This document shows positions 1 to 42,434 of a DNA stretch of 42,434 nt, one piece after another (within the stretch, counting starts at the first letter, position 1; every line of letters starts with the position of its first letter). Under the pieces are notes generated by a model. It saw only the letters and a list, made by a program, of their open reading frames with translations. It ran no database searches and was not told the origin of the DNA. Source of the stretch: Deltaproteobacteria bacterium (GTDB lineage Bacteria > Desulfobacterota > Desulfomonilia > Desulfomonilales > Desulfomonilaceae); NCBI GenBank assembly GCA_016875095.1, contig VGSG01000027.1, positions 1-42,434 of the forward strand, in the 5' to 3' direction. A program made the position numbers and the translations under genes.

Positions 1-94
1 CCGTGGTTTCCCACTCCCTCAAGATCTCCAGCTTCTGTCGAGCCGTGAACCTCTTCCTCTGCTTTCGCTCTACCGGTGTCAGTTGAACGCTCAT
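1..94 (-). CDS. Transposase N-terminus, cut by the window edge
   Basis: Only the first 31 codons are inside the window. The start ATG (complement of 92-94) is preceded by a strong GGAGG-type ribosome site. The peptide begins MSVQLTPVERKQRKRFTARQ and continues KLEILREWETT. The KRFTARQKLEILREWE stretch is the usual opening helix of the helix-turn-helix in IS3/IS911-type transposase OrfA proteins and related transposases. The gene runs leftward and is divergent from the antiporter gene. No terminal inverted repeat was recognised between 95 and 215, so the element boundary is not defined. The exact IS family cannot be assigned from 31 residues. Confidence 0.55.
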   Translation of the reverse strand, partial: MSVQLTPVERKQRKRFTARQKLEILREWETT

Positions 95-215
95 CCATCT
101 CCCTCCTCCAGTCCAGGGCCATATCAAAAGCCCCGCGCTCGACCAACACCTTTCTCTCTCAATTTCTGTCCAACCGGACCTGATACATCATACAGGCATA
201 AAGGGCTGCCAGACT

Positions 216-2204
216 TTGGAAACAGCATTTCTCAAAGACATCATAATCATCAGCGGTCTTGCGCTGGGAGTCGTGTTTGTTTGCCACCGACTGGCGATAC
301 CCGAGATTGTCGGGTTTCTCCTGACCGGCATCCTGGCGGGCCCTCACGGTTTTGGCCTTGTGAGCCAAGTGTCTGACGTGGACAGTCTGGCCGAAATCGG
401 CGTGGTGTGCTTGCTCTTCACCATAGGCCTCGAATTCTCGCTTAAGAGCTTGTTGCGAATCAAGTTTATCTCTCTGGTAGGAGGGAGTCTTCAAGTTGGA
501 TTCACTGTAGCTATAGGGTGCGCTCTGGCATCCACGCTCGGAATGCCTTTGAACAAGGCCCTCTTCTTCGGTTTTCTCATTTCGCTCAGCAGTACGGCCA
601 TCGTTCTAAAAATCATGCAGGAAAGGGCGGAGGTCGAATCTCCACACGGACGTTTTGTCGTGGGCATACTGTTGTTCCAGGACGTTGTCGTAGTACCGAT
701 GATGCTAATCAGACCGCTCCTCGCTGGACAGGGTGGCGGGGTGATTGCCGCGTTGACGTGGCTTGTGCTGAAAGGCGTCATTGTATTTGTCGTTGTTATA
801 CTGGCCGCCAGATGGGTCGTCCCCATGGCGCTTCACAGGGTGGCAGCAATTGGCGGGCGTGAGGTTTTCGTACTCGGGATTGTATTTGTTGTACTCAGCG
901 TGGCATTCCTTACCGCGGCTGTCGGCCTCTCCCTCGCTTTAGGGGCTTTTTTGGCGGGACTTATCGTCTCCGAATCAGAGTACAGCCATCGCGTGCTGGG
1001 AAACGTGCTCCCTTTCAGAGACCTTTTTACAAGCTTCTTTTTCGTCTCCGTGGGGATGTTACTCGATGTCCGTTTCGTTTTGGACAACAGTCTTGTGCTT
1101 GCCCTTGCCACTCTTGCCGCCTTATTTATCAAGTTTATGATTGCCGGTTCTTCAGGGCTCCTTGTGGGCCTGCCATTTAGGACCTCGGTCCTCGGCGCGT
1201 TGGCATTGAGTCAGATCGGGGAGTTTTCTTTCGTCCTGGCAAAATCGGGGCTCGGACTGGAACTGATTGACCTAAACATTTATCAACTATTCCTCGGGAT
1301 ATCTGTGCTCACCATGGGGTTGACGCCACTGCTTATCGGTGCGTCTGATCGTCTTGCCGACATGACAGTGAGACTGCGGATGCCGGAAAAGCTCAGATCA
1401 GGCTTACGCCCAAGTGCAGAAGAAACGCCGGTTTCGATGTTACAGGATCACCTGATTATTGTAGGATTCGGGCTTACTGGTCAGAACCTGGCTCGTGCGG
1501 CGACTCTCGCAAGCATTCCGCACGCCATCATAGAGTTGAATTCCAAAACCGTCCGCAGAGAGAGGGCAAAGGGCAAGACGATAGTGAACGGCGATGCCGC
1601 TCATGACGCAGTGCTGGAGCACGCCGGGATCAGGCGATGTCGTGTCCTGGTCATAGTAATATCAGACCCGGGTGCGACCAGGAGAGTCATTGACGCGGCG
1701 CGACGGCTGAAACCAGGCTTGCACATCGTCGCTCGGACGAGGTTTGTCAGTGAAATGGGGCCCCTATACGAGTTGGGCGCGGACGAAGTGATCCCTGAAG
1801 AGTATGAGGCTTCTGTAGAAGTCCTTACCCGCGTCCTGACAAAATACATGGTCCCAAGAAGTGATATTGAAGGGTTTGTGGCTCAATTCAGGGCTGAACA
1901 CTATCGCATGTTGAGGGCGCTAACGTTCGAATCCCAGTCCATGGGAGACCTGATGGTCGAGATTCCCAGTATGGAAATCGCCTCACTTAAGGTCAACCCG
2001 GGATCAAGTTTGATCGGCAAATCGTTAGCCGAACAGAACTTGAGAAAACGTCATGGAGTCACGGTCCTAGCATTCAAACGGGATTCTCAATACAGAGCTA
2101 ATCCATCAGGAGAAGAGAGATTCCAACCAAATGATGTAATAATCGTGCTTGGTAATCCCGAACAGATTGCCAAGCTCGGAGGCAGGCTCCAGGGAGAGGG
2201 CTGA
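216..2204 (+). CDS. KefB-type monovalent cation:proton antiporter (CPA2) with TrkA domains
   Basis: Inner-membrane antiporter of the CPA2 family, expected to exchange K+ or Na+ for protons. Of the 662 residues, about 1-380 form a chain of hydrophobic segments opening with the family motif PEIVGFLLTGILAGPHGFGL. A TrkA-N (RCK) nucleotide-binding domain starts near residue 410 with a GFGLTGQNLA dinucleotide-binding loop, and a TrkA-C domain fills about 570-660. The length and domain order are those of complete family members. The start is a TTG with only a weak ribosome site; no in-frame start nearby is clearly better. It stands alone, divergent from the transposase fragment, and its stop directly abuts the end of a truncated gene on the other strand. 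The transported ion cannot be read from sequence. Confidence 0.88.
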   Translation: METAFLKDIIIISGLALGVVFVCHRLAIPEIVGFLLTGILAGPHGFGLVSQVSDVDSLAEIGVVCLLFTIGLEFSLKSLLRIKFISLVGGSLQVGFTVAIGCALASTLGMPLNKALFFGFLISLSSTAIVLKIMQERAEVESPHGRFVVGILLFQDVVVVPMMLIRPLLAGQGGGVIAALTWLVLKGVIVFVVVILAARWVVPMALHRVAAIGGREVFVLGIVFVVLSVAFLTAAVGLSLALGAFLAGLIVSESEYSHRVLGNVLPFRDLFTSFFFVSVGMLLDVRFVLDNSLVLALATLAALFIKFMIAGSSGLLVGLPFRTSVLGALALSQIGEFSFVLAKSGLGLELIDLNIYQLFLGISVLTMGLTPLLIGASDRLADMTVRLRMPEKLRSGLRPSAEETPVSMLQDHLIIVGFGLTGQNLARAATLASIPHAIIELNSKTVRRERAKGKTIVNGDAAHDAVLEHAGIRRCRVLVIVISDPGATRRVIDAARRLKPGLHIVARTRFVSEMGPLYELGADEVIPEEYEASVEVLTRVLTKYMVPRSDIEGFVAQFRAEHYRMLRALTFESQSMGDLMVEIPSMEIASLKVNPGSSLIGKSLAEQNLRKRHGVTVLAFKRDSQYRANPSGEERFQPNDVIIVLGNPEQIAKLGGRLQGEG

Positions 2205-2205
2205 A

Positions 2206-2376
2206 GCCGCCCGGCTGCTTCTTCATCCAATTTGCGTCAACCTCCCAAGCCTTGAGTAGGGCATCTGCATCGTCTGACCCCACGTGGAAAATGTTGATGA
2301 GGACAACCGGCGAGACGGACTCACCGAGCTGCGTCTGAATGGGCACGAGTTCGTCGAGCGAGCGAAGTTGAATCAT
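2206..2376 (-). pseudogene. Truncated antibiotic-biosynthesis-monooxygenase (ABM)-like protein
   Basis: A good ribosome site (AGGAGAG, 5 bases before the ATG at 2374-2376) starts a reading frame whose first ~57 residues resemble small ABM-fold proteins: VVLINIFHVGSDDADALLKAW followed by a DANWMKKQPGG-like stretch. In intact relatives the motif continues into an STQLHRG-like strand and a second half of the fold. Here the similarity stops at about 2206, next to the stop codon of the antiporter gene on the other strand (2204). The frame stays open to 2098 only by reading antisense through the antiporter 3' end. The second half of the domain is therefore missing, consistent with a deletion or rearrangement at this junction. 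The fragment is unlikely to fold as a normal ABM protein. Confidence 0.55.
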
Positions 2377-2464
2377 CTGTCTCTCCTTTCGGACGGAGGT
2401 GTCAAGACAGCTCTTGATTCACCTCGATTCATTCCTTAGCCTTTTATGATGACCGACAGCACAA

Positions 2465-2514
2465 CATAAGTCAAAAGCAGACCTCACCCGATCCATCACA
2501 TAAGTCAAGCGCAG
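2465..2514. repeat. Pair of 16-bp direct repeats (CATAAGTCAA..GCAG)
   Basis: CATAAGTCAAAAGCAG at 2465-2480 and CATAAGTCAAGCGCAG at 2499-2514 match at 14 of 16 positions, 34 bases apart start to start. They lie between the end of the tetR gene and the start of the truncated ABM gene. Read on the minus strand each copy contains TTGACT, so they might be promoter or regulator sites for the truncated gene. No other function is visible. Confidence 0.4.
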
Positions 2515-2546
2515 GGCCTTGTAATGACGACCCTCACAGGCAGTGG

Positions 2547-3278
2547 CTACACAAATTTTTCAAGGTCCTTGATTAGCTCGTAAAGAGTATCGGATTCTTG
2601 TTTCATCTTCTCGATGAGTTCCCTCTTTCGGGGCATAGACTCTGCCGGCGCCAACCTCTCATCCGCTCCCTCAGCCCGCAGAAATCCGTTTTCCAACAAG
2701 TCGATGAAATGGTCGGCAATTTCGTCGGGCGCGTAAGGGCTTTCCCCAGGCTTGTACCATCTGTACAACCAGTTACACATGCCGATGATCGCGTAGGCCT
2801 GTAACCTGGCATTAACCGATCGGAAGCAACCCTGGGCGATTCCAGCCTCAATCACCCCTTCGACCACGCGTGTAAACTTTCTCTTCTCTTCTCGAATCTT
2901 CTGACAATCCTTTTCCGGGAGCTCGTTCTCTTCACTGAAGAAGACGGCAAACATCGGCAGATTTTCGATAACGATGTGCTTTATGTGGTGTCGTATAAGC
3001 AGCCGTAGCTTTTCCGGGGGGGCAAGGTCACGCTCGCCGATCTCGTACACAGTGGCGAAAAAGCTTTCGAGCGCCTGAATGTAGATGATGGAGAGCAGGT
3101 CCTTTTTGGACGCCACATAATGGTAGAGCGCCGCTTTAGTCAATCCCAGTTCCTTCGCGACATCGTCCAAGGTCGCGGCGCGATATCCCTTCTCGTGAAA
3201 TATCCTTATCGCGGTATCGACAATTCTGCGTTTGCGCATGCTCTTGTCGAGACCCTTGAAATCAGTTTGTCGCTCCAT
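2547..3278 (-). CDS. TetR/AcrR family transcriptional regulator
   Basis: A 243-residue one-domain-plus-sensor repressor. The DNA-binding helix-turn-helix lies at about residues 34-56 (TLDDVAKELGLTKAALYHYV), followed by a mostly helical ligand/dimerisation domain and an unusual charged C-terminal tail rich in Lys/Glu (about 210-243) that could form a coiled coil. The start ATG at 3276-3278 has an AGGAT-type ribosome site. Longer upstream frames give a Pro/Arg-rich stretch unlike the family and were not used. The gene is divergent from the B12 mutase operon, and two operator-like palindromes lie in the shared region, so it probably controls that operon. TetR proteins in such positions commonly sense acyl-CoA intermediates; that is inferred here. 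Confidence 0.87.
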   Translation of the reverse strand: MERQTDFKGLDKSMRKRRIVDTAIRIFHEKGYRAATLDDVAKELGLTKAALYHYVASKKDLLSIIYIQALESFFATVYEIGERDLAPPEKLRLLIRHHIKHIVIENLPMFAVFFSEENELPEKDCQKIREEKRKFTRVVEGVIEAGIAQGCFRSVNARLQAYAIIGMCNWLYRWYKPGESPYAPDEIADHFIDLLENGFLRAEGADERLAPAESMPRKRELIEKMKQESDTLYELIKDLEKFV

Positions 3279-3491
3279 TTTCTTATCCTGCCGCGTTTTT
3301 TCGCCACAGCGGACCAGGCCTGAGGCGCTGCCCTCAGTTACCGCTTCACCCCGGGGCCGGCGCCAGGGGCTCGCATAGCGCGTGACAGCCATGCATGGCA
3401 GCAACGACAAAGCGCCGGGAGAAAGCTCGAATACCATCTTCATGGGTACGAGCGGCCACGAGCGAGGGTTGACGAAATGGGCAAAAAGGAC

Positions 3492-3520
3492 TTGACACGG
3501 TTTTGCTCCGCGTGTATGTG
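3492..3520 (+). promoter_or_regulatory. Sigma70-type promoter for the mutase operon
   Basis: TTGACA at 3492-3497 and TATGTG at 3515-3520 are separated by exactly 17 bases. The predicted start of transcription falls just before or within the palindromes at 3523-3557, a typical repression arrangement. The next gene in this direction is the mutase at 3730. Confidence 0.55.
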
Positions 3521-3522
3521 AT

Positions 3523-3557
3523 TGACTGATTGGTCATGCTAACTTACCGGTCAGTAA
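3523..3557. promoter_or_regulatory. Two tandem TetR-type operator candidates
   Basis: TGACTGATTGGTCA (3523-3536) and TTACCGGTCAGTAA (3544-3557) are both 14-base sites with complementary outer arms (TGAC/GTCA and TTAC/GTAA). They share 8 of 14 bases, and the compensating differences at positions 2 and 13 keep each palindrome intact. They sit 21 bases (two helical turns) apart, just downstream of a promoter and between the divergent tetR and mutase genes. Apart from the promoter and these sites, no gene is supported in 3279-3729. Confidence 0.6.
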
Positions 3558-3729
3558 ACCATACGCTTTTCCCAAAGTCAATCGAGAAGACTATGAGTCT
3601 TCCTGAAAATGGTTTTCGTCTCGGATGTTTTCCCGCATTGGTGAGTCTGCTTGGGCCCCCGAGCACGAATGCCGGTTATCTTGATCGCCACCACCACTGG
3701 GGTTTCGGTTTCGCATGAGGAGGCGCCAT

Positions 3730-5427
3730 ATGAGCCAAGGGCCGATTTCAAGGTCGATAGCTGACAAAAGTAGCGAGGTGAACTGGGACGATTATCTCAA
3801 GTCCTATTATGAAAAGCCTCAGAGCGGCAGAACGTGGTCCGGCTACGAGCTGAAAGAGATATACACACCTGAGGATCGGGCCGGCGAGAACTACAAACAA
3901 GATGTCGGGGATGCGGGTGACTATCCGTTCACCAGGGGCATTCACCGCAACATGTTCCGAGGCCGGTTTTGGACTCGGCGAGAAGTAGTCGGCATCGGCT
4001 CTCCGGCGGATACTCATCAGCGGGCCGCATTCTGTTTTGAGCAAGGCGGGTCAGGCTTGAACACCATCGCGGACGTGACCTACGAAATGGGGCTCGACCC
4101 GGATCACCCGTGGGCGCAACAAGAGGTGGGCCTGACAGGGGTGAACATCAGCTCGATCAAGGACATGGAAATCCTGGTGGGCGACATTCCCCTGGACAAG
4201 GTAAGCTGGTCGCTCATCACCGCGTCCACCGCAGCGGCGCCCACCATGGCGCAATATGTTGCCGTGGCTCAGCAGAAAGGTTACGACATCGCGGGCCTGC
4301 GCGGCTCCATTCAGAACGATCCCGTGCATTTCCGCTACTGTGGATTCAGGCCGGCTTGTCCGCTGGACCTGTCGATCAAGCTGGGTTGTGATGTGATGGA
4401 GTTCTGCGCCAGGTCCATGCCCAAGTGGCACTACACGACCGTCAACACGTACGACCTGAGAGAGCAGGGAATCACGGCCCCTCAGGAGGTGGCCTTCGGT
4501 TTCGGCATCGCCATGTGCTACGTCGACGAGCTGATAAGGCGGGGGCTCAACATTGACGAATTTGCTCCACGTTTCGCTTTTTATGTTTCTTGTCATGTGG
4601 ATTTCTTCGAGGAGATAGCCAAGATACGCGCCGCAAGACGTATCTGGGCCAGGCTAATGAAGGAAAAGTACGGGGCCAAGGACCCCCGTTCCATGCAGTT
4701 CCGTTTCGCCGTCCATACTGCGGGCTGTTCTCTGATTCCGCAACAACCTCTCAATAACATTGTGCGCATCGCATATCAGGCGCTCGCCGCTGTTTTGGGC
4801 GGGGTGCAATCGTTGCACTGCTGCTCTTACGACGAGCCAATGTGCCTACCGACGGAAAAAGGCCACGTTCAGGCCCTAAGGACTCAGCAAATCCTGGCCT
4901 ATGAAACGGGCGTCACAAATGTCGCGGATCCTCTGGGCGGGTCATACTTTATAGAGAGTTTGACCGACAAGATCGAGGAAGAAGCTCAAAAGGTCATGCA
5001 GGAGGTGGAGGAAGTCGGTGGGATGGAAGAGGCTATCAGGTCGGAATGGCTGGACCGCCGCTTCGAGTTGGAGGCGGTCAAGCGCCAGAAGGAAGTGGAC
5101 AATGGCGAAAAGCTCATTGTCGGGGTCAACATCTTTACGTCCGAAGCTGAAACCTGCACTCCATTAGGGGTGCAGAGGATAGCGGAACAATCAGCGCGCC
5201 GGCAAATCCAAGATGTTATCGAACTCAAGAGGACCAGAGATAAAGCGAGGTTAAACGAAGCAATTGAGCGCTTGCGGGAGGACGTCTTGCAGGGCAAGAA
5301 CAGCATCCCGGCCATGATCGAGGCGACCAAGGCATCTGCCACTACCGCGGAGCTTCTCGGAACGGTGCGTGAGGTTTACGGTTACCAGTACGATCCCATG
5401 GGGATCATAGAGTCCCCCTTCAGGTAG
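3730..5427 (+). CDS. B12-dependent acyl-CoA mutase large subunit, non-methylmalonyl type
   Basis: Large (substrate-binding) subunit of an adenosylcobalamin carbon-skeleton mutase of the methylmalonyl-CoA mutase superfamily, 565 residues with no B12 domain; that domain is the next gene, as in isobutyryl- and 2-hydroxyisobutyryl-CoA mutases. Start: ATG 3730 has GAGGAGG six bases upstream; ATG 3715 does not. Conserved: YPFTRGIH near residue 65, the equivalents of Arg82 and Thr85 of the Propionibacterium enzyme, and the IQND motif (Gln195). Changed by a nearly gap-free alignment made from memory: Tyr89 is Val86, Arg207 (the methylmalonyl carboxylate ligand) is Gly205, Asn236 is His234, and the catalytic-site His244 is Asp242. 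Methylmalonyl-CoA is therefore unlikely to be the substrate; the true one is unknown. Electronic annotation as methylmalonyl-CoA mutase would probably be wrong. Confidence 0.9.
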   Translation: MSQGPISRSIADKSSEVNWDDYLKSYYEKPQSGRTWSGYELKEIYTPEDRAGENYKQDVGDAGDYPFTRGIHRNMFRGRFWTRREVVGIGSPADTHQRAAFCFEQGGSGLNTIADVTYEMGLDPDHPWAQQEVGLTGVNISSIKDMEILVGDIPLDKVSWSLITASTAAAPTMAQYVAVAQQKGYDIAGLRGSIQNDPVHFRYCGFRPACPLDLSIKLGCDVMEFCARSMPKWHYTTVNTYDLREQGITAPQEVAFGFGIAMCYVDELIRRGLNIDEFAPRFAFYVSCHVDFFEEIAKIRAARRIWARLMKEKYGAKDPRSMQFRFAVHTAGCSLIPQQPLNNIVRIAYQALAAVLGGVQSLHCCSYDEPMCLPTEKGHVQALRTQQILAYETGVTNVADPLGGSYFIESLTDKIEEEAQKVMQEVEEVGGMEEAIRSEWLDRRFELEAVKRQKEVDNGEKLIVGVNIFTSEAETCTPLGVQRIAEQSARRQIQDVIELKRTRDKARLNEAIERLREDVLQGKNSIPAMIEATKASATTAELLGTVREVYGYQYDPMGIIESPFR

Positions 5428-5452
5428 ACCTGGTCTAGCGGGGAGTGTGGAA

Positions 5453-5848
5453 ATGGGGACAGAGAAGATCAAGGTAATTGTAAGCAAGGTTGGGCTGGAC
5501 GGTCACGATCGCGGGGCCAAGGTTGTGGCCTCCTTACTCAAAGAAGGGGGCATGGAAGTGGTCTATCTAGGCATGTACCAAACCCCCGAAAGCATTATAA
5601 AGGCTGCTATCGATGAGGACGCCGATGTAATTGGGCTCAGCTATCTTTCGGGTGAGCACCTGGTGTACACGCCGAAGATCGTGGAAGAAATGAAGAAAAA
5701 TGGCATGGATGATGTGCTTCTCGTAGTAGGAGGCTCTTTCCCACCTGAGGACATCGAGGTCATGAAGCAGATGGGCGTAGATGAAGTTTTCCGTGGAGGG
5801 TCTCGTATCCCATCCATTGTGAACTATATCACCGAAAATGTGCGATGA
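5453..5848 (+). CDS. B12-binding small subunit of the acyl-CoA mutase
   Basis: A 131-residue cobalamin-binding domain that supplies the coenzyme to the large subunit encoded just upstream. It shows the base-off/His-on signature DGHDRG, with His18 as the predicted cobalt ligand, followed by a Rossmann-like fold with LSYLSGEH and VVGGSFPPED loops that normally cradle the corrin tail. Start choice: GTG 5447 lies only two bases from the GGGGAG ribosome site, whereas ATG 5453 is at a normal distance. The length is typical of separate small subunits of isobutyryl-CoA mutase type. Its stop overlaps the start of the next gene (ATGA), indicating translational coupling. Confidence 0.9.
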   Translation: MGTEKIKVIVSKVGLDGHDRGAKVVASLLKEGGMEVVYLGMYQTPESIIKAAIDEDADVIGLSYLSGEHLVYTPKIVEEMKKNGMDDVLLVVGGSFPPEDIEVMKQMGVDEVFRGGSRIPSIVNYITENVR

Positions 5849-6849
5849 ACCTATTGGCCATGCCTAGAAAGCTTGCGGACAACCCCAAGGCGCTCGCCGA
5901 CGGACTCCTCTTGGGAGACCGTCGCGCAGCCGCCAGAGCGATTACCTTGGTCGAAGACGGGTCCCAAAAGGGAACTGAGCTGATGAAGCTTTTGTACCCG
6001 CACGTGGGGCGATCCATGGTGATAGGGGTGACGGGCGCAGGTGGAAGCGGCAAGTCCAGTTTGATCAACCACATTATTCGTGTTTTCCGGTCACAGGGTC
6101 GTCGTGTCGGCGTCGTGGCAGTGGACCCGACCAGTCCTTTTTCCGGGGGGGCGCTCTTGGGGGACCGGCTCCGTTTTCAGACCCACTCTATGGATGAGGG
6201 GGTTTACATCCGATCCATGGCCTCTCGCGGGTATCTCGGTGGATTGGCCAGGGCCACCACAGATGTGGTCAGGATCATCGAGGCCATGGGGAATGACCTC
6301 GTCATCGTAGAGACATTGGGCGCGGGACAGGACGAAATCGACATCATCCATGTAGCCCAGACCTGCGTTCTGGTTCTGACGCCTGGTATGGGGGATGACA
6401 TTCAAGCCATGAAGGCCGGCATAATGGAGATTGCAGACCTGATAGCGCTCAACAAGGCGGACCTGGACGGCGCGGAGACGTGTCTTCGCAGTCTCGAAGC
6501 AACCGTGCGTTATGGATTCGAAGAGAAAGAGGCGGCATGGATTCCGAGGGTAATACCTACGGTGGCCGCTGGGGCGAGGACGGACGACGTCCGGGGGATA
6601 GAAGAAGTTGCGGAAGCGATCTTGGCCCATCAGAGTTATCTCCGTGAGAGCCGAACTATTCACGAGATCCAGGCCAAGCGGGTAGAGCAGGAGCTGGGCC
6701 TGGTCTTCAGAGACGAGGTTCAAAAAGCCGTCTTCAAGGGCCTCAAGGGGACCGGTAAGAAACGCCAATACATAAGGGCCATCCTTGAAGGCCGCACCGA
6801 CCCTTATTCGGTGGTGGAAGAAGTGCTGAGAACTTTCCTAAGAGTCTAA
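5845..6849 (+). CDS. MeaB/ArgK-type G3E GTPase, mutase chaperone
   Basis: GTPase that gates loading of adenosylcobalamin into, and removes damaged cofactor from, acyl-CoA mutases. Its 334 residues carry a P-loop GAGGSGKS at about 64-71, a switch region with VDPTSPFSGGALLGDR, the family motif around ETLGAGQDEIDI (usually ETVGVGQSE) and the guanine-specificity motif NKAD. It overlaps the B12 subunit gene by four bases, so the three genes form one translationally coupled unit. Older databases call this family LAO/AO transport system kinase, a misleading name. The slightly altered P-loop and ETLGAGQDE motif suggest co-divergence with its unusual mutase partner; that is inference. Confidence 0.92.
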   Translation: MNLLAMPRKLADNPKALADGLLLGDRRAAARAITLVEDGSQKGTELMKLLYPHVGRSMVIGVTGAGGSGKSSLINHIIRVFRSQGRRVGVVAVDPTSPFSGGALLGDRLRFQTHSMDEGVYIRSMASRGYLGGLARATTDVVRIIEAMGNDLVIVETLGAGQDEIDIIHVAQTCVLVLTPGMGDDIQAMKAGIMEIADLIALNKADLDGAETCLRSLEATVRYGFEEKEAAWIPRVIPTVAAGARTDDVRGIEEVAEAILAHQSYLRESRTIHEIQAKRVEQELGLVFRDEVQKAVFKGLKGTGKKRQYIRAILEGRTDPYSVVEEVLRTFLRV

Positions 6850-6986
6850 GCAAGCCTCCCAACTCCGGCAATGCAAGAACAGACTTGACTCGTATCTATC
6901 CACAGAACTCACGCAAGGAATTGATCCCGCGGCGCTGAGAGGAATACTTAAGTTTGTTCCGATAGATTCCAAGAGAGGAGTCGGTT

Positions 6987-7784
6987 ATGAGTGGTGGCGG
7001 ACGTTTGCAGGGAAAAGTGGCCGTGATCACCGGAGCGGCCGGCGGTATCGGCCGCGCGACGGCAGCGCTCTTCTCACGTGAGGACGCGAAACTGGTCTTG
7101 GCGGATCTCGATGAAACCGGCCTGCAAGAGACCCTGGAATTGGTAAGAGAAGCGGGCGGTGAGGCTTTGAGCAAGAAGACGAATGTGGCTGTTGAGCAAG
7201 ACGTGAAAGAGCTTATCGATTTTGCGCTCAAGACATATGCCCGGGTGGACATCCTGTGCAACAATGCGGGCATTACCGGAGACCTCGCGAGCCTCGAAGG
7301 CCAGGACGCGGAAGATTGGCGCAGGGTGCTCAATGTCAATCTCCTGGGCGCGGTCTACGGAACAAAACACGTGGCTGCGCACATGCAAGAGCGGAAGTCC
7401 GGCGCGATTGTGAATACGGCGTCCGTGGCGGGAATTCGATCCGGCGCTGGAGGCAATGCTTACAGCGCCAGCAAGGCCGCCCTGATCAATTTCACTCAGA
7501 CCTCGGCTTGTGACTTGGGGGCGTACAACGTTCGGGTGAACGCGGTCTGTCCGGGCCTCATCGAGACAAACATGACCAAATCGGTCTTTGATTATGCCCG
7601 TCAAGCGGGGAAACAGGACAAATTGGGTTATCGCTGTGAATTGAGACGCTACGGACACGCGGAGGAGGTGGCTTTGGCCATCCTGTTTCTTGCCAGCGAT
7701 GAAGCCAGCTACATAACAGGCCAGGCGTTGCCTGTTGACGGAGGAAACACGGCGTCGCTCAATCTCCCCGGCATGAAGTTCTAG
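6987..7784 (+). CDS. SDR family NAD(P)-dependent dehydrogenase
   Basis: Classical short-chain dehydrogenase of 265 residues. The cofactor-binding motif TGAAGGIG is at 15-22, NNAG at 92-95, and the catalytic Ser146, Tyr159 (YSASK) and Lys163 are all present. Acidic residues after the second strand (LADLDE) favour NAD over NADP. The ribosome site GAGGAG lies 6 bases before the ATG. It is 137 bases downstream of the mutase GTPase gene on the same strand and could be co-transcribed. In this context it is a likely 3-hydroxyacyl-CoA or other alcohol dehydrogenase of the same pathway; family members such as FabG are too similar for the substrate to be read. Confidence 0.9.
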   Translation: MSGGGRLQGKVAVITGAAGGIGRATAALFSREDAKLVLADLDETGLQETLELVREAGGEALSKKTNVAVEQDVKELIDFALKTYARVDILCNNAGITGDLASLEGQDAEDWRRVLNVNLLGAVYGTKHVAAHMQERKSGAIVNTASVAGIRSGAGGNAYSASKAALINFTQTSACDLGAYNVRVNAVCPGLIETNMTKSVFDYARQAGKQDKLGYRCELRRYGHAEEVALAILFLASDEASYITGQALPVDGGNTASLNLPGMKF

Positions 7785-8027
7785 ATTTGACGGGGCGATC
7801 AAACGCCGATTTTGAGGTTCGCGCGCCCGGTCGTATATTCAGGATGCGACTTCATGGAGTTGCGGTTCTTGCGTCCTTGCGATTCGGGCCGCGTCCGGGC
7901 CGCTCGGTGGGAAGCCGGTTCACTGATTGTGGCGTGATCTCATTTGGGGTGGTAATTTTGAGGCGGCGCGGTCAAACCCGTTTCATGGGGCTTGGAAGTA
8001 TAGGAGTTCTTGAGGGAGGGGTCGGGG

Positions 8028-8053
8028 GAGGCCACTTTCCAAAAAGTGGCCTC
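8028..8053. terminator. Strong hairpin between convergent genes
   Basis: GAGGCCACTTT (8028-8038) and AAAGTGGCCTC (8043-8053) form a perfect 11-bp stem with a four-base CCAA loop. It sits between the SDR gene (plus strand, ends 7784) and livF (minus strand, ends 8096). No long T run follows on either strand, so it is at best a weak intrinsic terminator serving both sides. The rest of 7785-8095 shows no supportable gene. Confidence 0.5.
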
Positions 8054-8095
8054 TCCGGTCTCTTCTTCAAAAACTCATAGGTCTTGCAACGGCGC

Positions 8096-8908
8096 CTAAG
8101 CGAGCCATCGTTTGCGGCGTTTGTAGTGTTTAACGTCGCGGTAGCTTTTCTTACCGATTTCGGTCAGACCAAGGTAGAATTCCCTTACATCCTCGTTGTC
8201 GCTGATTACGGCTGCTTCGCCGTCGAGCACGACGCGGCCGTTTTCCATCACATAGGCGTATTGAGCGAAATCCAGGGCCATAGCCGCGTTTTGTTCGGCC
8301 AGGAGCACGGTGACATTCTCTTGGTCGTTCAGGCTACGAATAATGTTGAAGATCTCCTCGACCAGAAGCGGCGCCAATCCCATGGACGGCTCATCCAGGA
8401 GCATAATCTTCGGTTTCGACATGAGCGCGCGTCCAATGGCCAGCATTTGCTGCTCGCCACCTGAAATATACCCGGCCTTCGCCTGACGGCGCTGCTCCAA
8501 TCGCCGGAAGTATCGGTAAACCACGTTCAGGTCGCCTCGAACCTTCTTGTCATTCCTGGTATAAGCTCCGCAGAGGAGATTGTCTTCCACGGTGAGGTGC
8601 TCAAAGACCCGCCGGCCTTCCATCACTTGCACCACGCCTTGCTTGACAACTTGAGCAGGGTGCATCCGGTCTATGCGCATGCCCGCGAACTCAATGGTTC
8701 CCTTGGTCACTTCACCTCGTTCCGCATGAAGCAGGTTAGAGATGGCCTTGAGTGTCGTGCTCTTGCCGGCGCCGTTGGCCCCGAGCAGGGAAACGATCCC
8801 CCGCTCGGGGACCTCGAGAGAGACCCCCTTCAGCACCAGGATCACGTGCTCGTAGATGACTTCGATATTGTTCACCCTGAGAAGAGGGGGCTTGGCGCCT
8901 TGAGTCAT
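8096..8908 (-). CDS. livF: Branched-chain-type ABC transporter ATPase LivF
   Basis: ATP-binding subunit of a HAAT (branched-chain amino acid type) importer on the inner face of the cytoplasmic membrane. Of 270 residues, Walker A is GANGAGKST near 43-51, the signature is SGGEQQ, and Walker B is IMLLDEPSMGLAP, as in LivF proteins. The last ~20 residues form a Lys/Arg-rich tail (KSYRDVKHYKRRKRW) beyond the usual LivF end, seen mainly in importers linked to aromatic or fatty acid clusters. The ribosome site GGGAGAGGA precedes the start. It is the last gene of a minus-strand set (livG, livH, livM, livK, livF) that follows the acyl-CoA ligase gene, so the cargo may be a carboxylic acid, not an amino acid. 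Confidence 0.92.
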   Translation of the reverse strand: MTQGAKPPLLRVNNIEVIYEHVILVLKGVSLEVPERGIVSLLGANGAGKSTTLKAISNLLHAERGEVTKGTIEFAGMRIDRMHPAQVVKQGVVQVMEGRRVFEHLTVEDNLLCGAYTRNDKKVRGDLNVVYRYFRRLEQRRQAKAGYISGGEQQMLAIGRALMSKPKIMLLDEPSMGLAPLLVEEIFNIIRSLNDQENVTVLLAEQNAAMALDFAQYAYVMENGRVVLDGEAAVISDNEDVREFYLGLTEIGKKSYRDVKHYKRRKRWLA

Positions 8909-8974
8909 GTGGCATTCCTCTCCCTTGTTCGTCGCATGGTCGGCTGCGCGTTCATTCTCTAAGGTGAGTGGGTT

Positions 8975-10291
8975 CTACTTTTTCTCACCCTTCTTGGCAG
9001 CATAGTCTTCCGCGGAGCGCTTCACTTCAGCCTGCACCACGTCTCTCATGGGAGCGATCCAGTCGGAAATTGGCTTCCACTTCGCGCCGTCCCACTGCTG
9101 GAACCTGATCCAGCCACCGCCCTCATGATCGGTGGGGCTGGTCTTTAGCGGGGGCATGAAGCCTTCGGCGCCCAGCTCCTTGATCCGCTTTTCGTCGATG
9201 TTGAGGTTTTCGAGAGCCCATTTCATTTGCTCCCCGTTGATGGGTTTGGCGCCAAACTTCTTGTACGCAGTGCGAAGCGCTTCCGCAGTGATGATGCCGT
9301 GGATCACCCCTCGGTTGTAATATACCGTCCCTACCCGAGTAACCGGGAGGTTGCCTTTTCCTTTCATGTAGATGTTTTCCAGGATCTCCTGAATGATTGG
9401 GAATTCTTGGCCGACACCATGAAAGTTCGTGGTGATGTAATCTTTCGCCGCGGGTCCGGCAGGCACCACGTCCTCTTCAGAGCCGCACCACCAGACACCG
9501 ATAATGCGGTCCCGGGAGAATCCCACCCGCACGGCTTCTTTCAGCGGAACCGTGCAGCTAATGCCCCAGTTCCGGTTAATAACCCAGTCCGCCTTAAAGC
9601 GTCGCTTTATGTCCAGCCACTGAGCGCTTTGCTCCAGCCCGGGAGCGGGCACCGGGAAAAGGCCCAGCTCAAAACCGTATTTCTCGGCCAACGTTTTCAA
9701 AATGGGGATGGTCTCCTGGCCGTAAGCCACGTCAATGTAGAGCAGCGCGATCTTCTTTCCTTTCAGCTTGTCCAGACCCCCTTCCTTGGAGGCGATGTAA
9801 TTGATTTTCCCCGTAACCTGAGACCAGTACGTGGTCACAAGTGGAAAGGTGTAGGGAAAGATCTCTCCGCCGAACTGCGCATCCGCTCGACCGTACCCGA
9901 TGCTGGTCAGCGGGATCTTGTCCGCGGTGGCCCGTTCCATCAAGGCGTAGGTGATCCCGGTGCTTATGGGATGGTAAACGATCGCGCCGCCGTGCTCCTT
10001 CTTTGTGCGCTCGTAGCATTCCACCCCGCGCGGCGGTGAATATGCGGTCTCGCATTCTTCCCACTTTAACTTGATTCCGTCGATACCGCCCTTGAGGTTG
10101 AGCAGGTCGAAGTAGTCCTCCATACCGCCGCAGATGCCGCTACCGCCCGGAGCGTACGGTCCGGTGCGGTAGCACAGCAGAGGCAGCCACTGCTCCTTGT
10201 CCTGCGCCGCTGACAGCGCAGGCATGAGGAGCAGGCAGGCCATTGCAAGCGAGATCACTAGGGCACATCTCAGTCTCATCGCTTCGAACAT
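8975..10291 (-). CDS. Periplasmic substrate-binding protein of the Liv-type importer
   Basis: A 438-residue type I periplasmic binding protein (LivK/AmiC-like fold) that would capture the imported substrate. The first ~30 residues form a signal peptide (positive start, hydrophobic LVISLAMACLLLMPALSA, likely cleavage after ALSAAQ). GGAGGGAG lies at normal distance before the ATG at 10289-10291, supporting this start over the in-frame Met five codons later. The sequence lacks the short typical LivK form and matches the longer relatives found beside acyl-CoA ligases in aromatic or aliphatic acid clusters. It lies between livM and livF, with a GC-rich hairpin upstream that may adjust its expression. 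The ligand cannot be predicted. Confidence 0.88.
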   Translation of the reverse strand: MFEAMRLRCALVISLAMACLLLMPALSAAQDKEQWLPLLCYRTGPYAPGGSGICGGMEDYFDLLNLKGGIDGIKLKWEECETAYSPPRGVECYERTKKEHGGAIVYHPISTGITYALMERATADKIPLTSIGYGRADAQFGGEIFPYTFPLVTTYWSQVTGKINYIASKEGGLDKLKGKKIALLYIDVAYGQETIPILKTLAEKYGFELGLFPVPAPGLEQSAQWLDIKRRFKADWVINRNWGISCTVPLKEAVRVGFSRDRIIGVWWCGSEEDVVPAGPAAKDYITTNFHGVGQEFPIIQEILENIYMKGKGNLPVTRVGTVYYNRGVIHGIITAEALRTAYKKFGAKPINGEQMKWALENLNIDEKRIKELGAEGFMPPLKTSPTDHEGGGWIRFQQWDGAKWKPISDWIAPMRDVVQAEVKRSAEDYAAKKGEKK

Positions 10292-10343
10292 AGATTCTCC
10301 CTCCTTCGGTGAAGACGCGAAAAACCGCGTTGGGACTCTTTTC

Positions 10344-10365
10344 GCCCGGGACCGGCCTCCCGGGC
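10344..10365. other. Intercistronic GC-rich hairpin between livM and livK
   Basis: GCCCGGGA (10344-10351) and TCCCGGGC (10358-10365) form a perfect 8-bp stem with a 6-base loop, in the 107-base gap between the permease gene and the binding-protein gene. Such hairpins often protect mRNA ends so that the binding protein is made in excess; that role here is inferred. Confidence 0.4.
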
Positions 10366-10398
10366 TCGGGACCGGGACGCTCTCTCATATGGTTTCCC

Positions 10399-11478
10399 TT
10401 AATAGGGGAACGGCCATAATCGGAGGTAATCCTTGATCGTATTCCACAGGCGGGCCAACCCGAACGGTTCCACCGCCAGGAAGAAGATGATCAGGGCTCC
10501 AAAGATCATGTTCTCCACATTTGCTATCAGATCGAGCGTAAAGACCTTGCTCAGATCCACAATACGGTGATTGACGAAACTGATGGTCAGATTGATGAAA
10601 ATCGGCAGCAGAACTATAAAGCCCGCGCCAAGGAACGATCCCAATACACTGCCCATGCCGCCGATAATCACCATTCCCAGGATCTGAAATGAAACGAGCA
10701 AGTGGAATTCCTCTATATTGGCCGAGCCGTAGTAGAAGGCCACGAGGAGGCCGCCAGCCACCCCTGCATAAAAGGAGCTCACCGCGAAAGCGAGCATCTT
10801 ATACTTGAACTGGGATATGCCGATGATCTCTGAGGCCACGTCCATGTCTCGGATCGACATCCAGGCGCGGCCTATACGGCTCCGGACGACGTTCTTAGCA
10901 AAAAACGCCATGATCACCACAAAAATGAGGGCAAATTGGTACTTCTCCGCGGCCGTGTCGATTTGCCACCCCATGAATTCAAGCGCCCTTATGTCGATGG
11001 TGGAGTAAACGCCGCCGCTGATCCACTTGACGTGCGTGATCACCCATTCGATGATCAACTGGGCCGCCAAGGTGGAGACGGCCAAATAGAAGCCTTTGAT
11101 CCTCAAAGAGGGTAAGCCGAAGACAGAACCCACCGCGGCCGTAATGAGCCCGGATCCAAGTAACGCCACAGGTATGGGCACGTCGTACCGGTTGTACATG
11201 ACAACAGTGGCGTAAGCTCCCACAGCCATGAATCCCGCATGACCCAATGAAAGCTGCCCCGCGTATCCCGTTAAGATATTGAGCCCCAGAGCGGCCAGCG
11301 AGAAAACGAGAAAGGGTATGAAAATACTGACCAGCATGTAGTGACTGGACACGAGGGGGATGACGAAGAAAGCCAGGACCATAACTACAACGAAGCCCGC
11401 CTTATCCAAAGGGATCGGGAAGAGCTCCATGTCCTTAGCGTACGTAGTCTTCAATACACCGGTTTCTCGATAGAACAT
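10399..11478 (-). CDS. livM: Branched-chain-type ABC transporter permease LivM
   Basis: Inner-membrane permease, 359 residues with about nine hydrophobic segments and the LivM signature TGYAGQLSLGHAGFMAVGAY near residue 75. It also has the cytoplasmic loop with R-S-R-I-G-R-A-W-M-S-I-R-D that contacts the ATPase (EAA-like). An N-terminal extension of about 20 polar residues precedes the first membrane segment. The start ATG at 11476-11478 lies three bases after the livH stop with a GAGAG ribosome site, consistent with coupled translation in the operon. It pairs with LivH to form the channel. The substrate is unknown, and the adjacent acyl-CoA ligase suggests an organic acid. Confidence 0.92.
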   Translation of the reverse strand: MFYRETGVLKTTYAKDMELFPIPLDKAGFVVVMVLAFFVIPLVSSHYMLVSIFIPFLVFSLAALGLNILTGYAGQLSLGHAGFMAVGAYATVVMYNRYDVPIPVALLGSGLITAAVGSVFGLPSLRIKGFYLAVSTLAAQLIIEWVITHVKWISGGVYSTIDIRALEFMGWQIDTAAEKYQFALIFVVIMAFFAKNVVRSRIGRAWMSIRDMDVASEIIGISQFKYKMLAFAVSSFYAGVAGGLLVAFYYGSANIEEFHLLVSFQILGMVIIGGMGSVLGSFLGAGFIVLLPIFINLTISFVNHRIVDLSKVFTLDLIANVENMIFGALIIFFLAVEPFGLARLWNTIKDYLRLWPFPY

Positions 11479-11481
11479 GGC

Positions 11482-12372
11482 TCAGACTCTCTCGATGATC
11501 TCTCGGCCGAAAAGCCCATAAGGACGCACCGCAAGGACAATCAGCGCCAGAAGATACGGGAAGAAATTCTTTATGCCGCCGCCCACGGCCGGGCCGATAA
11601 GGCCTTCGGCCAGGTTCTCCGCGGCCCCGATGATGAGCCCGCCCAATATCGCGCCGGGGATGGAGTCAATCCCTCCTATGATAAGGACCGGCAGGGCCTT
11701 GAGCGCCAAGAGCGCGAGACTCGCCTGCACACCCACTCTGCTCCCCCACAACGCTCCCGCCACGATCGCGACGATCCCGGCTATGGCCCAGGTGATGCCC
11801 CACGCTTTTCGGAGGGGAATACCCACGGCGAGAGCGGCCTCATGATCGTCGGAAACCGCTCGAAGAGCGCGACCGGTCTTGGTCTTCTGGAAAAACCAGA
11901 CGAGCGCTATCAGGAGAATGCCCGCCACCACCGCGCCCAAGATGTCCATATTGCTGATGAACATCCCGGCAACATCGTAAGTCTGGTCAGCGAGGCCCAG
12001 CTCCAGCCCTCGGGGTTGCGTTCCCCAGATTCCTTGAGCCAGACCTTGAAGAAAGAACGCCACGCCGATAGTGGCCATGAACAAAACCAGCGGCGGTCGT
12101 GCCACAAGCGGCTTGAGCACAATCCGCTCGACGGCCATGGCCAGGATCAACATGATCGCCAACACGACGATCAAGCTGATCCAAAGCGGAATCTTGACCA
12201 CAAACGAGGCCAAAGCCAAGGCCGCAAGAAACGTCATGTCCCCCTGGGCAAAGTTGAACACCCCTGAAGCCTTGTAGATGAGCACAAAGCCCAGCGCCAC
12301 CAGGGAATACATGAGACCCACCAGCAAGCCGCTGATGGTAAGCTCCAAGGCAAAGAGCAGGGTCTCGGACAT
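11482..12372 (-). CDS. livH: Branched-chain-type ABC transporter permease LivH
   Basis: Second permease subunit, 296 residues, with hydrophobic segments throughout, the early motif GLMYSLVALGFVLIYKASGVFNFAQGD that is diagnostic of LivH, and the conserved RAVSDDHEAALAVGI cytoplasmic loop. ATG 12372 has AGGAG nine bases upstream; the TTG one codon earlier is a less likely start. It is separated from livG by 13 bases and from livM by 3, so the permease genes are surely co-transcribed. All residues expected for a working subunit appear present. Confidence 0.92.
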   Translation of the reverse strand: MSETLLFALELTISGLLVGLMYSLVALGFVLIYKASGVFNFAQGDMTFLAALALASFVVKIPLWISLIVVLAIMLILAMAVERIVLKPLVARPPLVLFMATIGVAFFLQGLAQGIWGTQPRGLELGLADQTYDVAGMFISNMDILGAVVAGILLIALVWFFQKTKTGRALRAVSDDHEAALAVGIPLRKAWGITWAIAGIVAIVAGALWGSRVGVQASLALLALKALPVLIIGGIDSIPGAILGGLIIGAAENLAEGLIGPAVGGGIKNFFPYLLALIVLAVRPYGLFGREIIERV

Positions 12373-12385
12373 CAATAATACTCCT

Positions 12386-13174
12386 TCACTTCTTTCCGTG
12401 CGCGCCCAAATAGGCCTTGATCACTTCCGGATTCGAACGAATTTCCTCCGGAGCGCCTTCCGCGATCTTTCGACCGTAATCCAAGACAAGGATTCGGTCG
12501 GAAATGTCCATGACGACGCCCATGTCGTGTTCAATCAAGCAAATGGTTGTGCCGCGCTCTTCGTTGGCATCCAAGATGAACCTGGCTATGTCTTCCTTCT
12601 CCTCCAGATTCATGCCGGCCATGGGCTCGTCCAACAGCAGGAGCTTGGGTTCGGCCGCCAGCGCGCGTCCCAGCTCGACACGCTTCTGTAAACCATAAGG
12701 AAGCATTCCCGCCGGCGCTTTCCGTATTGCCTCGATTTCCAAGAAATCGATCACGTCCTCCACAACTTTCCGGTGCGCGATCTCCTCCTTCTGTCCCCAA
12801 CCCCAATAAACGCCTGAGGCAAACAGCCCCGAACGCATTTGGAGGTGTCTGCCCACCATGAGGTTGTCAAGGGTGGTCATACCTTTGAAGAGGGCCACGT
12901 TCTGAAAGGTTCTCGCAATCCCCAGCGCGGCCACGTGATGGGGAGGCATAAAGGTGCGTTCCTTGCCCTCAAAGAACACCTCGCCGGGTGAAGGATGATA
13001 GACGCCGCTGATTACATTGATCAGGGTGGTTTTGCCCGCGCCGTTGGGTCCGATGATAGCGAAAATCTCGCCGGGGTAGATCTCCAAACTAACGCCCAGC
13101 AGGGCCTGGAGCGCGCCGAAGCTGACATAAACGTTGTTCACCTTGAGCAATGGGCGACCGACGCCGTCTGGCAT
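12386..13174 (-). CDS. livG: Branched-chain-type ABC transporter ATPase LivG
   Basis: First ATPase subunit of the importer, 262 residues from ATG 13172-13174, which has AAGGAG five bases upstream; a longer frame starting at 13252 lacks such a site. Walker A is GPNGAGKTT, the Q-loop region is ARTFQNVALF, and Walker B is LLLLDEPMAGMN followed by the LivG hallmark IARFILDANEERG and an H-loop IEHDMG. The usual LSGGQ is replaced by LPYGLQKRVELG, which is the normal LivG version. It opens the importer gene set, 395 bases after the ligase gene, with REP-like repeats in that gap, so the importer may also have its own promoter. Confidence 0.92.
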   Translation of the reverse strand: MPDGVGRPLLKVNNVYVSFGALQALLGVSLEIYPGEIFAIIGPNGAGKTTLINVISGVYHPSPGEVFFEGKERTFMPPHHVAALGIARTFQNVALFKGMTTLDNLMVGRHLQMRSGLFASGVYWGWGQKEEIAHRKVVEDVIDFLEIEAIRKAPAGMLPYGLQKRVELGRALAAEPKLLLLDEPMAGMNLEEKEDIARFILDANEERGTTICLIEHDMGVVMDISDRILVLDYGRKIAEGAPEEIRSNPEVIKAYLGAHGKK

Positions 13175-13305
13175 ACTGACTCCTTGTGTTAGATCCTGGG
13201 TTATAAACTCGCTTTCAAGCAGTGGATATGCGCTAACCAAGCACCCGAACAAATCCCCCTGTATCCCCGTAGGCGCTAAAATAGAATTGGCCCCTGGTGC
13301 TGGAC

Positions 13306-13375
13306 ATCCCCCTCACCTCCCCTCTCCCGCCAGGGGAGAGGGTTTCCAGAACCCCCTCCCTCGATGGGAGGGGGA
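13306..13375 (+). repeat. REP-like palindromic repeat, copy 1
   Basis: Two adjacent hairpins: a CCCTCTCCC/GGGAGAGGG stem (13320-13328 with 13334-13342) and a CCCCCTCCC/GGGAGGGGG stem (13352-13360 with 13366-13374). The whole unit matches the reverse complement of 29142-29210 closely, including the block CTCTCCCGCCAGGGGAGAGG. It therefore belongs to a dispersed intergenic repeat family. Confidence 0.7.
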
Positions 13376-13441
13376 AGGGGGAGGGTGATAAGACTTTGTT
13401 ATCACAGAGACCTATTCCTTATTTGAAAGTCTATGCCCTGT

Positions 13442-13490
13442 ATCCCCCTTTAGAAAAGGGGGATGCTGCTCCCCCCTTTTTGAAAGGGGG
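13442..13490. repeat. Second pair of GC-rich hairpins
   Basis: ATCCCCCTTT (13442-13451) pairs perfectly with AAAGGGGGAT (13455-13464). CCCCCTTT (13472-13479) pairs with AAAGGGGG (13483-13490). They differ from the repeat at 13306 but share its layout of C-rich/G-rich palindromes between genes. No gene is supported in the 395 bases between livG and the ligase gene. Confidence 0.55.
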
Positions 13491-13569
13491 CAGGGGAATT
13501 TTGTAAGATTGTGGCTGGGCCGTCCCATGTCACTTCTTTGAAACGAGTTGCGAAAAAAGCTTTGTCCGG

Positions 13570-15537
13570 TCAGGCCACCGCGGCTTGCTCCGGTTTGACT
13601 ATCTCCAGGTCACGGATAGCCAAGTTTGCGCGAATGGTTGCCGTGCGTCCGTCTTCGTAGGTGATGACCGCTTCCACGTCTACCCGTTCCTGGTCCGAAT
13701 AAAGGGAATTGATGAGCTTTTCGTACTTTTGAGCGATAAAGCCCCGTCTGAGCTTACGTGTCCGCGTGATTTCCGCATCATCCGGGTCCAGCTCTTTGTG
13801 CAGGATGAGAAAGCGCTTGATCTGGGCTCCTCGGAGTTGTTCTTCCTGGAAAAGTGAAAGATTGACCTTCTTTACTTCTTCGTGGATCAAATCATAAACT
13901 TCCGGCTTCTGGCTCAGATCGGTGTACGAGGTGTAACCGATGCTCCTTCTTTCGGCCCAGTTGCCTACGGTCTCCGCGTCGATGTTGATCATGGCCGCCA
14001 CAAAATCCTTCCCTTGACCCAGCGTGACGGCTTCTTTGATGTATTGACTGAATTTCAGCTTGTTCTCGATATATTGCGGCGCGAAGATCGTCCCCGAAGC
14101 CATAGTGCTCACGTCCTTAGCCCGATCGATGATGATCAGATGGCCGTCCTTGTCGATTATTCCCGCGTCCCCGGTATAAAGCCAGCCCTCCTTCAAAGCG
14201 CCCGTCGTGGCTTCCGGGTTCTTGTAGTAACCGCGAAAGACCCCGGGGCTCTTTATAAGCACTTCCCCGTGATCACCGATGCGGATCTCCACACCTACAC
14301 AGGGCTTGCCCACTGTTTCCAGCTTCACATCGTCGTCGGGCTGGTACGTGCACATGGCCGACGTTTCGGTAAGCCCGTAAATTTGCTTAAGATTTACGCC
14401 GATAGCTCGGTAGAAACGGAAGACTTCCGGCCCGATAGCGGCGCCCGCGGTGTAGGCGTACCTTATTTCGGCAAGGCCCAGATTGTCCCTCAGAGGGCTT
14501 GTGATCAGAGTTCGACCGAGAGCCCTGAGCAGCTTCAAGCGAAATGGCGCAGACTTCTTATCGCTTTCCAGCTTGGCGCACTTGACCGCCACCTCCATAA
14601 AATACTCGTACGCTTTCCGGAGCGGCCACCACGCGTCATCCATCTTCACTTGGACCGAGGAGAGTATGTTCTCCCAGATTCTGGGCGGACAAATCAGCAG
14701 CGTCGGCCCGATTTCCCTCATGTCCCTCATCACGGTGGAAGGGCCTTCCGGGCAGTTGACCGTAAAGCCGGTGTTCAGAAACATGGCGATGGATAAGACT
14801 CCGTCGCCGATCCAGGCCATCGGGAGATAAGCCATGACCTGGTCCGTGGGACGATGGTCCTCCATTGCGGAGAGCGCTCTCGCGTTCGTTATCAGATTTG
14901 AATGCGTCAGGACCACCCCCTTGGGATTGCCCGTGGTCCCGGACGTGTAGGCGATCAGAGCGATATCGTCAGGTCGGACCTTTTCTATCTCTTGCTCCAC
15001 ATAGCCCGGATGGAGTTTGTCGAACTCGCGACCCATCTCCTGAACTTGGACAAACGCCTTGATATTGGTGTGATCGTAGTGGCGCATACCTTTCGGGTCG
15101 TCGTATATGATGGTCTCGATGCTGGCGACGCTGTCTTTGAGCGCCAACATCTTATCAACCTGTTCCTGGTCCTCAGCCACGATGAAGCGTACGGCGGAAT
15201 GCTCGATAATGTATTGGAGTTCCTTTTCGATCGCATCCTGGTATAGCGGCACAGGCACGCCGCCCAGACACATCGCGGCCACCTCAGCCCAGTAAAGCTG
15301 AGGTCGGTTGTCACCGATGACCCCCAGAGCGTCCCCGCGCTTGAAGCCCAACACGGCCAAACCCAGGGCAAAGAGGCGAACTTGAGTCCAATAGTCTTCC
15401 CAGGTGTAGGACTGCCAGATGCCGAAGTCCTTCTCTCGGATGGCTACGCGATCTCTTTCTTTGCGGATTTGTCTGCTCAGCAAAAGCTTGGGCAGAGTAT
15501 TGAGCCTGTCGTCATGCCCCTCGTATTCTGCGCTCAC
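13570..15537 (-). CDS. AMP-forming acyl-CoA ligase (FAA1-type)
   Basis: Activates a carboxylic acid to its CoA thioester with ATP, releasing AMP and PPi. The ~655-residue adenylate-forming enzyme has the P-loop YTSGTTGNPKG (about 197-207), the YGLTET motif, YTGDAG and DRAKD hinge motifs, and a C-terminal lid. The lid lacks the usual PRTRKGK-type ending but keeps ITRTRKLRR. Start: GTG at 15535-15537 is preceded by AGGGGA at good distance, while ATG 15565-15567 has no ribosome site; either would make a working protein. Its large-insert architecture is that of long-chain-type ligases often encoded beside Liv-type importers in acid-degradation clusters, exactly the context here. The substrate is unknown. 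Confidence 0.9.
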   Translation of the reverse strand: MSAEYEGHDDRLNTLPKLLLSRQIRKERDRVAIREKDFGIWQSYTWEDYWTQVRLFALGLAVLGFKRGDALGVIGDNRPQLYWAEVAAMCLGGVPVPLYQDAIEKELQYIIEHSAVRFIVAEDQEQVDKMLALKDSVASIETIIYDDPKGMRHYDHTNIKAFVQVQEMGREFDKLHPGYVEQEIEKVRPDDIALIAYTSGTTGNPKGVVLTHSNLITNARALSAMEDHRPTDQVMAYLPMAWIGDGVLSIAMFLNTGFTVNCPEGPSTVMRDMREIGPTLLICPPRIWENILSSVQVKMDDAWWPLRKAYEYFMEVAVKCAKLESDKKSAPFRLKLLRALGRTLITSPLRDNLGLAEIRYAYTAGAAIGPEVFRFYRAIGVNLKQIYGLTETSAMCTYQPDDDVKLETVGKPCVGVEIRIGDHGEVLIKSPGVFRGYYKNPEATTGALKEGWLYTGDAGIIDKDGHLIIIDRAKDVSTMASGTIFAPQYIENKLKFSQYIKEAVTLGQGKDFVAAMINIDAETVGNWAERRSIGYTSYTDLSQKPEVYDLIHEEVKKVNLSLFQEEQLRGAQIKRFLILHKELDPDDAEITRTRKLRRGFIAQKYEKLINSLYSDQERVDVEAVITYEDGRTATIRANLAIRDLEIVKPEQAAVA

Positions 15538-16431
15538 TCGCACTCCCCTCGCACGACCTTGGTTCATACCAGCGTAACATTACAAAGGAAGCCGGTCAGT
15601 AGCGGCAGCTCGCACGGTCTGCCCCATTGACAAGAAACTCACGCATTTCCGGAACAGCTTCAGCCTCGCGCCAGTGCCGGCGCTTCCTCTGTAACCATAG
15701 ACCCGTATGAAGAACCTTGTTGTTCTGCCGCGTCCGAGCTGCGACCTTCGCCTTCCGTAATATGCTCAAGAAATGAGAACCGGAGGGATTCATAAGGGAA
15801 ACGGGAGTGTTGTCGAACTATGAAAAGAAGGGGAGCCAGAAACCTTCGTAGCGAACCCAACGGACCGTCCAGTAGACTTTGACACATCTCGCGTCTCATC
15901 GGGCGGACTCACGCCGAACTTAAGGCCCCAGGCTTTTTGAGAAATCAGTCTGCCGTGGTTGGTTAGGTGAAAAAAAGCCTCTATCTCATATCACGGATAA
16001 ATCCATCAGGCAACTCTTTTGAGCATGACCGCGTAACCCTTCAGTTACTCGGGGAAAGACTGTCATCACTTCGTCTCCCGAATCGAGTCCGGGGTCCTCG
16101 CAATAACATGTGAGACGCGCGTCCTGCCCGCACATAATTGAATGGCTATGTCGCCGCGTGATTTGTCTGGTCTTTGCGCGTCGGACTATGGTACAAACGC
16201 TCAGAATGGAGTCTCTGCTTGGAATCACTGGGTGAATTCCGGCGAGAAGCGAGATTTCCGCGCTTGGGCTCCATCCAAACCCTGCGTCGAAGACAGTCGC
16301 CAACCAATATCCCGGTGAATTCGTAGGCATGATTACCCAAGTAGTTCCGCCGACTTCGCGCGCTCAACGCGCCTGCTCACCCGCGCGTGGGTAGTCCGGC
16401 GGTTTGCGCGCAATCCCAGGAGTCTGAACTG
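15538..16431. other. Large divergent intergenic region, no gene seen
   Basis: About 890 bases between the divergent ligase and acyl-CoA dehydrogenase genes. Short open frames occur on both strands, but none has a ribosome site plus recognisable family features. Near the right end, CCGCCGACT (about 16349) and AGTCCGGCGG (about 16392) could pair imperfectly in the dehydrogenase leader. It presumably carries promoters for both directions. Confidence 0.4.
15592..15601. promoter_or_regulatory. Operator half-site like the one before the mutase operon
   Basis: CCGGTCAGTA is identical to ten consecutive bases of the operator candidate at 3544-3557 and lies about 55-65 bases upstream of the ligase start codon. 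The left arm is not palindromic here. It may let the same TetR control the ligase-importer genes, but a ten-base match could be chance. Confidence 0.3.
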
Positions 16432-17598
16432 ATGAATTTCGACCTCAGCGACGAGCATCGCATGATACGAGATACGGCAAGGAAGTTCGCTGACGAAGTC
16501 ATTGCCCCTCGGGCGGAGGAGATGGAGCGCACGGGCGAATATCCTTACGATATCTTTGCTCAGATGGCCGAACTGGGGATGATGGGGCTTCCTTACCCTG
16601 AAGAATACGGCGGCAGCGGCGGTGACTGGGTAGGGACCATGCTGTGCATAGAAGAGATCGCCAGGGGTGACATCACGGTGGCTGCGCTGTTGGAAGTTAC
16701 CACGGGAATTGCAGCCCAGGAGATTTTCGCGTTCGGGACCGAAGAGCAGAAGCGAACCTGGCTCGTGCCGTTGATCGAAGGCAAAGAGATCGGCGCGTTT
16801 GGTCTGACTGAGCCCGACTCCGGTTCCGACGCGGCCTCGCTCAAGACCACCGCGGTCTTGGACGGCGACGAGTGGGTCCTCAACGGCGCTAAACAGTTCA
16901 TAACTAACATAGGTCTTGATAATGCCACAATCCTGCTTGCCGCGGCCAAGGTCAAGACAGGGAGAGGGGATGTTATCTCCACATTCATAATCCCCAAGAC
17001 GGCAAAAGGGTTCAAACTCGGCAGACCGTATCGTAAGTTGTCATGGCACGCGTCGGCCACCAGCGAAGTCATTTTGGAAGACTGCCGTATCCCTCGGGAG
17101 AACATCCTGGGAGATCCGAATCGAGGCTTTGCTCAGCATCTGGCGGTGCTTGAGACCGGCAGAATTGGAATAGCCGCTATGAGTGTGGGTTTGGCTCAGG
17201 CCTGCTTCGACCATGCGCTACGGTATGCGCAAGAGCGGACTCAGTTCGGCCAACCGGTCTTTAATTTCCAAGCCGTCCAATTCAAGTTGGCTGACATGGC
17301 AGTGGCCATTGAGCTTGCACGGAATGAGTACGTCAAGGCTGCATGGCTGAAGGACCAGGGTCGGCCTCACACGTTCGAGACCACGGTTGCTAAGCTCTAC
17401 GCTTCGGAAATGGTTGAAAAAGTCGCAAGCGACGCGTTTCAGATTCACGGCGGTTATGGATTCATGGAGGAATACGCGGTGTCTCGGTATTATGCCAGCG
17501 CCAAAGTCTTGCAGATAGTGGATGGCACGTCGGAAGTGCAGCGCATGATTCTCGGACGAATGCTTGGATCGCGCTCGGACTCCCGGGCCTGGGTGTAG
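16432..17598 (+). CDS. Acyl-CoA dehydrogenase with Asp in place of the catalytic Glu
   Basis: FAD-dependent acyl-CoA dehydrogenase, 388 residues, standard three-domain fold: helical N-terminus, beta middle with GAFGLTEPDSGSD and NGAKQFITN, and helical C-terminus with RTQFGQPVFNFQAVQFKLADM and HGGYGFMEEYAVSRYYA. The start ATG 16432 has AGGAG nine bases upstream and begins MNFDLSDEHRM, as expected for the family. The usual YEGTSE motif reads VDGTSEVQ, so the base normally provided by Glu is Asp364. Asp variants are known among alicyclic acyl-CoA dehydrogenases (cyclohexane carboxyl-CoA type), but the substrate here is uncertain. It is followed after 173 bases by the dehydratase-like gene. Electrons probably go to the EtfAB encoded nearby. 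Confidence 0.9.
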   Translation: MNFDLSDEHRMIRDTARKFADEVIAPRAEEMERTGEYPYDIFAQMAELGMMGLPYPEEYGGSGGDWVGTMLCIEEIARGDITVAALLEVTTGIAAQEIFAFGTEEQKRTWLVPLIEGKEIGAFGLTEPDSGSDAASLKTTAVLDGDEWVLNGAKQFITNIGLDNATILLAAAKVKTGRGDVISTFIIPKTAKGFKLGRPYRKLSWHASATSEVILEDCRIPRENILGDPNRGFAQHLAVLETGRIGIAAMSVGLAQACFDHALRYAQERTQFGQPVFNFQAVQFKLADMAVAIELARNEYVKAAWLKDQGRPHTFETTVAKLYASEMVEKVASDAFQIHGGYGFMEEYAVSRYYASAKVLQIVDGTSEVQRMILGRMLGSRSDSRAWV

Positions 17599-17771
17599 AG
17601 TAATTCTCGGCGTGCGGGCAGTCGCTCGCCAGCTCGCCCAACCATAATGCTGGCTCCCGCCTGTCGACCTAGGCGAAACGATTGACTGTACTCGATGCTT
17701 TTGGCACGATGTAAACGCACTTCCCCATCGCAAATCTCGCGTTGAAGCCCCTTAACCCACGGAGGAGAATC

Positions 17772-19229
17772 ATGGCCCTGAGAACGAGAGACCAGTATCT
17801 GTCAGCCCTGAAGCAGATGAGGCCAAACATCCACAAGTTCGGCGAGGTCATCGAGGACGTCACCACACACCCTGTCACAAGACGTGTGGTAGAAAGCCAC
17901 GCCCGAGGGATCGACGCTGCTCACGACCCAAAATTGGCTGACATATTCAGTACGAAATCGTCCCTGACCGGCGAGGTTATCCATCGCAATTCCTCGTTGA
18001 TGACTAGCCCGGAAGAAATGATCTACAACTCCAAGTTCAAACGTAAGATGTACCACCTTACCGGTTCTTGTACCGGCGGCCTTTGCGTGGGTTGGAACGG
18101 CCTTAACGTGATGTGGTCGGTGACCAGTGAAGTGGATGCGGCTTTGGGGACCGATTACCACGCTCGTCTCAAGGAATGGGGCCTGGGATTTCAGAAGAAG
18201 GGTTTGATCGTATGCGGCGCCCTGACTGATGCCAAAGGGAACCGTAAGCTGAAACCTCACCAGCAGGCGGATCTGGACCATAACGTGCGCATTGTCGAGC
18301 GTCGACCGGACGGAATCGTCATCCGGGGCGCAAAACATATGATCTGCGGTGTTGCGGCCGCGGACGAAATATTTGTCTTGCCCGGGAGCGGCTACGGGGA
18401 GGCGGACAAAGACTTTGCGTTGGTGTGCGTGGTGCCGAAGGATATCGAAGGGCTCACCATTGTCGAGGCTAGACGCCCCAGCGACTCCCGCGAATTGGAA
18501 CAAGGTTTCGATATTCCCACCGAAACCGGCATTACTCAGGCCTATCTCCTGTTCCAGGATGTGTTCGTGCCCAACGAGCGCGTGTTTCTTGCGGGTGAGT
18601 TTCAGTACACCGCATCCATCCTCACTCGATTTACTGCCACCTATCGAGCTTGTATCGGAGCCTGTGTCGCGGGTCAAGGCGACGTGATGGTTGGGGCGGC
18701 CGCGTTGATCGCGCGAGCAAACGGGCTGAGCGCGAAGGCCTTCAGGGACAAGCTTACGCATATGGAATTAAACAACGAGACCACGTTCAGCATGGGTGTG
18801 GGAGCGATCGCGCTTGGTAAGATGCACCCGTCCGGAGTTTGGTTGGCCGATTCTCTCACCGGGCACGCGAACAAAATTCTGGTAGCCACCCTGCCGTATG
18901 AGACAAAAAGACTCTGCCAGGAGGTTGGAGGAGGCATCGTGGAAACCGGCTGCATGCCTTCATATGCCGATTTCACGAGCCCGGATTACGGTCATCTGAT
19001 CCAAAAATATCTGAAGGCAGGGGCGGGCTCGGCTGAAACCAGGGCTCGTGTGGCTCGCCTGATTGAATGGCTGACCATCGGCGCGGGTGTTCCGGGATGC
19101 ATGCACGGCGGCGGTTCGCCTGACGGAGCGCGCATGGTGGTTTTTGGAGCTTCACCGCTGGAAGAATACGCAGGCTATGCCCACAGCCTAGCCGGTATCC
19201 AGGAGGACCTGCCGGAGCCGGCCAAATAA
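17772..19229 (+). CDS. 4-hydroxybutyryl-CoA dehydratase/HpaB-family flavoprotein, atypical
   Basis: A 485-residue member of the HpaB-4-hydroxybutyryl-CoA dehydratase family (FAD fold related to acyl-CoA dehydrogenases). Start: GGAGGAG five bases before ATG 17772. In the Clostridium dehydratase AbfD the [4Fe-4S] ligands are Cys99, Cys103, His292 and Cys299, with Tyr296 and Lys300 in the active site. Here Cys100 and Cys105 are spaced CX4C, not CX3C; Cys298 (GAC) aligns with Cys299; but the His position is Tyr291, Tyr296 is Ile295 and Lys300 is Val299. An extra Cys294 is present. The protein is therefore either a dehydratase/isomerase with a remodelled cluster site or a member with another reaction. 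HpaB-type oxygenation is less likely in an anaerobic acyl-CoA cluster. It ends 10 bases from convergent etfA. Confidence 0.85.
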   Translation: MALRTRDQYLSALKQMRPNIHKFGEVIEDVTTHPVTRRVVESHARGIDAAHDPKLADIFSTKSSLTGEVIHRNSSLMTSPEEMIYNSKFKRKMYHLTGSCTGGLCVGWNGLNVMWSVTSEVDAALGTDYHARLKEWGLGFQKKGLIVCGALTDAKGNRKLKPHQQADLDHNVRIVERRPDGIVIRGAKHMICGVAAADEIFVLPGSGYGEADKDFALVCVVPKDIEGLTIVEARRPSDSRELEQGFDIPTETGITQAYLLFQDVFVPNERVFLAGEFQYTASILTRFTATYRACIGACVAGQGDVMVGAAALIARANGLSAKAFRDKLTHMELNNETTFSMGVGAIALGKMHPSGVWLADSLTGHANKILVATLPYETKRLCQEVGGGIVETGCMPSYADFTSPDYGHLIQKYLKAGAGSAETRARVARLIEWLTIGAGVPGCMHGGGSPDGARMVVFGASPLEEYAGYAHSLAGIQEDLPEPAK

Positions 19230-19239
19230 GGCTCATTGC

Positions 19240-20250
19240 CTATCCCGGCTCCTGTTGAGAGTATTGTTTTATGGCTTCTACCAAAGGAGGGACGATCTCT
19301 TTGAGGTCACCGACCAGCCCCACGTGACAGTGCTCGAATATCGCCGCTTTGGGATCGGAGTTAATGGCCACGGATAGTTCCGAGCTTTTCACTCCTACCA
19401 GGTGATGCATATGTCCTGAGATCCCCAGTCCTATGTATAGCCTGGGACGCACTGTCCGACCGCTCTGTCCGATCATCTGCTTTTCTTCGGCCCAGCCCTC
19501 GTCCACTGGAGGACGGGTCGCGCCTACAGCGCCGTTCAGCGCGGCCGCGAGCTCTTCGACACGCGTCCAATCCGCCTTGCTCCCGACCCCCCACCCACCG
19601 GCTACCACAACCTCAGCCGTCTCCAGTCCGCTCTTGGGAGCTTCTTCTCTCTTCGTCTCCACGACTCGATAGCCCAGGTCCTCCGGTTGAAGCTGAGGAT
19701 TGAGCGAAACCATTCTCCCGCGCGCTCGGCCAGGCTCAGGAACCGGAAAGACTCCGGGCAGCACTGTCGCTACCTGGGGCCGAGTCTTGGGGCAGCTTAT
19801 GCGCGCCATAACATTTCCTCCCCAGCCGGGGACCAGAGAGAGAAGCTGACCGTCGGGCGTGAGGTCAAGATCGATGCAGTGCGCTGATAGGCCCGTGCGG
19901 AGGCGTGCCGCCAGCCTAGGGGCAAAATCCGTGCCCATAGCCGTGGCCCCGAGGAGGAGCGCCTGTGGCTCGTATTGCCGGATAGCTCCCTCAACGGCCT
20001 TGACATAGGCCTGGTTGCAATAGTGCTCCAGAAGGGCATCGTCCGCCACAAGCGCCTCATCCACTCCGAAGGACAAGACCATTTCCGCCAACGCGTCCAG
20101 CTCGTGGCCTACCAGCACCGCGGCCACTTTCCACTGAAGAGGTTCGGCCAGCGATCGAGCCTTCCCCAGCAACTCCAGGCCGACTTCAGCCACGACATGC
20201 CGGCGCTGCTCGACGAACACCCATATCTTGCTTTCAACCTGGTCGGACAC
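19240..20250 (-). CDS. etfA: Electron transfer flavoprotein alpha subunit
   Basis: FAD-carrying subunit of ETF, 336 residues, accepting electrons from the acyl-CoA dehydrogenases. The C-terminal FAD domain shows GQSGRTVRPRLYIGLGISGHMHHLVG followed by AINSDPKAAIFE, the standard fingerprint. The N-terminal half resembles EtfB-like folds (KIWVFVEQ). The start is GTG with a GAGGTGA ribosome site ten bases after the etfB stop. EtfA is the last gene of a minus-strand unit with tetR, acyl-CoA dehydrogenase and etfB. Residues needed for FAD binding look intact; nothing suggests an electron-bifurcating form, but that needs a structure-based comparison. Confidence 0.93.
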   Translation of the reverse strand: MSDQVESKIWVFVEQRRHVVAEVGLELLGKARSLAEPLQWKVAAVLVGHELDALAEMVLSFGVDEALVADDALLEHYCNQAYVKAVEGAIRQYEPQALLLGATAMGTDFAPRLAARLRTGLSAHCIDLDLTPDGQLLSLVPGWGGNVMARISCPKTRPQVATVLPGVFPVPEPGRARGRMVSLNPQLQPEDLGYRVVETKREEAPKSGLETAEVVVAGGWGVGSKADWTRVEELAAALNGAVGATRPPVDEGWAEEKQMIGQSGRTVRPRLYIGLGISGHMHHLVGVKSSELSVAINSDPKAAIFEHCHVGLVGDLKEIVPPLVEAIKQYSQQEPG

Positions 20251-20259
20251 AATATCACC

Positions 20260-21054
20260 TCAGCAGAATCCTAGACGATGCAGCCGATCGGCAAGTTTGG
20301 CGGCCTGTTCTTTCGGATCGCCGGTAATCATTTCGGCCATGCCCTTCCTCTCAGGCGCGAACAGGTCGGCCATTTGAGTCGGCGACCCGGCCAGACCCGC
20401 CCACGGTTCGCTCAAGGTCACATCGTTTGCGGACCAGACCTCAATCGGTTTTTGTTCGGCTTCCAAGATGTTCATCAGAGTCACATATCTTGGCGTATTG
20501 ATCGTCTTAACCACCGAAAGGACCATTGGGGGTTCGATCTCAACCAGCGTGTAACCATGCTCGATCTGAGACCGCGCCAGCCAAGGTTTTCCGGGCGAAA
20601 CCTCCAGTCCGCTCACGTGCATCACGTTGGGCGTCCCCAGAAACTCGGCCAACTGAGCGCTCACCTGCGCAGTGCCGCCGTCAATGGTTTCGTCCCCGCA
20701 CAGGATCAGGTCAAACTCACCTAATCGCTCTATGCCCACAGACAGCACGTAGGCCGTGCCGAGTGTGTCCGAACCGGCAAAGACGCGATCGGACAGGAGC
20801 ACTGCCCGATCCGCGCCCATGGCCAGCGCCTCCTTGAGAACAGGCTGAGAGTCCTCAGGGGCCATGCTGACGACCAGGACCTCCCCTCCTTCTTGTTCTC
20901 TCAGTGTCAAGGCTGCTTCCAGCGCGTGCCGATCCAGGGGATTGATCGTGCCGGGGATGCCTTTGCGCACCAGAGTCCTGGTTTTGGGGTCGAGTTGGAG
21001 TCGATTCCAGTGCTTGGGATCGGGAACCGGTTTTACGCAAACTATGATCCGCAT
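20260..21054 (-). CDS. etfB: Electron transfer flavoprotein beta subunit
   Basis: AMP-binding subunit of ETF, 264 residues from ATG 21052-21054, giving the family-typical start MRIIVCVKPVPDP; a GTG three codons upstream is the alternative. It has the motif LILCGDETIDGGTAQVSAQLAEFLG, which in ETFs lies at the AMP (or second FAD) site; the DGGTAQV form is close to the DGDTAQV of classical ETFs. The Leu anchor used to dock on acyl-CoA dehydrogenases (the loop after NTPRYV, with TLMNILEA) is present. It sits directly upstream of etfA and 83 bases downstream of an acyl-CoA dehydrogenase gene, supporting a dedicated electron chain. Confidence 0.93.
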   Translation of the reverse strand: MRIIVCVKPVPDPKHWNRLQLDPKTRTLVRKGIPGTINPLDRHALEAALTLREQEGGEVLVVSMAPEDSQPVLKEALAMGADRAVLLSDRVFAGSDTLGTAYVLSVGIERLGEFDLILCGDETIDGGTAQVSAQLAEFLGTPNVMHVSGLEVSPGKPWLARSQIEHGYTLVEIEPPMVLSVVKTINTPRYVTLMNILEAEQKPIEVWSANDVTLSEPWAGLAGSPTQMADLFAPERKGMAEMITGDPKEQAAKLADRLHRLGFC

Positions 21055-21080
21055 GATCTTCACCGGTTTTTCATGAGTGC

Positions 21081-21120
21081 GGCACGAACTCCTTGCACTC
21101 CCTGGGTCGGGGTTCGTGCC
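21081..21120. other. Hairpin between the acyl-CoA dehydrogenase and etfB genes
   Basis: GGCACGAAC (21081-21089) pairs with GTTCGTGCC (21112-21120) around a 22-base loop, within the 82-base gap inside the minus-strand operon. No U run follows. It may be an mRNA processing or stabilising structure. Confidence 0.35.
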
Positions 21121-21136
21121 TTGAGCCTCTTGCAGG

Positions 21137-22282
21137 TCATAAGCCGAACATGGATAGGGCCTGGCGGAACATTACCAGCTTGGCGATCTCCGCAGTTCCT
21201 CCGGCCGGAATGGTCACCACCGCGTCGCGTAGCAAGCGCTGGACTGCGTACTCGTGCATGATCCCGTAACTCCCGTGTATTTCGATGGCTTTACGCGCCG
21301 ACCTTGCAGCGGCTTCGCAAGCGAACTGCTTGGCTAGAGCCGACTCGGCCGCACAATTGATCTTCTGATCTATCATCCAGCCCACACGGTAGGTCAGCAA
21401 CCGTGAGATCTCCAAGTCGGCATAAATATCCGCGATGTGCCACTGTATCGCCTGCAACTTGCTAATCGACTTGCCATAAAGAGTTCGCTCGCCCGCAAAC
21501 TTAACCGCTTGCTCCAAGACCCCATTGAGTATTCCCAGAGCTACAGCGGCCATTCCCGGGCGGCCGCACTGAACAATGTCCTGGATGGCGGTGGTCATGC
21601 CGTCACCCTCGTTACCGAGGAGATTCTCCTTGGGAACCTCGCAGTTATTAAACGCCAGCTCGCCGGTATTGGCGCCGCGCAGACCGACTTTGTTCTCTTT
21701 TCGCCCAGCCTTGGCCCCGGGAAAGTCATTTTCCACAATAAACGCGGAGAGACCTTTGCCGCCTTCGCCGGTCCTGGCAATCACCACCCACGTGTCGGCA
21801 TGGTGCGAATTTGTGATAAAACACTTGCGGCCGTTCAGGATGTATTTGTCCCCATCCAGCTTTGCCGTTGTCTGCATTCCGCCGACATCCGATCCACCTG
21901 AAGGCTCGGTCACCGCCACCACTCCCATGGTCTCGCCTTTGCACAAAGGCGGGAGATACTTCTTCTTCTGTTCCTCATTGCCCCACGTGCTCAGGGCGTA
22001 TGTGCACATGTGGTGCACCTGAATAGCCATCGGAATCGCAGGACAGACACGCCCCAGCTCTTCTAAAACGACTATCCGAGCCAACGCGCCCATACCGGCG
22101 CCGCCGTATTCCGGGGCAGTGATCACTCCCAGGATGCCCATCTGACCCATGCCCTTTAGGAGTTCCACCGGAAACTCTCCCGTCTCCTCCATGGCTTCCA
22201 TATAGGGAGGTATCTCTTTTTCCGCATAATCCCGCACGGTCTTCCTCAGCAGCTCTTCCCGGTCAGAAAATTTGAATTCCAT
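21137..22282 (-). CDS. Acyl-CoA dehydrogenase lacking the usual catalytic Glu
   Basis: 381 residues of standard acyl-CoA dehydrogenase fold: MGVVAVTEPSGGSDVGG and NGRKCFITNSHH in the middle domain, GERTLYGKSISKLQAIQWHIADI and HGSYGIMHEYAVQRLLRDA in the last. Start ATG 22280-22282 has GGGGA upstream. The catalytic Glu of the YEGT motif is replaced: the site reads IPAGGTAEI with Gly361. At the other known base position (the helix used by isovaleryl- and long-chain enzymes) the sequence is CGRPG, again without Glu. The base must lie elsewhere or the reaction differs from simple dehydrogenation. It lies between tetR and etfBA in one operon, so transfer of electrons to ETF is still expected. Confidence 0.88.
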   Translation of the reverse strand: MEFKFSDREELLRKTVRDYAEKEIPPYMEAMEETGEFPVELLKGMGQMGILGVITAPEYGGAGMGALARIVVLEELGRVCPAIPMAIQVHHMCTYALSTWGNEEQKKKYLPPLCKGETMGVVAVTEPSGGSDVGGMQTTAKLDGDKYILNGRKCFITNSHHADTWVVIARTGEGGKGLSAFIVENDFPGAKAGRKENKVGLRGANTGELAFNNCEVPKENLLGNEGDGMTTAIQDIVQCGRPGMAAVALGILNGVLEQAVKFAGERTLYGKSISKLQAIQWHIADIYADLEISRLLTYRVGWMIDQKINCAAESALAKQFACEAAARSARKAIEIHGSYGIMHEYAVQRLLRDAVVTIPAGGTAEIAKLVMFRQALSMFGL

Positions 22283-22350
22283 TGAACGTCCCCTTTCTTG
22301 AATCCCATTTCTTTGGAAAGCGCGTCTCTATCGCCGCACTGAGGCGTCGA

Positions 22351-22935
22351 TTATGTTGTCAGGCTGTCAAGATACGCAGTCAGCGAGGCAATGCATTTGT
22401 CCAGTGTCTTGCCGGACTTGTCGATGCCGTAGAGAACCGACGCGCCCAACATGGCCGCAAACAGCATCCGACTCACCGCGTCCGTGTCCACCGGTTCGTT
22501 CAATCGACCGGAAGCCTTGGCTTCATCCAAGAAGCGCTTAATCATGGCCAGGAATCTGTAAAATCCCTCGCTGATCTCTCCGGCGAAGTCAGGACGCTGG
22601 TCATCCAGCTCCACCGACAATGTCACGAAAACGCAACCGCCCGGGATGTTCTCCTCGTCTTTCAGATATTGGTCCGCGTAATGCTCCAGAAGCTTCTTCA
22701 CTCTTGTGATGGGATCGTCAATCCGGTCCAAACCCTCAAGGACCTTTTGCCGCCATATCCTGCGAGCCTGGCTTAGCACCGCGACGAACAGCTCGTCCTT
22801 GCTGCGGAAATGATTGTACAGTCCGCCTTTGGAGGAGTTGGCGCGCTCCAGGATGTCCTCGATGGAGGTGTTGAGGTATCCCTTGAGGGAGAAAAGCTTA
22901 AGAGACTCGTGGATGATTTTGTCTCTGAGGTGCAT
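22351..22935 (-). CDS. TetR/AcrR family transcriptional regulator
   Basis: A 194-residue repressor; helix-turn-helix at about residues 22-44 (NTSIEDILERANSSKGGLYN), followed by a ligand domain with YADQYL and IPGGCVFVTLSVELDDQRPDFAGE, a pattern of the AcuR/NemR-like C-terminal families in which the Cys can sense electrophiles. Start ATG 22933-22935 was chosen because the longer frame would run through the 22-bp palindrome just upstream. It is the first gene of the tetR, acyl-CoA dehydrogenase, etfB, etfA set, 68 bases before the dehydrogenase, and most likely represses this set and itself. Confidence 0.87.
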   Translation of the reverse strand: MHLRDKIIHESLKLFSLKGYLNTSIEDILERANSSKGGLYNHFRSKDELFVAVLSQARRIWRQKVLEGLDRIDDPITRVKKLLEHYADQYLKDEENIPGGCVFVTLSVELDDQRPDFAGEISEGFYRFLAMIKRFLDEAKASGRLNEPVDTDAVSRMLFAAMLGASVLYGIDKSGKTLDKCIASLTAYLDSLTT

Positions 22936-22953
22936 GAGCTTGGTTTCCCGGAA

Positions 22954-22975
22954 TAAGACCGACCGGTCGGTCTTA
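22954..22975. promoter_or_regulatory. Perfect 22-bp palindrome, TetR operator
   Basis: A perfect inverted repeat with core GACCGACCGGTCGGTC, flanked by TAA/TTA, ends 19 bases upstream of the tetR start codon. TetR-family operators of this ACCGACCGGTCGGT type are well known. The position within the leader strongly suggests autoregulation of the whole minus-strand operon. Confidence 0.8.
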
Positions 22976-23101
22976 CAGCTCATATAACCCCAGCTCCTTC
23001 GGACTGTCAAGATTTATTGGAGACCCAAGATTAGAGCAAGTGTCAAAAATAATGTGCGATTGCCGCTTGGGCTTTGGTAGGCGCACGGCCTCCGCGCCGG
23101 C

Positions 23102-23150
23102 ATATTTTTCTCAAAAATATCAACCGGCTCGGGCCGGCTCTGCCGGCCCG
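23102..23150. terminator. Two adjacent hairpins after the secreted-protein gene
   Basis: ATATTTTT (23102-23109) pairs with AAAAATAT (23113-23120), and CGGGCCGGC (23130-23138) pairs with GCCGGCCCG (23142-23150). Read on the minus strand, the GC stem comes first and a TATTTTT stretch follows about 11 bases later, so this may end transcription of the gene pair upstream (last stop at 23336). The rest of 22976-23335 shows no gene. Confidence 0.45.
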
Positions 23151-23335
23151 GGAACGAAAGGCATTCTCGCGCCTTGCAGGACAGTCCCGCCAAGAACAAG
23201 GCATTACCTGTCCGAAAGCGAATGGATATTAGGCAAGAACCGCCGGAGATTACTTCGTCCCTTTGCTCGTAACAATAACATTGACTCGCGTGCCGCCAGA
23301 GCCGCGGGTTTGAAAACTCATCGCAAGGCGCCGCA

Positions 23336-24658
23336 TCAGGAAGGTTTGGAGGGTTCCTTTTTGTCCTGCGGCTCCTGGAGGCGAACCATCAGCCACTGTT
23401 GCGTCTTTTCCTTACCGAAGTGCACGAGGGCCTCAGTCTGGTCTTGAGACAAATTAAAGATCCCCGTTTCCATAATGATATCGGTATTCTTACCATCCGC
23501 AAAAGTCCAAGCCGCACGTTGAGTCTTCTTATCCACCATGCCCTTGACAGGTCGGGCCGTATCGGTGGCTGAATTGTAATATGTTCCCGCAATTACGCCT
23601 TCCTTGTTTATGGCAAGTTGCACGAGCATGTTGGAGTCATTTGCATTAACTTGGCTGAGAGCAAAAACTCCCAAGGGAAGCCACTCGGATTCGCTCTGTA
23701 GGTCTGTGGGAGCGCTGGACGCGATGTCGCTGGCCTGCTGATAGTACTCCCCTGCGCCGGCCACAGGTTTGCCGCCCACGTAGACCTGCTCTTCGTCGTA
23801 ATAGATGTCTCCTCCATAATCGTAGTAGGTCGGCGAGCCCCACGAGGCGCCGGCAACCCATACACCCAAAGCAGCCCACGTGGCAGGCCTCCACCAATGA
23901 TTCCAGGGGTAATGGTGGTACTTGCCGAAGTTTTCCCAGTACGCCTTGGCCATCTGCGGATGGTCCTTCCACCACTGTGGAGTATAAACATTGTCATACC
24001 GACCTTGGAGATTTTGCCTGATTTGGTCAGCATTCCCTCTTGAAGGTAGGGTAGATGGTCGGTCTCCCGCCGCGCGCCGGTCGGCAACACTGGGTCTGTC
24101 CCCCATGCCGGGCCGATCCCCCAGGCCTGGTCGATCTCCTGGCCGCGCTCGCTCTCCAAGGCCAGGTCTGTCACCCGCCCCCGGCCTCTGCGAGCCCAGG
24201 AGCTGCTGCGCTCCGGCATATCCAAGTGCTCCAGCGGCAGCCCCAATCCCAACTTTTCCCATATCGGAGAAACCGGCGGCCGGCTGCTGAGGGAGATGCA
24301 GAAACTGCTGGATTTGAGCCTGGCTGGGCTTGGACGCGGCGGCCCCTCGCGGTCCGGCGTCAAGTCTTGGGCCGGCGCCGGAAGGAGGCTTCGGAGTGGG
24401 ACTGGCCGGTCGCTGCGCGATCTCGCGGCTTGGCGCCGGTGGTCGTGACGGTCGGGGCTGCTGCGCGACAGACCTCTCGCGGGAATAGGAGCTCATTGAG
24501 GGGCTGCGCTGAACCGCTCCCCCGCCCCTGTACGCCGCGCCGCCACCGACTCCTCCGCCTCTGCCCCCTCCAAAACCGCGTGAGAAAGCTTCTTCCGCTC
24601 CGAGATAGACCAAAAAAAGGAAAAACACTGCAAGCGCTGAAAAGACCGATCTTCTCAT
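23336..24658 (-). CDS. Secreted low-complexity protein resembling planctomycete mu-protocadherin-like proteins
   Basis: 440 residues. A signal peptide (about 1-25, hydrophobic VFSALAVFFLFLVYLGAEEAF) leads into a Gly-rich stretch (28-47), a Ser/Pro/Arg region (50-120), and a run of PGxGDR-type short repeats (about 156-200: RPGLGDRPGMGDR and variants). After that comes an aromatic-rich block (YTPQWWKDHP, WNHWWRPATW) and a YYDYGGDIYYDEEQVYV strand-like domain with a C-terminal beta-rich part. The order and the WLPLGVFAL motif recall planctomycete proteins annotated as mu-protocadherin-like cell-surface proteins; function is unknown there too. It follows the next-listed gene by 11 bases, on the same strand, with a GAGG ribosome site. 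Exported or outer-surface location is inferred. Confidence 0.75.
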   Translation of the reverse strand: MRRSVFSALAVFFLFLVYLGAEEAFSRGFGGGRGGGVGGGAAYRGGGAVQRSPSMSSYSRERSVAQQPRPSRPPAPSREIAQRPASPTPKPPSGAGPRLDAGPRGAAASKPSQAQIQQFLHLPQQPAAGFSDMGKVGIGAAAGALGYAGAQQLLGSQRPGAGDRPGLGERARPGDRPGLGDRPGMGDRPSVADRRAAGDRPSTLPSRGNADQIRQNLQGRYDNVYTPQWWKDHPQMAKAYWENFGKYHHYPWNHWWRPATWAALGVWVAGASWGSPTYYDYGGDIYYDEEQVYVGGKPVAGAGEYYQQASDIASSAPTDLQSESEWLPLGVFALSQVNANDSNMLVQLAINKEGVIAGTYYNSATDTARPVKGMVDKKTQRAAWTFADGKNTDIIMETGIFNLSQDQTEALVHFGKEKTQQWLMVRLQEPQDKKEPSKPS

Positions 24659-24669
24659 GGCCGCCTCAC

Positions 24670-25590
24670 TTACTTGCCGGACTCTGTTGTGGCCGCTAGG
24701 GCTTGTTTACGGACCACTGTGACCTCGTCAATATTCGGCAAAGGCTCCCCGTTGATCTCGCGGCCGAGTGACTGCCACGTGAAAGTATTCGGGTCCACAT
24801 AGGTATAAATATTAATCGAAGATGCTCTGCGTCCGTCATTAAGGACGGTCTTGAGTTTGACGGTCCATAGATTCCCATCCCTGGACCACTCACCTTCTCC
24901 AAAGCCGCCCGTCGAGTCAAAGATCCACGATCGGATCTTCTTGGCCGCGGCGTCCCATCCGATCACTTGAGTCCCCTGAGCCTGGATGCGATTTTGCGCC
25001 ATCACCAGAAATGAACCGTTTATAAAGCCGTAGTTCTGTGTCCACTGGAACCGGCTCTCTACCGTGGCATCTTCGTCTCGGTCCACCCATTCGCCGACGA
25101 GCCATTCAAGTTGTCCGAGGTGAGCGATATTGGACACAGGGACGGAGGATTCTTCTTCCTCCACACTCAAGAGCTTCCAGGTCCCGTCCTCTTTGATATG
25201 GTTGGCGGTGTACAAGATCTCCTGCGCTTCCCCACCTGATCGCCGGATTACAGCTATGCCCTTCTCGACTGCGCGATCGACTGATGGGAATTGAACGTGG
25301 AAAACGGCTACATTCAATTGGAGGCCCTTATTGTTGGAGAAGAAGGTTTCCAAGGCCGGCCGTATCTTGTCAGGGCCTTTGAAGCGCTCCCCCGAAGGAG
25401 CCATGTATTCTCCTTTGCGACTCCAATGTGAGGCCACGGCGCCCGCGTCCGCTCGATTATAGGCCGTCACGTAGGATTCAACCGCCTTCCGGATAGCAGC
25501 TTCATCGGCCCCCGGATTTGGCCTGTCAGCCGCGCCGGCCAGACCGGACAGCAAGAAGCAGATTACCCACGCCAACGCAGTTCTTTCCAT
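24670..25590 (-). CDS. Secreted SgcJ/EcaC-type SnoaL-like domain protein
   Basis: 306 residues with a signal peptide (LAWVICFLLSGLAGAAD). Residues about 30-150 form a SnoaL/NTF2-like domain of SgcJ/EcaC type (DEAAIRKAVESYVTAYNRAD, HIKEDGTWKLLSVEEE). Residues about 155-300 are a second beta-rich domain beginning LGQLEWLVGEWVDRDED that resembles DUF1579-like or lipocalin-like modules. The ribosome site GGAGGG lies before the ATG. It is followed 11 bases later by the low-complexity secreted protein, so the two are almost certainly co-expressed and may act together at the cell surface. SnoaL-like folds bind many ligands, so no reaction is assigned. This two-gene arrangement is familiar from planctomycetes. 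Confidence 0.78.
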   Translation of the reverse strand: MERTALAWVICFLLSGLAGAADRPNPGADEAAIRKAVESYVTAYNRADAGAVASHWSRKGEYMAPSGERFKGPDKIRPALETFFSNNKGLQLNVAVFHVQFPSVDRAVEKGIAVIRRSGGEAQEILYTANHIKEDGTWKLLSVEEEESSVPVSNIAHLGQLEWLVGEWVDRDEDATVESRFQWTQNYGFINGSFLVMAQNRIQAQGTQVIGWDAAAKKIRSWIFDSTGGFGEGEWSRDGNLWTVKLKTVLNDGRRASSINIYTYVDPNTFTWQSLGREINGEPLPNIDEVTVVRKQALAATTESGK

Positions 25591-25861
25591 GATCGGACCC
25601 TCCTGATGCGGAGCAGCAATGATTTGAACTTGGACACATATGGCCGCCTTGTCAAGGCGTCACCGTGAGAGGCGGCCAACCTGGAACAAGAGCAGACCGT
25701 CCCCTCAGAGAGCGCTCCGGCAGGCCGTCGCAAAATCCGGATACGTGCGTTCGCAAACACGAAGGGCCGCCGCGCCCTACGCGGACTGGACAACCCAGCA
25801 TCCTGGGATGTATATTTCGCACACGTCATAATCGGCCGGGCGCGGCAAAGGAGCCTCCGAT

Positions 25862-26410
25862 ATGAATATCGCGCTGATTCTTATCGACATCCAGAACGAT
25901 TACTTCCCCGGCGGCAAGATGGAATTGGAAGGGAGCCCTGGAGCGGGACTGAGCGCTGGAAAGGCGTTGAGTCATTTTCGCAAGGCGGGGCTTCACCTCG
26001 TCCATATCCAGCATCTTTCGGCGCACCCCGGGGCAACGTTCTTTGTGCCCGGAACTAAAGGGGTTGAAATTCATGAAAGCGTGAAACCGACACATGACGA
26101 GCTTGTGATTCAAAAGCATTATCCGAATGCGTTTAGAGATACGCCGCTCCTGGGCCATCTGAAGGATAATGGGATCGAAAGCTTGATCGTCGGCGGTATG
26201 ATGACTCACATGTGCGTGGATGCTTCGGTGAGGGCAGCGTTCGATCACGGCTTTCGATGCGCTGTGTTGAGCGACGCGTGCGCGACAAGGGGCCTTTCTT
26301 ATGGGCAACTCAACATCCCTGCGCAATTCGTTCACGCGGCGTTTCTTGCGGCGTTAAGTCCGATCTACGCCAAAGTTCTTACCGTGGACGAATTCTTGTC
26401 CCAAGCATAG
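25862..26410 (+). CDS. Isochorismatase-family cysteine hydrolase
   Basis: 182 residues of the isochorismatase-like alpha/beta fold, with the catalytic triad in place: Asp9 (LIDIQNDY), Lys85 (IQKHYPNAF) and Cys118 (GGMMTHMCVDAS). These enzymes hydrolyse amides such as nicotinamide or N-carbamoyl compounds, or vinyl ethers such as isochorismate; the Cys places it with the amide hydrolases. The length is typical. An AAAGGAG ribosome site precedes the start. It stands alone on the plus strand, 100 bases ahead of the saccharopine-dehydrogenase-like gene; co-expression is possible but not shown. Substrate unknown. Confidence 0.88.
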   Translation: MNIALILIDIQNDYFPGGKMELEGSPGAGLSAGKALSHFRKAGLHLVHIQHLSAHPGATFFVPGTKGVEIHESVKPTHDELVIQKHYPNAFRDTPLLGHLKDNGIESLIVGGMMTHMCVDASVRAAFDHGFRCAVLSDACATRGLSYGQLNIPAQFVHAAFLAALSPIYAKVLTVDEFLSQA

Positions 26411-26509
26411 TAGGGGCGAACCTTGTGGTTGCCCTGGTCCTCACTATCGGATGGAACGCCTAGGCTATTTGGGTGTGCCTGATTTCGGAACACAGGGGAG
26501 GAATGAAAT

Positions 26510-27652
26510 ATGCGCGCATTGGTATTAGGCGGAGCGGGTGGTATGGGGCAAGGTGTCGCCCGAGACCTGATAAAGCAACCTCAGGTCACGAACGTTGTCC
26601 TGGGTGATTTATACCCGGATCCGGAAAGATTAGCGCCGAAATTGCGCGACAGTGAAAAAGTAAAGCTGATCAAAATGGATATAAATGATCATGGCGGCAT
26701 GGTGAATACATTTAGGGAAACTGATGTCGTGATTAATTGCGCAGGACCGTTTTACAAGACTGCCGTGCCCGTGGCAAGAGCGGCTGTTGAGGCGAAGAAG
26801 AACTATATTGATATCTGTGACGACTATGAGGGAACGGAGATTCTATTCAACTCTGAGATAGACAGAACCGCGAGAGAAGCGGGTATCACTGTTCTTACAG
26901 GCATGGGCTCCGACCCTGGAACCAATAATGTCTTGGTTAAATGGTACGCGGACCGTCTGGAGAGGGTTGATGAGATTCGCCTCTATTGGGTGGTGAGCAT
27001 CGCCGAGCTTGCGGGAGCCGCGTGGGACCACAGCCTTCATATGACCCTTGGGAAGGTCCCGCAATATCTGGATGGTGAATTGGTCCATGTGGAAGGCGGG
27101 ACCGAACCGACGGCCATGGAGTTCCTGGAACCGCTTGGCGTCTGCCATGTCCGGTACGTTGGCCATCCGCAACCGTTAACCATCCCCAAGTACATCAAGG
27201 GCGTTAAGAATGTCATAATCAAAGGCGCGCTCATACCCCTTTGGGTCGATGAACTGATAAAAGAACAGAAAAATACGGGCTTCTTGGGAAAAGAACCCAT
27301 TGACATCAAAGGGACGGGAGTAACGCCTTATGACCTTGCGCTTAAGCTTTGGGAGACCATTCCGGAAGGAAGGGATAACGGTCCGCAGGCTTCGGGTCTT
27401 AAGGTCATTGTCAAAGGGGAAAGAGATGGCAAGAAGGTAACCTACACCGCGGACATGGTCGGAAGGATGGCGCCCGGGACAGGACTTCCTGCGTCTATTG
27501 CCGCGCTCATGATGGATGCGGGTGATGTGACTGCAAAAGGTGTGGTGGCGCCTGAAGGCTGTATCGATCCGGCGAAATTCCTTACGGAGTTCTTGAAGAG
27601 AGGCGCAAGAATCCATCAGACGGAGAGGATTGCATCCATGCTGGAAGTTTAG
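26510..27652 (+). CDS. Saccharopine dehydrogenase-like NAD(P)-binding protein
   Basis: 380 residues. An N-terminal Rossmann fold (VLGGAGGMGQGVARDL, residues about 5-20) binds NAD(P), followed by the saccharopine-dehydrogenase catalytic motif region (INCAGPFYKTAVPVARAAVEAKKNYIDICDDYEG) and a C-terminal domain with VTLSxxx-like AGDVTAKGVVAPEGCIDP. The GGGAGGAATGAAAT ribosome site supports the start. It is followed by a class III aminotransferase gene with 20 bases between them, so the two probably act together on an amino acid. True saccharopine (lysine) metabolism is not implied: many family members act on other imine or amino acids. Base composition is visibly richer in A+T than upstream genes. 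Confidence 0.85.
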   Translation: MRALVLGGAGGMGQGVARDLIKQPQVTNVVLGDLYPDPERLAPKLRDSEKVKLIKMDINDHGGMVNTFRETDVVINCAGPFYKTAVPVARAAVEAKKNYIDICDDYEGTEILFNSEIDRTAREAGITVLTGMGSDPGTNNVLVKWYADRLERVDEIRLYWVVSIAELAGAAWDHSLHMTLGKVPQYLDGELVHVEGGTEPTAMEFLEPLGVCHVRYVGHPQPLTIPKYIKGVKNVIIKGALIPLWVDELIKEQKNTGFLGKEPIDIKGTGVTPYDLALKLWETIPEGRDNGPQASGLKVIVKGERDGKKVTYTADMVGRMAPGTGLPASIAALMMDAGDVTAKGVVAPEGCIDPAKFLTEFLKRGARIHQTERIASMLEV

Positions 27653-27672
27653 GGCAGGATAGGAGACTTTTC

Positions 27673-28935
27673 ATGAAAGAGGCCGAAAGACTGAACATCA
27701 CGAAAAGCCGGGAACTGTTTGAAGAGGCGACAGGGCTGGTGCCCGGAGGCGTCTTGGGGGCCAGAAAGCCGACCGATTTTATCGAAGGAGAATACCCCAT
27801 CTTTCTCGAAACCGGAAAGGGCTGCCGCTTAACCGATGTTGACGGCAACGAATTTATTGATTTTCTCTGCGGTTACGGCCCCATCATCCTGGGTTACCGT
27901 GAGGAAGAGGTGGATGAAGCAGTTTACAAACAGATAAGGGAAAAAGGATTCTGTTTCACTCTGACACAAAAGTACCAGAACCTGCTGGCAAAAAGACTGA
28001 CTGAACTGGTGCCCTCTTCCGAGCTGAGCATCTTCTTGAAAACAGGCTCTGACGCTACCACCGCAAGCCTTCGTATTGCCAGAGCACATACAGATAAACT
28101 CAAGGTGATGCGTTGCGGCTACCATGGCTGGCATGACTGGTGTGTTGAAATGAAAGGCGGGATTCCGTCAAAGCTCTACGAAGATGTCTTTGAATTTCAC
28201 TACAACAACCTTGACCAGCTAAGAGAGCTGATGGCAATTCACGGCGCGGAGACGGCCGCCATCGTCATGACGCCTTTCGGACATCCTAATCATGAAAAAA
28301 TGCAGATACCCGCCCCCGGGTTTCTTGAAGGGGTGAAAGAAATCGCCCACAGGTACGGCGCTGTGTTAATCTATGACGAGATCCGCACCTGTTTCAGGCT
28401 TTCTATGGGCGGCGCGCAGAAACTTTATGGTGTCACCCCTGACCTGACCGTCCTTGGAAAAGCGCTCGCCAACGGATATCCCATCTCTGTTGTAACGGGG
28501 AAAAAGGATGTGATGACGGCGGCTGCCAACAAGCTTTTTATTTCCTCAACCTTTTTCCCGAACAGCGACGCTTTTATCGCAGCGCTCAAAACCTTGGAAA
28601 TCCTTGAGCGGGAAAATGTGCTGGGCAATATCTGGGACAAGGGCGAAAGGTTCATGAAAAAGATCCAGGCGGTGATTGACAAACATGATGTGGGAGCTGA
28701 ACTTACCGGCGTGGCCCCCATGTTCTACATTACCTTCCGAAAGGATGAAACAGGCTCATACAAAAGCAAACGCACGGATTTTTACACCCAACTGATCCGC
28801 AAGCGGTTCTTTTTCTCACCCTTCCATCACGCGTACATCAGCTTTCGGCACACTGAGGATGACTTGGACCTGACCTTAAACGCAATTGATGAATCTCTTG
28901 CCTTCATAAAGGAGAAGTATGAAAAGCGGTTGTAA
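27673..28935 (+). CDS. Class III aminotransferase, glutamate-1-semialdehyde aminomutase-like
   Basis: PLP-dependent enzyme, 420 residues. Motifs: cofactor phosphate loop FLKTGSDATTASLRIAR (about 121-137), Asp235 in LIYDEIRTCFR (pairs with the pyridine nitrogen), and the Schiff-base Lys263 in TVLGKALANGYP. The overall pattern is that of GSA-aminomutase relatives, but the GGGMPVGA-like loop differs (ANGYPISVV), so tetrapyrrole synthesis is unlikely. Its start is 20 bases from the preceding saccharopine-dehydrogenase-like gene. One 60-base line here (27901-27960) is 40% G+C versus 58% in the mutase gene, a hint of foreign origin. Possible role: transamination of a beta- or omega-amino acid, as a pair with the dehydrogenase. 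The hypothesis is weak. Confidence 0.87.
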   Translation: MKEAERLNITKSRELFEEATGLVPGGVLGARKPTDFIEGEYPIFLETGKGCRLTDVDGNEFIDFLCGYGPIILGYREEEVDEAVYKQIREKGFCFTLTQKYQNLLAKRLTELVPSSELSIFLKTGSDATTASLRIARAHTDKLKVMRCGYHGWHDWCVEMKGGIPSKLYEDVFEFHYNNLDQLRELMAIHGAETAAIVMTPFGHPNHEKMQIPAPGFLEGVKEIAHRYGAVLIYDEIRTCFRLSMGGAQKLYGVTPDLTVLGKALANGYPISVVTGKKDVMTAAANKLFISSTFFPNSDAFIAALKTLEILERENVLGNIWDKGERFMKKIQAVIDKHDVGAELTGVAPMFYITFRKDETGSYKSKRTDFYTQLIRKRFFFSPFHHAYISFRHTEDDLDLTLNAIDESLAFIKEKYEKRL

Positions 28936-29141
28936 CGCCTCCGTTGGGGTGAGATAGCGCCCTTCAAAAGAAAAAGGCCGCGTTGAAACGCGACCGAACC
29001 TCTTGATTATCCTTACCGCGCAGGAGATGGATGAACGATTCGCCCCCCGTCGTCCGAAAGCTGGACGGACCTCAGCTCAGAGACCCCTTGGAACAAAATT
29101 ACCTGATTTATAGTGAACGGCATAGAGATTTGCGCGAAAGA
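28936..29141. other. Non-coding gap with a small hairpin
   Basis: CGCGT-TGAA-ACGCG (28979-28992) gives a five-pair stem with a tetraloop, extended by GG/CC after a mismatch, about 45 bases after the aminotransferase stop. No T run follows, so it is not a convincing terminator. No gene is supported between the aminotransferase and the sugar-kinase gene. Confidence 0.35.
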
Positions 29142-29210
29142 TCCCCCTTCCATCAAGGGAGGGGTCATAAGACCCTCTCCCCTGGCGGGAGAGTGAAGGG
29201 AGAGGGGGAT
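29142..29210 (-). repeat. REP-like palindromic repeat, copy 2
   Basis: On the minus strand this unit reads like the repeat at 13306-13375 and shares the block CTCTCCCGCCAGGGGAGAGG with it. Like copy 1 it lies between genes and contains G/C-rich self-complementary arms. Orientation is opposite to copy 1. Confidence 0.7.
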
Positions 29211-29274
29211 TCTAGCCTTAGCCAAAGGCGCAGATCTCAACGTAGCCTTCTATAATTGACTGCGGGAGTTGATA

Positions 29275-30309
29275 TCAATGGACGATCTCGGTCAGACCCA
29301 ACGCGGGGCCGCACACCAAATCTTGAACTGCCGAAACATAGGGAATGTATACGGGATGCAATTCAATAGTGTTTGCTATGAGTGTTGCGGTGCGAGGCGC
29401 CGCGGAGAGGTATCTACGGTTTCCCATCACTGAGAGTTGGTACCCGAAGGTCCCCAGGGCCTTGATATTGCGCTGGAGCGACATCACGTCGAACACGAAC
29501 CGGAAGCGCTCAAAAGAGGGGTCCTGTCCGAGTGTGGGGACCGCGGCGAAGTACTCGGCCAAGAACTTGTCCAAGAAGTCGTGAGGCACGGTCACGTACG
29601 AATCACGTAGGAGAGAAGCCAGATCGTACTGAGCCGGCCCCATACGAGCGTCCTGGAAGTCGATCATGACCAGTCGTCCCTGATGGAGTATCAGGTTTCG
29701 CGAATGGTAGTCTCGGTGAGCAAATACACGTGGTTCCGCGGCCAAGAGAGAACATATGTTGGTGAAGAAATCGTACAGGGTGGCGAGCGCAGCCGGCGAG
29801 GGTTCAAGCCGGCACAGCCCGCGCACAAAGTGCGTCACAAAGAAGTCCATCTCTTCCATCAGCTTCTTCAGGTCGAAGGCCCTCTTGAACGCGGGGCAGC
29901 CGCGGGTCAGCCCGTCGGTGGCTCTTCGGAGCCTCACCAGGAGGTCCATTGCTTGGGCGTAAAGGGCCTCGATCTCATTCTCCGACGAACGAGCGACCAC
30001 GAATTCCAAAAGGTCGTCGCCCAGATCTTCCAGGGCCACTATGCCGAGCCCGTGATCATGTTCATATAGGCGCGGGACAGGCAGGCCGCGGTCCGCGAGG
30101 AACTCTCGGATTTGCAGAAACGACTCCTCCTCCCCCCGGCCCGCGCTCGGCATCATCATGATGATTGCGGTCCGTCCGGAAGAATAGAAAGCTCGGAAAT
30201 AGAGCCTGGTCGACGCGTCGCCCATAAGCGGAACGATGCGTTCGGGCCGGTTTTCTGCGTCTTGGAATGTGCGAAGGCGTTGCTGCGTTTCAAGGTCAGA
30301 GGGTTTCAA
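29275..30309 (-). CDS. Sugar kinase of the aminoglycoside-phosphotransferase fold (AmgK-like)
   Basis: 344 residues of the APH/choline-kinase fold. The catalytic Brenner motif is FAHRDYHSRNLILH (Asp base), the Mg motif is MIDFQDARMGPAQYDLA, and the N-terminal phosphate region MGDASTRLYFR matches AmgK, which phosphorylates the anomeric hydroxyl of MurNAc/GlcNAc. Start: TTG at 30307-30309, with GGAGAG seven bases upstream inside the end of the preceding gene, a 14-base overlap. The upstream partner is a nucleotidyltransferase, as in the Pseudomonas amgK-murU cell-wall recycling route. Another role in sugar activation is possible because the partner is longer than MurU. Confidence 0.78.
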   Translation of the reverse strand: MKPSDLETQQRLRTFQDAENRPERIVPLMGDASTRLYFRAFYSSGRTAIIMMMPSAGRGEEESFLQIREFLADRGLPVPRLYEHDHGLGIVALEDLGDDLLEFVVARSSENEIEALYAQAMDLLVRLRRATDGLTRGCPAFKRAFDLKKLMEEMDFFVTHFVRGLCRLEPSPAALATLYDFFTNICSLLAAEPRVFAHRDYHSRNLILHQGRLVMIDFQDARMGPAQYDLASLLRDSYVTVPHDFLDKFLAEYFAAVPTLGQDPSFERFRFVFDVMSLQRNIKALGTFGYQLSVMGNRRYLSAAPRTATLIANTIELHPVYIPYVSAVQDLVCGPALGLTEIVH

Positions 30310-31267
30310 TGGTCATCTCTCCGTGACGGGTAACCACCCGATTGTGACATGACCCGCGGACCACCACGCCCTCGCCCAGGATGGCGTTCCGGACCGACGC
30401 GCCGCTCGGAACGCGGGAATCTTCCCATAGGATCGCGTCCTTGATTGATGAATCAGGCTCCAGGACACATCCCGCTCCCAGAGAGACGTATGGCCCCACT
30501 GACGCCTGCGGATCGATTTGGGCGCCGGGCGCGGCCTGCACAAACGGATGAACGCTCGATTGGGAAAAGAGATCCCGCTGGGCTTGCAAGTAACGTTTGG
30601 GGTCGCCCAAATCGTTCCAGTAGCCCCTGACAGGAAGGCCGTAAATGGCTGTGCCGCCTTTCAACAGCTCCGGGTAGACCTGGTCATTGATCTCCCAGAA
30701 CCGACCTGGCGGGATAATTTCGAAGATCGTCGGCTCCAGAATATGGATACCGGTGAAGGCGTAAATGTCATCCGTGGGCTCTCCCACAGGCGCGACCCCT
30801 TTGAAGTTCCAAAGACGCCCTTCACGGTCGATCCTTATTGGGTAGTGTGTCAATGGAGGCTGTTGCCGAACGAGCGCCAACGTAGCCACCGCGCGCCGTT
30901 TGCGATGAAACGCGATGGCTTCATCGAGAGAGAAGTCCATCACAATATCTCCGTTGGCCATGACGAACGTCTGGTCGGCGAAGAACGACTCGTTATTCTT
31001 CAGGCCACCGGCAGTCCCCAGTATTTGCGGCTCGTGCGAAAAGGAGACAGGGAGGTCTCGCCACGGGCCGCGGTCGAATATGGATTCTATGGTGTGCGGC
31101 AGGTGATGGAGGTTTAGTCTGAATTCGCCGATCCCCGATCTCATGAGGCTCTCGATGAGCCGCGCCACGAGAGGCTTGCCCAGAAGAGGGATCGCGGGCT
31201 TGGCGCGCTCGAGGGTCAGAGGCCGCAATCGGACGCCCAGCCCTGCGGCCAGGATCATGGCCTTCAT
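30296..31267 (-). CDS. Sugar-1-phosphate nucleotidyltransferase, MurU-like
   Basis: 323 residues. An N-terminal nucleotidyltransferase domain carries AMILAAGLGVRLRPLT and ERAKPAIPLLGKP, then NGDI for metal binding. A C-terminal left-handed beta-helix follows (hexapeptide-like repeats from about residue 245: APGAQIDPQASVGPYVSLGAGCVL). True MurU lacks this extra domain (about 220 residues). Start: ATG 31265-31267 overlaps the stop of ddl (ATGA), which fixes the choice over a Met five codons upstream. Between ddl and the AmgK-like kinase it most plausibly makes a UDP-activated MurNAc or related sugar for peptidoglycan. A mannose-1-phosphate guanylyltransferase-like role is the alternative. Confidence 0.78.
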   Translation of the reverse strand: MKAMILAAGLGVRLRPLTLERAKPAIPLLGKPLVARLIESLMRSGIGEFRLNLHHLPHTIESIFDRGPWRDLPVSFSHEPQILGTAGGLKNNESFFADQTFVMANGDIVMDFSLDEAIAFHRKRRAVATLALVRQQPPLTHYPIRIDREGRLWNFKGVAPVGEPTDDIYAFTGIHILEPTIFEIIPPGRFWEINDQVYPELLKGGTAIYGLPVRGYWNDLGDPKRYLQAQRDLFSQSSVHPFVQAAPGAQIDPQASVGPYVSLGAGCVLEPDSSIKDAILWEDSRVPSGASVRNAILGEGVVVRGSCHNRVVTRHGEMTIETL

Positions 31268-32364
31268 GGAAGTTTTCGGCACGTGAGGGTCTGCTGTTTG
31301 TCTTGGTGTCGTTCAAGCGCCAGCTCGATGAGCCGTTCGATAAGCTTTTCGTAGGACATGCCGGTCGCTTCCCAGAGTTTGGGATACATGCTGATGGAGG
31401 TAAACCCCGGAAGCGTATTTATTTCGTTTATCACGAGTCTTTCGTCCGCGGTGAGAAACATGTCCACCCTGGCCAATCCGGACCCGTCCACCGCTTTGAA
31501 CGCTCTGACCGCGACGTCTTTCGCTCCCTTCACGATATGCTCCGGCAGTTGAGCCGGGATGATCAGTTCGGCCGTATCGCGGAGATACTTCTCTTCATAA
31601 TCGTAAAACTGTGAATGGGAAACGATTTCCCCTGGAACGCTGGCCACGGGATCGTCATTGCCGAGAACACTCACTTCAAGCTCCTGGCCGTTAACACCCT
31701 CTTCTACGATAACTTTGCGGTCGAAGCGCATGGCGAGTTCGACCGCGGCCTCGAAACCCGCGGGCCGATCCACCCGCGTGATACCGACTGACGATCCGAG
31801 GTTGGCAGGCTTCACAAAGAGCGGGAACTTGGCGGCCTTCATCCGCTCCAGGATAGGCGAGCGGTCGGAGCGCCATTGGGATCGAAGAAACCAGAAATAG
31901 GGGGTCAACTCCAGACCGGCGTCTCGAAAAACGATCTTCATGAGAACTTTGTCCATACCCACCGACGAAGCCAACACGCCGCAGCCCACATAAGGAACGT
32001 CGGCCAGCTCAAAGAGCCCCTGCAAGGTCCCATCCTCGCCGTACGTGCCATGAAGGACGGGAAAGACCACATCCACTTGGATTCGGACAAGCCTTCCTTC
32101 CGCGTCGATGTTCAGAATGCCCCCATGTTGGGGGTCCGGAGACATGAGCGCTCGGTCCGCTTCATCCAGGTCGTCAGCGCTGAACGATTCTGGGAGCGCG
32201 GGCCTCAGATACCAGGACCCTTCCTGGGTGATCAGCACAGGCAGAATCTCGTAATTGCCTCGAATCATGGCTTCGAAGATTGAACGCGCTGAGCGTCGGG
32301 AAACCTCGTGTTCCGCGGAGCGACCGCCGAATACGAGCGCGACGCGCAGATCCTGACGGGCCAT
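31264..32364 (-). CDS. ddl: D-alanine--D-alanine ligase
   Basis: ATP-grasp ligase that joins two D-Ala for peptidoglycan, 366 residues. Motifs in order: GGRSAEHEVSRRSA, HGTYGEDGTLQGLFE, the grasp loop FVKPANLGSSVGIT, the omega-loop region YDYEEKYLRD (Tyr here is characteristic of D-Ala-D-Ala rather than D-lactate ligases), and INEINTLPGFT for metal binding. The ribosome site GGAGGTGAT is excellent. The stop codon overlaps the next gene by four bases (ATGA), so it heads an operon with the nucleotidyltransferase and kinase, linking dipeptide supply to cell-wall sugar recycling. The EKYLRD motif argues against vancomycin-resistance-type D-Lac activity. Confidence 0.94.
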   Translation of the reverse strand: MARQDLRVALVFGGRSAEHEVSRRSARSIFEAMIRGNYEILPVLITQEGSWYLRPALPESFSADDLDEADRALMSPDPQHGGILNIDAEGRLVRIQVDVVFPVLHGTYGEDGTLQGLFELADVPYVGCGVLASSVGMDKVLMKIVFRDAGLELTPYFWFLRSQWRSDRSPILERMKAAKFPLFVKPANLGSSVGITRVDRPAGFEAAVELAMRFDRKVIVEEGVNGQELEVSVLGNDDPVASVPGEIVSHSQFYDYEEKYLRDTAELIIPAQLPEHIVKGAKDVAVRAFKAVDGSGLARVDMFLTADERLVINEINTLPGFTSISMYPKLWEATGMSYEKLIERLIELALERHQDKQQTLTCRKLP

Positions 32365-32596
32365 ATCACCTCCGGCGCGACATCAATGTTGAAGCGTGCA
32401 TATCACAAGGCGCCGGACCTCAGCAAGTCTCACGTCTTATTGGACGGTTGCTCAACTTCGGTGGCGGCCCTATGACTCATGATGAGTCGGAACAGGTTGT
32501 GGGGGTGAGGGAACAGCGACGCTCGGTTCAAGGGCGAAGAAGATTGAAATAGTGTAGACGGTGTGCCTATATTGAAGCAAATAGAGGTGATGCGCC

Positions 32597-32962
32597 ATGG
32601 GCTTGCAAGTGAAATCCAAAATCTGGCTGGAGAATGAAAAGGGTGAACTGGTCATCGGAACCGGAAGGCTCCGTATCCTGGAGGCGATTCTCGAAGTGGG
32701 CTCGATCAATAAAGCCGCCAAGAAGCTGGGGCAACCCTTTCGCACGGTCTGGGGAAAAATCAAGACCGCTGAGGAACGAGGTGGATTTCACATTGTCGAA
32801 TCCACGAGTTCCGGAACCAGACTAACCAGGGAGGGCCTGGAACTTCTGTTGACCTACAAGGAATTCAGAAAACGATGTAAGAGTTACGCGGATCATCAGT
32901 TCCGGGAGCTGTTCAGTAAATCGCAGGCCGGCCGGCGCTCTTTCCGTGAAAGAAGGGGCTGA
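32597..32962 (+). CDS. ModE-type winged-helix DNA-binding protein
   Basis: 121 residues, only the N-terminal winged-helix part of molybdate-regulator ModE/LysR type: the motif LRILEAILEVGSINKAAKKL is the helix-turn-helix of this family. It is followed by a GTRLTREGLELLL helix. There is no molybdate-binding (Mop) domain, so it may not respond to molybdate. A GAGGTGA site precedes the ATG. It is a single gene, divergent from ddl. Such short proteins are common near molybdenum genes in anaerobes, but no molybdenum gene is adjacent here. Confidence 0.75.
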   Translation: MGLQVKSKIWLENEKGELVIGTGRLRILEAILEVGSINKAAKKLGQPFRTVWGKIKTAEERGGFHIVESTSSGTRLTREGLELLLTYKEFRKRCKSYADHQFRELFSKSQAGRRSFRERRG

Positions 32963-33345
32963 ATCAGCCGCGAAAGCTCTGTGACGACCCCGCGTTCGAC
33001 AGCTCCGTCTTCAAATCCTCGCGATTGCTCGACTCGCCTAATACGAGTTCGCTATTATTCTCGCAACATACAGATACGAGCTGCCATTGCGACAACCCCG
33101 GAGGTGATCCGGGGGATGAGGCAATCTCAGCGGCGAAAGATTGCTTCGGGGCTTGACGCCCTCGCAATGCCAAGTGGCGGCGGCGGTATGTATCTTGCGG
33201 CGAATCGGTATCAGACGACTATTCACTGTTTGATCGAGCGCTGCCGTAAAGGGAAATCCCACGGCCCAATGGGGATGCGGAGTTGCTCATCGACGAGGAT
33301 ATGGGCCTACGTTCCGAAGGTGAAGCAATACCTCCCCAATAGGGT
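32963..33345. other. Non-coding gap, nothing recognised
   Basis: Between the ModE-type gene and the small membrane-protein gene. Open frames on both strands lack ribosome sites and family features. No palindrome or repeat stood out. Confidence 0.4.
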
Positions 33346-33528
33346 CTATTCGCGGCTGGTAAGGAATCGCCAGAGGTCCCACAGGAGCCGTCCGAGCACC
33401 ATTGTTGCGAGGACGAGCGATACAAAGAGAAGCACGAGCGGCCACAGCTCGGGCCAGTGTCCTAGGACGTAAAACAGCGCCAGGATCCCGAAGCAGGCGC
33501 CAATCCCGGCGATTATGATCTTTTCCAT
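33346..33528 (-). CDS. Small two-segment membrane protein
   Basis: 60 residues starting MEKIIIAGIGACFGILALFY. Two hydrophobic stretches (about 4-20 and 26-46) separated by a short WPEL turn would form a membrane hairpin, ending in a charged tail (RFLTSRE). Start ATG 33526-33528 has AGAGGT four bases upstream; the longer frame upstream is Arg/Gln rich and was not used. It lies downstream of the Hsp20 genes on the same strand, beyond a 12-bp hairpin. I do not recognise the family, and its function is unknown. Confidence 0.55.
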   Translation of the reverse strand: MEKIIIAGIGACFGILALFYVLGHWPELWPLVLLFVSLVLATMVLGRLLWDLWRFLTSRE

Positions 33529-33603
33529 GCGGACCTCTGTCGGCTTCTTCCCAGGGGCTTGCCAGGGGAAATGCGAGCATTGGTCCCCCAATTGTCGGTG
33601 CGC

Positions 33604-33631
33604 GGGTGAGCGTTCATGAGAACGCTCACCC
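33604..33631. terminator. Perfect 12-bp hairpin after the Hsp20 genes
   Basis: GGGTGAGCGTTC (33604-33615) pairs perfectly with GAACGCTCACCC (33620-33631) around ATGA. It begins about 30 bases downstream of the last Hsp20 stop on the minus strand. There is no T run, so termination would be weak or Rho-assisted; it might also stabilise the mRNA. Confidence 0.5.
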
Positions 33632-33659
33632 ATGCCGCTAAACCCTTTTCACCTCTCTG

Positions 33660-34061
33660 TCAAGTCGTGGCGATTGGTATCTTACGTGGCACAGCCTTGT
33701 GCGATTTCGGCAAAACCAGTGTAAGCACGCCGTCAGTCATGGACGCGGTTATCTTCTCCTGGTCAACCACATCGGTGATACGGAAGGAACGGAAGTAATT
33801 GCCCGTGCGGTACTCGGTAAGGAGTTCCTGACCCTCGGGAGCAGCCTCCGCGACCTTGCCCACGATGGATAGAACTCCGTCTCGAAGATCGATCTCGACG
33901 TTCTTGCCGTTCACCCCGGGCATATCCACCTTGAGGATCAATTCTTTTTCGTTCTCGCAAATATCGACTGCGGGGGTAAAGTACGGGCCTTCCCGCGTAA
34001 ACTCTCCTTCCGGCGGGTTGACCTGCATTTTCTCATGAACCTGGATTTCTTGCTCAGCCAT
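33660..34061 (-). CDS. Hsp20/alpha-crystallin small heat-shock protein
   Basis: 133 residues. A short N-terminus is followed by the alpha-crystallin domain (about 25-120: FTPAVDICENEKELILKVDMPGVNGKNVEIDLRDGVLSIVGK then DGVLTLVLPKSHKA). It lacks the usual C-terminal I-x-I; the end is PRKIPIATT, which is a near form. It holds unfolded proteins as an ATP-independent chaperone. A GGAGGAGGAG stretch precedes the ATG. Third of three neighbouring Hsp20 genes on the minus strand; composition of the N-terminus differs strongly from the other two, so the three are not recent duplicates. Confidence 0.93.
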   Translation of the reverse strand: MAEQEIQVHEKMQVNPPEGEFTREGPYFTPAVDICENEKELILKVDMPGVNGKNVEIDLRDGVLSIVGKVAEAAPEGQELLTEYRTGNYFRSFRITDVVDQEKITASMTDGVLTLVLPKSHKAVPRKIPIATT

Positions 34062-34088
34062 CGTTCTCCTCCTCCTTGAGCCGGTGGT

Positions 34089-34547
34089 CTATCCTGCTTC
34101 CACGGAGATCTGTTTGGGCATGGCCGCTTTTTCCACAGGAAGGGTAACTATGAGCACCCCGTCCTTATAGGTTGCGGTCACACCTTCCGCATCCACCCGG
34201 CGGGGCAGCGTGATGCTCCTCTGGAACGTGCCCGATGCGCGTTCCCTTCGATGAAAGCTTACGCCTTCGCCCAGTTCCGGCGACTTTCTTTCCCCTTTGA
34301 GCGCGAGAGTGTCCGCTTCCACTTTGAGTTCAAGGTCTTCAAGCTTCATGCCGGGAATTTCCGCGGTCACCACGTAGGCTTCCCCCAAGTCTCGAACGTT
34401 CAAGAGGGGAAAGAGCCTTGTTTGCGGCCACAGAGAGCCCGTCGGCCATGTCTCCGGCGTCAGCGCGCTGAGCAGGCTGTCCATTTCCCTCCGGAGGCGA
34501 TTCAGCTCGGACCAGGGCGGTCCTCCATGCACGGTCCAACGAAACAT
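34089..34547 (-). CDS. Hsp20/alpha-crystallin small heat-shock protein
   Basis: 152 residues. The N-terminus (about 1-45) begins MFRWTVHGGPPWSELNRLRREMD and is longer than in the third gene. The alpha-crystallin domain follows (FPLLNVRDLGEAYVVTAEIPGMKLEDLELKVEADTLALKGERK; YKDGVLIVTLPVEKA), with a C-terminal KQISV, a variant of the I-x-I anchor. GGAGGACC precedes the ATG. It sits 27 bases before the third Hsp20 gene and behind a 193-base gap with two hairpins that separates it from the first. Heterologous assembly of the three proteins into mixed chaperone oligomers is plausible but not shown. Confidence 0.93.
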   Translation of the reverse strand: MFRWTVHGGPPWSELNRLRREMDSLLSALTPETWPTGSLWPQTRLFPLLNVRDLGEAYVVTAEIPGMKLEDLELKVEADTLALKGERKSPELGEGVSFHRRERASGTFQRSITLPRRVDAEGVTATYKDGVLIVTLPVEKAAMPKQISVEAG

Positions 34548-34605
34548 GTTGTGGTCCTCCTTCTTGACAAGAAGTTATTCTCCGAAATTACGGAACCGTC
34601 GGCGT

Positions 34606-34672
34606 AAGCCGACCTTACAAATTTCACGGCTCTCGGATTGTCTGCCGCATCTGCGGCACGACAGGTCGGCTT
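34606..34672. other. Long imperfect hairpin with an inner stem
   Basis: Outer arms AAGCCGACCT (34606-34615) and AGGTCGGCTT (34663-34672) pair perfectly; an inner TGCCGCA/TGCGGCA stem lies at 34643-34649 and 34652-34658. The 67-base unit lies in the gap between the first and second Hsp20 genes. It resembles intergenic palindromic repeats of GC-rich genomes; whether it is repeated elsewhere is not known from this window. Confidence 0.45.
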
Positions 34673-34703
34673 TTCATCAGATCTTATGATGCCTCGAAAC
34701 GCG

Positions 34704-34733
34704 CGGTGGGAGCGCTTAGCGCGCTTCCCACCG
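34704..34733. terminator. Hairpin directly after the first Hsp20 gene
   Basis: GGTGGGAGCGC (34705-34715) and GCGCTTCCCACC (34721-34732) pair with one bulged base and a TTAGC loop, starting 8 bases after the stop of the first Hsp20 gene on the minus strand. No clean T run follows. It may attenuate read-through into the next Hsp20 gene. Confidence 0.45.
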
Positions 34734-34740
34734 TGTTTCC

Positions 34741-35211
34741 TCATTTCAACTCGATCTTGATTGTCTTCTTCTTGCTCGATTCGGCCTTGGGCAGTTTCAA
34801 GGTCAGGACTCCGTCCTTATACGAGGCTTCCGCCTTGTCCTCCTGGATATCTCCAGGGATGGTGAATGAGCGGGTGAAACTCCCATAAGCCCGCTCGACC
34901 CGGTGTACGCTCTCACTCTTCTGCTCTCGCTCTTCCTTCTTTTCGCCGCTGACCGTGACAACGTTACCGGTAAGGTTAACTTGAACCTCCTTCGTGTCCA
35001 CCCCGGGGAGTTCCGCCTTGACCACGAACTCATTCTCCGTCTCGGAGATATCGAACGCGGGGACAAACTTGCGCCCCGAATATGGTCCCGACAGGAACCA
35101 GTCAGACCCGAAGAAAGAATCGAACAGGTCGTCCATCTCCCTGCGTAGGGTCGCCAGAGAGTGTTCGCGGGATTCAACTTCTCCTCGTCTCCAAGGAATC
35201 AGGCTGCGCAT
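34741..35211 (-). CDS. Hsp20/alpha-crystallin small heat-shock protein
   Basis: 156 residues and closest of the three to the common bacterial Hsp20 pattern: N-terminus with REMDDLFDSFFGSDWF, alpha-crystallin domain with FVPAFDISETENEFVVKAELPGVDTKEVQVNLTGNVVTVSGEKK and the signature YGSFTRSFTIP, then SYKDGVLTLKLPK and the C-terminal anchor IKIELK (I-x-I). AAAAGGAGGTG precedes the ATG. It is the first gene of the Hsp20 group on the minus strand, directly downstream of a promoter at 35292-35320 with sigma32-like features. It is the most likely heat-induced member. Confidence 0.95.
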   Translation of the reverse strand: MRSLIPWRRGEVESREHSLATLRREMDDLFDSFFGSDWFLSGPYSGRKFVPAFDISETENEFVVKAELPGVDTKEVQVNLTGNVVTVSGEKKEEREQKSESVHRVERAYGSFTRSFTIPGDIQEDKAEASYKDGVLTLKLPKAESSKKKTIKIELK

Positions 35212-35291
35212 TTTTCAGCACCTCCTTTTGGTTTTGCTTTCTGGTTCAGAAAACGGTCCTGTTTAATTACTTTTTCGGTTAAATCACTACT

Positions 35292-35320
35292 CAGATAGGT
35301 ACGCTTCTCTGAATGTCAAG
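35292..35320 (-). promoter_or_regulatory. Promoter of the Hsp20 group, sigma70/sigma32-like
   Basis: On the minus strand CTTGACA (35314-35320) is followed after 13 bases by ACCTATCT, close to the sigma32 pattern (CTTGAAA, 13-14 bases, CCCCATNT). Read as sigma70 it is TTGACA, 16 bases, TATCTG. It lies about 80 bases before the first Hsp20 start codon. No CIRCE element was seen. Confidence 0.5.
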
Positions 35321-35885
35321 TGGGTGACCCCCATTTTTGCCACTTGGGCCTTTTTGTTCCATAGTCGTTTTCACGATTTGAAGGAGGTGACAACCGCGGA
35401 AGAAATCCACATCCGGCAAAAGGCATGTGGGGGGTGTCTCCGGAAGACGGCTTCCCGGACGCGACCTTTGAAGCGGAGAGTGAGGACTCCGATGGTTATC
35501 CGAAATCGACGGACCATGCCCGGGTGTACCCGAATGCGACGGCAAGCAATCTTGATGTTCCGGGTGATTTCTTGGCCCGCCGAAGTCGCGCTTTCAACAC
35601 GCGGCTTCCGAGCGCGAGGTCTGGCTAGTGAGTTCCCGCTGGCCCTCTTGCGTGTTATGGTGTCTCATGTGGGGGGGCGGAACTCACGGCCGTTGCGTTT
35701 CGGTCCCAGTTCTTTCAGGGCAATTCGGTAAACCTTGCACGGAGCCGGGTGGGGAATAGGGCTGGGGCTTCATTGCGCACGGGCGTGGGTGTAGCGCCGA
35801 CGAGCGGCGTTTAGTCGCTCGGCCCGGCCGGTTCTCGGCCGTGAGGCGCCATAGCTCTGTTTGATTCAGTGGAGGATAGCTCATA
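35321..35885. other. Non-coding gap between Hsp20 and acyl-CoA synthetase genes
   Basis: About 560 bases. A strong AAGGAGGTGA ribosome-like site at about 35381-35390 faces the plus strand, but the frame after it (a short Arg-rich peptide beginning with a Cys-Gly-Gly-Cys element) resembles nothing I recognise. A 67-codon acidic frame from 35425 is also unsupported. These could be remnants of a decayed gene. Confidence 0.35.
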
Positions 35886-37349
35886 GTGACGAGCGCGGAT
35901 CATTTCCTGAACGGGTTTTTCTGGCCGAAATCCGTGGCGGTGGTAGGGGCCACGTCCAATCCGCTCAAGATCAATTTCAGACTGACCCAGAACTTGGTGG
36001 ACCTCAAATTCCCGGGAAAAATCTACCCCGTGAATCCCGGGGCTCAAAAGATTCTGGGCCTTAGAGTTTACCCGCGGCTGGCAGACATTCCGGACCGAAT
36101 CGACCTTGTGGTGAGCGCGGTGCCCGCGCCAAGGACGCTAAGCGTGGCGCAGGAATGCGGCGCGCTGGGTGTCAAACGGTTGGTTATTGTCTCAGGCGGC
36201 TTTTCCGAAGGCGGAGCGGCGGGGAGAGACCTGCACCGGATGGTAGCGGCGTACGCCAGAGAGCAGGGCATACGCGTACTTGGCCCCAACACCCTGAGTC
36301 CGGTGAATTCGGCGGCCGATTTGGCCATCAGTTACAACCGGGTGCGATCCATCAAGCGAGGCGGAATATCCTTTGCCTTTCAGTCCGGATTTTACGATCC
36401 CCGAATTCGATGGATCTGCTCGGGTCTGGGCGTGAGCAAGATCTTGGATATGGGAAATAAGCTGGACATCAACGAAGTGGACGCGCTCGAATACTTTGCC
36501 GTTGATCCCGACACCACGGCGTTGGCAATCCATGTTGAGAGCGTCAGAGGTAGCGGAGACGCCTTTGTCAGAGCCCTGAAACGGATAGCTGAGAGGAAGC
36601 CCACAATCATCCTCAAGTCCGGCCGGACTGCTGCAGGCGCGAAAGCCGCAGCGTCTCACACGGGCGCGATTGCGCAGGAAAACGATCTTGTATTTGAGGG
36701 CATCGTTAGACAAACGGGGGCCATTCGGGCCCAGAACCTGGAGGAATTCTTCGATCTGGCAAAAGGTTTTGCATTTCTGAACGCGCCACAGGGGAATCGG
36801 CTGGCCGTCATAGTGATGTCAGGGGGGGAAGGGGTCATGGCTACGGACGCGTGTGTGGCCAACGGGCTCGAACCAGCTCAACTCAGTAGTGAGACCCACG
36901 AAATCCTCAAGAAGGTGATGCCTGCTTGGGAAATTCCGGTGAATCCCTTCGACGGCGGAGTTTGCTTGGAATTCCTTGTGTCATCGCCCTTCGATTTCTT
37001 CAACACTCTCAAGGCGATCCCGACTGATAACGGGGTGGACTGCGCAATCATGCAGATGCCGCCAAGTATCGCCGACTTCGCTCTGTCGGTCCCACATGTC
37101 ACACCCGAACTTGCAGAGAAGGCTCTCGAGCAGTTTACGCAAGGTTTCGTGGGCCTTGGGAGCGTGGGCAAGCCGTTTGCCATGTGGCGCTCCACCATGG
37201 ACGCGGCGGAAGAACACTGGGTCCAGATGATCGAATCGCAGAGAATTCCGGTCTTTTCGTCCTCAGCCAGGGCCATTGCCGTGCTTGCCGCCATGCGCCG
37301 TGACCGGATGAGACGGTCGGCCCATGAGGGAGCGCAGAGAGATGTCTGA
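35886..37349 (+). CDS. ADP-forming acyl-CoA synthetase, alpha-type subunit (first copy)
   Basis: 487 residues of the NDP-forming acyl-CoA synthetase superfamily (acetate-CoA ligase, ADP-forming): CoA-binding domain at the start (FWPKSVAVVGATSNPLKINFRL; YPVNPGAQKI), then succinyl-CoA-synthetase-like domains. The phospho-His motif ASHTGAIAQENDLVF (His near 261) is present. The usual SQSG motif reads FQSGFYDP, a change from the second copy (SHSGSLA). No ATP-grasp (beta) domain is present, and none is encoded in the window. The start is GTG with a GGAGGATAG ribosome site. It overlaps the second copy by 8 bases, so the two may form a heteromeric complex. Such enzymes turn acyl-CoA into acid plus ATP. 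Confidence 0.85.
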   Translation: MTSADHFLNGFFWPKSVAVVGATSNPLKINFRLTQNLVDLKFPGKIYPVNPGAQKILGLRVYPRLADIPDRIDLVVSAVPAPRTLSVAQECGALGVKRLVIVSGGFSEGGAAGRDLHRMVAAYAREQGIRVLGPNTLSPVNSAADLAISYNRVRSIKRGGISFAFQSGFYDPRIRWICSGLGVSKILDMGNKLDINEVDALEYFAVDPDTTALAIHVESVRGSGDAFVRALKRIAERKPTIILKSGRTAAGAKAAASHTGAIAQENDLVFEGIVRQTGAIRAQNLEEFFDLAKGFAFLNAPQGNRLAVIVMSGGEGVMATDACVANGLEPAQLSSETHEILKKVMPAWEIPVNPFDGGVCLEFLVSSPFDFFNTLKAIPTDNGVDCAIMQMPPSIADFALSVPHVTPELAEKALEQFTQGFVGLGSVGKPFAMWRSTMDAAEEHWVQMIESQRIPVFSSSARAIAVLAAMRRDRMRRSAHEGAQRDV

Positions 37350-38775
37350 TCGCAGCGCTGCGCAAACCGTGGAGAGACCGGAGGAACTGTTCCGACAACT
37401 TGATGAGATCTTCAACCCTGGGTCCGTGGCCGTTGTGGGGGTTCCAAGAGGCTTCAAGATGGGGAAACTGTTCCTCATCGCGCTGCTCGAACAGGGCTTC
37501 AAGGGACCAATCTATCCCGTGAATCCGGAGGCTCAGGAGATAGACGGAATTCGGTGCTACCCCACCGTCTTGTCAATTCCCGAACACGTAGACCTGGCAA
37601 TCGTGTTGGTCCCTCACCACCAAGCTCTGGACGTGATCAAGGATTGCGCGGCAAAACGTGTCAAGGGCGCAGTGCTCTTTACCGCAGGGTACAAGGAGAC
37701 CGGGACCGAACAGGGCCGCGCTCTGGAGGAAGAGCTTGTCAGGATCGCACAGGGAGCGGGTATGCGCCTGTTCGGCCCAAATTGTATGGGTTTGTATTGT
37801 CCTCGGAGTGGTCTGTCGTTCTTTCCGGGGCTCTCCAGGGACCCGGGTCCGGTGGCGCTCATATCCCACAGCGGCTCTCTGGCCAACATCCTCGGTCGCA
37901 TAGCCGACCAGAAGGGCATTCGGTTCAGTAAGGCCGTCAGCCTGGGCAACGAATCCGATCTGAATGCAGCGCACTTCTTGTCTTACTTCGCGCACGACCC
38001 TGACACAGGTGTGATCGGAGCGTACCTGGAAGGAGTGAAAGACGGGTCCTTCTTCGCCGATGCGCTCAGACAGGCAGCCTCCCGCAAGCCGGTAGTTCTC
38101 TGGAAGACGGGCTTAACCCCTGAAGGCGCGCAGGCAGCCACCTCTCACACGGGCGCGCTCGCGAGTTCTCCCAGGATATGGGATTCGCTCGTCCGGCAGA
38201 CAGGAGCAATTCCCGTGGTGGGCTTTGAGCGGCTCGTGGATTTTCTCATGGGCTTTTCGCTGCTTCCCGCGGGCCTGGGAGATCGTATTGCCGTCCTCTC
38301 AGGGCCCGGCGGGCTGGCTGTAGCCGCGGCCGAGGCATGTGGGGCCGCGGGCTTGAAGCTGGCCGAACTCTCGCCCCAAACCCGCAAGACCCTGGGTCGA
38401 TTCATCCCGCCGACCGGCACGAGCCTTTCCAACCCTGTGGACGTGGGTCTCACCGCGTCCTTCGAAATAGAAATCTACGTCCAGGCCGCCAGGGCGCTTG
38501 CTGCGGACCCCGGGGTGGACGCGGTGGTGATCGTAGGCGCGGGCATCAGCCCCGACACGAACACGGTTTACACCGAGTCCCTGATCCAAGCGCGTAAAGA
38601 CTCGGGCAAGCCCTTCCTGATGGTGAGCATTCCAGGATTCGATCCTGCGCTGGCGCGCGCTTTCTGTCAGAACAAGGCGCCTTTCTTCGATTCCGCGGAG
38701 AGGGCGATGGTCGTGTACGCGGCCTGCCGCCGATACCAGTTGAGAAGCGGGCGGCGCGGGCCGACGGAGCATTAG
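37342..38775 (+). CDS. ADP-forming acyl-CoA synthetase, alpha-type subunit (second copy)
   Basis: 478 residues, paralogue of the preceding gene: CoA-binding domain (FNPGSVAVVGVPRGFKMGKL; YPVNPEAQEI), conserved FGPNCMGLY and SHSGSLANIL, and phospho-His motif TSHTGALASSPRIWDSLVRQTGAIP. It lacks an ATP-grasp domain as well. Start: ATG 37342 with AGGGAG at good spacing; it overlaps the previous stop by 8 bases, showing translational coupling. An alternative start 18 bases upstream lacks a site. Its active-site motifs look more canonical than those of the first copy. A beta subunit must be encoded elsewhere if ADP-forming activity exists. The operon ends in a strong terminator. Confidence 0.87.
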   Translation: MSDRSAAQTVERPEELFRQLDEIFNPGSVAVVGVPRGFKMGKLFLIALLEQGFKGPIYPVNPEAQEIDGIRCYPTVLSIPEHVDLAIVLVPHHQALDVIKDCAAKRVKGAVLFTAGYKETGTEQGRALEEELVRIAQGAGMRLFGPNCMGLYCPRSGLSFFPGLSRDPGPVALISHSGSLANILGRIADQKGIRFSKAVSLGNESDLNAAHFLSYFAHDPDTGVIGAYLEGVKDGSFFADALRQAASRKPVVLWKTGLTPEGAQAATSHTGALASSPRIWDSLVRQTGAIPVVGFERLVDFLMGFSLLPAGLGDRIAVLSGPGGLAVAAAEACGAAGLKLAELSPQTRKTLGRFIPPTGTSLSNPVDVGLTASFEIEIYVQAARALAADPGVDAVVIVGAGISPDTNTVYTESLIQARKDSGKPFLMVSIPGFDPALARAFCQNKAPFFDSAERAMVVYAACRRYQLRSGRRGPTEH

Positions 38776-38870
38776 TAAAACTAATTCACAACCATGCTAT
38801 TTAGTTTGACTGTATCCATCCTGATCTGCTATGCTCCTCCCGGGTTTGCTGAAGAGCACTTTTTCTATTT

Positions 38871-38902
38871 ATCCCCTCTGGCATTTCCAGGGGGGATTTT
38901 TT
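38871..38902 (+). terminator. Rho-independent terminator of the synthetase operon
   Basis: ATCCCCTCTGG (38871-38881) pairs with CCAGGGGGGAT (38887-38897) with one G-T pair around CATTT, and is followed by six Ts. It lies 96 bases after the second synthetase stop on the plus strand and is the clearest intrinsic terminator in the window. Confidence 0.85.
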
Positions 38903-39016
38903 CGCTCCCCGGTTGCTCCCTGAGCTTTACGCCACCCGCCAAAAGCTCTGTCTTTCCTAGTATGACGTGGTAAGAAAAGTGATGAGGCGAGAAAATCACT
39001 GCTGGAGGCGCGCGAC

Positions 39017-39814
39017 ATGTTGTACGGGGCGATGAATTTTCCGGTGAAGCCCGTTCTCAAGGAAGTGGAGGCGATTGCCGCTCTGGGGTTTGATTACGTG
39101 GAGCTGACCATGGACCCGCCTCAGGCGCACCATAGCGCCATCCGGAAGCAGCGGCGCGACCTCGTGAACGCGCTGGAAGGACACGGGATGAAGTTGGTGG
39201 TCCACCTGCCCAGCTTTCTTGGCTTAGGAGACCTGACCGGAAGCATCAGGGACGCGTCGGTCAACGAGATGGTCTCTTCCCTGGAAGTCGCCGCTGAACT
39301 CGATCCGCTCAAGGTGGTCATTCATCCCCCGTACGTTACAGGGCTGGGGGTCTATGTGGGGGACCAGGTGGCTGAGTTCGGCCACCGAAGCCTTGCGACC
39401 GTTGCAGAGACGGCCGAGCGACTCGGCTTGACTCTGTGTATCGAGAATATGTTCCCTCGCACACGGTCTCTTGTTGAACCGGACGATTTCGACGAGGTGT
39501 TCCTGCGTCTTCCGAGCCTGAAACTGACGCTGGACACCGGACACGCGAATATCGGCGGGAAAGGCCCCAAGAGGGCTCTGGATTTTATCCGCCGTTTTCC
39601 GGAGCGGATCGCGCATATTCATGCGAGTGATAATTTCGGCAATGATGATAACCACCTACCCATCGGCGCGGGCGCCGCGGACTTCCCGAAAATCATCGCG
39701 GGGCTCAAGCAGATAGCGTACGACGACACGATAACCCTGGAGGTCTTCTCGCGGGACACCGACTACCTGCGGATCAGCAGGGAGAAGTTCGTAGCTCTCA
39801 TACAGGTCGACTAA
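39017..39814 (+). CDS. Sugar-phosphate isomerase/epimerase-like TIM-barrel protein
   Basis: 265 residues of the xylose-isomerase-like/AP-endonuclease-2 TIM-barrel superfamily. Metal-site residues appear in the expected order: Glu in CIENMFPRTRS, DTGH in LTLDTGHANIGG, the HIHASDNFGNDDNHLPIGAG motif, and Glu in TLEVFSRD near the end. The members act as isomerases, epimerases or hydrolases on sugars or cyclitols, and the substrate cannot be read here. A TGGAGG site precedes the ATG. It is convergent with the glycosyltransferase gene and is preceded by a terminator, so it forms its own unit. Confidence 0.85.
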   Translation: MLYGAMNFPVKPVLKEVEAIAALGFDYVELTMDPPQAHHSAIRKQRRDLVNALEGHGMKLVVHLPSFLGLGDLTGSIRDASVNEMVSSLEVAAELDPLKVVIHPPYVTGLGVYVGDQVAEFGHRSLATVAETAERLGLTLCIENMFPRTRSLVEPDDFDEVFLRLPSLKLTLDTGHANIGGKGPKRALDFIRRFPERIAHIHASDNFGNDDNHLPIGAGAADFPKIIAGLKQIAYDDTITLEVFSRDTDYLRISREKFVALIQVD

Positions 39815-39861
39815 CTCCGGGGGCAAGCGTTGAACGGCGCGTCCAACATCTCCAAGAAGAC

Positions 39862-40854
39862 TCACGCGCAACGGCCCGGTGTCAGCCATCTCTTGGTGAT
39901 TTCCGACCGGATCACACGGAGCGCGTGCGAAGCCCGCGTCCAAGAGCCGGCGGGCCGCCAGTCAGGCGAACGGATTGCAAAGAGACGCATGAACTCGGTC
40001 GCGGTGAACTCCAGACCGCGGGCGCATGCGCTCGCGGGTCTTCGTCTTCGCATAAGCCAGTAGAGGTAGGTTACGGCGTATTCCGCGTACTTCCGGTCCA
40101 GTTCAGTGAGCGCTTCAGGAGAGAGGTCCCGTCGACGGGACCATTCCGTAACCAGGTTCAGCAGCTCTTGGTATCCCCGCTCCTGCTGCGTCTTGCTGGT
40201 GTTTGCCGGATGGTCCCGATAGCTGCACAACGGTTCGCGGACATAGTCTACTTCATGGGCCGCGGCGATCTTCATCCACGTGTCATAGTCCTCGACAATG
40301 TTGTACCTGGGGTCGAACTTACCGACCTCAATGAGCGCGTCCTTTCTCACAACCACCGACGGAAGCTGCATGAAGCAGCCATGCTTGACAAGGGCGGAGA
40401 GCGCCCGGCCTCTACAGGGCTCAACACCTTGGTATGCGAAATAGGTGGCAAATCGATCTCCATGCGGATCGATGAAATAGCAGTCGGAATAGACCAGGGC
40501 CACCTCAGGCCGGGTCTCCAAGAGAGGAATCTGTTTCTCCAGTTTCGAGGGCTCCCACAGGTCGTCGTGGTCCAGGAAGGCCACGTACTTTCCCCGGGAA
40601 AGGTCCACTGCGCGATTTCGGGTGGCGCCCACGCCGGCATTTGTCTGGAAGTAGTACTGGATCCTCGGATCGGAGAAGCTCTTGATGATTTCCTCAGTCA
40701 GGTCGGTTGACCCGTCATTGACCATGACGATTTCGAAGTCATCCCATGTCTGAGCCAGAACGCTCCGCACCGTCTCAGCGATGTATTCTTCGCTGTTGTA
40801 GCAACAGATAGTCACACTGACTAATGGAGTTGCGCGAGGCATCAACAGACTCAT
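39862..40854 (-). CDS. Glycosyltransferase family 2
   Basis: 330 residues. The GT-A catalytic domain spans about 10-230: VSVTICCYNSEEYIAETVRSVLAQT, the nucleotide-binding loop VNDGSTD, the metal motif FLDHDD, and EDYDTW, where the Asp is the likely catalytic base. The rest is helical and Arg-rich, with no membrane segment seen. It transfers a sugar in cell-surface polysaccharide synthesis. There is no convincing ribosome site at the ATG 40852-40854; a Met four codons later is possible. It lies downstream of the DegT aminotransferase on the same strand, 57 bases away. Confidence 0.9.
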   Translation of the reverse strand: MSLLMPRATPLVSVTICCYNSEEYIAETVRSVLAQTWDDFEIVMVNDGSTDLTEEIIKSFSDPRIQYYFQTNAGVGATRNRAVDLSRGKYVAFLDHDDLWEPSKLEKQIPLLETRPEVALVYSDCYFIDPHGDRFATYFAYQGVEPCRGRALSALVKHGCFMQLPSVVVRKDALIEVGKFDPRYNIVEDYDTWMKIAAAHEVDYVREPLCSYRDHPANTSKTQQERGYQELLNLVTEWSRRRDLSPEALTELDRKYAEYAVTYLYWLMRRRRPASACARGLEFTATEFMRLFAIRSPDWRPAGSWTRASHALRVIRSEITKRWLTPGRCA

Positions 40855-40911
40855 ATAAGAAAGCCAAAGCGGTCGCCGGCTCCAAGCGCCGTGGAAACGC
40901 AGAGAGCGCTT

Positions 40912-42027
40912 TCAGCGGCCGAAGAACGACCGAACCGCCTCAATGACGAGCGCGGGATCGTCGTCAGCCATCTCATAAAAAAGCGGCAGCGTAGTCATCT
41001 CCCCATATATCTGTTCGGTGACCGGCAAGGGAACGCGAAAATCCGCGTACAGGGGTTGTAGGTGATTCGGTATGTAGTGCACGCCGGACGCGACACCCTT
41101 CTGTTTCAGGTAATCCATCAGTTCGTCGCGGCGTCCGTCCAGGACCCTTAGTACGTAAAAGAAGGGAAAAGTTTCCTCCAGGTCATGGCGCAACAGCGCG
41201 ACCGCGCGCAGGTCGCGAAAAGCCTGGTCGTACTGTTTTACAATGGCCGTCTTTCTGGCTCTGAACGCCTCTAACCGCTTAAGTTGCTCCAGGCCGATCG
41301 CAGCGTTTATGTTGCTCATGTGGTAACGATATCCCGGAGTCACCACTTCGTAAAACCAGCTTCGTTCGTGGCGATAGCGGCTCCACGTGTCTTGATCTAT
41401 TCCGAGGATTCTCTTGTGAATGACGCGTGCCGCGATATCGTCATCCGCGGTGACGACCGCGCCGCCCTCACCACAGGTGATATTCTTAATCGGATCAAAA
41501 CTGAAACAGGTCACGTGCCCCAGGGTCCCTATGGTGCGACCCTTATAACTCGAACCGAAAGCATGCGCGGCGTCCTCGATTACCAGCAAATTATGCGTCT
41601 TCGCGATATGGAGGAGACGGTCCATGTCACAGGCCAGGCCCCCGAAATGCACAGGCATGACCGCGCGCGTGCGCGGCGAGATCCTCCGCTCGACGTCCGC
41701 CGGGTCCATATTGAATGTGTCGATTTCCACATCACAAAAGACCGGTTGCGCGCCGCAACAAGTTATGACCTGAACCGACGCGGCAAAGGTGAGCGATGGG
41801 ACGATCACCTCATCCCCGGGCGCTATTCCGCATGCGTCGAGCGCGATATGAAGCGCCGACGTCCCGGTATTCACCGCGATCACATGCGGCGCGCCGAGAA
41901 AATCCCGCAGCTTGTCTTCAAACTCTTTTGTCGCTGCGCCCATGCCGAGCCATCGGCTCTCGAACACTTTTGCCACCGCGTCGAGTTCTTCCCGGCCCAG
42001 ATAAGGTCGTTGAAGCGGTATGGCCAT
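40912..42027 (-). CDS. DegT/DnrJ/EryC1/StrS family sugar aminotransferase
   Basis: PLP-dependent transaminase that adds an amino group to a nucleotide-linked keto-sugar. 371 residues from ATG 42025-42027 (AGGGGC site seven bases upstream; an earlier Met at 42060 has none). Motifs: GTSALHIAL loop (about 55-63), PVHFGG and EDAAHAFGS around 150-160, and the Schiff-base Lys181 in CFSFDPIKNITCGEGGAV. All active-site residues appear intact. It sits between a methyltransferase gene and the glycosyltransferase gene on the same strand, so an amino-sugar for a surface polysaccharide is the likely product. Confidence 0.92.
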   Translation of the reverse strand: MAIPLQRPYLGREELDAVAKVFESRWLGMGAATKEFEDKLRDFLGAPHVIAVNTGTSALHIALDACGIAPGDEVIVPSLTFAASVQVITCCGAQPVFCDVEIDTFNMDPADVERRISPRTRAVMPVHFGGLACDMDRLLHIAKTHNLLVIEDAAHAFGSSYKGRTIGTLGHVTCFSFDPIKNITCGEGGAVVTADDDIAARVIHKRILGIDQDTWSRYRHERSWFYEVVTPGYRYHMSNINAAIGLEQLKRLEAFRARKTAIVKQYDQAFRDLRAVALLRHDLEETFPFFYVLRVLDGRRDELMDYLKQKGVASGVHYIPNHLQPLYADFRVPLPVTEQIYGEMTTLPLFYEMADDDPALVIEAVRSFFGR

Positions 42028-42160
42028 TTCTTGCCCCTGAACGTTTGCCTGAGCATGCACACGGAGAAAGGCCCAAAATAGCGCAGCGCAACCCGGCTGT
42101 CCAGACCGCTCTTGGGCGCGCGGACAATACGGACGAGATAGCCGCCCGAGACTCCTTGCT

Positions 42161-42434
42161 TCACTTCTTCGCGGTCATGGGTCCTGGTTTGAGCCCGAAG
42201 TAGTTGATCGCATTCACGGGGGAATCCGGCAAGACCGGGTAGTCCAAGCTTTGCCGGAAAAGCTGATAGCCCGCGTCGCGGAAGAACGCGCGATAATGAC
42301 GGTCTTCATAACTATGTCTGCCGGAATCGTCTGCGGGCGCCTTTGGCGCCAGGCGCCCGCTCAATAGAGATCGCATCCACCATTTCCCACGCCGGCGCCA
42401 CGACTTAGGCCCTTCGATGTGCTCGCACGTTACG
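42161..42434 (-). CDS. C-terminal part of a probable methyltransferase, cut by the window edge
   Basis: The frame enters from the right edge in phase with ...VTCEHIEGPKSWRRRGKWWM and ends at 42161, so the 91 residues in the window are the 3' end of a longer gene, not a 71-residue protein. The pattern HSYEDRHYRAFFRDAGYQLF is the usual last helix-and-strand of SAM-dependent methyltransferases acting on sugars or lipid-linked glycans. The catalytic SAM-binding part lies outside the window. It precedes the DegT aminotransferase in the same direction, 133 bases away. Confidence 0.6.
   Translation of the reverse strand, partial: VTCEHIEGPKSWRRRGKWWMRSLLSGRLAPKAPADDSGRHSYEDRHYRAFFRDAGYQLFRQSLDYPVLPDSPVNAINYFGLKPGPMTAKK

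Follow-up and report, generated by a model that had tools for sequence, protein, structure and literature searches.

What does a protein with the fold of 4-hydroxybutyryl-CoA dehydratase (AbfD) do once the residues that define that enzyme are gone? The question is raised by an open reading frame at 17772-19229 (+) of the 42,434-nucleotide stretch of desulfobacterial DNA analyzed here (the window), whose product we call AbfDX. AbfD is the textbook case of radical dehydration by a His-ligated [4Fe-4S] cluster together with a flavin, and the annotation of both carbon-fixation and fermentation pathways relies on its family.

The frame encodes 485 residues from an ATG start, 5' of which a ribosome-binding site, GGAGGAG (17761-17767, +), can be read from the sequence. 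The protein consists of the Pfam domains HpaB_N (PF11794, 240.7 bits) and HpaB C-terminal (PF03241, 138.3 bits), for which the gathering cut-offs are 35 and 25. Its closest solved relatives by phmmer are 1U8V (AbfD; 291 bits, E 8e-86) and 6VJR (285 bits, E 7e-84), with alignments covering residues 3-476/484, whereas HpaB enzymes reach 91 bits at most. The AbfD-like identity first assigned to the protein is thus borne out. The HpaB 4-hydroxyphenylacetate 3-monooxygenases (TIGR02309, 2YYG) have the same Pfam domains and fold, but they lack cluster cysteines, their reaction is O2-dependent, and AbfDX scores far lower against them, falling under both HpaB equivalog cut-offs (109.1 bits for TIGR02309, where 480.2 are required). 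It resembles AbfD in being homologous over its whole length (E about 1e-85), in three Cys positions, in its acyl-CoA gene context and in the FAD motif TDxKGxR, in which T152, D153, G156 and R158 are common to both groups at at least 95%. With this family motif kept, AbfDX probably binds FAD. The genome of the window holds three more AbfD-family genes, all with His292.

The differences from AbfD lie in the cluster ligands and the active site. The register to 1U8V is the same in the phmmer alignment and in a MAFFT alignment of 84 sequences, and the letters compared for 1U8V and 6VJR come from the phmmer output. We take C99, C103, H292 and C299 to be the AbfD cluster ligands, and Tyr296, Lys300, Glu257 and Glu455 to belong to its active site. 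Three of the ligands are kept: C100 and C105 (18069-18086, +) match C99 and C103 in all 39 clade members that have the segment, one inserted residue turning CX3C into CX4C, and C298 (18663-18665, +) matches C299 in 41 of 41. The AbfD ligand set as such is nevertheless not kept, for the His292 position is occupied by Y291 (18642-18644, +), and all alignments give Tyr there (40/41) or, once, Glu. The active-site set is absent altogether, with Tyr296 replaced by I295 (18654-18656, +; Ile in 40/41), Lys300 by V299 (18666-18668, +; 41/41) and Glu257 by Q256, and with a four-residue stretch containing Glu455 deleted. Outside the clade, by comparison, H292 is found in 42 of 42 family members, Y296 in 39 and K300 in 40. 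The exchange of His292, Tyr296 and Lys300 for Tyr, Ile and Val, the CX4C pair and the retained Cys299 position, all pointed out by the sequence-only reading, therefore hold in both alignments.

Four further changes are seen. C192 (18345-18347, +) stands at AbfD T190 and is Ala in 12 of 40 members; H365 (18864-18866, +) stands at Asn367 and is His in 40 of 41, the deepest member having Asn; and C443 (19098-19100, +), beside the deleted E455 stretch, stands at S456 and is Thr in 6 of 41, all six of which also carry A192. Finally, a clade-specific insertion of two residues, G393-C394, forms the motif E391-T392-G393-C394 (18942-18953, +), with C394 in 41 of 41 as a candidate fourth cluster ligand. 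Judged by its defining residues, AbfDX is thus outside 4-hydroxybutyryl-CoA dehydratase, though of AbfD fold and family, and because the dehydratase residues are lost, '4-hydroxybutyryl-CoA dehydratase' is an unsafe name for it.

These features define a subfamily. Searches of contigs and whole genomes found 41 members with the signature C100-x4-C105, Y/E291, C298, V299 and ETGC394, which the window protein carries in full. They come from the window's phylum, from Bacillota genomes and from metagenome-assembled genomes (MAGs) labeled Deltaproteobacteria or Syntrophaceae, and their occurrence is scattered (in the window's phylum, about 18 of 395 genomes). Forty full or near-full members, the window protein among them, sit on one branch of the tree (SH-aLRT 100; stem of 0.86 changes per column), although the exact sister group is unsure, because this long stem adjoins two further branches of great length. 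Median identity is 63% within the clade and 37% to non-members. The deepest member, L103, has Glu 291, Met 295 and Asn 365, yet all four cysteines. Comparison of the window gene with L047 gives a dN/dS of about 0.04, which together with the invariant signature rules out a pseudogene or decay, and AbfDX is a conserved subfamily under purifying selection, beyond chance. No relative was found on the viral contigs searched and no description of the subfamily in the open-access literature searched; the paper on the benzene 'Magic' cluster concerns another family.

How the cluster would be held is suggested by the pattern of cysteines. With conservation set at 97% or more, the 42 ordinary family members have 71 columns with any Cys, of which only C99, C103 and C299 are conserved, plus His292; the 41 AbfDX members have 51 such columns and conserve only C100, C105, C298 and C394. 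Twelve members have Ala instead of C192 and six have Thr instead of C443, so neither can be an obligatory new ligand. Two candidate replacement histidines, H352 and H365, are each kept in 40 of 41, weaker than C394; H365 is a possible ligand, as is the oxygen of Y291 or E291. An AlphaFold2 model built from nine sequences has a mean pLDDT of 60.9 and is weak at 203-275, 389-396 (under 50) and 433-485. The simplest reading of the site is that Cys394 stands in place of His292, and we predict from the alignments a [4Fe-4S] site that is complete but ligated in another way, by cysteines only. The sequence-only reading had offered an incomplete cluster, a differently ligated one or a flavin-only enzyme. 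Because four cysteines are retained, the first and last are unsupported; the second agrees with the sequences, in which the three AbfD cysteines are constant, C394 is universal and the His ligand is gone. Four intact ligands are therefore not found in their AbfD form, but may be present in a four-Cys form.

In the window, AbfDX lies between two acyl-CoA dehydrogenase (ACDH) genes. ACDH1 (16387-17598, +; likely ATG at 16432) is directly upstream on the same strand and has Asp at the usual catalytic Glu (VDGT). Downstream, on the opposite strand, are EtfA (19240-20250, -), EtfB (20260-21063, -), ACDH2 (21137-22282, -), which is the ACDH conserved alongside EtfBA and AbfDX, and a TetR-type regulator (22351-23010, -) that L032 and L005 also have at their ACDH-EtfB-EtfA-AbfDX operon. 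EtfA is closest in NCBIfam to AcrA, the electron-transfer subunit of acryloyl-CoA reductase, and EtfB to NF040731 (electron transfer flavoprotein subunit beta) with AcrB second, all below cut-off. On the other side, an AMP-forming, FadD-like acyl-CoA ligase (13570-15567, -) also adjoins the operon in L032, where the LIV-type ABC transporter (8096-13252, -; LivF, binding protein, LivM, LivH and LivG, named by homology and inspection) is found as well.

This neighborhood recurs in both Desulfobacterota and Bacillota. Counted by hand on a map of 41 AbfDX and 12 ordinary AbfD loci, EtfB and EtfA are present at 19 of 41 AbfDX loci versus 0 of 12, and an ACDH at 19 of 41 versus 1 of 12; a PaaK-like ligase occurs at 11 of the 41 and any CoA ligase or CoA-transferase at 20. 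About half of the AbfDX loci are without ACDH or Etf, which contig ends explain in some cases. The usual order is ACDH-EtfB-EtfA-AbfDX(-PaaK) in Desulfobacterota and PaaK-AbfDX-ACDH-EtfB-EtfA in Bacillota, and genes for a VorB-type 2-oxoacid oxidoreductase lie just upstream in two Bacillota genomes. In L008 and L010 a CoA-transferase precedes AbfDX, which is followed by an AcrC-like ACDH with EtfBA. Group f21 has a carboxyltransferase, a CaiB-type CoA-transferase, an aldehyde ferredoxin oxidoreductase and a molybdopterin oxidoreductase, while L035 and L036 have cysteine synthase, an O-acetylhomoserine sulfhydrylase-like gene (by inspection) and a PaaK-like ligase. As the f21 and L035/L036 settings differ, the pathway may vary between lineages. 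Sulfur-assimilation genes are also among the neighbors of L016 and L017.

The partner dehydrogenase is itself unusual. In 12 ACDHs that accompany EtfBA and AbfDX, the catalytic Glu of YEGT is Gly or Ala (xGGT/AGT). The window protein at 21137-22282, with AGGT, and the ACDHs of L032, L005, L086-L090, L113, L115, L117 and L118 are of this kind; YEGT is intact in those of L008, L010, L111 and L124. At what we take to be the base position of isovaleryl-CoA dehydrogenase, in a presumed register to that enzyme, the AbfDX-linked ACDH appears to have Gly. The base of isovaleryl-CoA dehydrogenase is at an alternative position (PMC12369846), and few ACDH groups are without the catalytic Glu (PMC11659651). 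With the usual Glu missing, the reaction of the Etf-linked ACDH is likewise uncertain. AcrC is the best NCBIfam match for these proteins, below cut-off.

Acrylate-type reductive pathways combine propionate CoA-transferase, 2-hydroxyacyl-CoA dehydratase and AcrC-AcrBA, and fld clusters are built similarly. The AbfDX loci resemble both in joining CoA activation, a radical-type enzyme and ACDH-EtfBA, with AcrC and AcrA as the nearest models for ACDH and EtfA, but an AbfD-family protein fills the dehydratase slot and no score reaches the AcrABC cut-offs. Going by its neighbors, AbfDX most likely has a CoA thioester as its substrate, in an anaerobic pathway: a CoA ligase or CoA-transferase would activate an acid, AbfDX would form or rearrange an enoyl-type acyl-CoA by flavin/FeS-assisted elimination or isomerization without net redox change, and the EtfBA-coupled ACDH would carry out the redox step. 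AbfDX would bind FAD, and its C100, C105, C298 and C394, the last replacing His292, would hold a [4Fe-4S] cluster. That AbfDX is such an FAD/[4Fe-4S] enzyme, with a four-Cys cluster, which carries out a redox-neutral elimination or isomerization of an acyl-CoA as part of an anaerobic pathway not yet described, has in our view an even chance of being right. Homology, signature, clade and recurring neighborhood are read from the sequences, whereas the cofactors, the part of C394 as ligand, and the reaction with its direction we infer. That the reaction is redox-neutral and makes an enoyl-CoA, which we favor because AbfDX sits, like a dehydratase, between CoA activation and the AcrC-like ACDH-EtfBA, comes just short of an even chance. 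More tentative, if quite conceivable, is the wider proposal of a new kind of acyl-CoA enzyme with FAD and an all-cysteinyl [4Fe-4S] cluster, whose chemistry would differ from that of AbfD and which would work with a 'base-less' ACDH and EtfBA in an unrecognized anaerobic pathway of acid degradation common to Desulfobacterota and Bacillota.

AbfDX might instead be an oxidoreductase, its all-Cys cluster relaying one electron between FAD and EtfBA or ferredoxin as an acyl-CoA is oxidized or reduced. We consider this unlikely but take it seriously, because AbfDX directly adjoins EtfA at many loci (ACDH-EtfB-EtfA-AbfDX); a four-Cys cluster, being coordinatively saturated, would also suit electron transfer or a structural role better than Lewis-acid catalysis, and the co-encoded ACDH has lost its catalytic Glu. 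However, the same operons already hold an Etf-coupled dehydrogenase, the EtfBA pair is not nearby at 22 of 41 loci, and the relatives of known chemistry perform redox-neutral reactions.

A second alternative concerns the cluster rather than the chemistry. Tyr-ligated [4Fe-4S] clusters are rare, which counts against a cluster held by three cysteines with the Y291 phenolate, or the substrate, at a fourth iron that still acts as Lewis acid, C394 having some other role. Both residues seen at the His292 position are possible oxygen ligands, and the C394 loop is about 100 residues away in sequence, but an invariant fourth Cys occurs in the very clade that lost the His, and we regard such a three-Cys cluster as distinctly unlikely.

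A flavin-only, HpaB-like enzyme without a cluster would fit the Pfam domains common to HpaB and one aberrant member, L057 (in L090; AbfDX copy at 5771-7027, -), in which an in-frame deletion of 68 residues removes CX4C and which has A192 and T443 in place of the other two cysteines. HpaB proteins, however, score far lower and are without any Cys ligand, and the four cysteines are otherwise invariant, CX4C being missing in L057/L090 alone. L057 retains C298 and C394 within an intact operon, its sisters L128 and L129 keep CX4C, and the deletion, seen in one MAG, may have arisen recently or through faulty assembly; a flavin-only enzyme is very improbable.

According to a passage in PMC13101534, the mechanism proposed for AbfD involves a flavin semiquinone and a ketyl-type radical. 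In its known form this would not apply to AbfDX, where the base/ligand His292 and other residues are gone, and with His292, Tyr296, Lys300, Glu257 and Glu455 replaced or lost, radical dehydration of 4-hydroxybutyryl-CoA as in AbfD should not occur. Retention of AbfD-type dehydratase/isomerase activity is hardly credible, despite the common fold family, the three Cys ligands and the FAD motif, given that these five residues are replaced throughout the clade and nearly invariant outside it and that several AbfDX genomes also encode canonical AbfD.

Our preferred reading, an all-cysteine cluster in an acyl-CoA enzyme other than the dehydratase, has two implications. A clade in which the His ligand is seemingly swapped for a Cys elsewhere, with the remaining catalytic residues gone, tells the requirements of fold and cofactors apart from those of dehydration, and the operon around it hints at a CoA-ester pathway not yet described. 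In addition, '4-hydroxybutyryl-CoA dehydratase' annotations in the genomes of anaerobes can be wrong.

Other divergent groups occur within the AbfD family. One, comprising L004 (G000:C116) and the second genes of L014 and L048, keeps His292 and the Cys ligands, has Tyr296 replaced by Cys and T190 by Ser, and is without E455; it adjoins AbfDX in two f21 genomes. In another, L021 (G067:C88) and L041 (G060:C239), Lys300 is Ser, T190 is Gly and E455 is Val, and VorAB lies beside the L041 copy. Genomes G060, G132 and G122 have ten AbfD-family matches each, a large family expansion. A TGA-containing paralogue (G000:C31) is not a selenoprotein, its TGA being a normal stop before an in-frame downstream ACDH.

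Elsewhere in the window, genes at 3715-6849 (+) encode the large and small subunits of an acyl-CoA mutase and a MeaB-like GTPase. The closest solved structure to the mutase is 2-hydroxyisobutyryl-CoA mutase (380 bits; MCM 315), although in the alignment its substrate-determining positions look different. Three consecutive small Hsp20-like heat-shock genes lie at 33660-35211 (-), as judged by inspection.
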